64,000 nucleotides of DNA from Massilia sp. Se16.2.3 (GTDB taxonomy: Bacteria; Pseudomonadota; Gammaproteobacteria; Burkholderiales; Burkholderiaceae_D), in NCBI RefSeq assembly GCF_014171595.1, contig NZ_CP050451.1:3100001-3164000 (forward strand). Reading direction: 5' to 3'. How positions within the stretch are numbered: the stretch's first letter is position 1; each line of letters begins with the position of its first letter. The position numbers were made by a program, and so were the translations under genes. Shown here piece after piece: positions 1-64,000 of the stretch. A model generated the notes under the pieces. That model had not been told where the DNA came from. It did no database searches and saw nothing but the letters and a program-made list of their open reading frames with translations.

Positions 1-712
1 TGGTGATGGTCTTGGTCTGCCTGGCCTTGATCTTCTTCTCGATCATGGCCAGCACGTCCTCGCGGTAGGTGTCGTGGTACTGCTCCGGCTCCCAATCCTC
101 GGCCATGCCCTGCACGAGGGCCATCGCCATCTTGAGTTCCTTGTCGGTGACGGCCGCATTCTTCGTGTCCTTCGTCGGGATCTTCAGTTCGCCCGGGTCG
201 CGGATCTCGTCGGCATAGCGCAGCGTGTTCATGACGATGGTGTCGCCCACGCAGACCAGGGCCGCGAGGTGCTGCTTGACGCGGATGACGACGTGGGCGA
301 TGCCGATCTTGCCGACGCGCTTGAGCACGTCGCGCAGCAGCGCATATACCTTGTCGCCGCCCTTGCCGGGCGCGAGGTAGTAGGGCTGGTCGTAGTAGAG
401 GAGCGGAACATCCTCCGCGTCGACGAAGGCGAGGATGTCGATGGTCTGGGTCGCTTCCGGATTGGCGCGGCGCAGGTCCTCGTCGGAGAGCACCACGTAT
501 TCGCCGTCCGCGTATTCGTAGCCCTTGATGATGTCGTCCCAGGACACTTCCGCATTCGTGTTCTTGTTGTAGCGCTTGAACCCGATGGGCGAAAAGTCGC
601 GGCGATCCAGCATGTGCAGGTCGAGCCCCTTGTCGCTCACCGCCGGGTACATCTCTACCGGAATATGCACCAGCCCGAAGCTGATGGCGCCTTTCCACAT
701 GCTGCGTGCCAT
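1..712 (-). CDS. ku: Ku DNA end-binding protein (3' part outside window)
   Basis: Bacterial Ku binds double-strand DNA ends as a homodimer and recruits LigD for non-homologous end joining. The first 237 codons are visible; the C-terminus lies beyond the window edge. The N-terminus (ARSMWKGAISFGLVHIPV) is the conserved opening of the Ku core, followed by the typical DIIKGYEY and GDKVYALL stretches. The ATG at 712 is preceded by an AGGAG-type site. It follows the SDR gene by 20 bases on the same strand, so the two are probably cotranscribed, and ligD may lie further downstream. Identification is firm; the full length and any basic C-terminal tail cannot be judged. Confidence 0.95.
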   Translation of the reverse strand, partial: MARSMWKGAISFGLVHIPVEMYPAVSDKGLDLHMLDRRDFSPIGFKRYNKNTNAEVSWDDIIKGYEYADGEYVVLSDEDLRRANPEATQTIDILAFVDAEDVPLLYYDQPYYLAPGKGGDKVYALLRDVLKRVGKIGIAHVVIRVKQHLAALVCVGDTIVMNTLRYADEIRDPGELKIPTKDTKNAAVTDKELKMAMALVQGMAEDWEPEQYHDTYREDVLAMIEKKIKARQTKTIT

Positions 713-732
713 GGGTTCTCCTCGTACTATTC

Positions 733-1698
733 TTATTCGCCGACGCTGCCGGTGACCGGCAGCACGATGCCCGTAATGTAGCTCGAGCAGGCGTTCGAGG
801 CCAGGAACACGTAGGCCGGCGACAGTTCCTCCGGCTGGGCGGCGCGGCCATAGGTGGTGCTCTCGCCGAAATGGACGATCTTGTCCGGCGACTGGTCGGC
901 CGGGTTGAGCGGGGTCCAGACCGGGCCGGGCGCCACGCAGTTGACGCGGATGCCCTTGTCCAGCAGGTTGGCCGCCAGCGACATCGTGAAGGCGTGAATC
1001 GCGCCCTTCGTCGACGAATAGTCGAGCAGCATCTTCGAGCCCTTGATGCCGGTGACCGAGCCGGTGTTGACGATCGCCGCGCCGCGCTTCATGTAGGGCA
1101 GGGCAGCCTTGGCCATGTGGAAGTAGCCGTAGATGTTCGTGCGGAAGGTCTCGTCGAAGCGTTCTTCGGTGATGTCCGCGAGCGAACTGGCGTGCATCTG
1201 GAAGGCGGCGTTATTGACCAGCACGTCCAGCCGCCCCCATTCGGCCACCACCGCGTCGACCGCCTGCTGGCAGAACTGCATGTCCTTGACGTCGCCGGCA
1301 ATCGTCACGCAGCGGCGGCCTTCGGCTTCGACGCAGCGCTGGGTTTCGGCCGCGTCCTCGTGTTCGTTCAGGTAGAGGATGGCGACGTCGGCGCCTTCGC
1401 GCGCGAACAGCACCGCCACGGCGCGGCCGATGCCGGAGTCGCCGCCGGTGACGATCGCGACCTGGCCTTCCAGCTTGCCGCTGCCCTTGTAGCTTTCGGC
1501 CATGAAGCGCGGCTTGACCTCCATCTGCGCTTCCAGTCCGGGTTTGGCCAGGTGCTGGGAAGGCATCGGCGGCACCGGCTGCTGGGCGCCGATCTGCACC
1601 GGCTTCTCGCCTTCCTGCTGGCCGGCGCTGGCGTCAAGCTGGTCCTGGCGGTTCTGGATCGCCTTCTGGTGGTTCGCTACATCGTCCTGGTTTGCCAT
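733..1698 (-). CDS. SDR family oxidoreductase, YghA/general-stress type
   Basis: NAD(P)-dependent short-chain dehydrogenase of 321 residues. The nucleotide-binding motif TGGDSGIG is at residues 84-91, NNAA at 162-165, catalytic Ser near 214, and Tyr227/Lys231 in YSSTK. A Gln-rich N-terminal extension of about 70 residues precedes the Rossmann domain, as in the YghA/YdaD subgroup often annotated as general-stress or glucose-dehydrogenase-like. Substrate is unknown. It is the upstream gene of a likely two-gene unit with ku, which suggests a stress or stationary-phase role; that is inference. Confidence 0.93.
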   Translation of the reverse strand: MANQDDVANHQKAIQNRQDQLDASAGQQEGEKPVQIGAQQPVPPMPSQHLAKPGLEAQMEVKPRFMAESYKGSGKLEGQVAIVTGGDSGIGRAVAVLFAREGADVAILYLNEHEDAAETQRCVEAEGRRCVTIAGDVKDMQFCQQAVDAVVAEWGRLDVLVNNAAFQMHASSLADITEERFDETFRTNIYGYFHMAKAALPYMKRGAAIVNTGSVTGIKGSKMLLDYSSTKGAIHAFTMSLAANLLDKGIRVNCVAPGPVWTPLNPADQSPDKIVHFGESTTYGRAAQPEELSPAYVFLASNACSSYITGIVLPVTGSVGE

Positions 1699-1881
1699 CG
1701 CACTTCCTTTCCTCTACTCGTGTCGGGACCGCGCCAGTATCGGCCGCCCGCCGGCGCGCGACGGTGCGGTTCCCACACAGCGCGGCACTTCGCCGCTCCC
1801 GGCCGCCTTCCGCCCCGGATGCTGCGGGTTTATGTCAAAATTGCCACTGCCCCGCATGCAAATGCGTATCAAGGAGAAAAC

Positions 1882-3319
1882 ATGTCCGACCAGGCTGCCA
1901 TCGGCTTGCTGCTCAGCCAAACCGAAGAGCGTCGCGCCGAGCTGGAGGCTGCCTGCGCGGGCGGGTTCGCGCGCCTGCTGTCGGCCGGCGACGCCGCGGC
2001 AGTGCGCGCGCGGCTGGCAAGCGAACGGGTCGACCTGCTCGTGATCGACCTCGAGGGCTTCGATCCGCTGCTCGACCGCGAGGCGCTTGCCGGCCTGGTG
2101 GCGGCGCGCGCCGGTGCACCTGCTTTTGTCCTGTGTCCGTTTGCCAATGCGCGCTGGCTGCCGCTCCTGATGGCTGCCGGCCCGATCGGCTATGCGATCA
2201 CGCCGCTGGCGCCGGCAGAAGTACCAGTAGCGCTTGCCGCCTGCCTGGCCGGCCGCGCGCCCGCGGCACCCGGGCTGTCCCCGCAACTGGCGGCGCTGCG
2301 CGCGCTGGTGCGAGCGGCACTCGCGCCGGAGCAGGACCCCGCGACACTCGGCGAGCGCCTGTGCGCGGCCCCGGGCGCATGGCCGGGCGTGGTCCATGCC
2401 GGCCTGTTCGAGCGCGAGCCCGGCGGCGAACTGCGCCTGGGCGCCCAGCGCGGCGAACCCGCACTGGACCTGGCGCGTGTGCTCGGCCGCGGCGAGCGCC
2501 TGCTGGGGTCGCCGCTACGTGCCGTCTTTCCCGGCCTGGTGGCGGCCGCCGCCGACGCGGTCGTGCTGCTCGATGTTGTGGCGAAGGCAGGCGATCCGTC
2601 CATGGCCGCGGCCCTGCGCGCGCACGGCGTCGACTGCGTGCTGGCACTTCCGGTTCCCGGCAGTAGCGCGGGCGAACCGCGCGGTGCGCTCTGCCTGTCG
2701 TTCAAGGCGGCGCCGCCCTTCACGCACGAGGAATTCGCGCTCTTGCTGGAACTGGCGGAGCTCGCCGGCATCGGGCTGCGCCTGGCGGACTTGCAGGGCG
2801 AGCGCGCCGGCATGCTGGCGCGCATCGCCCAGCTGTCGACGATCGACGCGCTCACCGGCGTGGCCAACCGCCGCCATGGGGAATCGCTACTGGAGGCCGA
2901 GGTCAAGCGCGCGCGCCGCTACGGCCTGCCGCTGGCGGTGATCGCCTTCGACATCGACCGCTTCAGCGAGGTCAACGCCCGTTTCGGCCACCCGGTCGGC
3001 GACCTGGCCCTGCGCGCCGTGGCCGAGGCGACGCAGAAGATGCTGCGCGGCAGCGACATCCCTGGTGCGTGCCGGCGACGAGGAATTCATCGTCATCGCG
3101 CCGCACGCGAGCGCTGCCGATGGCCTGAAGGTGGCCGAGAAGCTGCGCGGCGCGATTGCCGCTACCGTCATCCCCGGCGTCGACGGCGTCACTGTCAGCC
3201 TGGGCGTGGCGGCGCTGGGCGAACAGGAGAGCGCCGACTCGCTTGCCCGTACGGGTCAACGCCGCCCGGCACGCGCCAAGCGGGCGGGTCGCAACGGCGT
3301 CGAACTGGCACTGCAATAG
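1882..3319 (+). CDS. GGDEF-domain protein, likely diguanylate cyclase (frameshifted)
   Basis: About 480 residues with a poorly conserved N-terminal half (receiver-like or GAF-like, unassigned) and a C-terminal GGDEF domain starting at STIDALTGVANRR. A single-base shift near 3063 (CCC run) breaks the frame just before the active site; the next frame continues DILVRAGDEEF. The inhibitory RxxD site (RGSD) is present five residues before the signature. The signature itself reads GDEEF, so the second Gly is Asp and the Asp is Glu. GGEEF forms are active, but Asp at the second Gly is unusual. A second local slip lies near 3255-3280. Start ATG 1882 has a clear AAGGAG site eight bases upstream. Confidence 0.85.
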
Positions 3320-3400
3320 CGTACGTGGCGCGCCGGATGGGGCGCTGCCGAGGGTAAGCCCGGCCCCGTGTTACCCTTGCGCTTTTGAAACGGACGAGCA

Positions 3401-5045
3401 ATGCTGCACTGGTTGAGGCACTACCGGCGCGCGCTGCTGCCCGGCGATATCAGCGCCGGCGTGGTGGTGGCGATGATGATGATCCCGCAGGGCATGGCCT
3501 ATGCGCTCGTCGCCGGCTTGCCCCCCGTGGCGGGCATCTATGCCAGCATCCTCCCGCCCGTCCTGTACGCGATCTTTGGCAGCAGCAATACACAGTCGGT
3601 CGGCCCGATGGCCATCATCTCGCTGATGACGGCGTCGAGCCTGGCGCCGCTAGCGGCCCCCGGCACCCCCTTGTACGGCATGCTGGCCGCGCAGCTGGCC
3701 CTGCTTTCCGGTGTGGTTCTGCTGGCCTGCGGCCTGCTGCGCATCGGTTTCATCGCCAATTTTTTCTCGCGCCCGGTGATGAGCGGTTTCACCATCGGTT
3801 CGGCCATCGTGATCGCGCTCGGCCAATTGCCGGTACTGCTGGGCGCACCGCTGTCGTCCCCGGGGGCGCGGCCGGCGAGCTGGCTGCTCGGCCTCGGTTC
3901 GCTGGCGGTGCTGCTGCTGGCACGCAGCCATCTCGCGCCGCTTCTCCGCCGCTGCGGGGTGCCGGCCAGTGGCGCGGACATCGGGTGAAACTCGTGCCGA
4001 TGGCCGTGGTGCTGGGTGCGACCGCGCTGGTACCGCTGCTGGGGCTGGACGCGCTCGGCGTGAAAACGGTCGGCGCGGTGCCGGGCGGGCTGCCCGTGCT
4101 GAACCTTGGCGTATCGCGCGAGCACTGGCAGCCGCTCTTGCAGCCGGCGCTGCTGATCGGCTTCATGGTCTTCCTCATCAGCATGTCGGGCGCCCAGGCG
4201 CTGGCGCTGAAACGCGCCGAAAAATTGCACAGCAACTACGAACTGCTCGGCCTGGGCGCAGCCAACCTGGGCAGCGCGCTCAGCGGCGGGTTTCCTGTCA
4301 CCGGCAGCATCTCGCGCTCGGCGGTGAATTTCGCCGCCGGCGCCAACACCCAGCTGGCCAGCCTGATCACGGCCGGCTTGCTGGCCCTCGCCCGGTGGGC
4401 CCCACCGGCTGGCTCGCGTCGTTGCCGCTGCCGACGCTGGCCGCGACGATCATCGTCGCCGTGCTCGGCATGCTCGACACCGGTACACTGCGCACCGCCT
4501 GGCGCTACGACCGCGCCGACGCCGCCGCCCTGCTGGCCACTGCCGCCGGCGTGCTGCTGCTGGGCGTGGAAGCCGGCGTCGTGATCGGGGTAGCGCTGTC
4601 GATGGGCGCCCTGATCTGGCGCGCCAGCCGGCCCCACATTGCCGTGCTCGGCCGCATTCCCGGCACCGAGCACTTTCGCAACATCGAGCGCTACGCCGCC
4701 GACACCACGCCCGGCTTGCTGTTGCTGAGGGTGGATGCGGGCCTGTTCTTCGGCAATGTCGAGGCCGTGAACGAACGTATCGAGGACGAACTGGCCGCCC
4801 ATCCCGGCACGCGCCACCTGGTGCTGGTGCTGTCGGCCGTGAATGCCATCGACACCTCGGCGCTGTTCGCGCTCGACGAACTGAACACCATGCTGGGCAC
4901 GCGCGGCGTCGCGCTGCACCTGGCCGAGGTAAAGGGGCCGGTGATGGACCGGTTGCGGCACAGCGCGCTGCTGGGGGCGCTCAGCGGCGAGCTGTTCCTG
5001 AGCACGGCGATGGCCTGGGACGCATTGTCGGGCGAGGGCGGCTGA
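3401..5045 (+). CDS. SulP family anion transporter with STAS domain (two frameshifts)
   Basis: Inner-membrane SLC26/SulP permease, about 548 residues: a hydrophobic transport domain from residue 15 (GDISAGVVVAMMMIPQGMAYA, then QSVGPMAIISLM) and a C-terminal STAS domain from about codon 430 (TPGLLLLRVDAGLFFGNVEAVNERI). Substrate could be sulfate, bicarbonate or another anion. The frame breaks near 3955 (GGGG) and near 4395 (CCC/GGG); both sides match the family, so these look like sequence errors rather than decay. It stands alone, about 80 bases after the GGDEF gene. Confidence 0.9.
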
Positions 5046-5490
5046 GGGCGCGGCCAGGCAAGCATCGGATTCGGCTGGAACTAGGGGGAAGTCGAGGAAG
5101 CCGGATGATGGATGAGCGGCGTGCGGAGGCCGGCGCCTGAAGGGCAGCGCTCCGCTTCGTACCAGTCCTCGTCATGACCGGATGTCATCGGTATCCGCCT
5201 CTCCACACCATGTTGATAATTTTCTGACATTATCTCTGATGATGGCCGGGTTGGCGGCACATGCTGGCTGTTCGCCGGTAGGCTGCAATCCTGCTCGCGC
5301 CTTGCCTGCCCGCTTCGGCCAGCTGCCGGTCGAGTGGCGGGTGTCAGGCGGTGGCACTGGCAGGTGATTCCATTTCGGTGCATGCTTCTTGAGATGCACC
5401 ACATCGGTGCATGGTCAGCCCGCGAACCGGCTGCGTGCGGCCGGAAAAACTGGCACGATTCCTGCTGCGCTTGAAGCAAAGGAGAATGAC
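5046..5490. other. 445-bp gap without a supported gene
   Basis: No reading frame here resembles a protein. The stretch around 5200-5240 is unusually AT-rich for this genome, and the hairpin element at 5377-5412 lies near its right end, upstream of the acetyltransferase. Confidence 0.5.
5377..5412 (+). promoter_or_regulatory. Alternating inverted repeat GGTGCAT/ATGCACC/GGTGCAT
   Basis: GGTGCAT (5377-5383), ATGCACC (5394-5400) and GGTGCAT (5406-5412) can form two mutually exclusive hairpins, because the middle arm pairs with either neighbour. It sits about 80 bases before the acetyltransferase start. It could be an attenuator-like RNA switch or a protein-binding site; there is no T-run after either hairpin. 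Confidence 0.35.
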
Positions 5491-6036
5491 ATGCAGATTC
5501 GAATGCTCGATGCCACGGCCGTGGCGACCCATGCGCTGCAGTTGCGCGGGCTGTTGCAGGATGCGGTCGCCCATGGGGCCTCGGTCGGCTTCGTCACGCC
5601 GCTGAGCGACACACTGGCAGACGCATATTGGCGCGAGGTGCGCGAGGCCGTGGCGGCGGGCGGCCGCATCCTGCTGGTGGGCTGGCGCGACCATGTGCTG
5701 GTTGGCACGGTCCAGCTCGACCTGTGCACCAAGCCGAACGGCAGCAACCGGGCCGAGGTGCAGAAACTGCTGGTGCACAGCGGCGCGCGCCGGGGCGGGG
5801 TGGCAACGGCGCTGATGGAGGCAGTGGAAGTGCAGGCGCTGGCCTTGCGCCGCGGCCTGCTGTATCTCGATACCGAAGCAGGTTCGGGCGCCGAAGCGCT
5901 GTATGGACGGATGGGTTACACGAAGGTGGGCGAACTGCCCGAATACTGTGCGACCCCGGCAGGCGCCTGGCGTGCCACCGCCATCTATTACAAGACCCTG
6001 TTCGTGCGCGAGCGCCAGGGATCGCTGCAGGGGTGA
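5491..6036 (+). CDS. GNAT family N-acetyltransferase
   Basis: 181-residue acyl-CoA-dependent acetyltransferase. The acetyl-CoA-binding region VQKLLVHSGARRGGVATALM (R/Q-x-x-G-x-A type) is near residues 90-110, and a C-terminal EALYGRMGYTKVGELPEY is the usual motif B. The ATG at 5491 has AAGGAG five to ten bases upstream; a longer upstream frame exists but lacks conservation signals. Substrate is unknown. No operon partner. Confidence 0.9.
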   Translation: MQIRMLDATAVATHALQLRGLLQDAVAHGASVGFVTPLSDTLADAYWREVREAVAAGGRILLVGWRDHVLVGTVQLDLCTKPNGSNRAEVQKLLVHSGARRGGVATALMEAVEVQALALRRGLLYLDTEAGSGAEALYGRMGYTKVGELPEYCATPAGAWRATAIYYKTLFVRERQGSLQG

Positions 6037-6101
6037 GAAGACAGTGCGCCGTGCACCGGCGAACGCGCTGCCCTTGCAGCCCGCCGGACCTGGCCGGCCT
6101 C

Positions 6102-6734
6102 TCAGGAACTGCTCTTGCGGCGTTCCGGGCCCGTATGGGGCGGCGCGAGCTGGATCGGTGCCGCGTTGCCCGGGTACAGCGCCGTGACGTCCTTGTAGAC
6201 GGCGGCGATCGCGGCCATGTCGGCATCCTGGTCGCCCGTGAGGCGCAGGTGATCGATCAGGCACAGTTCCTTCTTGCGATAGTCGAGGTAGACCAGCATC
6301 AGCGGCACGTTCGCTGCGCTTGCAAGGTGGTAGAAGCCGCTCTTCCAGTGTGGGCGATAGCCGCGCGTGCCTTCCGGCGTGATCCCGACCCAGCACCATT
6401 TCTCCGCCAGCATCTGCTCGGCCAGCTTGCGCGTTGCGCCCATCGGTGCGCGGCGGTCGACCGCGATGCCTCCCCAGTAGCGCATCAAGGGGCCCGTGGG
6501 GCCGCGGAATAGCGAATCCTTGGCCAGCCAGCGAAATGGCAAGTCCAGCGCCCATTTGCCGAGCAGGCCGATCAAAAAGTCCCAGTTCGAGGTGTGCGGG
6601 TACACGACAGCGATGCCGTGCGGACCAGGCAGGGGCCGGAAGCGCATTTTCCAGCCAAGCAGCGTCAGCATGCGCAGCGCGGCGCGCTGGCTCCAGGTGG
6701 GCAATGCCGCGGGATGCAGCTGGTAATCACTCAT
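6102..6734 (-). CDS. PlsC-type 1-acylglycerol-3-phosphate acyltransferase family protein
   Basis: 210 residues, membrane-associated lysophosphatidate-acyltransferase family. The catalytic H-x4-D box appears as HTSNWD near residue 45, and the acceptor-binding motif as GITPEGTRG near residue 118. This short form, starting close to the HxxxxD box, is common in proteobacteria and its acceptor lipid is often unknown. The ATG at 6734 follows GGAGAAAAC; an in-frame ATG 33 bases upstream is less well placed. Single gene. Confidence 0.88.
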   Translation of the reverse strand: MSDYQLHPAALPTWSQRAALRMLTLLGWKMRFRPLPGPHGIAVVYPHTSNWDFLIGLLGKWALDLPFRWLAKDSLFRGPTGPLMRYWGGIAVDRRAPMGATRKLAEQMLAEKWCWVGITPEGTRGYRPHWKSGFYHLASAANVPLMLVYLDYRKKELCLIDHLRLTGDQDADMAAIAAVYKDVTALYPGNAAPIQLAPPHTGPERRKSSS

Positions 6735-6767
6735 GTTTTCTCCGTCGGCCCCTTGTCTAGCCGCCAT

Positions 6768-7118
6768 CTGGTCGATCGGTTATCTTCTGCACAAGAAAAT
6801 TTTCTTACCTTGTGGAAAACGAAGCGGAGGATTCTATAGCGGAGAAGGGAGGGCGACAAGCAAAAAAACGGGTCTTGCGTGGAGCGGGACCGTGTCGTCC
6901 CGCTTCCTGTTTCAAGCTTGCCATCCCTTTTCAGCCGGATACACGATGGATATCGCCATCCATCATAGGCTGCGCTGCAGTATTCCGCGCAAGGCACGCG
7001 ATGCGTTCGGCGCCGCAAGTCGCTATTCGCGCCGCAAGTCGCGCTTCGCGCGTGGCCGGCCAGGTGGCGGCAGTGCCGGCGCGCGAGGAAAAGGGATGCA
7101 TGCTGGCGATCGCGGGGG
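6768..7118. other. Intergenic stretch with a short direct repeat
   Basis: No intact gene. It contains the direct repeat CGCCGCAAGTCGC at 7011-7023 and 7030-7042 and an AT-rich segment near 6785-6835 that may hold promoter elements for the acyltransferase. The right end runs into the arsC remnant. Confidence 0.5.
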
Positions 7119-7290
7119 ATGCGCCTGCGCGAGGCGGTGCGAAGCAGGGAAAGCCTGACTGGCGGGCTGGGACTGGGCGGCCGGAATGTCGTCGACGACG
7201 CGTCGATCGATGCCGTGCTGGCACATCCAATCCTGCTGGACCGCCCATTCCTGTCATCGCCGAAGGACCTGCGCCTGTGGCGCCCGTTGG
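7119..7290 (+). pseudogene. Remnant of an arsenate reductase (ArsC/Spx family) C-terminus
   Basis: On the plus strand the translation includes VRSRES, then GLGLGGRNVVDDASIDAV, AHPILLDRPF and SPKDLRLWRP. This follows the ArsC C-terminal pattern in order (LREK..., ELGL..., DDALIDAM, AHPILINRP, TPKGTRLCRP). The N-terminal two thirds with the catalytic Cys are absent, and the segment just upstream (LAIAGDAPAR, frame-shifted) may be a further decayed piece. No start codon with a ribosome site is visible. It abuts the stop of the beta-helix gene on the other strand. I read it as a decayed gene fragment. Confidence 0.55.
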
Positions 7291-8496
7291 CTAGTTCTGG
7301 TGCTGGAAAGCGCCGATGTCCACGCCCCCGGTCTTGCCATGCGCCTTGCCCAAAAGGGCCTGGCCAGGCTGGTCGAGGGAGATGCCCTTGCCGATTGCGG
7401 GCGAGCGCGCGCTGAGGCGGAAGTCGGGCGTTCCGGTGCGGCTGTACTCGACGAAGGCGGGTTCGGCCGCGATGGTGCCGACGTGCTCGCGCCCTGGCGG
7501 CAGGCGCCAGTCGGCCACCGCGTTCTGGAACACCAGGTTGTGGCGGTACTGGTTGTTATCGCCCGTGACGCCCTGTTCGAGGATGCCATGCTTGTTGTCG
7601 AAGACGATGTTGTTGGCAACGAGCGTGTGGTCGTTCGGCCCTTTCGCGTAATAGAAGTCGCCGCCGCCCACGACGATGCCCGAGCCCGAGGTGGACACCG
7701 TGTTGCCGGTGATTTCGACGCGCTGGGCGTCATGCCACAGGTGGATGCCGGCGCCCGAGACCCGATAGACCAGGTTGTTGCGGATGCGCGCCTGGGTGCT
7801 GACGTAGATACCGTGGTGGAAGCGGCACTCGAGCGGCCCGATGTCGTGCACGTTGTTGCCGATGACGTCTGCGTGCTTGCCCTTGTAGTAGCTGTCCACG
7901 CCGATGCCGGAGCCGCCGGCACTCTCGCAGGGCACGTCGAGGCCGACATGGTGCACGTGGTTGTCGCGGATGCTGTTGTGCGAGCCGCCGTTGTAGATGC
8001 CGCTGAGCCACTTGCTGCCGCTCTGGTACTGGTTGCCGTCGATCTCGAAGCCGACGATGTCGACATAGCTGCCGCGGTTGTCCCAGGCACTGGTGGTGCG
8101 CGAATCGAGCGGCGGCACGATCTTCGCTCCCCAGCGCTCGGACGACTGGAAGATGATGCGCGCTTCCATGCTGCCGCTGGTATTGGTGCGAAAGCCCCCC
8201 GTGTACTGGCCGGGTGCCACGTAGACAGTCGTGCCCGCGGTCACTACCTGGGCCGCGCGGCCAATGGTGCGGAAGGGCTCGGCCTGGGTGCCGGGGTTGG
8301 CGTCCGATCCGTTGGGGGCGACGTACAGGTTGGTGCGCACGACTTCCGGGACCACCAGCTGCTCGGACGAGCCGTCGCGCAGACGGCAGCCGTCGAGTCC
8401 GAGCAGGAGCGCGCAAAACAGGACCGCGTGCCAGGCATTGGCGGGATTGCCATGGGCGCGGGAAGAGGGCGTGGAGCGGGGGGCTGGACGTGGCAT
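7291..8496 (-). CDS. Right-handed parallel beta-helix lipoprotein
   Basis: About 401 residues. From the ATG at 8496 there is a short basic stretch, a hydrophobic segment (AVLFCALLLGLDG) and a Cys, so it is probably a lipoprotein, although the box LDGC is imperfect. Then comes TNLYVAPNGSDANPGTQAEP, the DUF1565-type opening, and a right-handed beta-helix with repeated short turns (NNVHDIG, NNLVYRV, GNTVSTSG). It is a paralogue of the three genes at 60.0-64.0 kb, sharing WGAKIVPP, AWDNRG, GVDSYYKG and HLWHDA. The family includes carbohydrate-active and surface proteins; substrate is unknown. The shared GGAAATTTCC leader of the 60-kb genes is not present here. Confidence 0.85.
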   Translation of the reverse strand: MPRPAPRSTPSSRAHGNPANAWHAVLFCALLLGLDGCRLRDGSSEQLVVPEVVRTNLYVAPNGSDANPGTQAEPFRTIGRAAQVVTAGTTVYVAPGQYTGGFRTNTSGSMEARIIFQSSERWGAKIVPPLDSRTTSAWDNRGSYVDIVGFEIDGNQYQSGSKWLSGIYNGGSHNSIRDNHVHHVGLDVPCESAGGSGIGVDSYYKGKHADVIGNNVHDIGPLECRFHHGIYVSTQARIRNNLVYRVSGAGIHLWHDAQRVEITGNTVSTSGSGIVVGGGDFYYAKGPNDHTLVANNIVFDNKHGILEQGVTGDNNQYRHNLVFQNAVADWRLPPGREHVGTIAAEPAFVEYSRTGTPDFRLSARSPAIGKGISLDQPGQALLGKAHGKTGGVDIGAFQHQN

Positions 8497-8815
8497 GGCG
8501 TTCTCGTGGACGGCGGACACCGCCCAAGTGTCGCCCGGCAGGCACGTCTCCCGGCCCGGTTTCCTCAAGTTTGCCTTTGAGCGCACGCAAGATGTGGTAC
8601 CCGACCCCATGCATGCAACGCGGGGGGGCGGCGTCGCCGCGAGGCCGAGCCCGGGGCGGCGCCCGATGCGGCAGGGCGCGGCCGAGCCGGCCGCAGGCGG
8701 GGACGCCATGCCCGTGCGGCGCGCCCGCGCAAACGCAGGGCAGGCAGCACTGCGCCGCAGGGGCACGGTACTCCGGCAGGGCCACGGGCAGCCGCGTGCA
8801 GCTCCCCGCCCGCGT
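8497..8815. other. Intergenic region, nothing recognised
   Basis: About 320 bases between the beta-helix lipoprotein start and the thioesterase stop. It holds G-rich runs and no conserved frame; it should contain the lipoprotein promoter. Confidence 0.4.
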
Positions 8816-9253
8816 TCAGGCTGCGGGCACCACTCGCGGCATGTATGCCTCGATAAATTCGGGCGGCATGCGGCGCGGGCGGCCGCCACTGATGTCGATG
8901 CAGACCAGTTCCCAGCGTCCACGCAGGACCGTGGCGCCGTCGCTGTCGCGCACCAGCTGGAAGCGGCGCTCCATCGACAGCTTGCCGTCGCCGCCCACCA
9001 GCCAGGTGGCCAGGGTCAGGGCCTCGCCGAGCACGGTCGGCAGCAGGTAGTCGTATTCGCCGCGCCGGATCGCCATGGCCCGGTCGAGGCGCCGATAGTC
9101 GGCAATGGACAGTCCCAGCGCTTCGGAATGGGCCCAGCCGGCCTGTTCGCACCAGCGCACGTAGACCGCGTTGTTGGTGTGATTCAGGCCATCGATGTCG
9201 CCGGACTGCGGCGCCAGGGCGAGCGTAAACGGTTGCGGATAATCCCAGTCCAA
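8816..9253 (-). CDS. Acyl-CoA thioesterase, 4HBT/YbgC-like hotdog fold
   Basis: 145 residues, about the usual length for a single hotdog domain. The active-site segment DIDGLNHTNNAVYVRWCEQA near residues 19-38 corresponds to the D-x-x-x-H-x-N-N-x-x-Y pattern of 4-hydroxybenzoyl-CoA thioesterase relatives. Hydrolyses an acyl-CoA thioester; acyl preference cannot be read. Stands alone on the minus strand, upstream of the beta-helix gene. Confidence 0.88.
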   Translation of the reverse strand: MDWDYPQPFTLALAPQSGDIDGLNHTNNAVYVRWCEQAGWAHSEALGLSIADYRRLDRAMAIRRGEYDYLLPTVLGEALTLATWLVGGDGKLSMERRFQLVRDSDGATVLRGRWELVCIDISGGRPRRMPPEFIEAYMPRVVPAA

Positions 9254-9349
9254 GTGCTTTCCTTTCGTGTCGGACTGCCGGCCCCGCGGTCGGACGCGAG
9301 GACAGGCAGGCCCGCCATTCTAGCGGCTGGGAACGCATGACGCCCGCCC

Positions 9350-10203
9350 TCAGTCGAATTCGAGCAGCAAGCCCTGGTGGTCCGAGCCGGTGCGGGCCTC
9401 GTCCACTGCCATGCGCCGCACCCGCGGCGCCAGGTCGCTGCTCACGAAAGCGAAGTCGAAGGTGAAGGGCGTGCCGGCGCCCGGATTGCTGTCGCGCAGC
9501 CCGACCGTGGGCGCATGGGCGCGGCCGGGATGGACCAGGTGCCAGGCATCGCGCAGGGCGGGTGTGCCATCGGTAAAGGGCGCCAGCAGCAGGGCATGCT
9601 CGCTCGAGTCGGGCAGCATGTTGAAGTCGCCTGCGAACACGGCCGGGACCGGCCGCGCCGTCGCCGCGAATGCGCCGGCATCCCCTTGCCCGGGCGCGGG
9701 TGCAGGGCGTGCAATACGGCTTCGCGCTGCAGCGTGCGAAGTTGCGCGACCTGGGCCATGCGCTGGAGCGGCGAAAAATACTCGAGGTGGCAGGACAGCA
9801 CGCGCAACAGGCCGCGCGGCGTCTGCAGCGTGAGCTCGAGTGCGCAGCGCGGCATGCTCATCACGCCGGGGTCGCTTGGCCAGGGCAGCGAATGGCGCAG
9901 TACCTGCAGGACGGGATAGCGCGAGAACACCATGCTGCCCAGGCGTTGGCGGCTGCCGTCGGGCGCCAGCGTATCGACGGCGACGCAGGCCATGGGCGTA
10001 TAACCAGGAAAGCGTGCAGTCAGTTCGGCAAACTGGTCGCCGCCGGGGCTGCCGTCGCGGGCGGGAAATCCGCTGGCCACTTCCTGCAGGCAGAGTATGT
10101 CGAAATCGGAGAAGCGGTCGAGCGCAGCGGGGACCTGGCCGACGTCGGCGCCGCCTTCCGGAGTGCGGGCGGACTGGATATTCCAGGTGATGAGCTTGGG
10201 CAT
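9350..10203 (-). CDS. Endonuclease/exonuclease/phosphatase family protein (frameshifted)
   Basis: About 284 residues. Metal-dependent EEP-fold hydrolase with its motifs in order: TWNIQ near residue 6, LCLQEV near 38 (catalytic Glu), SCHLEYF (His), GDFNMLPDS, FAFVSSDL and the terminal SDHQGLLLEF. A single-base shift near 9690 (CCCGGG/GGGG) divides the protein; residues before and after fit the family. ATG at 10203 follows AAGGAGGACC. It could act on nucleic acid, inositol phosphate or sphingolipid-type substrates; no signal peptide is visible. Confidence 0.88.
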
Positions 10204-10432
10204 GTTGGTCCTCCTTGATATGGTCCAAGTCTAGGCCGCGCGCGACGTCCGGATCTGATTTCGCTCAGCCGTGCGCACCGAACCGTTGCGACGGCGGGAG
10301 GATCAAACGAACGTGCAAAAGGCAAAACGGACGCGCCCGAGTGGTAACGCCTGACGCGTGACGCAGGGCGGGAAGGAATGCCAGGAAGTCCATGAGCAAT
10401 GCAAGGCGCGCTGTGCCGGAAGGGAGGGCCGG

Positions 10433-10852
10433 GTGTTTACGATTGTTCTGCTGCTGTACCTGCAACAGCAAACCGAGGTCACGCTTGCCGGCAGCAGCCT
10501 GCGCGGCGTGTACGGTACGCGCGCGGAATGCGAAGCGGCCGCCGTGCGCTCGCGCGGTCCCCTGCCGACACCGCGCGGCTACGCGGCCGCATGGCACGAT
10601 GCCCAGTGCCTGCCGATCAACCGCGAGGTACGCGTCGATGAACTGGCTGCCCAGGATATCGGCAAGCTGTTGCAGGGACAGGTGCCGCGCGACTGCGGTG
10701 CCAGTGGTGCGTGGCGGCGCATGTCCGAGCTGTGCGAGGCGGCGACCGGTGGCGTGCGGGGGGGGCGGCGCGCTGCCGCGCACGCGCTAAGCGTGCACTG
10801 GAGCGACCGGTCTCGCCTGCAGCGCGCCTGGCGGTCAGCCGGCGCTGTGTGA
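10433..10852 (+). CDS. Hypothetical small protein, uncertain C-terminus
   Basis: A GTG at 10433 preceded by GGAAGGGAGG opens a frame with a short hydrophobic start (FTIVLLLYL) and then a Cys-containing segment (RAECEAAAVRSRG, ...AQCLPINREVRVDELA, PRDCGASGAW, SELCEAATGG). The even spacing of Cys suggests an exported or membrane-anchored protein. After an eight-base G run at 10758-10765 the translation becomes Arg-rich and unconvincing, so the true end may be near 10790 in another frame. No family recognised. Confidence 0.45.
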   Translation: MFTIVLLLYLQQQTEVTLAGSSLRGVYGTRAECEAAAVRSRGPLPTPRGYAAAWHDAQCLPINREVRVDELAAQDIGKLLQGQVPRDCGASGAWRRMSELCEAATGGVRGGRRAAAHALSVHWSDRSRLQRAWRSAGAV

Positions 10853-11025
10853 GCCGAGGGGCAGGTGCGCGTCAGTCCGCGCGGGCGCGCAGGCGTGCTG
10901 GTTGATGGACGCGCCCAGCTGGCGCTGCCCGGTTTCGTGGTGGTCGAGTTCAGCTGGCGGTGTTCGGGTTGGCGGTGGCCGGGGCCCGGGCAGCACTGCC
11001 CAGTCCCGTGGTGGCGGGCCCAGCC

Positions 11026-11135
11026 GACGCCGCGAGGGGCTCGTAACAGACAAGCCCAGCTGGCGCGGCGAGGGGCTCGTCATGGACAAGCCCAGCTGAC
11101 CTTGCAAGGGCTCCTGGTGAGCAGGCCCGGCCGAC
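11026..11135 (+). repeat. Degenerate tandem repeat, ~36-37 bp unit, three copies
   Basis: Units at 11026-11062, 11063-11098 and a diverged third at 11099-11135 share the core GAGGGGCTCGT and GACAAGCCCAGCTG. They occupy most of the 300-bp non-coding gap between the hypothetical protein and the convergent gene that ends at 11150. Function unknown. Confidence 0.7.
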
Positions 11136-11149
11136 GCCGGACCGGCTTC

Positions 11150-11995
11150 TCACAGCCTGGTCCAGCTGACGCCGACAGGGCAGTCCGCCATGACCCCTGC
11201 GGAGCGGCCGTCCGCCGGCCCCAGGCCGCCGACGCTGCCGCTACGATAGCAGCGCACGCGGCTGCCGACGGTCTTGCGGTAGATCGTCACGCCATCCGGC
11301 GCGGTGTACCTGGCAAGCGTGACGGCGCCGCCGGGTTCGGCATGAGCGCCCGCGACGGCCTCGGCAAAGCGCTGCCATTTACGGTCGGGCTCGGCGGTGA
11401 TGGGGCTGCCGCCCTTGCGCAGCTCGCGGTCGATGCGGCCGGCCATGCGCCGCGAGCTGGCGAGCAGGTCGCCCGGCAAGCGTGTCGATAGCGTTGACGC
11501 GGAGGGGGCTGTGCTGTCGGACGTGTTTGCCGTTGGTCCGCCTAGGTCGAGCGTGACGGCCGTGTCGCTGGCGGCGGCATTCGCCTGTGCGGTCTCCATG
11601 CCCGGCGCTGCGGCAGCGTCGGCCTGCTCCGGCAGGTCGGCTGGCGGCGGGACAAACACCGGCTCGGTCCGCGCGGCGTCGGTCTGCCGGGATGGACCCT
11701 GCTGGGGCGCGCGCTGAGGCGTGCGCACAGCCGCGGCGCGCGGTGCGTCCACGGGAGCGAGCAAGAGGAAAGTCGAGGCCGGCTCGCGCGCGGCCGGACG
11801 AAGGGCTGGGCGACCCGCCCCCCATAGCCAGGCCAGCACCAGCAACAGGTGCAACCCGACCGTGAGCGCCAGCGGTCCCCAGGGAGGGCGCCTGGCGACC
11901 GTAGGCTGCGCCACATCCGGCGCCGTCTCCGCGCACGCCGTCCGGCAGCACGCCGTCCAGCAGCACGCCGTCCAGCAGCACGCCGCCCCCTGCAC
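11150..11995 (-). CDS. Hypothetical membrane-anchored protein, Ala/Pro-rich
   Basis: Up to 281 residues. One N-terminal membrane segment (LALTVGLHLLLVLAWLWG, about residues 42-59) is followed by a long low-complexity periplasmic linker and a small C-terminal domain (RRMAGRIDRELRKGG, YTAPDGVTIYRKTVGSRVRCYRSG). The layout, one anchor plus Pro/Ala linker, resembles TonB-like periplasmic proteins, but no known C-terminal domain is recognised. The first 20 residues come from a 15-bp tandem repeat (repeated CCWTA), so the real start may be the GTG before AQPTVARRPP, which has GGAG upstream. It lies 35 bases after the M1 peptidase stop and is probably cotranscribed. Confidence 0.6.
   Translation of the reverse strand: MQGAACCWTACCWTACCRTACAETAPDVAQPTVARRPPWGPLALTVGLHLLLVLAWLWGAGRPALRPAAREPASTFLLLAPVDAPRAAAVRTPQRAPQQGPSRQTDAARTEPVFVPPPADLPEQADAAAAPGMETAQANAAASDTAVTLDLGGPTANTSDSTAPSASTLSTRLPGDLLASSRRMAGRIDRELRKGGSPITAEPDRKWQRFAEAVAGAHAEPGGAVTLARYTAPDGVTIYRKTVGSRVRCYRSGSVGGLGPADGRSAGVMADCPVGVSWTRL
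11946..11985 (-). repeat. 15-bp tandem repeat (CAGCACGCCGTCCAG), 2.7 copies
   Basis: Two perfect copies at 11946-11960 and 11961-11975 and ten bases of a third, at the 5' end of the preceding reading frame, giving repeated Cys-Cys-Trp-Thr-Ala. A Cys/Trp repeat before a membrane segment is unlikely as protein, which supports a downstream start. Confidence 0.75.
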
Positions 11996-12030
11996 AACGT
12001 CCCCGGCGCTCCGTCCTGCAGCACGCCGTG

Positions 12031-14772
12031 TTACTGCGTCGCCGTCAGTGCCTGGCGGATGCGCACACAGCGCTCGTCCTCCTGGCGCGCGTCGAGCAGG
12101 GCGCGGCGCGTACCCGCGGACAGCTCCTTCATCAGCTCGGCGGCCTCATTCAGGCGCTTCACGCTGGCCGGGGTGCAGGCGGTCGGAATCAGGGTGCCGG
12201 CATACGAGCGCATGTAGACGGGGCCGGCTGCCTTGTCGATCGCCGGCAGCTGCGCCAGGCGGGCAACGGCGGTCTGCTCGGCCAGGGCCTTCTGCTCCGT
12301 CGGGTAGAGCGAGTACATGGCAGTGCGGATCTTCGAGAATGGCAGCGTCGTCTGCAGGTTCTGCACCGTGCCGAGCCACTCGGTCTTGGTCGCCGGGTCG
12401 GGACGCACGACGGTGGCAGCGAGTGCCGCGGCCTGGCCGCTGTCGGACTTGTCGCGTGCTGCTTCCGCCTCCACCAGCGCGGCGGCGCCCGGATGGTTGT
12501 AGCGGTTCAGGCGGGCGATGATGGCCCAGCGCAGGTCCTGGTCGACATTCAAGCCTTCGACCGTCGTGCCGCCGGCAAGGACGTCGGCCAGGCGGCCGAG
12601 CGCCGCCGGCGTGCTCGACAGGGTCAGGTAGCTGTTGAACCAGCGGCGCTGGAAGTTGCTGTTGCCCTTGTTGGCGACTACACCGTTCCAGGCCATCTCT
12701 TCGAGTTGCACCCGGGTCTGCTGCGCCCAGCGGGTCTGCAGGCCCATCGCGTCGAGGTAGCCTTTCGATGCGCCCACCTTGCCCAGCACATCGCCCAGCA
12801 GCGTGTAATCCTTCTCCAGCGGCGCGTTCACGAGCGCGGTCTTGATGAATTCGTTCAGCGGCAGTTTGCCGTCGCGCACGCCATCCCACAGGCTTTGCCA
12901 GAGCATCGTGCGCAGCAGCGGTTCCTCCACCTGTGCCAGGTGTTCGCGCGCGGTGGCAAACGAGCGCCCGTCGAGCTGCACCTTCACGAAACCCCAGTCC
13001 TGGTAGTTCGGGTAGACCAGGTCCGGGCAGGCGCTGCCCACCAGGCCAGGCACGCGGGTCGATGCGCCCGAATAGGTCACGGCCGCGGTCTGCGCCGGGA
13101 CCAGCTTGCCGCCGGCGAGGGTGAAAGTGGCGACCTGGACGCGCTGTTCGCGCAGCGTCGGGAATTGCCGGCTGGGCGCCGTTTGCGCCAGCGTGAAGGC
13201 GCTGATCTTGCCGGCCTTGCAGCTGAAGCTGGCGGCGATGGTATTCACGCCCGGTTCGTACAGCCACTGGCGCGTCCAGCCGGACAGGTCGCGTCCCGCC
13301 GCCTCGCCCAGGCTGCGGATGAAATCGTCCAGCTTCGCGTTGCTGTAGGCGTACTTGGCCAGGTAGTTGTGCACGCCTTTGCGGAAGGTTTCCGCGCCCA
13401 GCAGGTGACGCAGCTGCATCAGGGTCGAGGCGCCCTTCGAATAGGTGATGGCGTCGATATTGTCGAATGCGTTCGCCGTCGACGGCACCGGCACCTCGAT
13501 CGGGTGGGTGGTCGTCTTCTGGTCCTGCTCGTAGGCGGCCTGCTTGCCCGACGAGTAAAAACTCTGCCAGGCGTCCTTGAACTCGGTGGCCTCGCTTGTC
13601 GCCAGCGTGCCCATGAAGGACGCGAAGCTTTCGTTCAGCCACAGGCCGTTCCACCACTGCATGGTGACGAGATCGCCAAACCACTGGTGCGCCATCTCGT
13701 GCATGATCACCGAAGCCAGCGACTGGCGCTGGGCGTCGGTCATTTTCGCCTTGTGCAGGAAGCGGCCCTCGGCAAAGGTGATCGCACCGGCATTTTCCAT
13801 GGCACCGTAGAGGAAGTCCGGCACCAGCAGCTGGTCGTATTTTTCGAACTGGTAAGGGATGCCGAAGTAGTTGTCGAAGAAGGCCAGGCCGTCCTTCGTA
13901 TAGCGGAACCAGTCTTCCGGCGTCACCTGGGCGGCCACCGACTGGCGTGCCAGCAGGCGCATCGGGTACTTGCCGCTCTTGTCTTCCCACACTTTATAGG
14001 GGCCGGCGTGCAGCGAGAAGTTATATGGACTCAGCTTTTTCGATGCCGGGAAAGTCCAGCGGCGCATGCCGTCCAGTTCCTCGATCTTCGTTTCTCGCGT
14101 GGTCGAGACCACCTGCCAGTCGGCCGGCGCCGTGGCGGTGACCTGGTAGGTCGCCTTCAGGTCGGGCTGGTCGAAGACGGGGAACATCTGGTGGGCGGCG
14201 GCCGGCTCGAAGTGCGAATAGGTATAGACGCGCTTGTCGACCGGGTCGACCATGCGGTGCAGGCCTTCGCCGTTGGTGCTGTGCAGGCGCTCGTAGGCGA
14301 TCACGACCTGGTTGCGGCCCTTGACCAAGTCGGCGGCGGCGATGGTGATGAACCAGTTGTTGTACTTCGCATCGACTGTCTTGCCGTTGACGCTGACCGA
14401 TTTCACCGTCGCCTTGTCGAGGTCGATCGTCAGCGGTGCCGTCGCGTCAGCCAGGTCGAAGCTGGCGCGCGTCACGCCACTGAAGCTTTCCTTGCCGGTG
14501 AGCGTGAACTCGAGCGCGTAGTCGACGTTCGACACGCGCGCCGAACGCGCGGCGGCGTCGACCTGCGACAGGAAGGCGTTGTCGGCACGCGCTGCCGGGG
14601 CTGCCGGGGCTGCCTGTGCACCGTGAACGGCGCAGGCGGAGGCGACCGCCAGGGCGAGGATGCGTGGGGCAAGGAAGCGTGCGATGGGGCGTGATGCGAA
14701 AGTGTTCAAGGGCAGTCCTGGTGAGCGCGCGCCGCCGACCGGCGCGCCTTGCGAATCGCGCAAGAATACCAC
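12031..14772 (-). CDS. Secreted M1 family zinc aminopeptidase
   Basis: Up to 913 residues. Removes N-terminal residues from peptides, here in the periplasm or outside. A signal peptide ([25 protein letters not shown]) is followed by the N-terminal beta-saddle, the substrate-binding GAMEN motif near residue 322, the zinc site [10 protein letters not shown] near 357 with the second Glu in WLNESFA, and an alpha-helical ERAP1-like C-terminal domain. The first ATG is at 14772; a TTG at 14709 with AGGAC upstream would place the signal peptide right at the N-terminus and is a credible alternative. The frame is intact over 2.7 kb. The downstream gene at 11150 probably shares its transcript. Confidence 0.95.
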
Positions 14773-14934
14773 GCAAGGCAGGGCGGCTCCAGTGGCAGTG
14801 CACGACGGGTTCGCGCTGTATTGACGGGCGCGGCGGCGCGCGCACGGTGCCCGTGGCCGGGAAAGCCGGTGCTATACTTGCGCCCATTTTTCTTCACCGC
14901 GGGCAAGTCCCGCATCGAGCGCGACGGAGTCGGG

Positions 14935-15255
14935 ATGAGCTGGATTTACCTGGTGGTGGCAGGCTTGCTGGAAGTGGCCTGGGCGGTGGGCCTGAAGTAC
15001 ACCGAGGGCTTCACGCGGCTGTGGCCGTCGGTGTTCACGCTGGTGGCGATGGCGGCCAGTGTCGGCATGCTCGGCCTGGCACTGCGGCACCTGCCGCTGG
15101 GGACGGCCTACGCGGTCTGGACCGGCATCGGCACGATCGGCACGGCCGTGTTCGGGATGGCGATGCTGGGCGAGCCGGCCGGGGCGCTGCGCATCGGCTC
15201 GATCGGCCTGATCGCGCTGGGCATCGCGGGCCTGAAACTGCTGACGCCGGGATAA
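14935..15255 (+). CDS. sugE: SMR family guanidinium exporter SugE/Gdx
   Basis: 106 residues with four membrane helices. The sequence closely follows SugE/Gdx: start [22 protein letters not shown] with the essential Glu in [18 protein letters not shown], and [16 protein letters not shown]. These features separate the guanidinium/proton exchangers from EmrE-type multidrug pumps. A -10-like TATACT lies at 14873-14878. A hairpin GCGGG-CAAGT-CCCGC precedes the start, but I could not recognise a guanidine riboswitch. Divergent from the M1 peptidase. Confidence 0.93.
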
Positions 15256-15256
15256 G

Positions 15257-15300
15257 AAAAAGGCCGCCCGGCATCCTCGCGAACGAGGCGCCCGGGCGAC
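15257..15300 (-). terminator. Probable rho-independent terminator for the DUF3297 gene
   Basis: On the minus strand a nested GC-rich hairpin (outer arms GTCGCCCGG/CCGGGCGGC with one mismatch, inner arms CCTCG/CGAGG with loop CGAA) is followed by five T. It lies between the convergent sugE and DUF3297 genes. Confidence 0.6.
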
Positions 15301-15343
15301 CGGTTGGTCACACTCGGCGAAACGCGGCAAGCATCAACAGGAA

Positions 15344-15592
15344 TCAGCGATAAAACGCTTCGACCTTGCCCTTGAGCTTGATCAGCATCGGCTTGCCCTT
15401 GCGGTCGAGGACCTTGCCGGCAGCGACCTTGATCCAGCCTTCGCTGATGCAATATTCTTCGACGTCGTGGCGGTCCTTGTCGTTGAAGCGGATGCCGATT
15501 TCCTGCTGGAACACATCGCGGTTGTGGAAAGGGCTGCTCGGGTCGATCGAGAGCCGGTCTGGGAGTGGGGGGAGGGTAGCGGTATCGTTCAT
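15344..15592 (-). CDS. DUF3297 family protein
   Basis: 82 residues, the usual size of this small cytoplasmic family. Recognised by LPDRLSIDPSSPFHN, GIRFNDKDRHDVEEYCISEG and GKPMLIKLKGKVEAFYR near the end. Function is not established. Single gene between sugE and the histidine kinase. Confidence 0.88.
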   Translation of the reverse strand: MNDTATLPPLPDRLSIDPSSPFHNRDVFQQEIGIRFNDKDRHDVEEYCISEGWIKVAAGKVLDRKGKPMLIKLKGKVEAFYR

Positions 15593-15676
15593 GGTGGCGA
15601 ATTATCCACCAGAACCGCGCCGCGTACAACGCTGGCGCGTGCGCAGGCGCGCCGCCGCTCCCGATCCGGGCGGCCA

Positions 15677-18517
15677 CTAGGCTGCCTTGATCCCCGCCAG
15701 TAGCTGGTTCAGGCTGTCCAGGTCGATCGGTTTCGTCATGTGGTGGTCGAACCCGACCTCGCGCGAGCGTTTGCGGTCTTCCTGCGCACCCCAGCCCGTC
15801 ACCGCCGCCAGCACCGTGCCCTCGAGGTCCGGCAGCTGGCGCAGGGCACGCGCCACTTCGTAGCCGGTCATGCCGGGCATGCCGATATCGAGCAGGGCCA
15901 GGTCCGGCGGCAGCGCGCGCGCCGCCGCCAGCGCCGCCGTGCCGTCGTGCACCGTGCTGACCTGGTGGCCCCGGGATTGCAGCAGCTGGGCCAGCAGGTC
16001 GGCGGCATCCTGGTTGTCGTCGGCAACGAGGATGCGCAGCGGCCCGCGCTCGCCCTGCGACTGCGCGTCAGGCGTGGCGCCCTGGGGTGCCTGCGGCTGG
16101 TCCGGCGCCAGCGGCAGGCGCAGGGTGAAGGTGCTGCCCCGGTTCGGGCCCTCGCTCACCACGCTCACGGTGCCGCCATGCTTCTGGGTCAGGCGCTTGA
16201 CCAGGTTCAGGCCGATGCCCAGGCCCCCTTGCGCATAATCCATGCCGTGGCGGCCCTGGTTGAACATCTCGAACAGGGTCGGCAAGGCCTCGGGGGGGAT
16301 GCCGATGCCGTTGTCGCTGACGCTGACGACGGCGCTGCCATCCTCGCTGCGCACGGAAAGCGCGATGCTGCCCCCGCCCGGCGTGTATTTCGCCGCATTG
16401 GTCAGCAGGTTGCCCACCACCTGGGCCAGCCGGTTGGCGTCGGCGTCGAGTTCGACCGGCGTCTCGGGCATGTCCAGCGTGAAGCGATGCCGCTTTTCGT
16501 CGATCAGCGGCACGGCGGTCTCGACCGCTGCCCGGATCACGTCCTGCAGGGCCACGCGCGTCTTCTTCAGTTCGACCTTGCCGCTCTGCACGCGCGCCAG
16601 GTCGAGCAGGTCGTTCACCAGGTGGACCAGGTGATTGGTCTGGCGCTCCATCATGTCGCGCACCTTCGCTACCGCCGCCACATTGTCGGGACGGAGGCGC
16701 ATCAGGTCCAGCCCGGTCCTGATCGGCGCCAGCGGGTTGCGCAGCTCGTGCGCCAGGGTCGCCAGGAATTCGTTCTGGCGCTGGTTCGCTTTCGACAGGT
16801 CGGCCGCCAGCGTGCGCAGTTCTTCCTCGGCGCGCCTTTGCTCGGTGATGTCGCGAAACAGCACCGCGACCTTGTCGCGCGAGGTTTCGTCGGCACGGGC
16901 AATGAACACGTCGAACCAGCGGCCCGGGGCCGCGGCCTGCTGCACCATGCGCTGCGGCTCGCCGCTGGCCGCTACCGGGCGGACACGGCGTTCCAGTGCT
17001 GCTCGATACTCGGCGCCATGTCGCGCGCACTCTTGCCGACGGGGTCGAGCAAGCCGGTATGCCGCTCGAAGGCGGGATTGGCCTCGAGGAAACGGTGGTC
17101 GACCACGGTCCCGTCCGCGCCATGGACCAGCTCGACGACGCAGAAGCCCTCGTCCATCGAGGTCAGCAGCGTGCGGTAACGCTCTTCGCGCAGGCGCAGC
17201 TTCTCGTCCATCTCCTTGCGTTCGGTAACGTCGAGGACGGTGCCGACCATGCGCCGCGGCCTGCCCCTGTCGTCGCAGTGCAGGGCGCCAGTGAACTCGA
17301 ACCAGCGCAGAGCGTGGTCCGACGCCCGGTAGAAACGGCCCTCGTAGCGGAAGGGCTCGCCGGTTGCCAGCGTGCGGACCATGGCCGCCTGGTAGGGGCG
17401 CGATATCGTCCGGGTGCACCAGTTCGGTCAGCAGGCGCACGGTGTCGACCGGGGCGCCGTCCCGGGGAATGCCGACCATGTCGTAGAGACGCTCGTTTTC
17501 CCAGGTCGGGTTCTCGTCGTCGGCACCCCAGCTCCAGATGCCGAGGCTGGCGGCATCGGTCGCCAGGCGCAGGCGCTCGGCATTCGCGCGCAGCGAGATC
17601 TCGGCGCGGCGCCGCGCGGTGATGTCGATCACGATCGCCGGGGATGCTGGTGGGCCGCGTCGCCCCGGCTCGACGATGGGCGCGACCATCTTCGCGGCCC
17701 ACACCTCGGTGCCGTCCGGCCGCAGGTAGCGGTTCTCGACCTCGAAGGGCGTGCCGCTGGCCAGCATGCGCTCGATCAGGGCGGTGTTTTCGCGCCGGTC
17801 GTCGGGGTGGATCAGGCCGTCGAGCGGATGGCCGACGACCTCGTCCAGCGGACGGCCGACGATCGCGCAGAACTTCTCGTTGGCGCGCACGACGCGGAAA
17901 TCCAGGCCGGTTTCCGCAATGCCGGCGGCGGTCTGGCCGAACAGCGACCGCAGGTGCGCTTCGCTGCGGCGCAGCTCGATGGTGGCGGCCTCGACGCGTT
18001 CTTCCAGGGTATGGTTCAGGCGCCGCACATCCTGCTCGGCCTGCACCCGGCTGGTGGTTTCGATCACGGTGCTGCTCATGCCGGCGATGGCGCCCGTGTC
18101 GTCCCGCAGGGGCGAATAGAAGAAGCTGAACCAGGCCGGATCGCAGCGCCCGCCGCGCTCGATCGGCAGCTCGATGTCTTCGCGGTGGAAGGCTTCGCCG
18201 GCGTACGCGCGCTCGACCAGGGGCCCTACGCGCGACCAGACTTCCGGCCAGACCTGCTCGACCGGCCGGCCCAGCGCCCAGGGATGTTTTTCGCCCAGCA
18301 GGCGGGTATAGGCTTCGTTATAGATGAGGACGCGCTCGGGGCCCCAGGCAATGGCCATTGGAACGAGGCTGTCGAGCATCATGCCCGTGTTGGCGCGCAG
18401 CGAGGACGGCCAGCCGGCGATTTCTCCGAGCGGAGTACCGGCCCAGTCGGTCCGGTTCAGCAGGGAATGAAATGCGGAGACCTCAGGAAAGCTGCTTTGA
18501 TGCACGTGTGGATCCAT
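15677..18517 (-). CDS. Multi-PAS hybrid sensor histidine kinase (two compensating frameshifts)
   Basis: About 946 codons. Soluble: no membrane segment. Order: an N-terminal PAS-type domain (to about residue 160), three further PAS/PAC domains with the typical [18 protein letters not shown] and DITEQRRAE ends, HisKA with [11 protein letters not shown] (phospho-His), HATPase with NAAKY, DNGIG and GLGIGL, and a C-terminal receiver (ADDNQD, phospho-acceptor Asp in [12 protein letters not shown]). Between about 17400 and 16985 the correct reading ([17 protein letters not shown] ... SIEQHWNA) is in another frame, so two opposite slips are needed. Acts by phosphorelay to its own receiver; no partner regulator is adjacent. 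Signal unknown. Confidence 0.92.
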
Positions 18518-18644
18518 TGTTCACCGGTGTTCTCTTGCGGCACGTGATGATCATGGATCATACCGCTAAACGGGGCATGCCTCCATTCGTGCCGGGTGGG
18601 CGCGTGCATGACCGCGTTGCCGCATGCCTGCCGTTGCCAGCGGT

Positions 18645-19622
18645 TCAGCTACGTCCGAACTGCGGGTTCGGACGGGTCAGGTAATACCATTCCGAATTGG
18701 CGCGCGCCCTGGCATCGGGGAACAGGATGCGGCCGCTGAACTCGGCCAGGACCGGGGTGCCGTCGGCACGGGTACCGATCTGCTCGCCTTCCTCGACGGG
18801 ATCGAAACTGGCCCAGGGCTTCACGAAGGCGTCGTCGGCATGCAGCTTGTCGTGCACGACGACCATCTGCAGCGCTTCCATCTCGTCGAAAGGCAGCGGC
18901 TCCGGGTCGGGCGCGTCGATCAGCTTCAGGTGGGCCAGCGTGTTCATGATCGCGCGGTAGGCCACCTCGGGCGCCTGCGGATCGAGGTGCTGGCCGCACT
19001 CGAGCGTGAGCGCGTAGCCGCCGGTGGTGCGCATGTATTCGGTGGTGCCGACGCCATAGCGCAGCACGGTTTCCAGTTCCGCCGCGTCGCCGCGGGTACG
19101 GCGGCGCTGCACGCCGCCGCCGTAGGCCGCCATCCAGCCCGTCACGAAGCGGCGCACGCCCAGGCGCCGCGCCAGTGCGCGTTCCTTCTCGGCATGGGCG
19201 AAGGGCTCGAGCGGACCGTCGTTGTTCAGCGGCCCGACCATGACGAAAGGCTCGCCCTTGGCGGCATTAAAGGAGTGCAGGTCGAGCAGCACGTCGTGCT
19301 GGGCCAGCAGCGGGCACAGCCAGTTGGCGATGCGGTCCTCGAAATCCTGCGGCGCGTCTTTCGGGAACAGGTTGCGGTTCAGGTTACGGTCGCCGTTGCG
19401 CTCGTTCCTGGCATAGGCCAGCGGATTGACGATCGGCACGAAGGTAAGGCTGCCGGCGACGATGCGCAGCTCGCCGCTGTCGAGCTGGGCCATCACGCGG
19501 CGGATCGCTTCCACGCCGCAGATCTCGTTGCCGTGGGTGGCGCCCATGATGATGACGCTCGGGCCTTCGCCCAGGCCGGTATAGTTGACAAACTTGAACT
19601 GCAGATTCGGTTCGGAGCGCAT
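18645..19622 (-). CDS. Succinylglutamate desuccinylase/aspartoacylase family hydrolase
   Basis: 325 residues, M14-like zinc hydrolase. Zinc ligands HGNE near residue 30 and His in LLDLHSFN near 113; substrate-binding RNLNRNLFP near 79; catalytic Glu in ALTLECGQHLD near 203. The C-terminal beta domain ends with WYYLTRPNPQFGR. Such proteins remove acyl groups from amino acids or peptides; the exact substrate is not readable, and there is no ast operon around it. Divergent from the acyltransferase, with about 70 bases between starts. Confidence 0.88.
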   Translation of the reverse strand: MRSEPNLQFKFVNYTGLGEGPSVIIMGATHGNEICGVEAIRRVMAQLDSGELRIVAGSLTFVPIVNPLAYARNERNGDRNLNRNLFPKDAPQDFEDRIANWLCPLLAQHDVLLDLHSFNAAKGEPFVMVGPLNNDGPLEPFAHAEKERALARRLGVRRFVTGWMAAYGGGVQRRRTRGDAAELETVLRYGVGTTEYMRTTGGYALTLECGQHLDPQAPEVAYRAIMNTLAHLKLIDAPDPEPLPFDEMEALQMVVVHDKLHADDAFVKPWASFDPVEEGEQIGTRADGTPVLAEFSGRILFPDARARANSEWYYLTRPNPQFGRS

Positions 19623-19691
19623 GTAATGGTGACCCGGGGAAATATCAGTGTCGACATTTTATGCCGAAACCCTGGCAGGCGTCGGACACGC

Positions 19692-20904
19692 ATGGCATCA
19701 TCCGCGACTCCTATTTTGCTTCCTGTAATCATGTCCAGCGCCAGCGCCCCGCGCGCAACCACCCCCAGCACGCGCCTTCCGGGCCTGGATACGCTGCGTG
19801 CGCTCGCCGTCACCCTGGTCGTGCTGCACCATTACACGCTGTTCGTCTCGAACGATGACTACACCTTCGGCTGGGTCGGGCGGATCGGCTGGATCGGCGT
19901 CGACCTGTTCTTTGCCCTGTCCGGCTACCTGATCGGCAACCAGATCTTCGCCGGCTTGAGGAGCGAGGCCGGGCTGTCGCTGCCGCGCTTCTACGCGCGC
20001 CGGCTGCTGCGCACGCTGCCGAACTACCTGGTCGTGCTGCTGGTGTATGTGCTCTCGCGCGCCGTGCGCGAGGAGGCGCCGCTGCTGCCTTTGTTTCGTT
20101 ACCTCAGCTTCACCCAGAACCTGGGCCTGGCGCCGGGTACGGCCTTCTCGCACAGCTGGTCGCTGGCGATCGAAGAGCAGTTCTACCTGGTCCTGCCCGC
20201 GCTGGCGACCCTGGGACTGTGGTGGGGACGAGGGAAGGGCATGCGCCTGGCCTGGACGGCACTGGCGCTGGTGGTCCTCGGCGGCATGCTGCTGCGCGCC
20301 CAGCTGTGGCTCGCTCACGTGGATGCGCACAAGTATGGGATTTACTTCTACTACAAGCTCATCTATTACTCGAGCTTCTGCCGGCTCGACGAACTGGTTG
20401 CCGGCGTGGGCCTGGCGCTGCTGAAGAATGCCCACCCCCCGATGTGGACGCGGCTGCGCGGGCACGGCAACCGGATGCTGGCGGCCGCGCTGCTGGTGCT
20501 GGCGCCGACGGCCTGGCTGTTGCTGGGCGACCGCTACGGTTTCGCGGCTACCGTGTTCGGCTACCCGCTACTGGCGCTGGGCTTCGGACTCCTGATCCTG
20601 GCCGCGCTGTCCGGGCGTTCCTGGCTCGGACGCCTGCGCATTCCCGGCGCCGCCAGCCTGGCCCTGTGGTGGTCGTATGCGCTCTACCTGGTCCACCGCG
20701 GCGTCGGCGCGCTCGCCGCGCCGTTTCTTTTTCCCGCCCGGGCTTTGGCCCCAGACCCCGCTCGCGATCGCCCTGATCCTGCTGCTGTCGGTGCTGGCCG
20801 GCTGGCTGCTCTACCGGCTGGTCGAGACGCCCTTCATGCGCCTGCGCGAGCGCCATGTCCCAGGCAACCTCAAAACGCCAGAACTCAGTCCCGCGCCTCG
20901 ATGA
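19692..20904 (+). CDS. Acyltransferase-3 family membrane protein (frameshifted)
   Basis: About 404 residues with around ten membrane helices. Acyltransferase-3/OafA-type enzymes transfer acyl groups to exported glycans or lipopolysaccharide. Family marks: RLPGLDTLRALAVTLVVLHH (catalytic His), GVDLFFALSGYLIG, RRLLRTLPNYLVVL and HSWSLAIEEQFYLVLP. The frame breaks near 20740 (TTTTT/CCC); the last helix and VETPFMRLRER lie in the next frame. Start could be the ATG at 19692 or 19731; neither has a strong ribosome site. The stop overlaps the convergent gene by 20 bases. Confidence 0.88.
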
Positions 20905-21358
20905 CGTCGAAGGCCGCCGGCATGGCGCCCAGGTAGGCGAGGGTCGCATGCACGCGCTCGCGCATGTCCTGGCCAGCACTCGCTTCGATGGCGGCGCGCA
21001 GGCCCGGCCGCGCTTCCCGCGTGTGCGGGCTGGCGTAGGCTTCGACCAGTAGCGCGACCAGGTTGGTGGGGGCGCCGCAGCTGCGGCGCAGGCTGGTATC
21101 GATCACGCCCAGCAGCGTGCGCTGCATGGCCGGGGTCGGGTTCTGGATGTGGGCGAACACGCTCGGCGTGTTGGCGATGGCCTCGCACATGGTCCGTTCG
21201 ATGGCTTCGGGCTTCAGGTCCGAGGCGATGTCGAAGTAGCGCCGGTCCCAGCGCGTACGCGCGTAGGGATGGCCGGCGGGGAAACGGTCGATGGTCTCCA
21301 GGCCGAGCCGGTGGCTGGCGCGCGAGAGCAGGTCGAGCAGGACGGGCATCAGGGGCAT
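20885..21358 (-). CDS. Conserved hypothetical protein, mostly helical
   Basis: 157 residues from the ATG at 21358. No family recognised. Visible features: a basic, leucine-rich start (MPLMPVLLDLLSRASHRLG), HPYARTRWDRRYFDIASDL, and helices through AMQRTLLGVIDTSLRRSCGAP and RERVHATLAYLGAM. No signal peptide or membrane segment, so probably cytoplasmic. Codon pattern is like neighbouring real genes. It overlaps the acyltransferase 3' end tail-to-tail. Confidence 0.7.
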   Translation of the reverse strand: MPLMPVLLDLLSRASHRLGLETIDRFPAGHPYARTRWDRRYFDIASDLKPEAIERTMCEAIANTPSVFAHIQNPTPAMQRTLLGVIDTSLRRSCGAPTNLVALLVEAYASPHTREARPGLRAAIEASAGQDMRERVHATLAYLGAMPAAFDVIEARD

Positions 21359-21462
21359 GGCGTGTGGCGGAAAGGTCGCATGGCGCAAGTGTAGCGCATG
21401 CCGGGGTGGGTCATCCGGGCTACACTGGTGGCGTGATTCCGGACGATGCCAAAGGAGGCCCG

Positions 21463-21858
21463 ATGTCCACCCGACTAGCATCCTGCAGCTGCGGCCAACT
21501 GACGGCGAGGGTCAGCGGCGAACCGGTACGCGTCTCGGTCTGTCACTGCCTGGCCTGCCAGAAGCGCAGCGGCAGCGTGTTCGCCGCGCAGGCGCGCTTT
21601 CCGCGCGAAAACGTGGCTGTCAGCGGCCAGGCGACGCAGTTCGAAAGGGTGGGCGACGCAGGTTCGCGCGCCACCTTCCGCTTCTGCCCGCACTGCGGCG
21701 CCACCGTGTATTGGGACGCGCAAGGCCTGGAAGCGTTTCTCACGATTCCCGTCGGCGCCTTTGCCGACCCCGGCTTTCCGGCGCCGAACGTGTCGGTGTA
21801 CGAGGAGCGCATGCACCCCTGGGTGGTGCCGCCCCCGCATGCCGAACATCATCCTTAA
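21463..21858 (+). CDS. GFA family glutathione-dependent formaldehyde-activating-like protein
   Basis: 131 residues with the complete zinc-cysteine set of the GFA/CENP-V fold: CSCGQL near residue 8, CHCLACQKRSGS near 27-38 and FCPHCGATVYW near 75. These proteins are often annotated as glutathione S-(hydroxymethyl)transferases, but activity is proven for few. ATG 21463 follows AAAGGAGG. The TAA overlaps the pirin stop codon on the other strand by two bases. Confidence 0.92.
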   Translation: MSTRLASCSCGQLTARVSGEPVRVSVCHCLACQKRSGSVFAAQARFPRENVAVSGQATQFERVGDAGSRATFRFCPHCGATVYWDAQGLEAFLTIPVGAFADPGFPAPNVSVYEERMHPWVVPPPHAEHHP

Positions 21859-22736
21859 GCGCCGAAACGCCCGGCGCGGAAATCCTCGACCGCCTGGTGC
21901 AGCTCGGCCTGGGTATTCATCACGAAGGGGCCGTACTGGGCGATCGGCTCGCCCAGCGGCCGGCCGGCGATCAGCAACAAGCGCGTCGGCGCGCCGTTCT
22001 GCGCCGCCTTGACGACGACGCCGTCGCTGCCGGCGGCATTGTCGAGAATGGCCATGCGCGTCTGGCCGATACCCTTGCCGCCGACGATGGCTTCGCCGCG
22101 GAACACATACAGGAAAGCGTGATGCCCGGCCGGCAGGCGCTGCTCGAAACTGGCGCCGGGCGGCAGTGCGATGTCGAGATAGACCGGCTCGGTGCCTTCG
22201 CGCTGGACGGCGCCCGCCACCCCATGGCTGCTGCCGGCGATGACCTGCACCGTCGCGCCCGATGCCAGCGTGAAGCGCGGCACCTCGCCGTTCGGGATGT
22301 CGCGGTACCAGGGCGCGCGCAGCTTGTCTTTCGCCGGCAGGTTCAGCCACAGCTGGAAGCCTTCCATCAGGCCTTCGCTTTGCTCGGGCATTTCGGAGTG
22401 GACCACACCGCGGCCAGCTGTCATCCACTGCACGCCACCGTCCGTGACCAGGCCTTCGTTGCCGGCGCTGTCGCGGTGGCGCATGCGCCCGTGCAGCATG
22501 TAGGTGACGGTCTCGAAGCCGCGGTGCGGATGCTCGGGAAAGCCGGCGATGTAGTCGCCGGCCTTTTCGCTGCCGAAGGCATCGAGCATCAGGAAAGGGT
22601 CGAGGCGGCGCTGCAGGGTCTGTGTGAGGACGCGGTTGATCTTCACGCCGGCGCCGTCCATCACGTATTGGCCGGCGACGATGCGTTCGACGCCGCGCGA
22701 TACGGCGACGCGTTCGTGGTTTGCTGCCTGGGTCAT
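21855..22736 (-). CDS. Pirin family protein
   Basis: 293 residues, two-domain cupin. The iron-binding motif is in FPEHPHRGFETVTYM with further ligands in GVVHSEMP; the C-terminal cupin ends with YGPFVMNTQAELHQA. Pirins can act as quercetin 2,3-dioxygenases or redox-sensing regulators. It follows azoR by 35 bases on the same strand, a common pairing for quinone or flavonoid stress, and the pair diverges from a LysR gene that may regulate it. Confidence 0.94.
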   Translation of the reverse strand: MTQAANHERVAVSRGVERIVAGQYVMDGAGVKINRVLTQTLQRRLDPFLMLDAFGSEKAGDYIAGFPEHPHRGFETVTYMLHGRMRHRDSAGNEGLVTDGGVQWMTAGRGVVHSEMPEQSEGLMEGFQLWLNLPAKDKLRAPWYRDIPNGEVPRFTLASGATVQVIAGSSHGVAGAVQREGTEPVYLDIALPPGASFEQRLPAGHHAFLYVFRGEAIVGGKGIGQTRMAILDNAAGSDGVVVKAAQNGAPTRLLLIAGRPLGEPIAQYGPFVMNTQAELHQAVEDFRAGRFGA

Positions 22737-22771
22737 CGTCTTCTCCTTTTTTGCTTGCGCCGCCGTGCGGC

Positions 22772-23368
22772 TTACGCCAGGGCGGCTTCGATGGCCGCGT
22801 CGGCCTCGGCCCGGCCCTTCGCCGCGGCGTCCGGGCCCATCGCCTGGCCGGCCGAGTACACGAAAGTATGGTCGGTCATGCCCAGGAAGTTCAGCAGCAT
22901 GCGCACGAACGGCACTTGCGGGTCGGCGTCAGCCGGGTAGATGCCGCCGCGGGAGGTCGCGACGAAGACTTGCTTGCCCTTCAAGAGGCCTTCCGGGCCG
23001 GACTCGGTGTAGCGGAAGGTGACACCGGCGCGGGCGATGGCATCGAACCAGCTCTTCAGTTGCACCGGAATGCCGAAGTTGTACATCGGTGCGCCGATCA
23101 CGACCACGTCCGCTGCCTGCACCTGGGCGATCAGGGCGTCGTCCAGGGCCACGCGCGCGGCCTGCTCGGGGCTACGCTGTTCAGCCGGGGTGAACAGGGC
23201 ACCCAGCGCGGCTTCGTCCAGTTGCGGGTGCGGATTGCGCGCCAGGTCGCGGCTGACGACGGCCGCGTCCGGGTTGGCGGCGGTCAGCCTGGAGACGATG
23301 CTCGCGGCGACACGGTTCGATTCGGATTCGGCACCGCGCAGGCTGGAGGTGATGTGCAGGATATTCAT
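22772..23368 (-). CDS. azoR: FMN-dependent NADH-azoreductase
   Basis: 198 residues, flavodoxin-like. [19 protein letters not shown] carries the FMN phosphate loop, then [21 protein letters not shown] and VATSRGGIY, which are AzoR hallmarks. Reduces quinones and azo compounds with NAD(P)H. Start ATG 23368 follows AGGAAGACC. First gene of a probable azoR-pirin unit. Confidence 0.93.
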
Positions 23369-23482
23369 GTTCGGTCTTCCTCTTGGATGATTGATGTGTC
23401 GATGGGTCCACTTTATCAATTCCAAAAACGTGTCGGAAGACCTTAGAATGGATAACATTATTCAACCAATGGAACAATCGCC

Positions 23483-24396
23483 ATGGAAGTGGAACCGAAT
23501 GACTTGTTGCTGTTCGCCCGCATCGTCGAGGCCGGCTCGTTCAGCGCGGCGGCACTGCGGGTAGGGCAGCCGAAGTCGACGGTGTCGCGCCGCATCGCCC
23601 AATTGGAAAGTACGCTCGGCGAACGGCTCCTGCAGCGCACCACACGCAAATTGATGGTGACGGAATTCGGCGCCAGCCTGCTCGAACACGCGCGCAAGGT
23701 GGCCGACGAAGCCGAGGCTGCCGGGGCGCTGGCCCAGCATCGCCAGGCTGCGCCCAGCGGGCGCTTGCGCATCTCGCTGCCGGCCGATTTCGCCAACCTC
23801 GGCATGAGCGCGATGATCGGGCGCTTCCTCGATCGCTATCCGGCCGTGAACGTCGAACTCGACCTGTCGCCGCGCCGGGTCGACCTGGTGGCGGAGAACT
23901 TCGACATCGCCATCCGCATGGGCGACCTGCCGGACGATTCCTCGCTGAACGCGCGCCGCGTCACCCTGCAGCGCTTCGGCCTGTACGCCTCGCCCTGCTA
24001 CACGGCGCTGCGCGGCCTGCCCGAGCATCCGGACGACCTGCTGGGCCACGACCTGCTGTGCCTGCTCAGCCGCAGCGGCGGCGCCGTGCCCTGGGTGCTC
24101 CAGCGCGGCAAGGTGCGCTGGGGGCGCGCGTGCCGCCGGCGCGGCTGACGGCGAACTCGCCCGACCTGCTGGCGCGCATCGCCTGCAGCGGTGCCGGCAT
24201 TGCCGCCAGCTCGGAACTGTTCGCCCAGCCATTGGTAAAAAAGGGGGAGTTGGTGCGGGTACTGCCGGAGTGGGACTTGCCGGCGGCAACCGGCTGGGCG
24301 GTCTTCCCGGGCCGGCGCCTGATGCCGGCCAAGACCCGCGCTTTTCTCGACATGATGGACGAGATGTTTTGCGGCGAAGTGGCCAGGTCCGGCTGA
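23483..24396 (+). CDS. LysR family transcriptional regulator (frameshifted)
   Basis: About 304 residues, normal for the family. N-terminal winged HTH (DLLLFARIVEAGSFSAAALRVGQPKSTVSRRIAQLE, here spanning residues 7-42), then a periplasmic-binding-like effector domain (SGRLRISLPADFA, RFLDRYPAVNVELDLS, IAIRMGDLPD). The frame breaks at the GGGGG run near 24122; the next frame gives PPARLTANSPDLLARIACSGAGIA. Divergent from azoR-pirin with 114 bases between starts, the usual arrangement of a LysR regulator and its target. Confidence 0.9.
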
Positions 24397-24465
24397 GGAG
24401 CTGACCCCTTGAAGGGAAACGATGGCGCGCGCGGCGCCATCGGGTCTCCAGGCTGGGCGCCTGGA

Positions 24466-25582
24466 TTACTGGGACGGATCGTTCGATGCGTCCAGCGCGA
24501 GCAGCTTGCCGTCTTCGAAGACGTCGCCGTCCTTCAGTTCGGCCGTGGACATGCCGCCCATCTTCGGCAGTTCCAGGGCGATGCGGTCGCCGCGCTGGGT
24601 GTAGCGGCCTTGCGGCGCGCAGGTGCCGAATTCCGGCGTCGTCTTCACGTCGCTGCCGTCGATGAGCAGGAAGAAGAACAGGGTTTCGCAGCTGTTGCCG
24701 CGTCCGCCGCTGCTGGCCATCAGGATCGCTTCGCGTCCCTGCGACAGGGTGAAGCTGCGCACCGGGAATTGCCAGGGCGCGTCGTTGCCGTCGAAGAGGG
24801 CCTTGCCGTTGAGCGTTACGCGTCGCTCGTCGAACTCGCCGCTGCGGACCAGTGGACCGGCCGAGGTGGCCAGCGCCGTCGGCAGCGAATCGGCGTTGCT
24901 GTCGATGTTGCCGCTGTCGCTGACTTGCGCTGCCTGGGCAGGCGCGGCGGCCGCGGCGGCGGGTGCCTCGGGGCGGCCGGCTCGGCGTTGGCGGCGATCG
25001 CATCCTCCAGCGAGACCTCGGCCGCGGCCTGCTGGGCGCGGTTCTTGTATGCGACATACGAGGGGATGGCGACCGCTGCCAGGATGCTCAGTCCAAGGAT
25101 GCCGACGATCAGGCCGACGCCCCAGCGCGACCAGCTTTTCTGGACCCGGTTGAAATGCTCCAGGCTTTGCCAGTGGCCGTTCTTCCAGGCCATCTCGCGT
25201 CCCTTGATGCCGAGCCAGATCGCGACACCGAAGCCGACGTAGGGCACCAGGGCCAGGAGGCCGATCCAGGTGCGGTTGCCGATCGCCCAGATCCAGTTGA
25301 GGAGGAAGGCGCCCCAGCTCCAGCCCGCGACCCCGTCCGGTACGGCCGGCTGGGCCATCGGGTAAAGGCTGCGCAGGCGGCGGCACCTGTGCGGGCGCGG
25401 GGGCCGGCTTGTCGAGGCGAGGCAGCGGGGGCGGCAGGTCCGATGGCGGGGTGCCTGCGCCCGGCGGGTTCACGGGGGGGCGTTGCCGGCGCTGCGGCAG
25501 GGTCCAGCGGCTTGCCGCAGCGTTGACAGAAGGCGCTGCCCTCGACAGCCTGGGTGCCACAAGAAGTACAGAACATGTTCAT
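24466..25582 (-). CDS. Zinc-ribbon membrane protein with pilin-like segment (at least three frameshifts)
   Basis: Reassembled from three frames, about 370 residues. N-terminal double-Cys zinc ribbon (MFCTSCG, FCQRCGKPLDP), a Pro-rich linker, a membrane module (WGAFLLNWIWAIGNRTWIG, then VGLIVGILGLSILAAVAIPSYVAY), and an unrecognised C-terminal domain (GEFDERRVTLNGKALFDG, GGRGNSCETLFFFLL, TCAPQGRYTQRGDRI). The segment AVAIPSYVAYKNRAQQAAAEV resembles the alpha-1 helix of type IV pilin-like proteins. Shifts lie near 25475 (G7 run), 25365 and 24965. Start ATG 25582 has AAGGAA upstream. Function unknown. Confidence 0.75.
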
Positions 25583-25701
25583 TTCCTTAGGTAAAAGCGC
25601 GGCATCCGACCGCATCGATACGCGCATGGCGCTGCGTGTGCGGGCAGGCGGATGCCTGAAAAAAAAGGGGTGGCGAGTGCCGCGGTCTCGTGCGAACGGC
25701 T

Positions 25702-26067
25702 TCAGTCGACGAAGTTGCCGATGAGGGCCAGCAGGGCAATGACCGAGAGGATGACGGCGGCAATCGCCATCTTCTTGCCGGCCTCCTGGTTGCGCATGCT
25801 GACGATGCCGAACACGAGGCCGATGACGCTGAAGAGGAAGATGCCGGTGGCGGTATCGTGGTCCAGCGGCGCGTCGTCGAGCAGGGCCATCGCGCTCAGG
25901 AGACCGCAGATCAGTCCGCCGATCGGCAGCCACAGTCCGGGCTCGCCCGGCCTGGCCACCGCGGCAGGCGCGGCGTGCTGCAAGCCGCCGCACTGGGGGC
26001 AGGCGGGCGCCGATTCGTGGATCTCCTTGCCGCAGCATCGGCAAAACATCATTCCCGGTAACTTCAT
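25702..26067 (-). CDS. Zinc-ribbon membrane protein, DUF4190-like
   Basis: 121 residues. N-terminal ribbon FCRCCGKEIHESAPACPQCGG, then a Pro/Ala linker and three hydrophobic segments (LWLPIGGLICGLLSAMALL, GIFLFSVIGLVFGIVSM, IAAVILSVIALLALIGNFV). Located 120 bases upstream of the other zinc-ribbon protein on the same strand; the two share the ribbon plus membrane design and may be related in role. Function unknown. Confidence 0.82.
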   Translation of the reverse strand: MKLPGMMFCRCCGKEIHESAPACPQCGGLQHAAPAAVARPGEPGLWLPIGGLICGLLSAMALLDDAPLDHDTATGIFLFSVIGLVFGIVSMRNQEAGKKMAIAAVILSVIALLALIGNFVD

Positions 26068-26333
26068 GCCCCAATGTCTCCAGTCGTTTCATGGACGCGC
26101 GCAAGCTGCGCGAGTTGCGCCATTTTAACGGGTGTTGCCTATCGGAAAACTATTGAATTGTCACAGGGCGGTGAGGGGACACATGCGGAGGGTGAGGCGG
26201 GGGTGCCTGCCGGTGTGGAAGATCGAGAACGCGCGGCAGGCACGCGGATGAGGGCCGCGCGCCAACGACCAAGCGCCAGGCAGCTTGGCGCCCGTTCCTG
26301 CGCTGGCCGGCGAGTGTCGGCCGACCAGGCCGA
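26068..26333. other. Intergenic region, nothing recognised
   Basis: About 265 bases between psd and the small zinc-ribbon gene. It contains the presumed promoter of the zinc-ribbon gene near 26130-26160 (AT-rich CTATTGAATTGT) and no conserved frame. Confidence 0.4.
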
Positions 26334-27185
26334 TCAGGCCGGCCGGTTGCCCATCATCTCGCCCAGGCGCACCTTGCGCTCCGGCGCCCAGTCCGGATTG
26401 AAGGCGATCGTCTTTTCCTTGAACAGCATCACGACCGTCGAGCCCAGCAGGAAGCGGCCCATCTCTTCGCCCTTTTTCAGGACGACCGGCTGCGAATCGT
26501 AGGTCCACTCCGAGATGCGGCCGTTGCGCTGCGGGTTGACGACGCCATGCCAGGGCGTGGCCATGCTGCCGACGATGGTCGCGCCGACCAGCACCATCAC
26601 GAAGGTGCCGAACTGTTCGGACTCGAACACGCACACCACGCGCTCGTTGCGCGCGAACAGGCCCGGCACGCCGCGCGCCGTGGTCGGGTTCACCGAGAAC
26701 AGCGCGCCCGGCACGTAGATCATGCGCGTCAGGCGCCCGTCGCAGGGCATGTGCAGGCGGTGGTAATCCTTCGGGCTCAGGTACAGGTTGGCGAAGCTGC
26801 CGTGCTGGAAGTGCGCCGCGAGCGTGGCATCGCCGCCGACGAGCTGGGTGGTGGTGAACTTGTGGCCCTTGGCCTGCAGGATATGGTGGTCGTCGATCGC
26901 GCCGAACTGGCTGATCGCACCGTCGACCGGGCAGACGAAGTCGGCCTGCGCCAGCGGGCGCACGCCATCCTTCAACGGGCGGGTGAAGAACTCGTTGAAG
27001 CTCGGGTAGCTGGCGATGTCCGAATTGGCCGCCTCGTCCATGTTGACGCCGTACTTGGCGACGAACCAGCGGATCAGGCGGGTCGTCATCCGGCCCCCGC
27101 GATGGCCGGCGACGCGCCCGGCGAACGAGGTCAGGGCCTGCTTGGGCAGGACATATTGCGGCAGAACTTTGAAGCGGTCGGACAC
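26334..27185 (-). CDS. psd: Phosphatidylserine decarboxylase proenzyme
   Basis: About 283 residues. Converts phosphatidylserine to phosphatidylethanolamine at the inner membrane using a pyruvoyl group made by self-cleavage at LGST (GRFLLGSTVVMLF). Other marks: YPSFNEFFTRPLKDGVRP, CPVDGAISQFG, HGSFANLYLSPKDYHRLHMP with the catalytic His, and GALFSVNP. I chose the GTG at 27185 because SDRFKVLPQYVLPK lines up with the usual N-terminus; a longer upstream frame looks non-coding. Single gene. Confidence 0.95.
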   Translation of the reverse strand: MSDRFKVLPQYVLPKQALTSFAGRVAGHRGGRMTTRLIRWFVAKYGVNMDEAANSDIASYPSFNEFFTRPLKDGVRPLAQADFVCPVDGAISQFGAIDDHHILQAKGHKFTTTQLVGGDATLAAHFQHGSFANLYLSPKDYHRLHMPCDGRLTRMIYVPGALFSVNPTTARGVPGLFARNERVVCVFESEQFGTFVMVLVGATIVGSMATPWHGVVNPQRNGRISEWTYDSQPVVLKKGEEMGRFLLGSTVVMLFKEKTIAFNPDWAPERKVRLGEMMGNRPA

Positions 27186-27240
27186 GGTGGCAACCCTGAT
27201 AACGAGTGACGATGGCGAATTATAAATAACGGACGTGCTG

Positions 27241-27430
27241 ATGCATATCACTGTTTGCACCCGTCCATTCACCGCAGTGTAGCGCATCGGGCCGGGCGCG
27301 CAGGCGCGGCTTGCCCCGGAGGGCAGGTGCTGTTGGCGCATGCATATCGAAAATAAGTGCCCGGAAGCATCGCAAGCTTCCCGAACTCATGGACAATACC
27401 GGCTCGTTACCTTGTTCGATTGATATGCAT
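27241..27430 (+). promoter_or_regulatory. Three ATGCATATC sites around the TonB-receptor start
   Basis: ATGCATATC occurs at 27241-27249 and 27340-27348, and inverted (GATATGCAT) at 27422-27430 over the start codon of the receptor gene. An AT-rich nine-base word three times in 190 bases is unexpected in this GC-rich sequence and could be an operator shared by psd and the receptor. Confidence 0.35.
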
Positions 27431-29608
27431 ATTCTTTCTCCGCTCCGCCTGACTTTCATGGCTGCCACCCTCGGCGCCGCCTTTCCCGCCCTTGCCCAGG
27501 ACACGGCCGCCGCCGCCAAACCCGACACCACGACATCCGCGCCCGCCCAGCCCATCCAGAAGGTCGAAGTGCGCGGCGGCGCCGACAGCTATGACCCGCG
27601 CCGCGACGATACCGCCAGCAAGGTCGTCATCGGCCAGGAAGAAATCGCGAAGTATGGCGACACCAGCGTCGTCGACGTATTGAAGCGCGTGCCCGGCATC
27701 ACAGTCAGCAGCCCGAACGGACGCGGCGGCGAAATCCGCATGCGCGGCCTCGGCGCCGGCTATACCCAGATCCTGCTCAACGGCGAACGCGCCCCGGCAG
27801 GCTTTTCCATCGACCAGCTCTCGCCCGACGTCATCGAGCGCATCGAGGTACTGCGCGCGGCCAGCGCCGAATATTCGACCCAGTCGGTGGCCGGCACCAT
27901 CAACATCGTGCTGAAAAAAGCGATCCGCAGCGGCCAGCGCGAATTCAAGATCGGGGCGCGCGCCGGCCAGTTCCGCGGCCCGACGGCCAACATGCAGCTC
28001 TCCGACAAAGCCGGCAGGATGTCGTATTCGATCGCCGGCAGCGTGATGCACGAAACTTTCGACCGCAGCGCCGTCAGCGACGAGGCGGCCTTCGGCCCGG
28101 ACGGCAACCCGATCCTCGTCCAGCACACCGACGGCGTCGAGGACGGGCGGCTGAACCTGTTCAACCTGGCGCCGCGCCTGAACTGGACGCTCGAGAACGG
28201 CGACACCGTCACCTCGCAGAGCTTCGTCAACGTGGCGCGCTTTCGCAACCACGGCGTCGACACGACGGCCAGTGTGCTCGGACCTGTCGCGCCATACCCC
28301 GTGCTGGACGAGGCCATGCGTTCGGACAACGACGTGCTGCGCACGGAGCTGAACTGGATCCACAAGATGGCCGATGGCGCCAAGCTCGACGTCAAGGCGG
28401 GCCTGGTCGGCGGCCGGAACACCACCATCATGCGGCGCTGGGCCGCCGTGCGCCCGCTCGACAACGTGGTGCGTTCCGACAGCGAGGAGCTTGGCGCCAC
28501 CACGGTCGGCAAGTACAGCAAGACGGTGGCAAAGGGCCACGCGTTCGCCACGGGCTGGGATGCCGGCTGGTCGGTGCGCGAGGACGAGCGCCGCGAAAGC
28601 GAGACGGGGCGTCCCGTTTACCCGGAACTGCCTGGCGGCGAACAGTTCGAGGCGGAAGTGTCGCGCCTGGCCGTGTATGCCCAGGACGAATGGAGCTTGA
28701 CCCCGCGCTGGTCGGTCTACCTGGGCGCGCGCTGGGAAGGCATCCGCACGCGCACGACCGGCAATACCTTCGATACCGGGCGTTCCAGTTCGAACGTGTG
28801 GAGCCCGGTGCTGCAGACGCTGTGGAAGATCCCGGAAACCAAGGGCGACCAGCTGCGCTTTGCCCTCACGCGCACCTACAAGGCGCCGCCGCTCACCAGC
28901 CTGATCCCGCGCCGCCAGACGGCGGTCGACAACCGCTCGACCGATCCCGATTACGCCGGCAACCCGGACCTGAAGCCCGAACTGGCGCTGGGCCTGGACG
29001 CCTCCTGGGAACACTACTGGGCCGAGGGCGCGCTGCTGTCGGTCAGCGGCTCGGTGCGCCGCATCGACGACTACACGCGCTGGCTGGTCGCCTTCGACGG
29101 CGCGCGCTGGGTGGCGATGCCATCGAACGCCGGGCGCGCCATCACGCGCGGCCTGGAAGTGGAAACGAAGTTCCCGCTGAAAGCGCTCCTGAAGGATGCG
29201 CCGGCAATCGACCTGCGTGCCAGCGTGGCGGCCAACTGGTCGCGCGTCGATGGCGTACCGGGACCGGACAACCGCCTCGACGGCCAGAATCCGCTGTCGG
29301 CCAACCTCGGCATCGATTACAAGCGCGGCGACCTGACGACGGGCGCCAGCTTCGCCTGGAAGGGAGGCGCAAACCTGCGCCTGTCGGAGCGCCAGACCAG
29401 CATCCTCGAGAGACGGCGCGACCTGGAAGCGTATGCCCTGTACAAGTTCAATCCGAAGCAGCAGCTGCGCGTGGCCCTGTCGAACATCCTGGGCGAGGAC
29501 TTCGTCAACCGCGGCAGCTTCCTGGAAGAGGGGCGCGGCCTGGTGCAACGGAACGCGCGCATCGAGGGCGCACCCAGCCTGCGCGCCACGCTGGAACTGA
29601 AATTCTGA
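27425..29608 (+). CDS. TonB-dependent outer-membrane receptor
   Basis: 727 residues. Signal peptide (LTFMAATLGAAFPALAQ), an N-terminal plug (EEIAKYGDTSVVDVLKRVPGI, RMRGLGAGYTQILLNGERA, IERIEVLRAASAEYSTQSVAGTIN read over residues 90-165), and a 22-strand-type barrel ending in ATLELKF with the terminal Phe needed for membrane insertion. Substrate is not readable; there is no neighbouring siderophore or transporter gene. ATG 27425 is chosen because the signal peptide follows directly. The frame is intact over its full length. Confidence 0.93.
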   Translation: MHILSPLRLTFMAATLGAAFPALAQDTAAAAKPDTTTSAPAQPIQKVEVRGGADSYDPRRDDTASKVVIGQEEIAKYGDTSVVDVLKRVPGITVSSPNGRGGEIRMRGLGAGYTQILLNGERAPAGFSIDQLSPDVIERIEVLRAASAEYSTQSVAGTINIVLKKAIRSGQREFKIGARAGQFRGPTANMQLSDKAGRMSYSIAGSVMHETFDRSAVSDEAAFGPDGNPILVQHTDGVEDGRLNLFNLAPRLNWTLENGDTVTSQSFVNVARFRNHGVDTTASVLGPVAPYPVLDEAMRSDNDVLRTELNWIHKMADGAKLDVKAGLVGGRNTTIMRRWAAVRPLDNVVRSDSEELGATTVGKYSKTVAKGHAFATGWDAGWSVREDERRESETGRPVYPELPGGEQFEAEVSRLAVYAQDEWSLTPRWSVYLGARWEGIRTRTTGNTFDTGRSSSNVWSPVLQTLWKIPETKGDQLRFALTRTYKAPPLTSLIPRRQTAVDNRSTDPDYAGNPDLKPELALGLDASWEHYWAEGALLSVSGSVRRIDDYTRWLVAFDGARWVAMPSNAGRAITRGLEVETKFPLKALLKDAPAIDLRASVAANWSRVDGVPGPDNRLDGQNPLSANLGIDYKRGDLTTGASFAWKGGANLRLSERQTSILERRRDLEAYALYKFNPKQQLRVALSNILGEDFVNRGSFLEEGRGLVQRNARIEGAPSLRATLELKF

Positions 29609-29645
29609 CGGGAGGCGGGGCACGCGCCCGGCCTGCGGCCGAATG

Positions 29646-29674
29646 AAAAAGCCGCCTTTCGGCGGCTTTTTTTT
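29646..29674 (+). terminator. Bidirectional rho-independent terminator
   Basis: GCCGCC-TTTC-GGCGGC with eight T to the right and five A to the left. It lies between the convergent TonB receptor and PEP-CTERM genes and can serve both. Confidence 0.92.
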
Positions 29675-29723
29675 CCTGCTTGCTCGCGACAGGCCCGGGC
29701 GCTTGAGCGCCGGGCTGCCATGA

Positions 29724-30578
29724 TCAGCGTACGCGACGGCGACGAACCGCGGCCACGCCGAGCAGGGCGACGCCGAACAGCGCGACCGAACCTGGCTCCG
29801 GCACTTCGCTGGCGATCTTGAACTGGCCGTTGCCGCCGATGAAGAAGTGGTCGCCGGCGACGTTCTTGTAGCTGCCCTTGCCGCAGCCGGGACCCTTGAA
29901 GCCGGCCAGGCCGCAGGCCACTTCGCTGACCAGGCGGCTGCCTGGACGCGAGGTGGTGCTGGCGTTGGTGAAGGCGAAGGCGTCGACCGCGAAGCGCGAC
30001 AGGTCGTTGCCCCGGCGGTCGAAGAAGTAACCCGCTGCCAGCATGCCCGGCTGCGCCGAGGCGAAGACGCTGACCTGGCCGTTGCTGAGCGGGCTGCCCT
30101 TGGCGTCGACGTTGCCGCCGCCGCCCATCAGGACGTCGAACGAGGCGATCAGGTTGCCCAGGTTGGCACCGTAGTAGCCCGCGGTCGAGCCATACTGGCC
30201 GGTCACCGGGTTCTGGTACATGCGGATGGTGCCGCCGGTGAACGTGAAGTCCTTGCCGTACGTGCCGGTGCCATAGGCGACCAGCACGGCGCTGATGTTA
30301 CCGCCGGTGTAGTTCAGCGGGAACAGCTTGCCGTTGCTGTCGGCCTGCGACAGGTTGAACACGGCGTGTTCGGTGAACGTGAACGAGGTGGCGCTGGTGG
30401 CCTTCAGCTGGATGAAGCCGCTGCCGTTGATGTCGAGGTACTCGCCGATATCCTGGCCTTTATGGTACCCGCCACCATTCGGATTGAATACCCAGTCGTT
30501 CAGGATCGGCGCTGCCTGCGCGGCGCTGACGGACACTGCGAGGGCTGCGGCGCAGCCGAGTTTTTTAAGGAAGGTCAT
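29724..30578 (-). CDS. PEP-CTERM sorting domain protein
   Basis: 284 residues. N-terminal signal peptide (LKKLGCAAALAVSVSAAQA) and the C-terminal sorting signal VPEPGSVALFGVALLGV followed by RRRR, which is processed by exosortase (EpsH/XrtA type) so that the protein reaches the cell surface or exopolysaccharide matrix. The middle is Gly/Asn/Thr-rich, of the kind usual for these floc or biofilm proteins. No exosortase gene is in this window. Transcription probably depends on sigma-54 (see the site at 30618-30633). Confidence 0.93.
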   Translation of the reverse strand: MTFLKKLGCAAALAVSVSAAQAAPILNDWVFNPNGGGYHKGQDIGEYLDINGSGFIQLKATSATSFTFTEHAVFNLSQADSNGKLFPLNYTGGNISAVLVAYGTGTYGKDFTFTGGTIRMYQNPVTGQYGSTAGYYGANLGNLIASFDVLMGGGGNVDAKGSPLSNGQVSVFASAQPGMLAAGYFFDRRGNDLSRFAVDAFAFTNASTTSRPGSRLVSEVACGLAGFKGPGCGKGSYKNVAGDHFFIGGNGQFKIASEVPEPGSVALFGVALLGVAAVRRRRVR

Positions 30579-30617
30579 TGTCGTGTTCTCTGTGTGTGGA
30601 AATCCCGCGTCTTTACA

Positions 30618-30646
30618 TGCAAGTAGCATGCCAGCAGGAAATTTCC
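30618..30646 (-). promoter_or_regulatory. Sigma-54-type promoter with GGAAATTTCC palindrome
   Basis: Read on the minus strand, TGGCATG-CTAC-TTGCA (30633-30618) matches the sigma-54 -24/-12 consensus TGGCACG-N4-TTGCW with one difference and correct GG/GC spacing. It predicts a leader of about 30 bases before the PEP-CTERM gene. The palindrome GGAAATTTCC (30637-30646) lies four bases upstream. PEP-CTERM genes in floc-forming betaproteobacteria are known to be controlled by the PrsK/PrsR two-component system with RpoN, which fits. Confidence 0.7.
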
Positions 30647-30718
30647 CAACAGAATCAGCTACTTGCGGTTACAGCCACCACCCTCAACTTGCCCGCTGTA
30701 AAGTTTGCCGACACGAAA

Positions 30719-31383
30719 CTAGCCGCCAGTTTCACCCTGCCACTCGTCCGCAAATGCGTTGCGAAACGATACCAGCATGGCCACGCGCTCCCCGGCCAGC
30801 GCCCGGCCCGCCGCAGTCTGCATCGTTGCCGGCAAGCCTGCAAGCTTGCAGGAGATATGGTCGAGCGCATAGGCACGGTCGTCCAGGCTGCGTGCGGCGG
30901 CCAGCGGATCGTCCGGGTGGGCGAGGGCGCTGCCGATCCAAACCGGCGATATAGAACATGCGCGCCAGGCCCACCGCCCCCGGGGCGTCGAGGCGGTCGG
31001 CATCTGGACGATCCGCGCCTCGATACTGCACGGGGCAATCGCGGCCGAAAAGCTGTGCGCTTCGATGGCGTGGGCGGTGGCGTCGAGCCGCCCCGCTGGA
31101 TATCCGAGCGCAGCCAGGCGTTCGCGTGCCAGGGCGGCCGAGCGGCGCGAGGCCATGCGGCGCTCCGGATCGTCCTTGGGCAGGTTGACCAGGTCGTGCA
31201 GGTAGCAGGCTGCCAGCACGACCAGGGCGTCGGCGTCGGGATGATGGTCGAGCAGCAGGCGCGCGTTGCGCCAGACCCGCGCAAGTGGCTCGCGTCGTGG
31301 GCGCCGTCCGGCCCTGTCGAGCCGGCGTCGGCCGCCAGCGCTGCCAGGCGGACCCGCCATGCGCCGAGCTCAGGCGTGGACAT
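30719..31383 (-). CDS. HD-domain phosphohydrolase (three frameshifts)
   Basis: About 221 residues. The HD metal site is visible: DASHL (first His), AACYLHDLVNLPKDD (HD pair) and AHAIEAHSFSA. It resembles the YedJ-like group of metal-dependent phosphohydrolases. Reading requires shifts near 31278, 31010 and 30950, with family-like sequence on all sides (RVWRNARLLLDHHPDADALV; DADRLDAPGAVGLARMFYIAG; KLAGLPATMQTAAGRAL). The ATG at 31383 overlaps the RNase H-like gene by 14 bases, so translation is probably coupled. Substrate unknown. Confidence 0.82.
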
Positions 31384-32040
31384 CGTCTTCCAGGCTGCCC
31401 GCGCGCTGCGCGAGGGCGTCGGCTTGCGCGTTACGGTGGCGCGGTATCCAGCGCAGGGTGACCCCGGCAGGCGCGCCAGCAAGGCATGCACGCGCAGCCG
31501 GTAGGCACGCAGGGCGCCCGCGCCGGCGTCCTGCGGGCCATTGACGTCATCGATCACGACCTGGCTGTCGCCGAATACGGTGAGCCCGGTGGCGCCGTGG
31601 GCGAGCGCCGCTTCCAGCACGGCAATCAGCGCCAGGTACTCGGCTTCGCTGCTGTTGCCGTGGCCGGCTGCGCGCGACAGTTCGACCAGCTCGCCATCCG
31701 GGCCGCGCAGCAGGGCGCCGATGGCGCAGCGCCCGGGATTCGGCCTGGCCGAACCGTCGAACCAGGCACGCCAGCCGGTGGACGCGCCCCGGTGGCGCGC
31801 CCGCCGCTCGGCAGCTGCCTGCGCGCGCGTGTTGTGGCGCGCCTCCAGCCTGGCCGCTTCCTGCGCGCGCAGGGCGTCGCGCCTGGCAAGCAGCCCTGGC
31901 AGGCTGTCCGCGCCGGCGCTCGCCGTCAGCGTGGCGTGCAAGGCCTGCGCCAGCGGCATGCCGCTCTGCCGGGCCAGCCGCCGGCTGATGGCAAGTTCCT
32001 TCCTGTTGGCCGCCGCTTGCAGCCGCTCGAGTTCGTTCAT
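31370..32040 (-). CDS. RNase H-fold protein (ribonuclease HI-like), frameshifted
   Basis: About 223 residues. An Arg/Ala-rich helical N-terminal part (to residue 100) precedes an RNase H domain: WFDGSARPNPG (first Asp), NSSEAEYLALIAVLEAAL (Glu), TVFGDSQVVIDDVNG (Asp) and RWIPRHRNAQADALAQRA (His/Asp end). These residues match the catalytic carboxylates of RNase HI and plant-type relatives that cleave RNA in RNA-DNA hybrids. One base is missing at the CCCC run near 31463. It overlaps the downstream HD gene by 14 bases. Confidence 0.87.
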
Positions 32041-32124
32041 GGCGGCAGCATACCCGATCCGCGGCGACCGGAGGACTGCCTCCCCGCCCATACAAGAGAG
32101 GACGGGGCAGGCCGGTGCGCACGC

Positions 32125-32742
32125 TCAGCGGCGGCGGGGATTGTCCGGGCTGCCGTCGCGGCCGTTGCGGATGCCGTCGCCGTCACGGTCGTGGTCGTAC
32201 TTGTTGGGTACGCCGTCGTTGTCGCGATCGCGGTCGTACTGGTTCGGGATGCCGTCGCGGTCGGAATCGCCGCCATGGCGCTCGTAGCGATCCGGCATGC
32301 CGTCATGGTCGCGGTCGCGGCCCCGGTACTCGTGCGGGCGGCCGTCACGGTCGTACCAGACGTCGCGGCGGTAGCCGTCGCGGTAGCCGTCGCGGTAGCC
32401 GTCGTGGCCGCCATAGGCGCGGGCCTGGGCATACGGGTTCCAGCGGCCTTCCTGGATGAACCAGCGGCCCCCGCGCTGCTGCCATGCCGGCGGCGCGTAG
32501 ACGTAACCGGGGCGTTCGACGATGTAGCTGCCTTGCACCCAGTGGTGACGGTGGCCGTTCCATGCCCAGTACCCCGGCGACCAGACATAGCCACGGCGCG
32601 CCACGGGCGGGCGTTCATACAGCGGTGCAGGCGGCGCCGAGCCGATGTACACCTGGAAGTCGGTCTGTGCCATCGATGGCAGCGGTGCGTAGGCGGCGGC
32701 GCCAATGGCGATCAGGGTAGCGAGAGTCAGGCTGCGTTTCAT
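32125..32742 (-). CDS. Exported YXWQ-type protein with acidic DxDxDG repeats
   Basis: 205 residues. Signal peptide (MKRSLTLATLIAIGAAAYA), then Trp/Tyr-rich repeats (GYVWSPGYWAWNGHRHHW, YVYAPPAWQQRGGRW) typical of YXWQ-repeat proteins, and a C-terminal tail of about 70 residues with repeated DRDxDGxPDxYxR units (DRDHDGMPD, DSDRDGIPN, DRDNDGVPN, DRDGDGIRN). The tail looks like thrombospondin type 3 calcium-binding repeats. Probably periplasmic or surface-located; function unknown. Single gene. Confidence 0.85.
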   Translation of the reverse strand: MKRSLTLATLIAIGAAAYAPLPSMAQTDFQVYIGSAPPAPLYERPPVARRGYVWSPGYWAWNGHRHHWVQGSYIVERPGYVYAPPAWQQRGGRWFIQEGRWNPYAQARAYGGHDGYRDGYRDGYRRDVWYDRDGRPHEYRGRDRDHDGMPDRYERHGGDSDRDGIPNQYDRDRDNDGVPNKYDHDRDGDGIRNGRDGSPDNPRRR

Positions 32743-32958
32743 GTTCGTTCTCCAAGTCCAAAGCGGATGATTCACTATATCAACCACATCGGCGGCATGG
32801 GGCGTTTGAAGCATGTTCTTACATCTGAAACAGATTTGGCGAACGGATGCGGCAACGCGGGAACGGGCGGGAAACGGAGGCGGGACAGGAGGGAATGCAA
32901 GAGAAGAGGCCGGGCCGCGTCGAAGGGCCCGGCGTCCATCGGCCACGCGACGCGCGGC

Positions 32959-33198
32959 TCAGCTGCGGCTGGCACCCTTGCCGCGATCGGCAAGCAGGGT
33001 ACGCCCTTGTTCGGCGGCGGCCGGGCGCTTGCCCTTCACGACCACGACGGCCATCCGGGTTTCGCTGGCGATGCTCGAATCCTGGATGACGGCGGGACGG
33101 GCCTGGGCTTCGGGCACGGCATCGGCGATATAGCTGGCCGAGCCGATAGCGGCGATGGCGACGACGAAAACGGCTTCCATGTGCTTGGCGATGTTCAC
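32959..33198 (-). CDS. Small exported protein of unknown function
   Basis: 79 residues from a GTG at 33198 with AAGGAGAAACACT directly upstream. A hydrophobic N-terminus (VFVVAIAAIGSASYIADA) looks like a signal peptide or anchor; the rest is charged (RMAVVVVKGKRP, LLADRGKG). No family recognised. The strong ribosome site makes it credible. Confidence 0.65.
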   Translation of the reverse strand: MNIAKHMEAVFVVAIAAIGSASYIADAVPEAQARPAVIQDSSIASETRMAVVVVKGKRPAAAEQGRTLLADRGKGASRS

Positions 33199-33458
33199 AG
33201 TGTTTCTCCTTGCGGGTGGGGTGGCGATGTGTGCACTCTAGCCAGAGCGCCCCGCCGGCGTAAGCGGATTGCGACAAGCCGCATGAAAAGCGGGATGACC
33301 TGCACAAAACCGCACCTGACGGGGGCTAACCGGCCTTGAACGCCGCTCAAATGACGCTAACGCGAGCATAAGCTGCGCCACAGGCCTGTCCGGCGCCTTT
33401 CCGCTCCCCCCGCTAGCCGCAGGCGGGCGCGGCCCTTGCGCCGCCGCGAGGAGAACAC

Positions 33459-36400
33459 ATGCAGGGAATGATCGCCACCGCCGTCGCAAGCCTGGCCGCC
33501 AATCGCCGGGCCTGGCGGCGCGCGCGCAATGTGCGGGCTGGAAGCCGGAACGCGGCGCCTGGCAGGACGCGCGCGGTAGCGGCCACGGACCGGCAAGGCG
33601 CCGGCGCGCCGGCCTGGTGGAGCGCCCTCGGCGCACTGCTGCTCGTCGCCGGTGGCGCGGCCGTGATCGCACTCCACGCGCGCGCGCTCGGCGGCGCCGT
33701 CCTGCCCGCCGCGGGCGGCGGCGTGCACACGCTGGCCGCCTTCCAGGGCGCCTTGCCCGGCCTGGCCTTCAGCGTGCCGCGCGAGCCGGGCGTGAGCCTG
33801 ACGCAGCATCCGGGCGGCGCCTTGCTGGTGGTGGCGGACATGCGCGCTGCGCGCCCGGTCGTCGTCGACCTGTGCCAGCAGATGCTCGATCGCGACAGCG
33901 GCCGCCTGGCGCCGCTGCGCGTCGGTGCCCGCTTCGGCGACGTGGCCCGCTGGGTGGCGCACAAGGACGGCGCGGCCAGCCCGGTCCTGCTGCGCAACGT
34001 GGTGCTGGCATCCGACGCGATGCCGCTGCTGGACATAACAGGCAGGGGCGCGCGGCGGGGCGCCCTTGCAGCTGCGCTGGCGTGGCCCGCCCGCAGTCAG
34101 CTGGGTCGGCGAGGGCGGCGCCGTCGTGCGCGGCGACAGCGGCAACGCCACGCTCGGGCGCGAAGGCTGGCTGGTCTGGGGCGGGCAGGGCGCACTGCGG
34201 GTGGCGCGGCGCGCAAGCGGCAGCTGCCCCGCAGCCGGGGAACTGGTGCTGACGCGCTACCATGCCGTGGGGTCGGCCGGCCCGGCACTGGTGGCGGCTT
34301 TTCCGCAACAGGGCCCCGTCCGCAGCGCGGTGCTGGCGCCAGGCGACTACCGGGTGCCGGCCGCGCCGCCCGCCGCGCTGGAAGACGCTGCGCTGTTCGA
34401 CAGCCTGCTCGCGCGCGGCCTCCTGCGCCTGGCGCCGGGCGGACTCGTCGAGGTGGCGCCGCGCGACCTGGCCCTGTGGCGCATGGCCGGCGCCGACCTG
34501 CGCGCGGCCGACCTGCATCGCTGGGATGGCGTACGGCTCGACGCGGAGGGCCTGCGCCTGCTCGCCCGCCTGCACGGCCGCGCCGACGGTGCCTTCGTAC
34601 GCGAGCAGGTACGCATTTTCAATGCCGAGCGGCGCCTGCTGGCCTGGCGCCTGCGTCCTGGCGGCCTGCCCGCGGGGAGCTGGCAAGCCAGCGTCGGCGG
34701 CGTGGCGGTGAGTGCCAGGGCGGCCATGCCGCCGGCAAGCAGCCGGCTCTTCGCGAGCCTGCCCGCGGGCTGGGCACCGTGGCAGCGCGTGGACGATTGG
34801 CCAGCGGGAGCCGGCGCTGCCGCGCCTGTGCGCCTGGTGCTGCGGCTGGGGCAGCCGGCCCGCGGCGGCGAACGCTTCGACCTGATGCTGGCGGGACGCC
34901 TGCGCGCGCTCGAGGGAGCCGCGCTGACCGGAGACCAGGCACTCTGCCAGGGGCGGGCCTGCCGCGATGCCGGCGAGGTGCGCGCGCTGACACTCCAGCT
35001 GCTTCCCGGGGCGCGCCAGGTGCTGCTGGAGGCGGCGCCGCTCGACCTGGCGGCCATGGGTACTTACGACGGTGCCTATCGCCACCTGACCCTGAGCGGC
35101 GGGCACCTTGCGTGGAAGGCCTTGCCGCCGCCCACGGCAAGCGGCACGACCGCTACTACCGAGGCGAGGATCAGCGACCGCCACGGCACCCCTTGTGGCA
35201 GGACGGCGCCACGACTGCCGCGGCCCGGGGCGCCGGCCTGTCGACCCTGCTTGGCCTGCATCCCGGCCACGCCGGCAGCATCGCCGGCATGCTGGGGCGC
35301 TTGCCCGCGTCCAATGGCGAGGCGCACGCCGCCCGCCTGACGCTCGACCTGGCCCTGCAGCGCGCAGCGCAGGGCGTGCTCGACTGCGTCGGCCTGCGCC
35401 GGGGCAGCTGGGACGGTGCACGCTGCCAGGGCGGCGGCGCCGTCCCAAGCGGACGCCAGGCCGGCCTGGTGCTGCTCGACACCGGCAGTGGCGACATCCT
35501 GGCCGCCGCCAGCGCGGGCGCGGCCGATACCTCGGCGTCCGCGTGGGAGGAAGTGCGCGATTTCGATCGCGCCGACCCCGCGCGCAGCCCGCTGCGCCAG
35601 GCGGCGCTGCAGCACGACGGCGGCGCCGAGCGCAGTCCGGGTCGACCTTCAAGATCGTCACCGCGCTCGGCCTGGAACTGGCGGCGCAGCGCGATCCGCG
35701 CCTGGACGCGCTGCTCAGCGGGATGGCGCTGCCCGGCATCAACCGCCTCGCCGCCGGCCGCGGCTTCGCTTTCCGCACCGACGCCGCGACCTATCCGAGC
35801 GCGGGCAGCAGCGCCCATATCACGAATTTCCGCGACCAGCAGCTCGACAGGCGTGCGAAGGACGGCAAGCTCGGACTGGCCGAGGCGCTGGGCTACAGCC
35901 TCAATACCTGGTTCGCCTGGACCGCGGAACTGAGCGACGCCAGCCTGTTCGGCCGTCCGGCGGGCGGGGCGCCCAGCCTGCGCGCGCTCGACCCCGAGGC
36001 GCTGGCCGGCGTGCGCCCGGTGGCGGACATGGCACGCAGGATCGGCTTCGAGCGCAGCCTGCGCCTGGACGGCGGCCTGCTGCCGCCCGACTACGGCTGG
36101 CGCCCCCGGGACGCGCTGGAGGCAAGCGTCGCCGCGTTCGACCCGATCGGCTCGCGCCACGAACTGCGGCAGATGGCGATCGGCCTGCGCATGCAGGCCA
36201 CGCCCCTGCACATGGCGCTGGCGGCGGGCGCGGTGGGCGAAGGGCGGGCGATCGTCCCGCGCATGTTGCGGGAACTGGACGGGCGGCGCGCCGTCGATGC
36301 CGCTGGCGCGCCGCTGGGCGTGCGCCTGGACCGCATCCGTGCCGGCCTGCATGGCGTCGTCACCGAGGGTACGGCGGCGGGGGGGCCTTTCGCGATCCCG

Positions 36401-36648
36401 CTTTCGCCGGGCTGCGCGCCGGCCTGTATGGCAAGACGGGCACCGCGCCGGTCGGCCAGGACGGGCTGGCGACCGTCTGGTTCACCGGCTGGCTGGAACC
36501 GGGCAGCCTGCCGGGGCAAAGCCGGCGCCTTGCCTTTGCCGCGTTCGTCAGCCGTTCCGGCGAAACCGGCGGGGCGCATGCGGCACCGGTGGTGGCCGCG
36601 CTGCTGCGCACGATGGCAATGCAGCGGCCCGAGCCGGAGCACAACTGA
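33459..36648 (+). CDS. Class B PBP-type transpeptidase with a large N-terminal extension (four frameshifts)
   Basis: About 1060 codons, roughly twice the usual size. One membrane anchor (WWSALGALLLVAGGAAV, near residues 52-68), about 560 residues of unassigned periplasmic sequence, then a penicillin-binding transpeptidase domain: SGSTFK (Ser-x-x-Lys, near 729), SLN (near 813) and KTGT (near 990). This domain cross-links peptidoglycan; class B PBPs work with a FtsW/RodA partner, and one is encoded at 50861-53164. Shifts near 34060, 35125, 35640 and 36380 (G7 run). ATG 33459 follows GAGGAGAACAC. First gene of a plus-strand run to 45676. Confidence 0.82.
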
Positions 36649-36745
36649 TCCGCTCCAGCGCGCCGTATTTCCGTGGTTCTATGGCATGATTGACAAAGTC
36701 CGTTATTCCACGGACATGCCCATGATCCGGAAGGAAGAGACAGGT

Positions 36746-38061
36746 ATGCGTTTGCCGGGAACCCGGTACCAGGAGCCAGGCTGGGAGCAGGTGCGCAAGC
36801 TGCTGGGCGCCTGTTCGCTGGACGCTTTCGCGCGCGCCGGCCTGGCCACGCTGCTCGAATCGCCGCCACCGCAATCCCCGGACGACTACATGGACGCGCT
36901 GGCCGCCAGCCTGCACGGGGCGCGCCGTTCCAGCCGCGCACTGGCCCCCGGCAACAGCTACGGCGAGACTGTGTTCGAACTGGCCTTGACGCTGGCCTGG
37001 GAGCTGGCAGCGCGCCCGGCCGACTGGGAAGCCTTCCGCACCGCGATCGCCGCCGAGCATGCGCGGCTGCCGTCCTTCTGGGAGCGGCCTGGGGGCGAAG
37101 CGCTGCTGCGCAAGAAGGTCAACGATATGTACGCCGTCCTGCGCGACAAGGTCGACGCCGACAATTACCAGGCGGCCTGCGGCCGGCCCTGCAGCCCGAA
37201 CCGGATCTACGCCTACCGCATGCTCGACACGGCCTACGGCGAGATCGCGCGCCTGTTCGACGCCTGGCGCGAGCACCGGGCGCAGGTGGGCGCGATCCTC
37301 GGCCGGCCCCTGGACGCCGCCGCGCCCATCGAAGTGCGCCAGCTGCGCTCGATCGGCGACTGCCGTCCCGAATGGATCCTGCGCTGGAGCGAAAGCCTGG
37401 AGCGCTTCACGGGTGCGGCGGGACCCCTGCACACGCGTTCCAAACGCTTCGACAGCCTGAAGGACAATGCCGGCAAGATCGGCGAGATGCTGCGCGAGAT
37501 CGGCGAGTACGACACCCTCTCGAGCAACCGCGACCTCGACTGGCTGCACGAGCGCGGGCTTGCTGCCGACTGGATGGAGGACTACTGGCGCGTGCTCGGG
37601 GAGTCCGAGGCGGCTACCACGCCGGGGCCGGACCTGATCCCGGAGGCGCGCCAGGATGCGCTCGATGCGCCGGCCGGCGTGCCCGAAGACGCCGCTCCGC
37701 CGCTTGCGGACGAGGCCCTCGATGCGGCATCGGCCGCGGCGCGCGCGCTGGCCGTTTCACTTCCCCCGGCTATCTGGTAGCGGCACGCGCCGCCGAGGAT
37801 GCGGGCAGCCTGACCGCACAGGTGCTGGCGTCCGATACGCTGCCGGTCCGGCTGGCGGTGTACCTGAAACTCCTGGGCGCCGGCGACGACAGCTATCCGC
37901 AGGCCTGGCGCGATCCGGCCAGCGGCGCACTGCCGACGATGGCGCAGCTGGCCGGCCTGGATGGCGTATCGCTGCCGACGCTGCGCAAGCGGCGCGACGC
38001 GGCGATTGCCCGGCTGACGGCCGCGATGGCGCAGGCACCACGAACAGGGAGACCCGAATGA
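36746..38061 (+). CDS. Unrecognised protein with C-terminal HTH-like helix (frameshifted)
   Basis: About 438 residues, soluble. Mainly helical, with an Arg/Trp-rich N-terminal half (RYQEPGWEQVRKLLGACS, RKKVNDMYAVLRDKVDADNYQAA, SIGDCRPEWILRWSESLERF). The C-terminus (PTMAQLAGLDGVSLPTLRKRR) has the look of a helix-turn-helix of the sigma-region-4 kind. A shift near 37750 separates the two parts. ATG 36746 follows GGAAGGAAGAGA. Its stop overlaps the next start (ATGA), so the next gene is translationally coupled. Possibly a regulator; that is inference. Confidence 0.65.
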
Positions 38062-38610
38062 CTGCAAGTAGCGATATCGAAGGCAAACTGCGCGAGCAAC
38101 TGCTGGTGGGACGGCGGGTGGAGGGCGACCGCCTGCTGCTGGGCGACGCCGTGCTGCGCGCCGCGCTCGACGGCAGCCGTCCGCTCACGGCCGGCGAGCG
38201 CGCCGCGTTGCAAGCCTCCCCATTGACCATGCGCCGCCTGCGCACGCTCGCCCTGGAGCGGCGGGCCGCCGCCATCGATGCGTGGCAGGGCAGCGGCGGC
38301 ATGCTGCGCGCCGCCGACAGCGGCGCCGGATTGACGCAGCTGGCCACCGACGACGGCTGCTTCCGCCTGCACTTCGCCGGCAGCGGCGCCGCCTGCCGGG
38401 TCATCCTGCAGCTGCTGCCGGAGGCGCCATTCGCCGCGCGCCTCCTGCGCGAGGCGGTGCTGCTGCGCGTGCTCGATGGCGCCGGCACTGAAATACTGCA
38501 GGGGCGCCTCGATGCCGACGGCGAATGCGAGTGCGCCTGGCCCCTTTCCCGATGCGCCCGCAGAGCACTTCCAGCGCCGGGGTGCGCGCTTCAGCGTGCA
38601 GGCCACCTGA
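38058..38610 (+). CDS. Unrecognised protein coupled to the HTH-like gene (frameshifted)
   Basis: About 184 residues. Helical N-terminus (KLREQLLVGRRVEGDRLL, LTAGERAALQASPLTMRRLRTLALERR) and a beta-rich C-terminus (GGMLRAADSGAGLTQLA, LHFAGSGAACRVILQLLPE, EHFQRRGARFSVQAT). A shift near 38540 (CCCCTTTCCC) is needed to reach the natural end at 38610. The overlap ATGA with the preceding gene suggests the products act together, perhaps as regulator and partner. No family recognised. Confidence 0.6.
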
Positions 38611-38627
38611 GGCCACGGAAAACGCCC

Positions 38628-39700
38628 ATGTTCGAGCTCTTCAAGCGCGTCCCGAAACCCGCTCCTTTCGACGGCGCCGGGCTGGGGACGGCCATTGTGG
38701 CGCGCCAGATCGGCGGCGGCTGCGCGCTGCCGGCCGGCACGACCGGGGTGGCGGTCGACCGCGCCGGGCGGACGCGACGCATCGCTTGCAGCGGACGGGT
38801 TGCCCTGCTGGACGGCGAAAGCGGGTGGTGCTTCCATCCCGGCCCCTACGGGTGCGACCTGGTGCCGTTCGCCGCGAGCCCCGAGATCGGACTGCGCACC
38901 GGCTTCGTGATCGACAGCCCCGACCCGCGCGTGACCCAGCAGCGTTTCGACTTATTCCTCGCCAGCGAAGCCGAGGGCGAGCTGACCCTCGCCGGCCTGG
39001 TGGCGGCCATCGAAGCGGCCCTGCAGCGCGAGCTGGCCCGGGGAATCTGCTGCTGCCGCCATGCACGACGCTCGAGGAATGGAACGCGTTCCGGGCCGGT
39101 TTCAACCAGCTGCTCTACACCCGCTTCGGGCTGACGGTCGACGATTGCGTGCCGGTGGACCTGGCGGGCCGGGTCGAGTATGCGCAGATGCTGCGTGCCC
39201 GGACGGACGCAGCCACGGCGGCCGCGGCGGCGCCGCCCCTGACGCGCCCGCCACCGCGAGCGTCCCGCCGGGCTCGAGGGCCGTACCCGACCCGGCGCAC
39301 GAGGATGCGCGTGCCTTGCGCCGCCTGTTCCTCGAGCTGCCCTGCGTGCTGTGCGGCCTGCGCATGGCGGCGCTGCCCACGGGCCAGGCGCTGTTCCGCC
39401 AGCAGCAGGCGCTGTTGACGCGGCTCGACCTTGCCAGCCTGGCCGCGAGCACGATGCCGGCGCTGGAGCTGGCGGCGCCCGGCCAGCCGCTGGCGCTTGA
39501 CGCCCGGCTGCGCCGCCTGCGCCAGCCGCCGCCGCGCGGCCGCGGCGCTCGACGAGGCCTGGGCCCTGCTGGCGCGGCTGGAGCGCGCCGGCGACGCGGA
39601 GCTGGCTGCGCTCTTCGGCGATCTCGAACGCATCGTGGCCAACCTCGAGGAGGCGCTGGCCGCACGCAAACGCGTCGGGCCCGCGGAGGACGACGAATGA
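38628..39700 (+). CDS. SPFH/band-7-like protein with coiled-coil C-terminus (three frameshifts)
   Basis: About 357 residues. The N-terminal part (MFELFKRV, then GTAIVARQIGGG, GVAVDRAGRTRRIACSGRVALLDG, TQQRFDLFLASEAEGELTLAGLVAAIEAALQREL, read across residues 1-145) has the strand pattern and final helix of SPFH-type domains and resembles the gene at 40924. The C-terminal part is helical (LRRLFLELPCVLCGLRMAALPTG, LDEAWALLARLERAGDAELAALFGDLE read in two frames) and probably coiled coil. Shifts near 39035, 39240 and 39530. Stop overlaps the next start as ATGA. Family assignment is tentative. Confidence 0.55.
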
Positions 39701-40704
39701 ACATGCCATCGAAAACCGCAGACCGTGTGGACGTGCGCAGCCTGCTCGCCGACGGCGGCGAGGTGGTGGTGACGGCCACGCGCCGCCCGCGCGACGGCCG
39801 CGCCGACATCAAGTGCAGCGTGCCCGGCGCGCCGCAGCTGGCCCTGCGCATGCAGGCGGTGGCCCGGCTGGCGCGCCACACCGAGGCCAGCTACGACAGC
39901 CGCGACCAGGTCGTGATCAGCCTGGACCGCGCACCCGCGCCGGAGGAGCGCGACTGGGAACTGGCCGTGGTGCTGGCCGACCGCATGGTGCGCGGCCTGC
40001 TGCCGCCGCGCGCGCGCTGCTGGCCAACGGCTGGTCCGGTGCCTGGCAGCTGGGACGGGTCGAAGGACATGACGTGACGGGTGCGCCCGCGGGCGCGCTG
40101 CTCGGCGGCCCCGACCACCTGGGGCATCTGGGCACCCTCAGCGGCCAGCCCGACGTGGCCGCGGCCGTGTCGTCGGCACGTGCCTGGTTCCCGCTGCACA
40201 GCGGCGGCATCAACGACAGCCTGTGCTGGGTGGAGGTCAGTGTCTATCCGCTGGCGGCAGGCGCCGACGAGGAAGCGATCGCCGCGCCCGGCCTCGACGG
40301 GCCGCGCCAGGCGGCCTTGCGCCAGGTGCTGGCGGGGGCGCGCCATTTCGATGGAGCCAGGGCCGCACGCTGGCGCACCACCGTGCGGTTCGGCGAGGGA
40401 GGGCTTCCAGGGCGAATCATACGAACTGGCGCTGGTGCTGGCCGACCGCCTGGCGCGCGGACGCGAATTCGTGCCGCGCGGGCGCATCATCGCCAGCGGC
40501 TGTTCGCGCGCCTGGCATGCGGGAGCAATCGACCCGGTCGAGGGCCTGGGGCCGAAATGCGCGCTGATTGCGCGCGAAGCGGCAGCGGGCGACCGCGTGC
40601 TGCTGCCGCGCGCCTGGGAGCGCGACCTGCCCGCAGGCTTGCGCGAGGCGCTGGCGGCAAAGGGCGCGAGCCTGGCCTGCATCGAGCGGATCGGCATCAT
40701 ATGA
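39697..40704 (+). CDS. Lon-like (S16) protease-fold protein, duplicated domain (two frameshifts)
   Basis: About 335 residues in two similar halves. First half: RDWELAVVLADRMVRGLLPP, then LANGWSGAWQLGRV. Second half: ESYELALVLADRLARGREFV, then IIASGCSRAWHAGAID. The second half follows the Lon protease domain in order: Ser in GESYELA (40417-40419) at the place of GPSAG, a Gly before the next strand, PVEGLGPK with Lys (40555-40557) at the place of PIGGLKEK, VLLP, and ERDLP for NKRDLE. Ser-to-Lys distance is 46 residues against 43 in E. coli Lon. In the first half Asp replaces Ser, so it is probably inactive. No ATPase module. Shifts near 40015 and 40400. Confidence 0.6.
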
Positions 40705-40923
40705 CGGGCGGCACAGGGCGGCGTGCGGCGCAGGGAAAGCCGCATCTGGCTGATAGAATCGGCGTAGAGCGCCTAACAAAACCTTCATAGCCGCGTTGCG
40801 GCTCCTCGCCGTACAGTCGTACTGTCTTCGTCGCCGCGCCTTGCTCTGAAGGTTTTGTAAGACGCTCTTGGCAAGAGGATGGCGGCCTTATCGAGGTTGA
40901 AGTCACGAAGATGGAGTCGGATC
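40705..40923. other. Gap inside the operon holding a palindromic repeat
   Basis: 219 bases between the Lon-like gene and the SPFH/zinc-ribbon gene, mostly taken up by the inverted-repeat element at 40766-40868. No ribosome site stronger than AAGAGGATGG before the next gene. Confidence 0.6.
40766..40868 (+). repeat. MITE-like element with 22-bp terminal inverted repeats
   Basis: Outer arms AGAGCGCCTAACAAAACC... (40766-40787) and ...GGTTTTGTAAGACGCTCT (40847-40868) pair with two mismatches. Inside are two smaller hairpins, GCCGC-GTT-GCGGC and ACAGT-CGT-ACTGT, flanked by CGTTGC and CGCGCCTTGC. The element at 63100-63258 has the same plan and shares these inner words, so both may belong to one intergenic repeat family. 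Confidence 0.7.
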
Positions 40924-43016
40924 ATGTTCCAGATGTTCGGTTTTGGCGGCACCCGCTGCCCGCGTTGTGAGCACAAGAGCGCCGGCGGCGACCACTATTG
41001 CGCGGCCTGCGGCATGACGCTGGGGGCGCCGCGCAGCGCGCCGCTGCTGCGCGAAAACCGCTGGATCGCCGGCCCCGACGAACTGGCCGTCTTCTTCGGC
41101 GTGCGCGAACTCTCCGGCCTGTTCGTGAAAACCCTGCGCGTGCCCGCCACCGCCCGCGCCTACATCCTCCAGGGCGAGCGTGCCACCGAGGTGCCGCAGG
41201 GCGAATACGAGATCGAAGGCTTTTTCACGCGCCTGAACCACCTGCTGCGCGATGGCCATGCCGAGATCCTGGTCACGCGCACGAACGCCTTGCCGGTGGA
41301 GTTCAGTCTTGAAGTCGAGACGGCCGAACACCTGGTGGTGGAGGCGCGTTTCACCGTCGACCTGCGCATCGAGAACGTGCCGGCTTTTGCGCGCCACTTC
41401 ATGACCATGCCCGGCACCGTGACGGTGGCCCAGCTGCACGAACTACTGGCGCCCGGCGTGCGCCAGCTTGCCGCCGAATTCATCGGCAGCCAGTCGCTGC
41501 GCGAGATGGCGGCCAACCGCGCATTGCGGCAGCAGTTCGACGAACGCCTGCAGGGGGCGCGCTGCGCCTGCAGCTGGCCGGCTATGGCCTCGGCGTGGCG
41601 GCCGTGCAGACCCTGGCCCTGCGCCACGACAAGTTCGATGCCAACCGTGCCCGCATCGGGACCCTGTGGCTGGCCGCCGACGAACGCCGCGTCCAGATGG
41701 AGCATGCGCGCCAGCTCGAGGAACTCTACGACGAAGGGGAGTGGCACAAGATCCGGCGCGAAGAAGGGGAAGCGCGCCTGCGCCTGCGCCGCCGCCGGAA
41801 GCGCGCCAGGCCGAGACGCTCGAACGGGGCGAGACGACGCTGGCCAATTCCGAACGCTACCTGGCCCTGCGCACGCGCGAGATCGAACTGTACGGGCGCA
41901 TTGCCGAAGCGCGCTCGCGGCGCGAAGCCATCGACCGGGGCGCCGGCGAAACCCTGGCCGAGCTGGAACACGCGCTGGCGCGGAAACGCGGCGTCCGCGC
42001 CGGCGAGGCGGCCGAGTGGGCGCAAGTGCAGGCGCTGGCGCGGATCCGCATGCGCGGCGCGCTCGAACTGGCGCAGCAGGAAACGCTGCAGGCACGCCGG
42101 CTGGCGCAGCAGCGCTTTTTCGCAGCAGCTGCTGGTGCAGCAGATCCGCAACAAGGTCGAGCAGGCCGCGGCCATCGAGGACGCCACGCGCCGCCGCGCC
42201 GAGCTGGCGCGACTGGCGGCAAGCGAAGCGCAGGCGGCCCAGCAGGCCTGCGAACTCGACGAGGAAGAGCACAAGGCGCAGTTCGACCTGGTACGGCTGG
42301 CCAATGCCGCGCGCCGCCGCGCCGCCGAGCGCGAGGAAGAATGGCTGGAATCGCAGCAGGCGGGACGCCTGCGTGCGCTGCAACACAGCCAGGACCTGGA
42401 AGCGGAAGGCCTGCGCCAGCAGATCGAGGCCTTGCGCCGCGCCGGAGGGCAGGAGGATGCGATCGCCCAGCACGAGAAGCTCCTGCGCACGATCGATGCC
42501 GAAGCGCGCCAGGCACGGGCGGCGAAGGAAGTCGAGCTGCTGGCCCAGGAGCGCCAGGCCGCCCATGAACTGGCCCGCGCCGAAGCGCTCGACCGGGTTG
42601 ACGACACGACCAAGCTGGCGGTGGCCGCGGCCCCCAACGCCGCCGTGCTGGCCGACTACCTGAAGACGCGCGTGCACGCGGGGATGGACGCCGGCCAGCT
42701 GGCGGCGCTGGCCGGCGTGGTCGCCGCCGGCGGCGCGGTAGGCGCGCTCGATGCCGCGCGCCTGGTGGAGGAAGCGGCCGAACGCGAACGGGCGCGCCGC
42801 GACCTCGAGGTCGACAAGGACCGCGCCCACCAGCTGGCCTTGCTGGCGCTGCAGAACGAGGTCAACAAGGCGGCGCTGGGCGCGCAGGCGCAGGTGGCCG
42901 GCGGCGTCGGCGCCGCCCTCGTGTCCGCAAGCGCCGGCGCCCGCTGCGCGAATGGCCACGCGCTGGCGGCGGGCGAGCGCTGCTGCGCCGCCTGCGGTGC
43001 GGCGCGCACTGGCTGA
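40924..43016 (+). CDS. SPFH-like scaffold protein with zinc ribbons at both ends (three frameshifts)
   Basis: About 698 residues. N-terminal ribbon RCPRCEHKSAGGDHYCAACG; an SPFH/band-7-like region (VLV-type strands: ELAVFFGVRELSGLFVKTL, VEFSLEVETAEHLVVEARFTVDL, TVAQLHELLAPGVRQLAAEFI); a coiled coil of over 300 residues (ELEHALARKRGVRAGEAAEW, RRRAAEREEEWLESQQAGRL); and a C-terminal ribbon RCANGHALAAGERCCAACG. SPFH proteins form membrane-associated rings that gather partners such as kinases and proteases. Shifts near 41560, 41815 and 42112. It ends nine bases before the kinase start. Confidence 0.72.
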
Positions 43017-43025
43017 GCGCAAGCG

Positions 43026-45439
<2,414 letters not shown>

Positions 45440-45565
45440 ACGCCCACCCGCGGACGACCGCGCCCGCGCCCGATTCCTGACGGCTAGCGTGCGCAAGGCG
45501 GCAATCGCAAGGAGTAGGCTGTGGCCTGTCGAATGGTCCATCCACCGCACTCGAAAGGAAGCGCC

Positions 45566-45676
45566 ATGAACATCCCGGAGCACCTGCGGATTCCGTTGAT
45601 CGTGTTCGGGCTGCAGGCCGCCTTGCTGGCGGGCTGTGCGCTCATCTTCATCGTGATGTTGCCGCAAGGGCACTGA
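45566..45676 (+). CDS. Small membrane protein, 36 residues
   Basis: ATG at 45566 with GAAAGGAAGCG directly upstream, the best ribosome site in this area. The peptide starts MNIPEHLRIP and is then one hydrophobic helix (LIVFGLQAALLAGCALIFIV) ending MLPQGH. It is the last gene of the plus-strand run, 127 bases after the kinase-FGE gene and 25 bases before the convergent FHA gene. Function unknown; it could be an anchor or regulator of the cluster's membrane partners. Confidence 0.6.
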   Translation: MNIPEHLRIPLIVFGLQAALLAGCALIFIVMLPQGH

Positions 45677-45700
45677 GCGTACCCGGACCCGGGCGCGGCC

Positions 45701-47206
45701 CTAGAGGCTCAGCGCAAAACCGTGGTCGTGCGCCGCAGGGGACGGCAGGGACAGGCGCAGCTCGGGATACGGATCGGTGCGAAAGCGCCCGTCCGCGGGC
45801 CAGCCGCTCAAGCCGCTGGTCGCCGCCGTCGGGCTGAGCGCGGTCTCCACGCCCGTGCCCGGATCGAGATGCCAGAAGCCGCCGTCGCGGTGGAACAGCA
45901 GCGGCAGGCCGGGCGCGCCCTGGCCCGGATGGCTGCCCGGATGGCGCTCGGGGTCGAGCAGCCAGATGGCCTCGTGCGCCGCGCCGGCGTCCGTCCGCTG
46001 CAGGACGATGCCGTTCGGCAGCACGGCCGCCACCTCGAGCACGACCACGCCGGGAATGCTGGCGGTGAACGCCAGGCGCATCCCGGGACGCAGGGGCAGC
46101 GCCATGTGCTTGCCGGGCCAGGCGCCATCGACCAGCAGGCCATAGCGCGAAACGTCTTCGATTTCGTAGCCCGCGCGGCCGCGCCGGATCAGCGCATGCC
46201 GGGCCGAGATGCGCCGCGTCAAGCCTTCGTGTGCGATGCCCTGGCCGTCGTGGTGGGCGAGCAGCACATCGGCCATGGCATCGGGCTCCAGGCGCCCCAG
46301 TACGCATTCGTCCAGCGCGAACAGGCGCAGGTAGCGCGCCTGGCCTGCTTGCGTTGCCGGGCCGGCGATACAGGCCGCGCTGGCGGGGCAGGCATGGGCG
46401 GGGGCGCGCGCCGGCGGGTCGGTCTCGAGCAAGTCCTCGTCCCAGGCGATGCTGGAAAAGCCGAGGTCGATCTTGCCGCCGCCGGCATCGAGGTCGAGAT
46501 GGGCGATGCCGGCATTGTAGGCGCTGACGTCGATGTCGAGCCGGCCGCCGCCATCGAGCTGCCCGCGCACGCGGGCAATCGAGCCGTCGTCGGCGCTTAC
46601 GCGGACGTTCTTGTGGGTGGCAAGGAAGGTCTGGTGGATTTCGTGCAGGCTGGCGTCCAGCCGCGGCGCCAGGATGAGCAGGGTCGCCACCCAGGTGCGC
46701 GCAGGCAGGCCAAGGGCTGGACGGCTGCGCAGTTCAAGCGCGATGCGGTATTGGCCGTGTTCGAGGTCGCGCGAGGAAAATTCGAGAAAGACCGGCAGCC
46801 ATTCGCCGCGCAGGGTGCGGGTGAAGGCGTGGCGCGCACCGCCGTCGAGGCGCAGGCGCGAACTGGCGAGCAGGGTGACTTCGCGCGCGCAATCGGCCGG
46901 CATGCCGCGCAGTTCCAGCTTCAGCAGCTGGCGCCCGCCGGCCGCGCGCGGGTCGAAACCGCTCACATGCAGGTGGGGACGGACCGGACTTGCGGCGCAG
47001 CGGACCGGGCCGCTCGGCAGGATGGCCGCTGCCTGGACGACCGCGGCGGCAGCGGCGATGTCCCTGGCTTCGCTATCGACCGTGCCGATCTGGCGCGCCG
47101 CTGCCGCTGCGGGCGCCGGCTGCGCGTGGCCGTGCGCGCAAGCGCCGTCCCCGGGCATGACCCAGAGGGTGCAGTGCGGATGATCGGGATTGCTGCAACG
47201 GTTCAT
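45701..47206 (-). CDS. FHA-domain protein with N-terminal Cys/His motif
   Basis: 501 residues, frame intact. The N-terminus MNRCSNPDHPHCTLW ... GACAHGH has a Cys/His pattern that could bind zinc. A beta-rich middle region follows (DPRAAGGRQLLKLELRGMP, LRGEWLPVFLEFSSRDLEHG). The FHA domain is near residues 330-430: CVLGRLEPDAMADVLL, LTRRISARHALIRRG with the Ser-Arg-x-His core, and YEIEDVSRYGLLVDG. FHA domains bind phosphothreonine, so this is a likely reader of the two kinases. It follows the PP2C gene by 107 bases. Confidence 0.85.
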   Translation of the reverse strand: MNRCSNPDHPHCTLWVMPGDGACAHGHAQPAPAAAAARQIGTVDSEARDIAAAAAVVQAAAILPSGPVRCAASPVRPHLHVSGFDPRAAGGRQLLKLELRGMPADCAREVTLLASSRLRLDGGARHAFTRTLRGEWLPVFLEFSSRDLEHGQYRIALELRSRPALGLPARTWVATLLILAPRLDASLHEIHQTFLATHKNVRVSADDGSIARVRGQLDGGGRLDIDVSAYNAGIAHLDLDAGGGKIDLGFSSIAWDEDLLETDPPARAPAHACPASAACIAGPATQAGQARYLRLFALDECVLGRLEPDAMADVLLAHHDGQGIAHEGLTRRISARHALIRRGRAGYEIEDVSRYGLLVDGAWPGKHMALPLRPGMRLAFTASIPGVVVLEVAAVLPNGIVLQRTDAGAAHEAIWLLDPERHPGSHPGQGAPGLPLLFHRDGGFWHLDPGTGVETALSPTAATSGLSGWPADGRFRTDPYPELRLSLPSPAAHDHGFALSL

Positions 47207-47313
47207 GGTCGGCGAGGTCGTGGGAGTAGCGTCTGCCTGGCCGAGCATACGCCGATCCGCCCAGCCGTGGCGCCCGCCTGGGCTCGCCGCACCGTGTTTT
47301 CCTGACAGGGGAA

Positions 47314-48259
47314 TCAGGCGGAGGGCAGCGCAGTCTCGTCGCGGTGGGGGCCCCGCGTGCGCAGTACGATGGCGGTCAGGTTGTCCGGCTGCAGGCCCAC
47401 CGGCGGGCGCAGCGCGATCTCGGCGAACAGGGCCTCCACGCAGGCGGCCGCACCCGCGCCGGCGAACAGCCGCGGCCAGCGCGCGACGAACTCGGCCGGA
47501 TCGAGGCAGGACCAGAAGCCGTCGCTGGCGAGCAGGTAGCAGGCGTGCGGCCGCAGCGTCACGGCGCGCCGGTCCGGCAGCGCGCGCAGCCAGGGTGGCA
47601 GGATGTCGGGCGTGAGGGCGAACAGGGCGTCGTCGAGGCGGGTCGGATCGACGAAGGTATTGCCGAGGATGAAAGCCTGGGCGATCTGGGGCGCATGCGC
47701 GCCATGCACGGCGCGCCGCCATTCGTCTTCGTCGACGAGGCCGGCCAGGGCCAGCACCGTGGCCGGTACGTGGTCGATCGTCAGTGTCCGCAGGTCGTCG
47801 GCATCGATTTCGTAGAGGCGCGAGTCGCCGGCGTGCCAGAGCAGCGCATCGGCGCCGGGCGGCAGTTCGAGCAGCGTCAGTGTCGTGCCGGGACGCGGTC
47901 CGGCCAGCGGCGCGAACTGCCGCTGCAACTGGCCGTGCAGGGCGTCGAGGTGGGCGGACAGGGTAGGGATGTCGCTGCAGGCCGGGAGGCCTAGCAAACC
48001 CCTGGGCGAGCGCCTCGGCCGCTTCGCGACCATGGCCGTGGCCGCCCATGCCGTCGAGCACGGCCAGGCGCACCTGGCCGGGCGGCCAGCCGGGAACGCG
48101 GCGCCGCTGTGGCCTGCCCTCGACCAGGCAGGCGGCGTTGCCGGCGGCGTCGATGAGCACGCAGTTGTCCTGGTTTTCGGCGCGCTGCAACTCGCCGACG
48201 CCGAGCGCGCTGCGCGCCGCAACGTCCAGGTGGGGACCGAAGTCCAGGCTGTCGAACAT
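47314..48259 (-). CDS. PP2C-type Ser/Thr protein phosphatase (frameshifted)
   Basis: About 315 residues. Metal-dependent phosphatase with the family motifs in order: RAENQDN near residue 26, VLDGMGGHGHG near 64, HAGDSRLYEI, LLASDGFWSCL and QPDNLTAIVLRTRG. These hold the metal-binding Asp residues. A slip near 47995 (CCCC) breaks the frame. No membrane segment. It would reverse the action of the two kinases of the cluster. ATG 48259 is the start because the conserved N-terminus (MFDSLDFGPHLDVAARS) begins there. Confidence 0.9.
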
Positions 48260-48367
48260 GCGCCTCGCTGCCTCCTGTGATGGGTGCGGTGGATGGGGAA
48301 AGCCTGCCGGGGCTGGCCGGGCCAAGGCCCCTATGGTATGTTAAGGTTTTGGAAACGCCAAGCACCC

Positions 48368-48826
48368 ATGCTGATTCGTCCCTTCGAAGCTGCCGACCTG
48401 ACTGCCGTGGCCCGCCTGTTGCGCGCCAGTGCCAGCGAATTCATCGTGCACGAGTCCTCCCCGGAGGGCGCGGCCACCTTCCTGCGCGAAAACGACGAGG
48501 ACGGACTGCGCGGCTATCTCGCGCAAGGCTACGCCTACCACGTGGCTTGCGATGGAGACGCGCTGGCCGGTTTCGTCGCGATGCGCGGCAACGACCACCT
48601 GTTCCACCTGTTCGTCGACAAGCGCTGGCATGGGCAAGGCCTGGCGCGGCGCCTGTGGCTGGCGGCGCGCGACGCGGCGCTCGCGCGGGGCGGCAGCGGC
48701 AGCTTCACCGTCAATGCCTCGAATTTCGCGATGCCGGTCTACGAGCGCTTCGGTTTCGTGCGCACCGCGCCCACCCAGTGCGTGAAAGGCCTGTACTTCA
48801 ACCCGATGCGCTTGACGCAGGATTGA
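48368..48826 (+). CDS. GNAT family N-acetyltransferase
   Basis: 152 residues. Starts MLIRPFEAADLTAVARLL; acetyl-CoA loop LFVDKRWHGQGLARRLW near residues 79-95; then VNASNFAMPVYERFGFVRTAP. Substrate unknown. It lies on the opposite strand between the PP2C gene and the SH3 gene, splitting the minus-strand run, and may have nothing to do with the cluster. A weak -10 (TATGTT) precedes it. Confidence 0.92.
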   Translation: MLIRPFEAADLTAVARLLRASASEFIVHESSPEGAATFLRENDEDGLRGYLAQGYAYHVACDGDALAGFVAMRGNDHLFHLFVDKRWHGQGLARRLWLAARDAALARGGSGSFTVNASNFAMPVYERFGFVRTAPTQCVKGLYFNPMRLTQD

Positions 48827-48833
48827 CCCTGCC

Positions 48834-49279
48834 TCAGCGCCGCCCTTCGTCGGCGCGGCGTAGCCACAGGCTGCTGGCCCAGCCAGCGAGCGGCACGCCA
48901 TCGACCTCCGTGCTTACCTGCCACCAGTCGCCATCGCGGCGGCCCGTCGTCTCGACTTTCGATCCGGCTGGCAGCACCACCACCCGTGGCGAACCCGTGC
49001 CGCCGGCGGCGCGCAGGTTCAGCGGCGCGGCGACGCGGTAGCTGCGTCCCGGCCGGGGCGCTTCGATCTGGCGGTGGCCGGCGCCGCCGGCGGGTCGGAC
49101 CGGTGCGGCGCCAGCCACCACAGCGCGCTGCCGATGGCCGCCGTGCCCCCGACCAGCACCAGCAAGGCGCGTGCATTCGGGCGGCGCCACCAGGCGCGCG
49201 GCGTCGCATGCGCGGCCAGGACCAGGGTCGCGGCCAGGCTTGCTGCGCCACAGGCCAGGGCGAGCGGCAGCGCTTCCAT
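48834..49279 (-). CDS. Membrane protein with C-terminal SH3-like domain (frameshifted)
   Basis: About 148 residues. Two hydrophobic segments (LPLALACGAASLAATLVLAAH and ALLVLVGGTAAIGSALWWLA) are followed by a periplasmic bacterial SH3 domain (VVVLPAGSKVETTGRRDGDWW, VDGVPLAGWASSLWL). Bacterial SH3 domains often bind cell-wall peptides. A slip near 49085 joins the two halves. It starts two bases after the preceding FHA-like gene, so it belongs to the same unit. Confidence 0.78.
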
Positions 49280-49281
49280 GC

Positions 49282-50856
49282 TCACGCTTCCACGCGCAGC
49301 ACGTAGTGGCCGGCGACGATGTGGTGGCCGACCGGCACCGGTAGGCCTCCTCGCCCGCCGCCGTGTCGATGGCGGCGACGAAACCGAGCCGTTCGTCGAG
49401 GTGGTAAAGCGCCTGCGTGGCCGCCAGGCGGGTGACGTGGCAGCCTTCCAGCCCGGCCTCGAAGCGGAAGGCCGTGCGCGACAGGCCAAGCCGATCGGCG
49501 CCGCCGGCATGGAGTCCGTCGGCCCCGCGCAGGCAGGTGGCGGCGTCGAGCACGCGCAGCGGGAGCCAGGGCCGTCGTTCCGCGTCCGAAGGTGAGGGGC
49601 GCGCCGTGCTCGACCGCGAGCGCCGGCGCCTGCGGCAAGCGCACGAGGGCGCTGTAGCGGTCCGCCATTGCCGGCGCCGGTGCCAGGACCTGGATGTCGA
49701 CGCCGTCGAGCGGGGCGAAGCGGCTCGGGACGGCGATGCGCTGGCGTCCGTCCGCGCCCAGCACGTGGACCTCGTCCGCTGCGTCGACGGCGAAGCCGAT
49801 CAGGGTATCGCTACCCAGCGGGCCGGCGCCGAGCTGGCGGTCGAACCCGAATTCGACGGCGGCTGCGCCGGTGTCGCGGTAGCGCGAGAGGCGCGGCAGG
49901 GCCAGGGCGGCGAGGGCAATGCGCGCCCGTGCCACTGGGGCGTAGGTGGCTTCCAGTGCCGCGGGGCGGGCGCGCTCGCCGCCCGCTGCAGCGCCGGCAC
50001 GGCCGTGAGCTCGGCATCGTCCGGGGCCCGCGTGCGCGACTTCCACACCGCCGGCGCGCGCGCCGGGGCAGCAGCGGCAGGCGCCTGCTCGGGCACGAGC
50101 AGGCGGCGTGGCGAGCGCCGGCGCGGCGGCGCTGCGCGTCACTTTCAATAGCAGCCGCGCCGTGCCGGCGGTTCCGTCGGGCTGGCGCGCGCGGACCGTG
50201 TAGTAGCCGGCGAGCGCATCGAAGCTGCAGTCGAAGGCGTCCTTTGGCCGCACCTGCACTTCCAGCGGGGCATCCGGTCCGTCGTTGATCAGGAGGATGG
50301 CCCCATCCTGGGCGAAGGGCCAGCCCGGCACCGCGTGGGTACAGCTGGCCGCGTCATGGCCGAGCACCGTCAGGCGTCCGTTCGGGTACACCGGGCAGAC
50401 CGGCTGCCAGATGGCGCTGTCGCGCGAAACGCTGACCGTGTAGAGCACCGCCTCGTCCGGCGCCGGCAGGTAGACCGCATGGCCGAACTTCACCTCGACC
50501 TGGCCAGGTTCCACCGCGTCGGAGCCCAGCACGTGGTAGCGCACCTCGTCAAGCCCGAGCAGGTCGCCAAAGTCCTTCTGGTGCAGTGCCTGCAGCGATT
50601 GCGCCAGGTCGCGCACGCGGGCGCCGCGCGTCAGGTGGCGGTCGTCGTCGACCTCGTCCTGCGGCAGCATCAGGGTGACGTGCGAGAAGCAGCGGGTGGC
50701 GGCGCGGCCGCGCTGTTCGCGCGGGGCGCGTTCGAGCAGGTCGCGCAGCAGGGGACGGCGCGCGAACAGCGCCAGGCCCGGTGCCTGCCACAGCGCTTCG
50801 GCATTGAAGACGTCGCTGACGCGGTTCAGGGTTTCGTGTTGGACGTAGACCGGCAT
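49282..50856 (-). CDS. FHA-like domain protein (four frameshifts)
   Basis: About 524 codons. N-terminus MPVYVQHETLNRVSDVFN with FSHVTLMLPQDEVDDDRHL, a beta-rich middle (VKFGHAVYLPAPDEAVLY, TVRARQPDGTAGTARLLLKV), and a C-terminal region (GAPLTFGRG, RLGLSRTAFRFEAGLEGCHV, GHHIVAGHYVLRV) with the strand order and GR/SR positions of an FHA domain. Slips near 50100, 49975, 49570 and 49345; the C-terminal assignment depends on correcting them. The start is four bases from the FtsW-type stop, with AGGAG inside that gene's end. Confidence 0.7.
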   Translation of the reverse strand: MPVYVQHETLNRVSDVFNAEALWQAPGLALFARRPLLRDLLERAPREQRGRAATRCFSHVTLMLPQDEVDDDRHLTRGARVRDLAQSLQALHQKDFGDLLGLDEVRYHVLGSDAVEPGQVEVKFGHAVYLPAPDEAVLYTVSVSRDSAIWQPVCPVYPNGRLTVLGHDAASCTHAVPGWPFAQDGAILLINDGPDAPLEVQVRPKDAFDCSFDALAGYYTVRARQPDGTAGTARLLLKVTRSAAAPALATPPARARAGACRCCPGARAGGVEVAHAGPGRCRAHGRAGAAAGGERARPAALEATYAPVARARIALAALALPRLSRYRDTGAAAVEFGFDRQLGAGPLGSDTLIGFAVDAADEVHVLGADGRQRIAVPSRFAPLDGVDIQVLAPAPAMADRYSALVRLPQAPALAVEHGAPLTFGRGTTALAPAARARRRHLPARGRRTPCRRRRSAWPVAHGLPLRGRAGRLPRHPPGGHAGALPPRRTARFRRRHRHGGGRGGLPVPVGHHIVAGHYVLRVEA

Positions 50857-50860
50857 GATG

Positions 50861-53164
50861 TCAATTCTCCTCTAAGGTGGACTCGCCTGCGGCAGCCACG
50901 GCTAGCAGGGGGAAGATGAAAAACAGGAGGTGCGAGCCGCCGGCGGAGAGAAAACTCATCGGCTGGCCCATGACGGGAAAAAAGGCGAGGTTGGTGCCCC
51001 AGGAGAGCAGGAAGTGGCCGAGCACGAAGGCGCCGCCGCCGCACAGCAGGAAACAGCGGAAGCGGCCGCGCCAGGCCTCGTGGTAGTTGCGCGCCGCCGC
51101 ACCCGCGCGCCAGGCGCGCAGCGCCGCATGGAGCAGGGCGCACAGGAACAGGGCCTGCAGCGTCCACAAGCCCAGGCCGGCGAGCAGGCCATGGCGCTGC
51201 AGCAGGAAGGAAGGCGCGAAGTCGTCCTGCACCGCCGGGATCGCCAGCGCCGCGGCCGCGCCCTGGCCGAGTGCGGACAGGCCGAAGGCGCTGTCGATGC
51301 CGCTCCAGCCGCCGGCGCCGATCGCCTGCGCGCCCAGCAGCAGCTGGGCACCGGTATGCGGATGGGCGGCCGGGTCGAGCCAGACGCCGAAGCGCTCGCC
51401 GTAGAAGCGCCAGCCTTCCGCTTCCAGCGGGCTGGCCGCGCGCAGCAGCACCGGGGCAGCCGCGCCGGCGCACAGCAGTCCGGCGACGGCCAGCGCCGCA
51501 CCGCGCCGGCGCGCCGCGCACGACCAGGCCAGCAGCATCGCCGCGGCCCAGACCAGCAGCAGGATCAGCGGCGAGTAATCGTCGACCTGCACCGGGGCCA
51601 CCGCCAGCAGCGCGGCGAACAGCAGCGCGGGCGCGACCAGGCGCAGCCAGGGGGGCAGCGAGCGAGAGCGCGCGTCGCCGCTGCCGAGTCCCAGCGCGAT
51701 GCAGTGCGCGCACAGGGCCGTCAGGGCGAGTTTGGCAAATTCCACCGGCTGCAGGTCGAACACGCCGGTCTCGTCGCCCCAGCCGACCTGCACCAGCAGT
51801 GCGCCGACCGCGACAAAGGCCAGGGCAAGGAGCGCCGCCTCCACCCGCGCCGGCGCCGGCTGTGCGCCACGCGGCCATGCGGTCCAGACGCCGAGCAGGC
51901 CCGTGCCGAGCGTGACCGCCGCCGCCGTCTTCTGGAAGTGGCGCAGCCAGGCGCTGTCGGGCGCGCCCGTGCCCAGTTCCAGCTGCAGCAGCAGGCCGGC
52001 CGCGAGCAGCACCACGGCGCAGGCGATCACCCCGCCGCCCCGGCACCAGGCCAGGACGCAGGCCAGCGCAGCGCAGGCGGCCAGCAGCGACCATGCGGCA
52101 CCCGGCGCGGCGCCCAGGCGCCCGGCCAGCAGCAGCCCGAGCCCGAGGATGGCCAGCAGGACGCCGGCGCCGAAGCCCAGCGCCTGGGCCGGGTTCTTGC
52201 GGCCTTGTCCGCGCCGGGCGAGCAGGGCGGCGAGCACGCCGCCGGCAGCGGCCAGGCCTGCCCACCAGGAGGCCTGCGCGGGCACGGCCCGGGGATCGCG
52301 GCGCGTCCACTGCCAGGACACGCCAGCGGGGAGTTCGGCGCGCGGGGCTGTCCGCAGGACGAGCTTGCCGGCGGGTTCGAGGTGCAGCCGGTCGCCAAGC
52401 ACGGCTACGCTCAGGCGGGTGCGCCCGACCCTGAGCGCGGTGACGCCGGCCAGCGGGAAGTCGACGAGCGCGAGTTCGCGCGGCAGGCCCGCCGCGTCCA
52501 CCAGCAGCGGCAGGCGGGCCGCGCCGGCCAGCAGGACCGGGTCGCCATCCTCGAGGACGATGGCCGCGCCGCCGGTATCGACGTCGGGGTTGCCGATGCG
52601 ATTGCCGCAATCGAGGCTGCCGCCAAACGTCACCGGCCGCGCAGGCGCCAGCGCGGAAGGCGCGATACGGCGCCAGACCGAGAAAAAGGCGTGCGCCCGC
52701 ACCTGCATCGGGACAAGGCGGAAGTGCCGCGCCGTCTCGCTGCAGCAGGACGCCGTCATAGCGCCAGGTATGGGCCGCGTCGCTCAATAGCAGGTGGCCG
52801 GTGCCCGCTTCGCGCACGCGGTAGGCGCGCGCGCCGAGCTGGAAGCGCATGCCTGTCCCTAGCGCGACCGCGCCGCTGCGCGTGCGCACCGGGCCCCGCT
52901 CGATGCCGATCGGTGGCGCCCCTGCCATCCCGGCCGCCCACCAGGCGCCGGCGTCGTCGCGGCGCAGGCTCAGGCCCCGCCGGGGGCGCCGGCCGCGGCC
53001 AGTTCGTTTCCGCCGAGTTGGAGCGCGCCTCCCGCGGCCAGGGTCACGTCGACGCGGGTGGGCAGCCAGGCCGGCGGCATGCGCACCAGCGCCGCCGCCA
53101 TCAGGGCGCACAGCAGGACAAGGAGCGCGGCGGCCGTCATCCTGCCGATGCGCGCGGCGCTCAT
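50861..53164 (-). CDS. FtsW/RodA/SpoVE-type glycan polymerase with N-terminal extension (two frameshifts)
   Basis: About 768 codons. A first membrane helix (TAAALLVLLCALMAAALV), about 240 residues of beta-rich sequence (FQLGARAYRVREAGTGHLLLS, TFGGSLDCGNRIGNP) that may be an extracytoplasmic or FHA-like domain, then around ten helices ending in FFPVMGQPMSFLSAGGSHLLF, the SEDS signature (compare P-x-x-G-x-x-x-P-F-x-S-x-G-G). SEDS proteins polymerise peptidoglycan strands from lipid II together with a class B PBP. Slips near 52975 and 52735. Its ATG overlaps the kinase stop as ATGA, so translation is coupled. Confidence 0.85.
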
Positions 53165-54128
53165 GCGACGCTCCGCCATGGCTGCGCCGCCCCGGCCGCC
53201 GCCGCGATGAGGCGGCTGATCTCGAGCGCATGGCGCGGCCGGTCTTCGCGCCGCGCCGCCAGCAGGGAGCGCAGCAGGGGCCGATGGTGCCGGGTCGGCC
53301 CCTCCGCGCGCGGCGCAGGCGGCGAAGTGCGCTGCTTCGTCCTCGGCCAGGATGGCGGGCAGGGCGCCGTCCCAGCGTTCGCGCAGGTGGGCCGCGGCGG
53401 CGTGGCCGTGCTCGCGCCAGGCGGCTGCGCAACTGCCGCAGTAGCGCAGGGTCGCGCCGCTTGTCACGAGATAGTAGAAGACCGCGCCGAGCGCGAAGTA
53501 GTCGGTGCGGGCGTCGGTCAGGTAGCCGGCACCTTGCGGAAAGAACTGTTCCGGCGCCTGCCAGCTGGCGGTGCCGGTGTAGGAATGGGCGGCGGTATCG
53601 AGCAGGCTGCGGTTGGTGCCGAAGTCGGCCAGTTTCAGGGTGGCGCTCCTCCGGTCGAGCAGCAGGTTGCCCGGTTTCAGGTCGAGGTAGCGCCAGCCGT
53701 GCGCATGCACCTTGGCCAGCGCGCCGTTGATCTGTCCCAGCCAGGCGAGCGCCTGGGGCAGCGCGATGCGCTCGCCCCCGCCGCGCCCAGCGCCCTCATG
53801 TGGGCACCGAGGTCGCCGTCGAGCAGTTCCAGCGCCATCGCGGGAAGGCCCTCGTGGCTGCCCTGGTCGAGCAGGCGGACGATGTGGCGCCCGTCCCGGG
53901 CGACAACCCGCCGAGGAAGGCGATTTCGCGCTGGGCGCATTCGCTCCAGCGCTGGCGCAGCGTGGGCGCGGCGCCTGCCATCTGCTCGCGGTTGACGAGT
54001 TTGAGTGCGACGTCCCTGAAGCCGTCGCGCCGGGCGCGCCAGAGCAGGCCGTAGGCCGAGCCGCCCAGCTGCTCGCACAGGCGGTAGTGGCCCCCGCCCA
54101 GTGCCACGATGTCGCCGCTTCCTGCCAT
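53161..54128 (-). CDS. Ser/Thr protein kinase, Hanks type (three frameshifts)
   Basis: About 323 residues. Gly-rich loop LGGSAYGLLW near residue 22, Lys in VALKLVNRE near 42, a catalytic loop YLDLKPGNLLL (the HRD His and Arg are replaced but the catalytic Asp remains), LADFGTNRS and WQAPEQFFPQG. The C-terminal part ends RREDRPRHALEISRLIAAAAG. The altered HRD motif is seen in some active bacterial kinases. Slips near 53880, 53790 and 53300. First gene of the kinase-FtsW-FHA-SH3 unit; its stop overlaps the FtsW-type start. Confidence 0.87.
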
Positions 54129-54217
54129 GTGTTCCCCCTGAGTGCGGCACGGCGCCGCCGCAGGGGCCTAGCCGAGGGGAGGGAAATGGCCGGAACGCGG
54201 CGGGGGGGGGAAGGGCG

Positions 54218-54245
54218 AAAAAAAGCCGCGTCGGCTGACGCGGCT
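54218..54245 (-). terminator. Rho-independent terminator
   Basis: On the minus strand a perfect nine-base stem AGCCGCGTC/GACGCGGCT with a four-base loop is followed by seven T. It closes the glycine-zipper gene just upstream of the kinase operon. Confidence 0.9.
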
Positions 54246-54269
54246 CGTCCGGTATGTCCGTGGAAGGGA

Positions 54270-54737
54270 TCAGCGGCGATAGCCGTCGCGGTCCCAGCCG
54301 CGGTCGTGGCCACGGTCCCAATCGCGGCCGCGGCGATCGTCGCGGTCCCAGCCACGATTGTGGTGGCGGTGGCGCGGCTCGACGTAGACGACGGTCGACC
54401 CGCGGTAATAACGCGGCTGCTCGTAATACACCGGGCGTGGCTGCTCGTAGTAGACCGGCTGCGGCTGGACGTACACCGGGGCCGGCTGGTAATAATCGAC
54501 CGAAGCATAGCCGCGGCCGCCGTAGCGGCGGTCATCGTGGCCGCCGATCGAGTTGCCCACCGCAGCGCCGAGCACGCCGCCGACGACGGCGCCGCCGCTG
54601 CCGCCGGCGCTATGGCCGATGGCTGCGCCCAGCACCGCGCCGACCGCCGTATTGACGCCGCGATCGCCGGCGAATGCCGAGGGCGAGACGGCAGCCGCGG
54701 CCAGGATCACCGCACCAAAGCATTTTTTGTTCAACAT
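54270..54737 (-). CDS. Glycine-zipper exported protein with Tyr/Pro and Arg/Asp-rich tail
   Basis: 155 residues. Signal peptide (MLNKKCFGAVILAAAAVSPSAFA); a glycine-zipper region (GVNTAVGAVLGAAIGHSAG, GGAVVGGVLGAAVGNSIGG) like the 17-kDa/SlyB membrane-insertion type; then repeated YYEQPRPVYYEQPRYY and a tail of WDRDDRRGRDWDRGHDRGW type. Probably associates with the outer membrane. ATG 54737 follows AAAAGGAAAAG. Function unknown. Confidence 0.85.
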   Translation of the reverse strand: MLNKKCFGAVILAAAAVSPSAFAGDRGVNTAVGAVLGAAIGHSAGGSGGAVVGGVLGAAVGNSIGGHDDRRYGGRGYASVDYYQPAPVYVQPQPVYYEQPRPVYYEQPRYYRGSTVVYVEPRHRHHNRGWDRDDRRGRDWDRGHDRGWDRDGYRR

Positions 54738-54955
54738 GGCTTTTCCTTTTGCCGGGGCGGGGATCGGAATGATCGCGACAACGTCCGGGCATGGATGAAC
54801 TATAGCGAGACCCATCCGCAAGGCCACGTCCTTATACAGATTATTACAAGTGGTACGGACGCAGTAACATTATTCGGGCGCTCGTCGCGGACCGCCCCTT
54901 GCAGACCGCCGTGCCCGCCCCATCTAGGCATGAGAACAACTTTTCCCGAGCGTAC

Positions 54956-56093
54956 ATGTCAGCCTTGCGCAATCTTGCCGTCGTCCTCGTCCTGCTGGTT
55001 CTCCTGCATGTCTATATTGGTGTGCGCCTGATGCCTGACATGGGCCTGGGCGCGGCGGGCATGGCCGGCGGCGCCATGTTGCTGCTGCTGTCGACGCTGC
55101 TGGTGCCCGTGGGCCTGCTGTCCTCGTCGCTGCGCAGGCGGCGCTGGTCGGAGGGGCTGGCCTGGTTCGGCCTGCTGGCAATGGGGATGTTTTCGTCGCT
55201 GCTGGTATCGACCCTCCTGCGCGACATCGTGCTGCTGCTGGCGCGCATCGCCGGTCTCGGGAACCCCGGCCTCACTTACTGGAGCGCCCTGGCGGTACCC
55301 CTGCTGGCCTTGCTGGTGACCTTCCTCGGCTTCGTCAATGCACGCCGGGTGGCGCAGGTGAAGCAGGTCGACGTACCGATCGCGGGCCTGCCGGAAGCAC
55401 TGCACGGCTATTCCATCGCCCAGATTTCCGACATCCACGTGGGCCCGACCATCAAGCGTCCCTACCTCAACGCGATCGTCAACCGGGTCAACGCCCTGCG
55501 TCCGGACGCCATTGCCGTCACCGGCGACCTGGTCGACGGCAGCGTCGGGCGCCTGGCCCTGCATACCGCGCCGCTGGCACGCCTGTCTGCACCGGACGGC
55601 GCGTTCTTCGTCACCGGTAACCACGAATATTATTCGGGCGCGGACGAGTGGATCGCCGAGGTGCGCCGGCTCGGCCTGACGGTGCTGCTGAACCAGCACG
55701 TGGTGCGCCGCCGCGGCGGCGCCGCGCTGATGATCGCGGGTGTGGCCGACTATTCCGCCCACCATTTCAACCCGGCGCACCGCAGCGACCCCCAACTGGC
55801 CGCCGCCGGCGCGCCCGGCGACGTCGCTGTCAGGGATCCTGCTCGCGCACCAGCCGCGCAGCGCGCCTGCTGCGGCCGAAGCCGGCTTCGACCTGCAATT
55901 GTCGGGCCACACCCACGGCGGGCAATTCTTCCCGTGGAACCTGTTCGTGCCGCTTCAGCAGCCTTTCGTCGCCGGACTGCACCGCGTGCGCAAGCTCTGG
56001 GTCTACACGAGCCGTGGCACCGGCTATTGGGGACCGCCCAAACGCTTTGGCGCACCGTCGGAAATCACGCTGGTGCGCCTGGTCGCCGCGTAG
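54956..56093 (+). CDS. Membrane metallophosphoesterase (frameshifted)
   Basis: About 379 residues. Four N-terminal membrane helices (residues 5-130), then a calcineurin-type phosphoesterase: [30 protein letters not shown] and [12 protein letters not shown] carry all the metal ligands. It resembles the YaeI/YkuE group, some members of which act on lipid or nucleotide phosphates. A slip near 55825 breaks the frame before [22 protein letters not shown] 54956 gives [17 protein letters not shown]. Confidence 0.92.
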
Positions 56094-56122
56094 CGCGGGC
56101 GTACGCCCGCGGTCAGGCTGAG

Positions 56123-56304
56123 GCTGTGTAGCGGTCTTCGCCTGCGCTTCGGCCGGGACTGCGTAGCGTGGCCTCCGCCTGCGGTTCCGCCGAGCTGCGC
56201 ATCGTGGCCTTCGCCCACGGCTCGGCTGGGGCTGCGTATCGGTCGTCGCGCGCAGTTTGGGTGCAGCTGCATGCGTGGCCTTCGCCCCGGGTACCCCAAC
56301 GGCT
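56123..56304 (+). repeat. Degenerate tandem repeat, 35-38 bp unit, about five copies
   Basis: Units begin near 56123, 56161, 56197, 56234 and 56269 and share GCGTAGCGTGGCCTTCGCC and CGGCTCGGC-x-GGGCT-like cores. They fill the non-coding gap between the metallophosphoesterase and the M28 peptidase. Confidence 0.7.
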
Positions 56305-56435
56305 GCCTGCTTGCGACCGCCGGACAGGGCTGAGCAAGCCTGTCCCGGCAGCTTGTCGCGAGGCATGTAAAGACAGCCAAACGTTGCCAAATGCGCTATC
56401 GTGCCCCTTCCTGCCATCTTCGAAGGACCGTCCGC

Positions 56436-57874
56436 ATGAATCGCATCAAGACCCCCATCCTCGGCCTGCTGGCCGCCTCCCTGTTCGCCTCCGTCGCCCA
56501 GGCGGCCAGTCCCGGCAACGACCCGGCGGCCCTGGTGCGGATCCGCGATACCGCGATGCAGAGCAATTACGCACGGGAACGGATGGCGGACATGACCGAC
56601 CTGATCGGGCCGCGTCTCTCCGGCTCGGCCGGGGCGGCGGCTGCCGTCACCCAGGTGGCCGAGGCCATGCGCGCGCTGGGCGCGAAGGTGACGCTGCAGC
56701 CGGTCAAGGTGCCGCACTGGGTGCGTGGGCTCGAGACGGGCGAGCTGGTCGACTACCGCGGCCGCCCGGCCGGCATCAGCCAGCGGGTCGTGCTGACCGC
56801 GCTGGGCGGATCGGGCGCGACGCCGGAGGCCGGCCTGCGCGCCGAGGTGATCGTGGTATCGAGTTTCGAGGAGCTCAAGGCGCGCGCAAGCGAAGTGAAT
56901 GGCCGCATCGTGCTCTTCGACGTGCCCTTCGACCAGGCGATGGCCGACGTCGGCCTGGCGGGCCAGGCCTATCGCCGTGGCTCGAACTACCGCGTCAATG
57001 GCCCGCGCATCGCCGCCGAGATGGGCGCGGCCGCGGCGCTGGTGCGCTCGGTGGGCGGCGCCATTATCGCCTGCCGCACACCGGCAACTCCGGCCTGCAG
57101 GACGGCGCGCGCATTCCGGCGGCAGCCGTCACGGTCGAGGACGCAATGCTGATGAGCCGCCTGGCCAGGCGCGGCCCGCTCGTCATGCGCCTGGTGCTGA
57201 CGCCGAAAATCCTGCCCGACGCCGATAGCTACAACGTCATCGCCGACTGGCCGGGGTCCGACAAGGCTGGCGAGATTGTCGTCGTGTCGGGCCACCTCGA
57301 TTCCTGGGACCTGGCCACCGGCGCCCATGACGACGCCGCCGGCGTTGCCAGCGCGATGGCGGTATTCGAGACGCTGAAGAAACTCGACTACCGGCCGCGC
57401 CGCACGATTCGCATGATTGCCTGGATGAACGAGGAGAACGGTACCCGCGGCGCACGCGCCTACCTCGACAGTGTCGCCGCGAATCCGGCCAGCCACGTGG
57501 GTGCCATCGAAAGTGACAGTGGGGCTGGCCGCCCCTTCGGTCTGCACGCCAGCGTGCCGGCCGCGTCCACGCCCCTGTTCGCGCCGCTGCAGGCGGCCTT
57601 GCAGCCGATCGGCGCCGGCGTCTTCCAGCGCCAGGATGCGCTCGCGACCGGCGATTTGTCGGGTCTGGAGCGCGCGGGCGTGCCAAGCTTCGCGCCGCTG
57701 ATCGACAACTCGACCTATTTCAACTACCACCATACCGCCGCCGACACGCTCGACAAGGTGGATCCGGATAACCTGCGCCGCCACGTCGCAGTGATGACGG
57801 CGACGGCGTGGTTCCTCGCCAACATCGAGGAACCGGTCGGGCGCGCGGTGGTGCCGGCCTCGTTTTCCCGCTGA
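56436..57874 (+). CDS. Exported M28 family zinc peptidase (frameshifted)
   Basis: About 479 residues. Signal peptide (MNRIKTPILGLLAASLFASVAQA), an N-terminal region with a PA-type inserted domain (VVSSFEELKARASEVNGRIVLF), and the M28 zinc core: GHLDSWDLATGAHDDAAG with the first His and the bridging Asp, AWMNEENGTRGARAY with the catalytic Glu, and HHTAADTLDKV with the last His. It resembles glutamate-carboxypeptidase II-like aminopeptidases. A slip near 57062 breaks the frame. Acts outside the cytoplasm. Confidence 0.92.
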
Positions 57875-58017
57875 CTGCCCGGCTGCGGCGGCACGCCTCA
57901 TGTGGCGCAGGCAGCGCCACCAGGCGGTGTTGATGCCTGCGCGAACGCTGCCGACCCGTACGCGGCCCTATCCGCCGTTGGGGTAGACTCCCCGCACACA
58001 TCTCAACGGAGGAAACC

Positions 58018-58774
58018 ATGACTGGACGGAAGAAACTGGTTGGACAGCGTATCGCCGTGCTCGCCGCGGACGGCTTCGAGAAAGTGGAACTGACGGCGCC
58101 GGTCGCGGCGCTGCGCACGGCCGGCGCCGAGGTCGATATCATCTCCCTTCGCTCGGGCAAGATCCGCGGCATGAACCTGCACCAGCCTGCCGACCTGATC
58201 CCGGTCGACTTCACGGTCGACGAGGTCAGCGCCCGCGACTACGACGGTCTCCTGATTCCGGGAGGCTTCATGAACCCCGACATGCTGCGCCAGTCCGCCG
58301 AGGCGCGGGACTTCGTGCGCGCCTTCGATCTGCTGGGCAAACCCATCGCAACGCTCTGCCATGGCCCCTGGGTGCTGGCATCGAGCGGCTTGCTGTCGGG
58401 CCGCACGCTCACCTCATGGCCGGGCGTACGCGACGACATGATCCATGCGGGCGCGATCTGGCTCGACCAGGAAGTCGTTCGCGACGGCAACCTGGTGACC
58501 AGCCGCGGACCGCAGGACATGCTGCCTTTTGTCCGCGAAATGATCGCTTTGTATGCGGGCAACGCGGGCAGCAAGGCGGCGCTGCGCCAACGCCACCATT
58601 CGGATCCGCAGCGCGAGGAGCCGAGCGTCGTGACGAGCGCTGCCATGCGCTGGATGCCGCGCCCATCGCTGGGCACGGTGCTCGGCCTGGCCCCTCCCGG
58701 GTGTGGGCGTGATGGCGGCACGGTCGAGCGGCGAGCGCATGTCCGCCGCCGAGGCACGGTCGGCCTCCGTATAA
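58018..58774 (+). CDS. DJ-1/PfpI family protein, YhbO-like (frameshifted at 3' end)
   Basis: About 252 residues. DJ-1/PfpI fold with the nucleophile elbow CHGPW (Cys near residue 113), IPGGFMNPD and FEKVELTAPVAALRTAGAEVD read over residues 20-41. Members act as glyoxalases, chaperones or deglycase-like enzymes; stress-linked. The C-terminal extension (MRWMPRPSLGTVLG) continues in the next frame as LPGVGVMAARSSGERMS and ends at 58774; the slip is near 58688 (CCCC). ATG 58018 follows GGAGGAAACC. Confidence 0.9.
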
Positions 58775-59412
58775 GGCTTGCCTGCGAGACCGGCGGAGGG
58801 AGGGCGGCGCTGCGTGGCGTGCCGCTGCCCCGTCTGCCCAGGCCGAGATGCCGTTTCCGCATAGCGAGCCGGCGCAGGGGCGGGCTCGGTACCGCACACC
58901 CGTCAACGCCAGCGTGCTTGCGCGTGCGACTCCGTGCGACTGCATGCGACTGCATGCGACTGCATGCGACTGACATAGCGGCGCGCCGACGCCGATCCGC
59001 TCGCGCGTCGTCGGCAAGTAGCTGGTGGCCTGCGCCTCGACCATTGCTTCCGCTCGCGTTGCCAAGCCTGCGCCTGCTGGAGGCGCGGCCTGTCGAGGCG
59101 TCAAGCACCGGGGCGCGCACACCTTGTGACCCAGCCTGTGCAGGCATGCAGCCGCGCAGCACCCGCATCGCCCAGGCCCTGCATGGCTCGAGCCGCGAAA
59201 TCGCCCGGCCCGCCAGTTGGGCAAGCGTCGGGCTGGCTCGGCGCCCACCCGGGCGGCGCTACGCCAGGCCAGCTGCACTCCCGGTGCTGTCAGTCGTGCA
59301 AGCACAGGCCTGGACTGGCGTGCATCGGCGTTCACACACAGAGGCCACGGCTCGTGACCCATGACGCAGCATGGGAAGCGGTACCGCCGCTGCATGCGCC
59401 GCGGCGGCCTCC
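58775..59412. other. 640-bp gap without a supported gene
   Basis: Open frames exist on both strands but none shows conserved motifs or a credible start. The region holds the 10-bp tandem repeat at 58921-58970; the rest is GC-rich without obvious structure. Confidence 0.5.
58921..58970 (+). repeat. 10-bp tandem repeat (TGCATGCGAC), five units
   Basis: Three perfect copies at 58941-58970 preceded by two variants (CGCGTGCGAC, TCCGTGCGAC). The unit contains the palindrome GCATGC. No unique spacers, so it is not a CRISPR; more likely a slippage repeat. Confidence 0.85.
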
Positions 59413-59784
59413 CTATTCGATTGCTACCCGTCTGACCGCCCGTGCGTGGCCACGGAAGGGTCGGCCATAGACGGTCTGGATGCCGCTGGCGAAATTCTCC
59501 CCCCAGACCAGCTGGGAACGGGTTTCGTGCGGTTCGGCAGACCAATACCATTCGCGCGCGAACTCTTCGCGCAGGTTCGCGAACAGCAGCGAGAGTTCGC
59601 GCCGGTTCGGTAATTCGCCACCCTGGCTGCCTGCCCAGTCAAGCGCACCGGGCCAACTGACATCGGCGGCGTCGCCGGGCAGGAGAATCAGGTGGTGGTC
59701 GGGCGCGCCATCCTTACCAAGGATGACACCGGCATACAGTTCGCCTTCCTTCAGTGTTTCTCGTAATTGCATATAAATGCCCAT
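59413..59784 (-). CDS. DUF1566 domain protein
   Basis: 123 residues. The C-terminal pattern LDWAGSQGGELPNRRELSLLF, REWYWSAEPHETRSQLVWGENFASG (read over residues 48-103) and RAVRRV is the DUF1566/Lcl C-terminal type found in surface proteins and phage-related genes. No signal peptide. Start is either ATG 59784 or the in-frame ATG four codons later (MQLRETLKEG). Function unknown. Confidence 0.82.
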   Translation of the reverse strand: MGIYMQLRETLKEGELYAGVILGKDGAPDHHLILLPGDAADVSWPGALDWAGSQGGELPNRRELSLLFANLREEFAREWYWSAEPHETRSQLVWGENFASGIQTVYGRPFRGHARAVRRVAIE

Positions 59785-59946
59785 CGTTGTCCTCGCGCGT
59801 CCGTGACTGGTTATTCGTATGACACCGGGCTCTTCGTTTTAGTTGCCGCCGTTGGCGCTCCAGACACGACATGGATCATGGAAGTGTTCGATTTCACAGG
59901 AATAAACTGTTTTGATTCTTTATTACTCCAAGAAAATTTATTCGCA

Positions 59947-60386
59947 AAAAGATTGAACTAAGGAAGTTTCCTACCCTCAAAGGTTACGTATTCACTTTTT
60001 ACGCTAGGAAATTTCCTCATGAAAAAGCAAGCCCTCTTCGCCGCCATCGCCATCGCTTTCAGCGCCACCGCCGCCTCGGCAGCCACCGTCACCCTGACCG
60101 GTTACGACAGCCTGACCGCCACCCCCGGCGGTACCGTGAACGCCACCATCCCGGCCACGACCTATAACTATTATGTGTCGCCGACCGGCTCGGATACCGC
60201 AGCAGGCAGCAAGGCCGCGCCATTCAAGACCCTGGCCCGCGCCGCCAAGGCCGCCATCAAGCCGGGCACGACCGTGTTCGTCGCTCCCGGCACCTATGCC
60301 GGCGGCTTCAAGACCACCGGCAACGGCACCGCGACGGCCCGTATCTACTGGGTGTCGACGACGAAGTGGGGCGCGAAGATCGTGCC
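59947..60386 (+). repeat. Long direct repeat, copy 1 (copy 2 at 63561-64000)
   Basis: 440 bases covering the leader and the first 122 codons of the beta-helix gene recur at 63561-64000, 3614 bases downstream, with three mismatches seen. Homology to the left falls off sharply at the AAAAGATTGAAC word. Copy 2 runs to the window edge, so the repeat is probably longer. A long direct repeat could recombine and delete the middle gene. Confidence 0.9.
59961..60017 (+). promoter_or_regulatory. Leader with palindromes AGGAAGTTTCCT and AGGAAATTTCCT before the first beta-helix gene
   Basis: AGGAAGTTTCCT (59961-59972) and the perfect palindrome AGGAAATTTCCT (60006-60017) flank a 33-base spacer. The second ends one base before the ATG and contains the AGGA ribosome site, so in RNA the first TTTCCT could pair with it. 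The same pair is found before the gene at 63633. Confidence 0.65.
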
Positions 60387-61206
60387 GCCGGCAAGCTCGG
60401 TCAACAAGAACGCTTGGGACAACCGCGGCAACTACGTCAGCATCGTCGGCTTCGAAGTCGACGGTTCGAAGATCCAGAGCGGTACCAAGTGGACCCTGGG
60501 TATCTACACGGGCGGTTCGTACAACGTCATCGAAGGCAACCACGTGCACCACACCGCCACCACGATTCCTTGCTCGAGCGCAGGCGGTTCGGCCATCGGC
60601 GTCGACAGCTACTACAAGGGCGTGATGGGTGATGTCATCGGTAACGTCGTGCACGACATTGGCCCTGCCGGCTGCACCTATGTCCAGGGCATTTATCACA
60701 GCACCTCGGGCTCGATCAAGAACAACGTCGTCTACCGCGTCGGTTCGGCAGCGATCCACCTGTGGCACGATGCGACGAACGTGAAGATCATCAACAACAC
60801 GGTGAGCTCCTCGGTGTTCGGCATCATCGTCGGCGGCGGCGACTATTACTTCACGACCGCTGGTGCCAACAACGTCCACGTCCACAACAACATCGTCTAC
60901 GACAACAAGTACGGCATCTCGGAGCAGGGCAAGACCGGCAGCGCCAACACCTACAAGAACAACCTGGTCTACAAGAACACGACCTACAACTGGCAGCTGC
61001 GCAATGGTCTGCAGCACACCGGCACCCTGACCACCGAGCCGCTGCTGGCTGGCTACTCGCGTACCGCCGCCATGCCGAACTTCAAGCCGAGCACCAGCTC
61101 GCCTGTGATCGGCCGTGGTCTCAGCACCTACGCGCCGACCACCGACATCGATGGCCGTGCGCGTAACGCGAGCACCGGCTTCGACATCGGTGCCTACCAG
61201 CATTAA
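60019..61206 (+). CDS. Secreted right-handed parallel beta-helix protein
   Basis: 395 residues. Signal peptide (MKKQALFAAIAIAFSATAASA), a DUF1565-type opening (YYVSPTGSDTAAGSKAAPFKT with the preceding Asn), then a beta-helix with regular NNIVYDN, NNLVYKN, GNVVHDIG turns, and a conserved end RNASTGFDIGAYQH. The fold is common to polysaccharide lyases and surface adhesins; catalytic residues cannot be assigned. First of three tandem paralogues. Its 5' end is almost identical to the gene at 63633, which points to recent duplication or gene conversion. Frame intact. Confidence 0.92.
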   Translation: MKKQALFAAIAIAFSATAASAATVTLTGYDSLTATPGGTVNATIPATTYNYYVSPTGSDTAAGSKAAPFKTLARAAKAAIKPGTTVFVAPGTYAGGFKTTGNGTATARIYWVSTTKWGAKIVPPASSVNKNAWDNRGNYVSIVGFEVDGSKIQSGTKWTLGIYTGGSYNVIEGNHVHHTATTIPCSSAGGSAIGVDSYYKGVMGDVIGNVVHDIGPAGCTYVQGIYHSTSGSIKNNVVYRVGSAAIHLWHDATNVKIINNTVSSSVFGIIVGGGDYYFTTAGANNVHVHNNIVYDNKYGISEQGKTGSANTYKNNLVYKNTTYNWQLRNGLQHTGTLTTEPLLAGYSRTAAMPNFKPSTSSPVIGRGLSTYAPTTDIDGRARNASTGFDIGAYQH

Positions 61207-61332
61207 GCAAAGCACCAGGCAGCCCGGTACAGCACCGAGTACCTGAATAGCACCAGCACTCACTGCGGCACCGAGCTGCCCGCATCCTTCCGCCGCCTGA
61301 GCAGTCTACTGACTGCCCCGGGCACGGTTTAC

Positions 61333-61366
61333 ACCCGCGTCGCCGCCAGGCCCGCGGGTTTTTTTT
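61333..61366 (+). terminator. Rho-independent terminator
   Basis: ACCCGCG and CGCGGGT arms with a 13-base loop followed by eight T, about 130 bases after the first beta-helix gene. Confidence 0.85.
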
Positions 61367-61487
61367 CGTCTGTCGATGCCGGCGACCGCGCGCAGGGATG
61401 ACGCCGCGATGGCCGTTGGCGGCCATCGAACGCACCTGCGCGGGTGATTTCTACTCGGAAACTACATTTGTGGCCATGATAATCCGC

Positions 61488-61573
61488 GGAAATATTTCCA
61501 AGAAACCTTTGAACTTAGGAAGTTTCTGCACCTCAAAGATTACGCATTCACTCAATACGTCAGGAAAATTTGC
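61488..61573 (+). promoter_or_regulatory. Diverged copy of the GGAA-N-TTCC leader before the second beta-helix gene
   Basis: GGAAATATTTCC at 61488-61499, AGGAAGTTTCT at 61517-61527 and AGGAAAATTTGC at 61562-61573 ending at the ATG. Spacing and the intervening CCTCAAAG-TTACG-ATTCACT words match the leaders at 59961 and 63575, but the palindromes are less perfect. Confidence 0.5.
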
Positions 61574-63100
61574 ATGAAAAAGCACCTCACCGCAGTAAGC
61601 TCGTTCCGCCTCAATCCGGTCACCCGTGCCACCGCTGCCGCCATGCTCAGCTTGTGCGCCGCCACGGCCACGCAGGCTGCCGATCGTTACCCGACGGACG
61701 GCGAGGGCACAGCCTCCGCCGGCTACTCCGCTGCCTACCGGTCCCCAGCTGCACGCCAGGTTGTCGATGCTTACCGCACCTTGCTGCACCGTATGCCAGA
61801 CAGTGCCAGCCTGGCCTACTGGACCAGGCTGATGGGCCGCGGGATGACGATCGCGCAGGTCGAAGCCCGCCTCAAGCAAACCGACGAATACCGCAAGCGC
61901 GTATCGCCGCCACCGGTCGCTCCCAAACCGACGCCCACGCCACCGCCCGCGCCAGCTCCGACGCCAGCCCCGCCGCCTGCGCCGACCCCGACGCCGCCGG
62001 CGCCAGGCCCGACGCCCATCGCACCCGGCGCACCGCTCGCCACGCCGAGCACCACCTACCATTATTATGTGTCGCCGACCGGCTCCGATACCGCTGCCGG
62101 CACCAGGACAGCCCCGTTCAAGACCCTGGCACGTGCGGCCAAGGCGGCGCTAAAGCCAAGCACGACCGTGTTCGTGGCACCCGGTACCTACGACGGTGGT
62201 TTCAAGACCACGGCCAACGGTACGGCCAATGCGCGTATTTACTGGGTGTCGACCACGAAGTGGGGCGCGAAGATCGTCCCGCCGGCAAATTCGGCCAACA
62301 AGACCGCCTGGGATAACCGCGGTAACTACGTCAGCATCGTGGGCTTCGAAGTCGACGGTTCGAAGATCCGTAGCGGTACCAAGTGGACGCTGGGCATCTA
62401 TACCGGCGGTTCGTACAACGTCATCGAAGGCAACCATGTGCACCATACCGCCACCACCATCGCCTGCAGCAGCGCGGGCGGTTCGGCGATCGGCGTCGAC
62501 AGCTACTACAAGGGCGTGAAGAGCGATGTCATCGGTAACGTCGTGCACGACATCGGCCCGGCCGGCTGCACCTATGTCCAGGGCATCTATCACAGCACGT
62601 CCGGCACCATCATGAACAACGTGGTCTACCGCGTGGGTTCCGCAGCGATCCACCTCTGGCACGATGCAAACAACGTCAAGATCGTCAATAATACGGTGAG
62701 CTCGTCGGTCTTTGGCATCATCGTCGGTGGCGGCGATTACTACTTCACCTCGGCAGGCGCGAACAATGTTGCTGTCTACAACAACATCGTCTACGACAAC
62801 AAGTACGGCATCTCGGAGCAGGGCAAGACAGGCAGCGCCAACAGCTACAAGAACAACCTGGTCTACAAGAACACGACCTACGACTGGCAGCTGCGCAATG
62901 GCCTGAAGCATAGCGGTACGATTTCGTCGGATCCGCTGCTGGCCGGCTACTCGCGAACCGCCGCCTCGCCGAACTTCAAGCCGAGCACCAGTTCGCCAGT
63001 TATCGGACGCGGCATTGCAAGCTATGCACTGCCTGCCGACATCGACGGCCGCCCGCGTAACGCCTCGACGGGTTACGACATCGGCGCCTACCAGCACTAA
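61574..63100 (+). CDS. Secreted beta-helix protein with N-terminal DUF4214 domain
   Basis: 508 residues. Signal peptide ending near TATQA, a DUF4214-type helical domain (VVDAYRTLLHRMPDSASLAYW, residues 56-76, through IAQVEARLKQTDEYRKRV), a Pro/Thr-rich linker of about 45 residues (PTPTPPPAPAPTPAPPP), then the same beta-helix as its neighbours (YYVSPTGSDTAAGTRTAPFK ... TGYDIGAYQH). DUF4214 is found in surface-layer and exopolysaccharide-associated proteins. The domain replaces the short linker of the first gene. Frame intact. Confidence 0.92.
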   Translation: MKKHLTAVSSFRLNPVTRATAAAMLSLCAATATQAADRYPTDGEGTASAGYSAAYRSPAARQVVDAYRTLLHRMPDSASLAYWTRLMGRGMTIAQVEARLKQTDEYRKRVSPPPVAPKPTPTPPPAPAPTPAPPPAPTPTPPAPGPTPIAPGAPLATPSTTYHYYVSPTGSDTAAGTRTAPFKTLARAAKAALKPSTTVFVAPGTYDGGFKTTANGTANARIYWVSTTKWGAKIVPPANSANKTAWDNRGNYVSIVGFEVDGSKIRSGTKWTLGIYTGGSYNVIEGNHVHHTATTIACSSAGGSAIGVDSYYKGVKSDVIGNVVHDIGPAGCTYVQGIYHSTSGTIMNNVVYRVGSAAIHLWHDANNVKIVNNTVSSSVFGIIVGGGDYYFTSAGANNVAVYNNIVYDNKYGISEQGKTGSANSYKNNLVYKNTTYDWQLRNGLKHSGTISSDPLLAGYSRTAASPNFKPSTSSPVIGRGIASYALPADIDGRPRNASTGYDIGAYQH

Positions 63101-63258
63101 GAGCCTATCCCGGTAGTCCGGAGTCGCTGCTGGCGCGCCTGACAAACGCGTGCTGCGTTGCTCGTCGTTGCATGGCCAGCCATGCGGCCTCCTCGCGCCT
63201 TGCCCGCGCTTGCCATGCATCGCCACCAGCTTTCCCCCGGACTACCGGGATAGGCTCT
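63100..63258 (+). repeat. MITE-like element with perfect 22-bp terminal inverted repeats
   Basis: Left arm 63100-63121 and right arm 63237-63258 (AGAGCCTATCCCGGTAGTCC... and its exact reverse complement). The left end includes the last base of the beta-helix stop codon. Inside is a palindromic core ATGGCCAGCCAT with CGTTGC to its left and CCTCCTCG-CGCCTTGC to its right, as in the element at 40766-40868. Confidence 0.85.
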
Positions 63259-63287
63259 AAGCACGGCGACCGACCATCTCGGGCACT

Positions 63288-63321
63288 GCCCGCGCAGCCC
63301 ATCGCTGCGCGGGCTTTTTTT
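63288..63321 (+). terminator. Rho-independent terminator
   Basis: Ten-base perfect stem GCCCGCGCAG/CTGCGCGGGC with a seven-base loop, followed by seven T, about 190 bases after the second beta-helix gene. Confidence 0.93.
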
Positions 63322-63513
63322 CGCCTGGATCCGTGGGCGAGGCATTCAATGCGACACAGAACCGAGTCGTTTCCCGGAGCCATGGCCCGCTCTGCAGACA
63401 CCGGCTGACCGCGCTGCGGTGGAGCGTTCCGGCATCGAGGGCGACGCCGCTTCGCCGTCGGATATCTCCCTGGATTTAACAATCGTCCAGAATCCCGATG
63501 TTCGGTATCCCAC

Positions 63514-63631
63514 AGGAAATTTCCTTTAAGCCTTTGATACTCCTAGAAAATTTATTTGAGAAAAGATTGAACTAAGGAAGTTTCCTACCCTCAAAGGTTA
63601 CGTATTCACTTTTTACGCTAGGAAATTTCCT
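63514..63631 (+). promoter_or_regulatory. Leader with three GGAA-N-TTCC palindromes before the third beta-helix gene
   Basis: Perfect AGGAAATTTCCT at 63514-63525, AGGAAGTTTCCT at 63575-63586 and perfect AGGAAATTTCCT at 63620-63631. In the otherwise similar leader at 59.9 kb the most distal copy has decayed to AGGAATAAACT. Confidence 0.65.
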
Positions 63632-63632
63632 C

Positions 63633-64000
63633 ATGAAAAAGCAAGCCCTCTTCGCCGCCATCGCCATCGCTTTCAGCGCCACCGCCGCCTCGGCAGCCAG
63701 CGTCACCCTGACCGGTTACGACAGCCTGACCGCCACCCCTGGCGGTACCGTGAACGCCACCATCCCGGCCACGACCTATAACTATTATGTGTCGCCGACC
63801 GGCTCGGATACCGCAGCAGGCAGCAAGGCCGCGCCATTCAAGACCCTGGCCCGCGCCGCCAAGGCCGCCATCAAGCCGGGCACGACCGTGTTCGTCGCTC
63901 CGGGCACCTATGCCGGCGGCTTCAAGACCACCGGCAACGGCACCGCGACGGCCCGTATCTACTGGGTGTCGACGACGAAGTGGGGCGCGAAGATCGTGCC
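63633..64000 (+). CDS. Beta-helix protein, 5' part only (cut by window end)
   Basis: First 122 codons of a gene nearly identical to the one at 60019. In the 368 bases shown only three differ, one of which changes a residue (Thr to Ser just after the signal peptide). The signal peptide, DUF1565-type opening and WGAKIV match exactly. The remainder lies beyond the window. Confidence 0.92.
   Translation, partial: MKKQALFAAIAIAFSATAASAASVTLTGYDSLTATPGGTVNATIPATTYNYYVSPTGSDTAAGSKAAPFKTLARAAKAAIKPGTTVFVAPGTYAGGFKTTGNGTATARIYWVSTTKWGAKIV

Follow-up and report, generated by a model that had tools for sequence, protein, structure and literature searches.

A candidate third SEDS-transpeptidase pair encoded beside Hanks kinase, PP2C and FHA genes in Massilia sp. 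Se16.2.3 and relatives

Control of cell wall synthesis by Ser/Thr phosphorylation is known mainly from Gram-positives. The window analyzed here, a stretch of 64,000 nucleotides of Massilia sp. Se16.2.3 (NZ_CP050451.1), contains two convergent gene runs encoding two Hanks kinases, a PP2C phosphatase, an FHA protein, a SEDS protein, a transpeptidase and a second protein of FHA fold (Table 1), which raises the question of whether a proteobacterium has a further peptidoglycan synthase under such control. We consider, with a probability of about 0.6, that the locus encodes a dedicated third SEDS-transpeptidase pair making and cross-linking peptidoglycan, together with a Ser/Thr phosphorylation circuit of its own. 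The original prediction had named the same families, and profiles and folds supported this content, but its gene ends and some of its labels did not stand.

Table 1. Members of the cluster, with positions in the window.
Feature	Position	Strand	Evidence or remark
Cluster PBP, five frame pieces	33438..36633	+	tblastn pieces; PF00905 in intact relative copies
Conserved protein, no family match, 380-430 aa	36746..38025	+	
Conserved protein, no family match, ~185 aa	38028..38549	+	
Conserved protein, 330-349 aa (formerly "Lon-like")	39721..40701	+	
Zinc-ribbon protein, weak SPFH/Band-7 similarity, in pieces	40924..43004	+	PF13240, PF13421 in G070 copy
SHOCT + Hanks kinase + FGE-sulfatase-like fusion	43026..45403 (end approximate); kinase part 43026-43970	+	
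FHA-domain protein	45761..47206	-	
PP2C-type phosphatase	47359..48253	-	
Bacterial SH3-domain protein	48834..49300 (upstream end approximate)	-	PF08239
Protein with two FHA-fold parts and N-terminal alpha/beta part	49285..50829	-	AF2 model, VIA matches, alignment
Third SEDS protein, N-terminal TM and FHA-like domain(s), three pieces	50832..53149	-	PF01098
Hanks-type Ser/Thr kinase	53336..54128	-	
Glycine-zipper protein, conserved neighbour, putative member only	54270..54827	-	

Because many genes are split over reading frames here, gene ends and ATGA overlaps read off the window are unreliable, although coupled products had been proposed from the latter. True 4-base overlaps were found in relatives, between the SEDS and kinase genes in L053 and between AAA and PP2C genes in L098. 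In L098, 2 bases separate the SEDS gene from the FHA-fold gene, and 66 bases separate it from the kinase ORF.

The cluster SEDS has the SEDS fold and matches PF01098 with 66.0-67.7 bits (curated cut-off 26.4). Its architecture comprises one TM, FHA-like domain(s), three further TMs and the SEDS core, in which the catalytic Asp and the conserved cavity residues are retained in all six aligned third copies. The FHA-like part is predicted to be periplasmic and lacks the conserved phosphate (pThr)-binding residues. Since profile-profile comparison of the FHA-like parts was weak (best P 0.055, for the SEDS N-domain against the FHA domain), they were judged from structure models. In relatives, the partner PBP has ~1050-1090 aa, with an N-terminal tail, one predicted TM, an ectodomain of ~550 aa without family assignment and the transpeptidase domain; Pfam detected no PBP dimer/pedestal domain. 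PF00905 is above the cut-off in relatives, and the motifs STFK/SxN/KTGT (SxxK, SxN, KTG; 3 of 3) are present there too, Chitinilyticum included in both cases. The PBP is in pieces or flagged with a stop also in a few relatives, e.g. G018, G106, G120, G113 and G056.

On the signalling side, the separate kinase is of the non-RD type in relatives; Pfam revealed no PASTA domain in either kinase of the relative G070, and no sensor domain in the kinases. PP2C_2 in the G070 copy scores 23.8 bits, just below the cut-off of 24, and the identity of this protein is also backed by NCBIfam, solved PP2C structures and motifs, with the metal-binding motifs retained in 7 of 7 aligned relatives. The FHA protein has its domain above the cut-off in G070, and the GR and the S and H of SxxH in its binding site are invariant in all 17 chosen aligned rows. 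The second FHA-fold protein has no Pfam match. In its G070 copy, the AF2 model and VIA place FHA-fold parts at residues 123-233 and 283-502, so that an FHA fold stands at the C-terminus, and residues 233-290 form a linker of low model confidence.

Labels given to the remaining members fared unevenly. The supposed Lon-like protease has no profile support (Pfam none) and only chance-level PDB matches to unrelated chains (E 0.067 and 0.18 or worse), and this identity was dropped. For the SPFH-like zinc-ribbon protein, the zinc ribbon holds (PF13240 above cut-off) while SPFH is weak (Band_7_1, PF13421, E 0.018, below cut-off, in G070). The SH3 domain is above the cut-off in the window, with no match in the tested G070 ORF. 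The FGE-like fusion was confirmed as a Hanks kinase joined to an FGE domain, and together with SHOCT it is a single gene in relatives. Pfam and NCBIfam searches gave no match for the larger of the family-less proteins, nor did NCBIfam for the smaller. The zinc-ribbon/SPFH protein and the FGE fusion, as predicted, and also the family-less proteins, all conserved, are foreign to the seven-gene actinobacterial cluster.

From 195 genomes of the family, the third SEDS was found in 35, every time with the partner PBP, and was not found in 160, where it is therefore dispensable. The block of kinase, SEDS, FHA-fold protein and PBP recurs in Chitinilyticum, from a different family, and co-occurrence in related genomes reveals a cluster conserved as a unit. 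The two convergent runs can be unlinked, and L044, L045, L048 and L064 showed no PP2C next to the cluster. In G648, of another order-level lineage, the SEDS adjoins the FHA-fold gene with no kinase, PP2C or PBP nearby, and the full cluster PBP was not found in this genome; in G778, the FHA-fold gene alone is seen, at a contig start. Protein searches from Chitinilyticum gave 2 and 3 proteins altogether. Misses are likely at the order and class levels, since scoring was limited there to 2 and 4 candidates, respectively, in each genome. At E 0.01, neither the G070 PBP domain nor the Chitinilyticum SEDS had a plasmid match, and spread by plasmids was rejected; at E up to 10 there are three matches of 39 bits (Rhodococcus, Tsukamurella and Rhodovulum).

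With FtsW-FtsI and RodA-MrdA, the cluster pair shares the fold, the catalytic motifs and the pairing of a SEDS with a transpeptidase, and, the families being the same, it could be taken for a plain divisome or elongasome pair. This is almost certainly not the case, since the same genome has two further SEDS genes (345-349 bits), and G070, G170 and G330 have two housekeeping SEDS and two housekeeping transpeptidase genes besides the cluster pair. In addition, the cluster SEDS and PBP form their own clades apart from FtsW/RodA and FtsI/MrdA in trees with rows outside Actinobacteria; in the PBP tree, 4 of the 21 chosen loci (L134, L136, L139, L150) were left out after failing the motif filter, and the connection to the OXA-like row carries a long-branch flag. 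Unlike the housekeeping pairs, that of the cluster also has extra TMs, FHA-like domain(s) and a long PBP ectodomain, and has lost the EE following the DF motif of housekeeping SEDS. The comparison proposed with the original prediction thus identifies a third pair, and neither of the two outcomes named there as refuting, a lack of co-occurrence in related genomes or a plain housekeeping pair, was obtained. The cluster could still be decaying in this strain, the frame breaks marking pseudogenes, and frame switches without a stop are indeed denser in the cluster (14 in 26.9 coding kb, 0.52/kb) than in 11 sampled stretches of the same genome (49 in 182 coding kb, 0.27/kb), with 1 in 30 coding kb in G070. 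However, breaks occur genome-wide and hit flanking conserved genes too, the cluster pieces keep 42-76% identity with an intact relative, and cluster genes are intact in most relatives. We rejected decay as improbable on account of the genome-wide breaks and the intact relatives.

The origin of the third pair is a separate matter. At the family level, the cluster parallels the actinobacterial locus, which has the order fhaA-fhaB-pstP-rodA-pbpA-pknA-pknB in the available parts of PMC6554272 and PMC11898655: FHA proteins, PP2C, SEDS, transpeptidase and Hanks kinases share one neighbourhood. The seven families claimed originally are thus present, but not as that module, given an extra copy beside complete housekeeping pairs, kinases without PASTA (G070), FHA-like domains fused to SEDS, additional FGE, zinc-ribbon/SPFH and family-less members, and two separable convergent runs with the order kinase, SEDS, FHA-fold. 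An old horizontal transfer of a module with at least PBP, FHA-fold protein, SEDS, PP2C and kinase from an actinobacterial or other Gram-positive pstP-rodA-pbpA-kinase locus, followed by specialization, is unlikely in our view. Among solved structures the PBP domain profile does prefer 4mnr (1e-12) and PbpA ("Penicillin-binding protein A" 3un7, 2.4e-10; 3lo7, 1.6e-9) over MrdA (1.3e-6) and FtsI (3.6e-6), and it scores 28.5 bits on a Nonomuraea PBP, with housekeeping PBPs from the tested proteobacterial genomes reaching no more than 21.0. These are weak pointers that the PBP part may share ancestry with actinobacterial PbpA. The FHA-fold protein also resembles FhaA in its layout of N-terminal part, linker and C-terminal FHA, as given in the available part of PMC11898655. 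Against this, Pfam finds no FhaA N-terminal domain in it, and the FhaA N-terminal fold is absent among its best 50 VIA matches, which barely cover its N-terminal part. The sole NCBIfam match of the PBP is MrdA, far below cut-off, the RodA and FtsW models score the SEDS alike, the cluster phosphatase matches PstP and others equally, PASTA is missing and the gene order differs. The Nonomuraea stretch chosen as an actinobacterial yardstick has SEDS and PBP, but profile search found neither kinase nor PP2C nor FHA genes around them, so that it is not the kinase-associated locus compared here. It is similarly doubtful that the cluster is an envelope-stress or conflict-type system with the wall synthase as one output among others and with zinc-ribbon/SPFH, SHOCT and FGE proteins forming a damage-sensing complex, to which the AAA, caspase-FGE fusion and coiled-coil protein would be added in the Chitinilyticum neighbourhood. 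That neighbourhood speaks for it, as do, in the available part of PMC11237479, the association of band-7, zinc-ribbon and SHOCT with PSP systems, along with the fusion of a HAAS sensory domain to a non-canonical SEDS. This fusion likewise joins the SEDS core to another domain, but HAAS is not FHA, and no kinase/PP2C/FHA set is described with it there. AAA and caspase were seen in one genome only, and PADLOC gave just generic matches (kinase, short PP2C, caspase, one coiled-coil), for which a defence-system identity was rejected.

Gene content, conservation, co-occurrence, separate clades, retained catalytic residues and folds are computational findings; for the dedicated synthase, we propose the following mechanism. 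The SEDS would polymerize and the PBP cross-link peptidoglycan, as a pair beside divisome and elongasome. The two kinases would phosphorylate cytosolic proteins or tails of cluster proteins, and PP2C would remove these phosphates, while the FHA protein and the protein with two FHA-fold parts could bind phosphothreonines and thereby gate or place the synthase. As the SEDS carries FHA-like domain(s) that are predicted to be periplasmic and have no pThr-binding residues, we infer for them a role in protein contact, perhaps with the long PBP ectodomain. The synthase may act conditionally (e.g. under envelope stress) and not serve normal growth. Speaking against this reading are the four loci without a neighbouring PP2C, the reduced gene sets in G648 and G778, the lost EE of the SEDS, the PBP dimer domain and kinase sensor domain that Pfam failed to detect, and the 160 family genomes in which the SEDS was not found.

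We found no description of a phosphorylation-switched wall synthase in these bacteria in the open-licence PMC literature, and the available parts of PMC7159879 and PMC11237479 do not describe the system. We tentatively propose that a third peptidoglycan synthase, gated by phosphorylation, arose in Proteobacteria and that it combines a SEDS with periplasmic FHA-like domains and a Hanks kinase/PP2C/FHA switch. Culturable soil bacteria with this cluster would allow a direct test of whether phosphorylation gates a Gram-negative peptidoglycan polymerase, and the FHA-SEDS fusion offers a new handle on possible periplasmic regulation of SEDS enzymes.

Among the 195 genomes of the family, the cluster SEDS, a third FtsW/RodA-fold protein with an FHA-like N-terminal part, was found in 35, that of Massilia sp. 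Se16.2.3 (G000) included, and carriers with names include Massilia, Telluria and Pseudoduganella. The PBP of G070, our main reference, which has a protein identical to one from Massilia sp. R2A-15, matched in 39 of these genomes: 3 matches are generic, at about 20 bits, one lies in a SEDS-less genome of 610 contigs (G091), and the remaining 35 genomes coincide with the SEDS-positive set without exception (Fisher p 7e-38, the genomes being related and not independent). The neighbourhood recurs in the family, the point that the original prediction asked to check, each SEDS having its partner PBP. By hand count, both genes share a contig in 30 of the 35 genomes, approximately 14-32 kb apart, and occupy separate contigs in 5. 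The plus run is 32 kb from the SEDS in G148, on a separate contig whose end cuts its last gene in G003, and on another contig in G045, with none of it in the 40-kb stretch around the SEDS. No PP2C was found beside the cluster in four stretches (L044, L045, L048 and L064), where the FHA protein was found. The acetyltransferase-like gene and MFS transporter listed in the table are probable passengers of the minus run.

Features within or near the cluster and its relatives
Feature	Location	Strand	Observation
PEP-CTERM protein	window 29724-30629		just outside the cluster
Acetyltransferase-like gene	window 48281-48826	+	inside the minus run; by reading only
Calcineurin-like phosphoesterase and M28 peptidase	window 54899-57874		both broken across frames in the window; border the cluster in most relatives having enough DNA
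MFS transporter	L052:17171-18991		inside the minus run, in some relatives
Caspase (Peptidase_C14) domain fused to FGE-sulfatase domain	L098:4563-6716 (Chitinilyticum)		beside PP2C and AAA protein
164-aa protein	L110:16648-17142 (G648)		hydrophobic N-terminus; resembles the central part of the ectodomain in the cluster PBP; near contig end

In the window, the SEDS, kinase, kinase/FGE and SH3 domains are seen directly (Pfam), the remaining members being clearly recognizable in relatives alone, because the genes here are broken over frames, with the PBP split into five pieces and the SEDS into three. Following the codon-model path, there are 9 frame switches without a stop per 24.9 coding kb in window positions 1-30000 and 14 per 26.9 in 30001-59000. 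Eleven stretches sampled from the same genome (L080-L090; 5.35 Mb in one contig, the window being G000:C1:3100001-3164000) have 49 per 182 coding kb, or about 0.27 per kb, roughly eightfold the rate of G070 (1 per 30). Gene decay as the source is unlikely, given these breaks in the sampled stretches; they seem to be assembly indels, many across the genome. We left the window sequence uncorrected and used relatives in its place.

The pair being simply a housekeeping copy is ruled out, by the further SEDS and transpeptidase genes and by the trees. G000 has two more SEDS genes (349 and 345 bits), and G070, G170 and G330 have the cluster pair plus two housekeeping genes of each kind. Both proteins form clades of their own in the proposed comparison: six third SEDS split from 14 FtsW/RodA with 100/100 support, and three cluster PBPs group at 98/98, with the FtsI, MrdA and class A sequences placed elsewhere, in a tree where a motif filter removed 4 of 21 loci and a long-branch warning concerns an OXA-like row.

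Searches outside the family scored few candidates per genome, so match counts are lower bounds and missing matches do not establish absence. At the order level, at least 7 of 399 genomes match, 6 in the family and one outside (G330), whose proteins are those of Chitinilyticum aquatile (NCBI family Chitinibacteraceae). In this genome, a single run contains the genes for the second FHA-fold protein, SEDS and kinase, adjoined at the kinase by a divergently oriented PBP gene, whose product has 36-38% identity to the Massilia-type ones; the PP2C gene lies at a distance of 4 kb, with an AAA protein on one side and a caspase-FGE fusion on the other. Three further FGE-like stretches follow in L092. 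The class-level search with the FHA-fold protein matched at least 3 of 369 genomes (G000, G648 and G778). The SEDS adjoins the FHA-fold gene in G648, where kinase, PP2C and PBP were not found near the pair and the PBP gave one weak partial match only, at a contig end. In G778, the FHA-fold gene is at a contig start, no SEDS was seen and the PBP search gave no match.

The actinobacterial locus has seven genes, with conserved linkage of pstP, rodA, pbpA and a PASTA kinase, according to excerpts of PMC6554272, and those of PMC11898655 describe FhaA as a globular domain at the N-terminus joined through a long linker to an FHA domain. Membership of our cluster in this locus, as the original prediction's likening might imply, is not established: no PASTA was found by Pfam in the cluster kinases of G070, the FhaA N-domain has no Pfam match in the cluster, the gene order differs and the SEDS/PBP are an extra pair. 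Set against these differences, the cluster PBP profile places the MrdA and FtsI structures below 4mnr (from Eggerthella) and below 3un7/3lo7, named "Penicillin-binding protein A", and scores a Nonomuraea PBP at 28.5 bits versus at most 21.0 for housekeeping PBPs of the genomes compared, so it is plausible that both work alike. Some Rhodococcus plasmids (hits H30, H32, H34, H37 and H61) bear FtsW/RodA-family genes of their own, one of which coincides with a match of 39 bits to the cluster PBP.

QPxExxK, the PDLG-site Asp and the (T)DF Asp, which matter for SEDS catalysis, are retained in 6/6 aligned proteins, while the EE after DF is lost. STFK, SxN and KTGT are present in 3/3 cluster PBPs, the PP2C motifs in 7/7 chosen rows, and GR and SxxH of the FHA protein in 17/17. 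The stand-alone kinase is non-RD (YLDLKP/HLDLKP, 8 rows), with Lys, Asp, Asn and DFG retained. Judging by these residues, the enzymes look alive.

Besides the parts, folds, conserved residues and co-occurrence observed, we infer synthase activity, phosphorylation, topology and role. The likeliest reading is that the cluster encodes a third peptidoglycan synthase that acts conditionally, in which the SEDS-PBP pair would build peptidoglycan and the kinase/PP2C/FHA circuit would gate it. No description of this system or of an FHA-SEDS fusion was found in the literature searched; the enzyme families and control logic are known, and the combination is new. A role in envelope stress is favoured by the likeness of its SHOCT and zinc-ribbon features, and of the weak SPFH one, to membrane-stress assemblies, as excerpted from PMC11237479.
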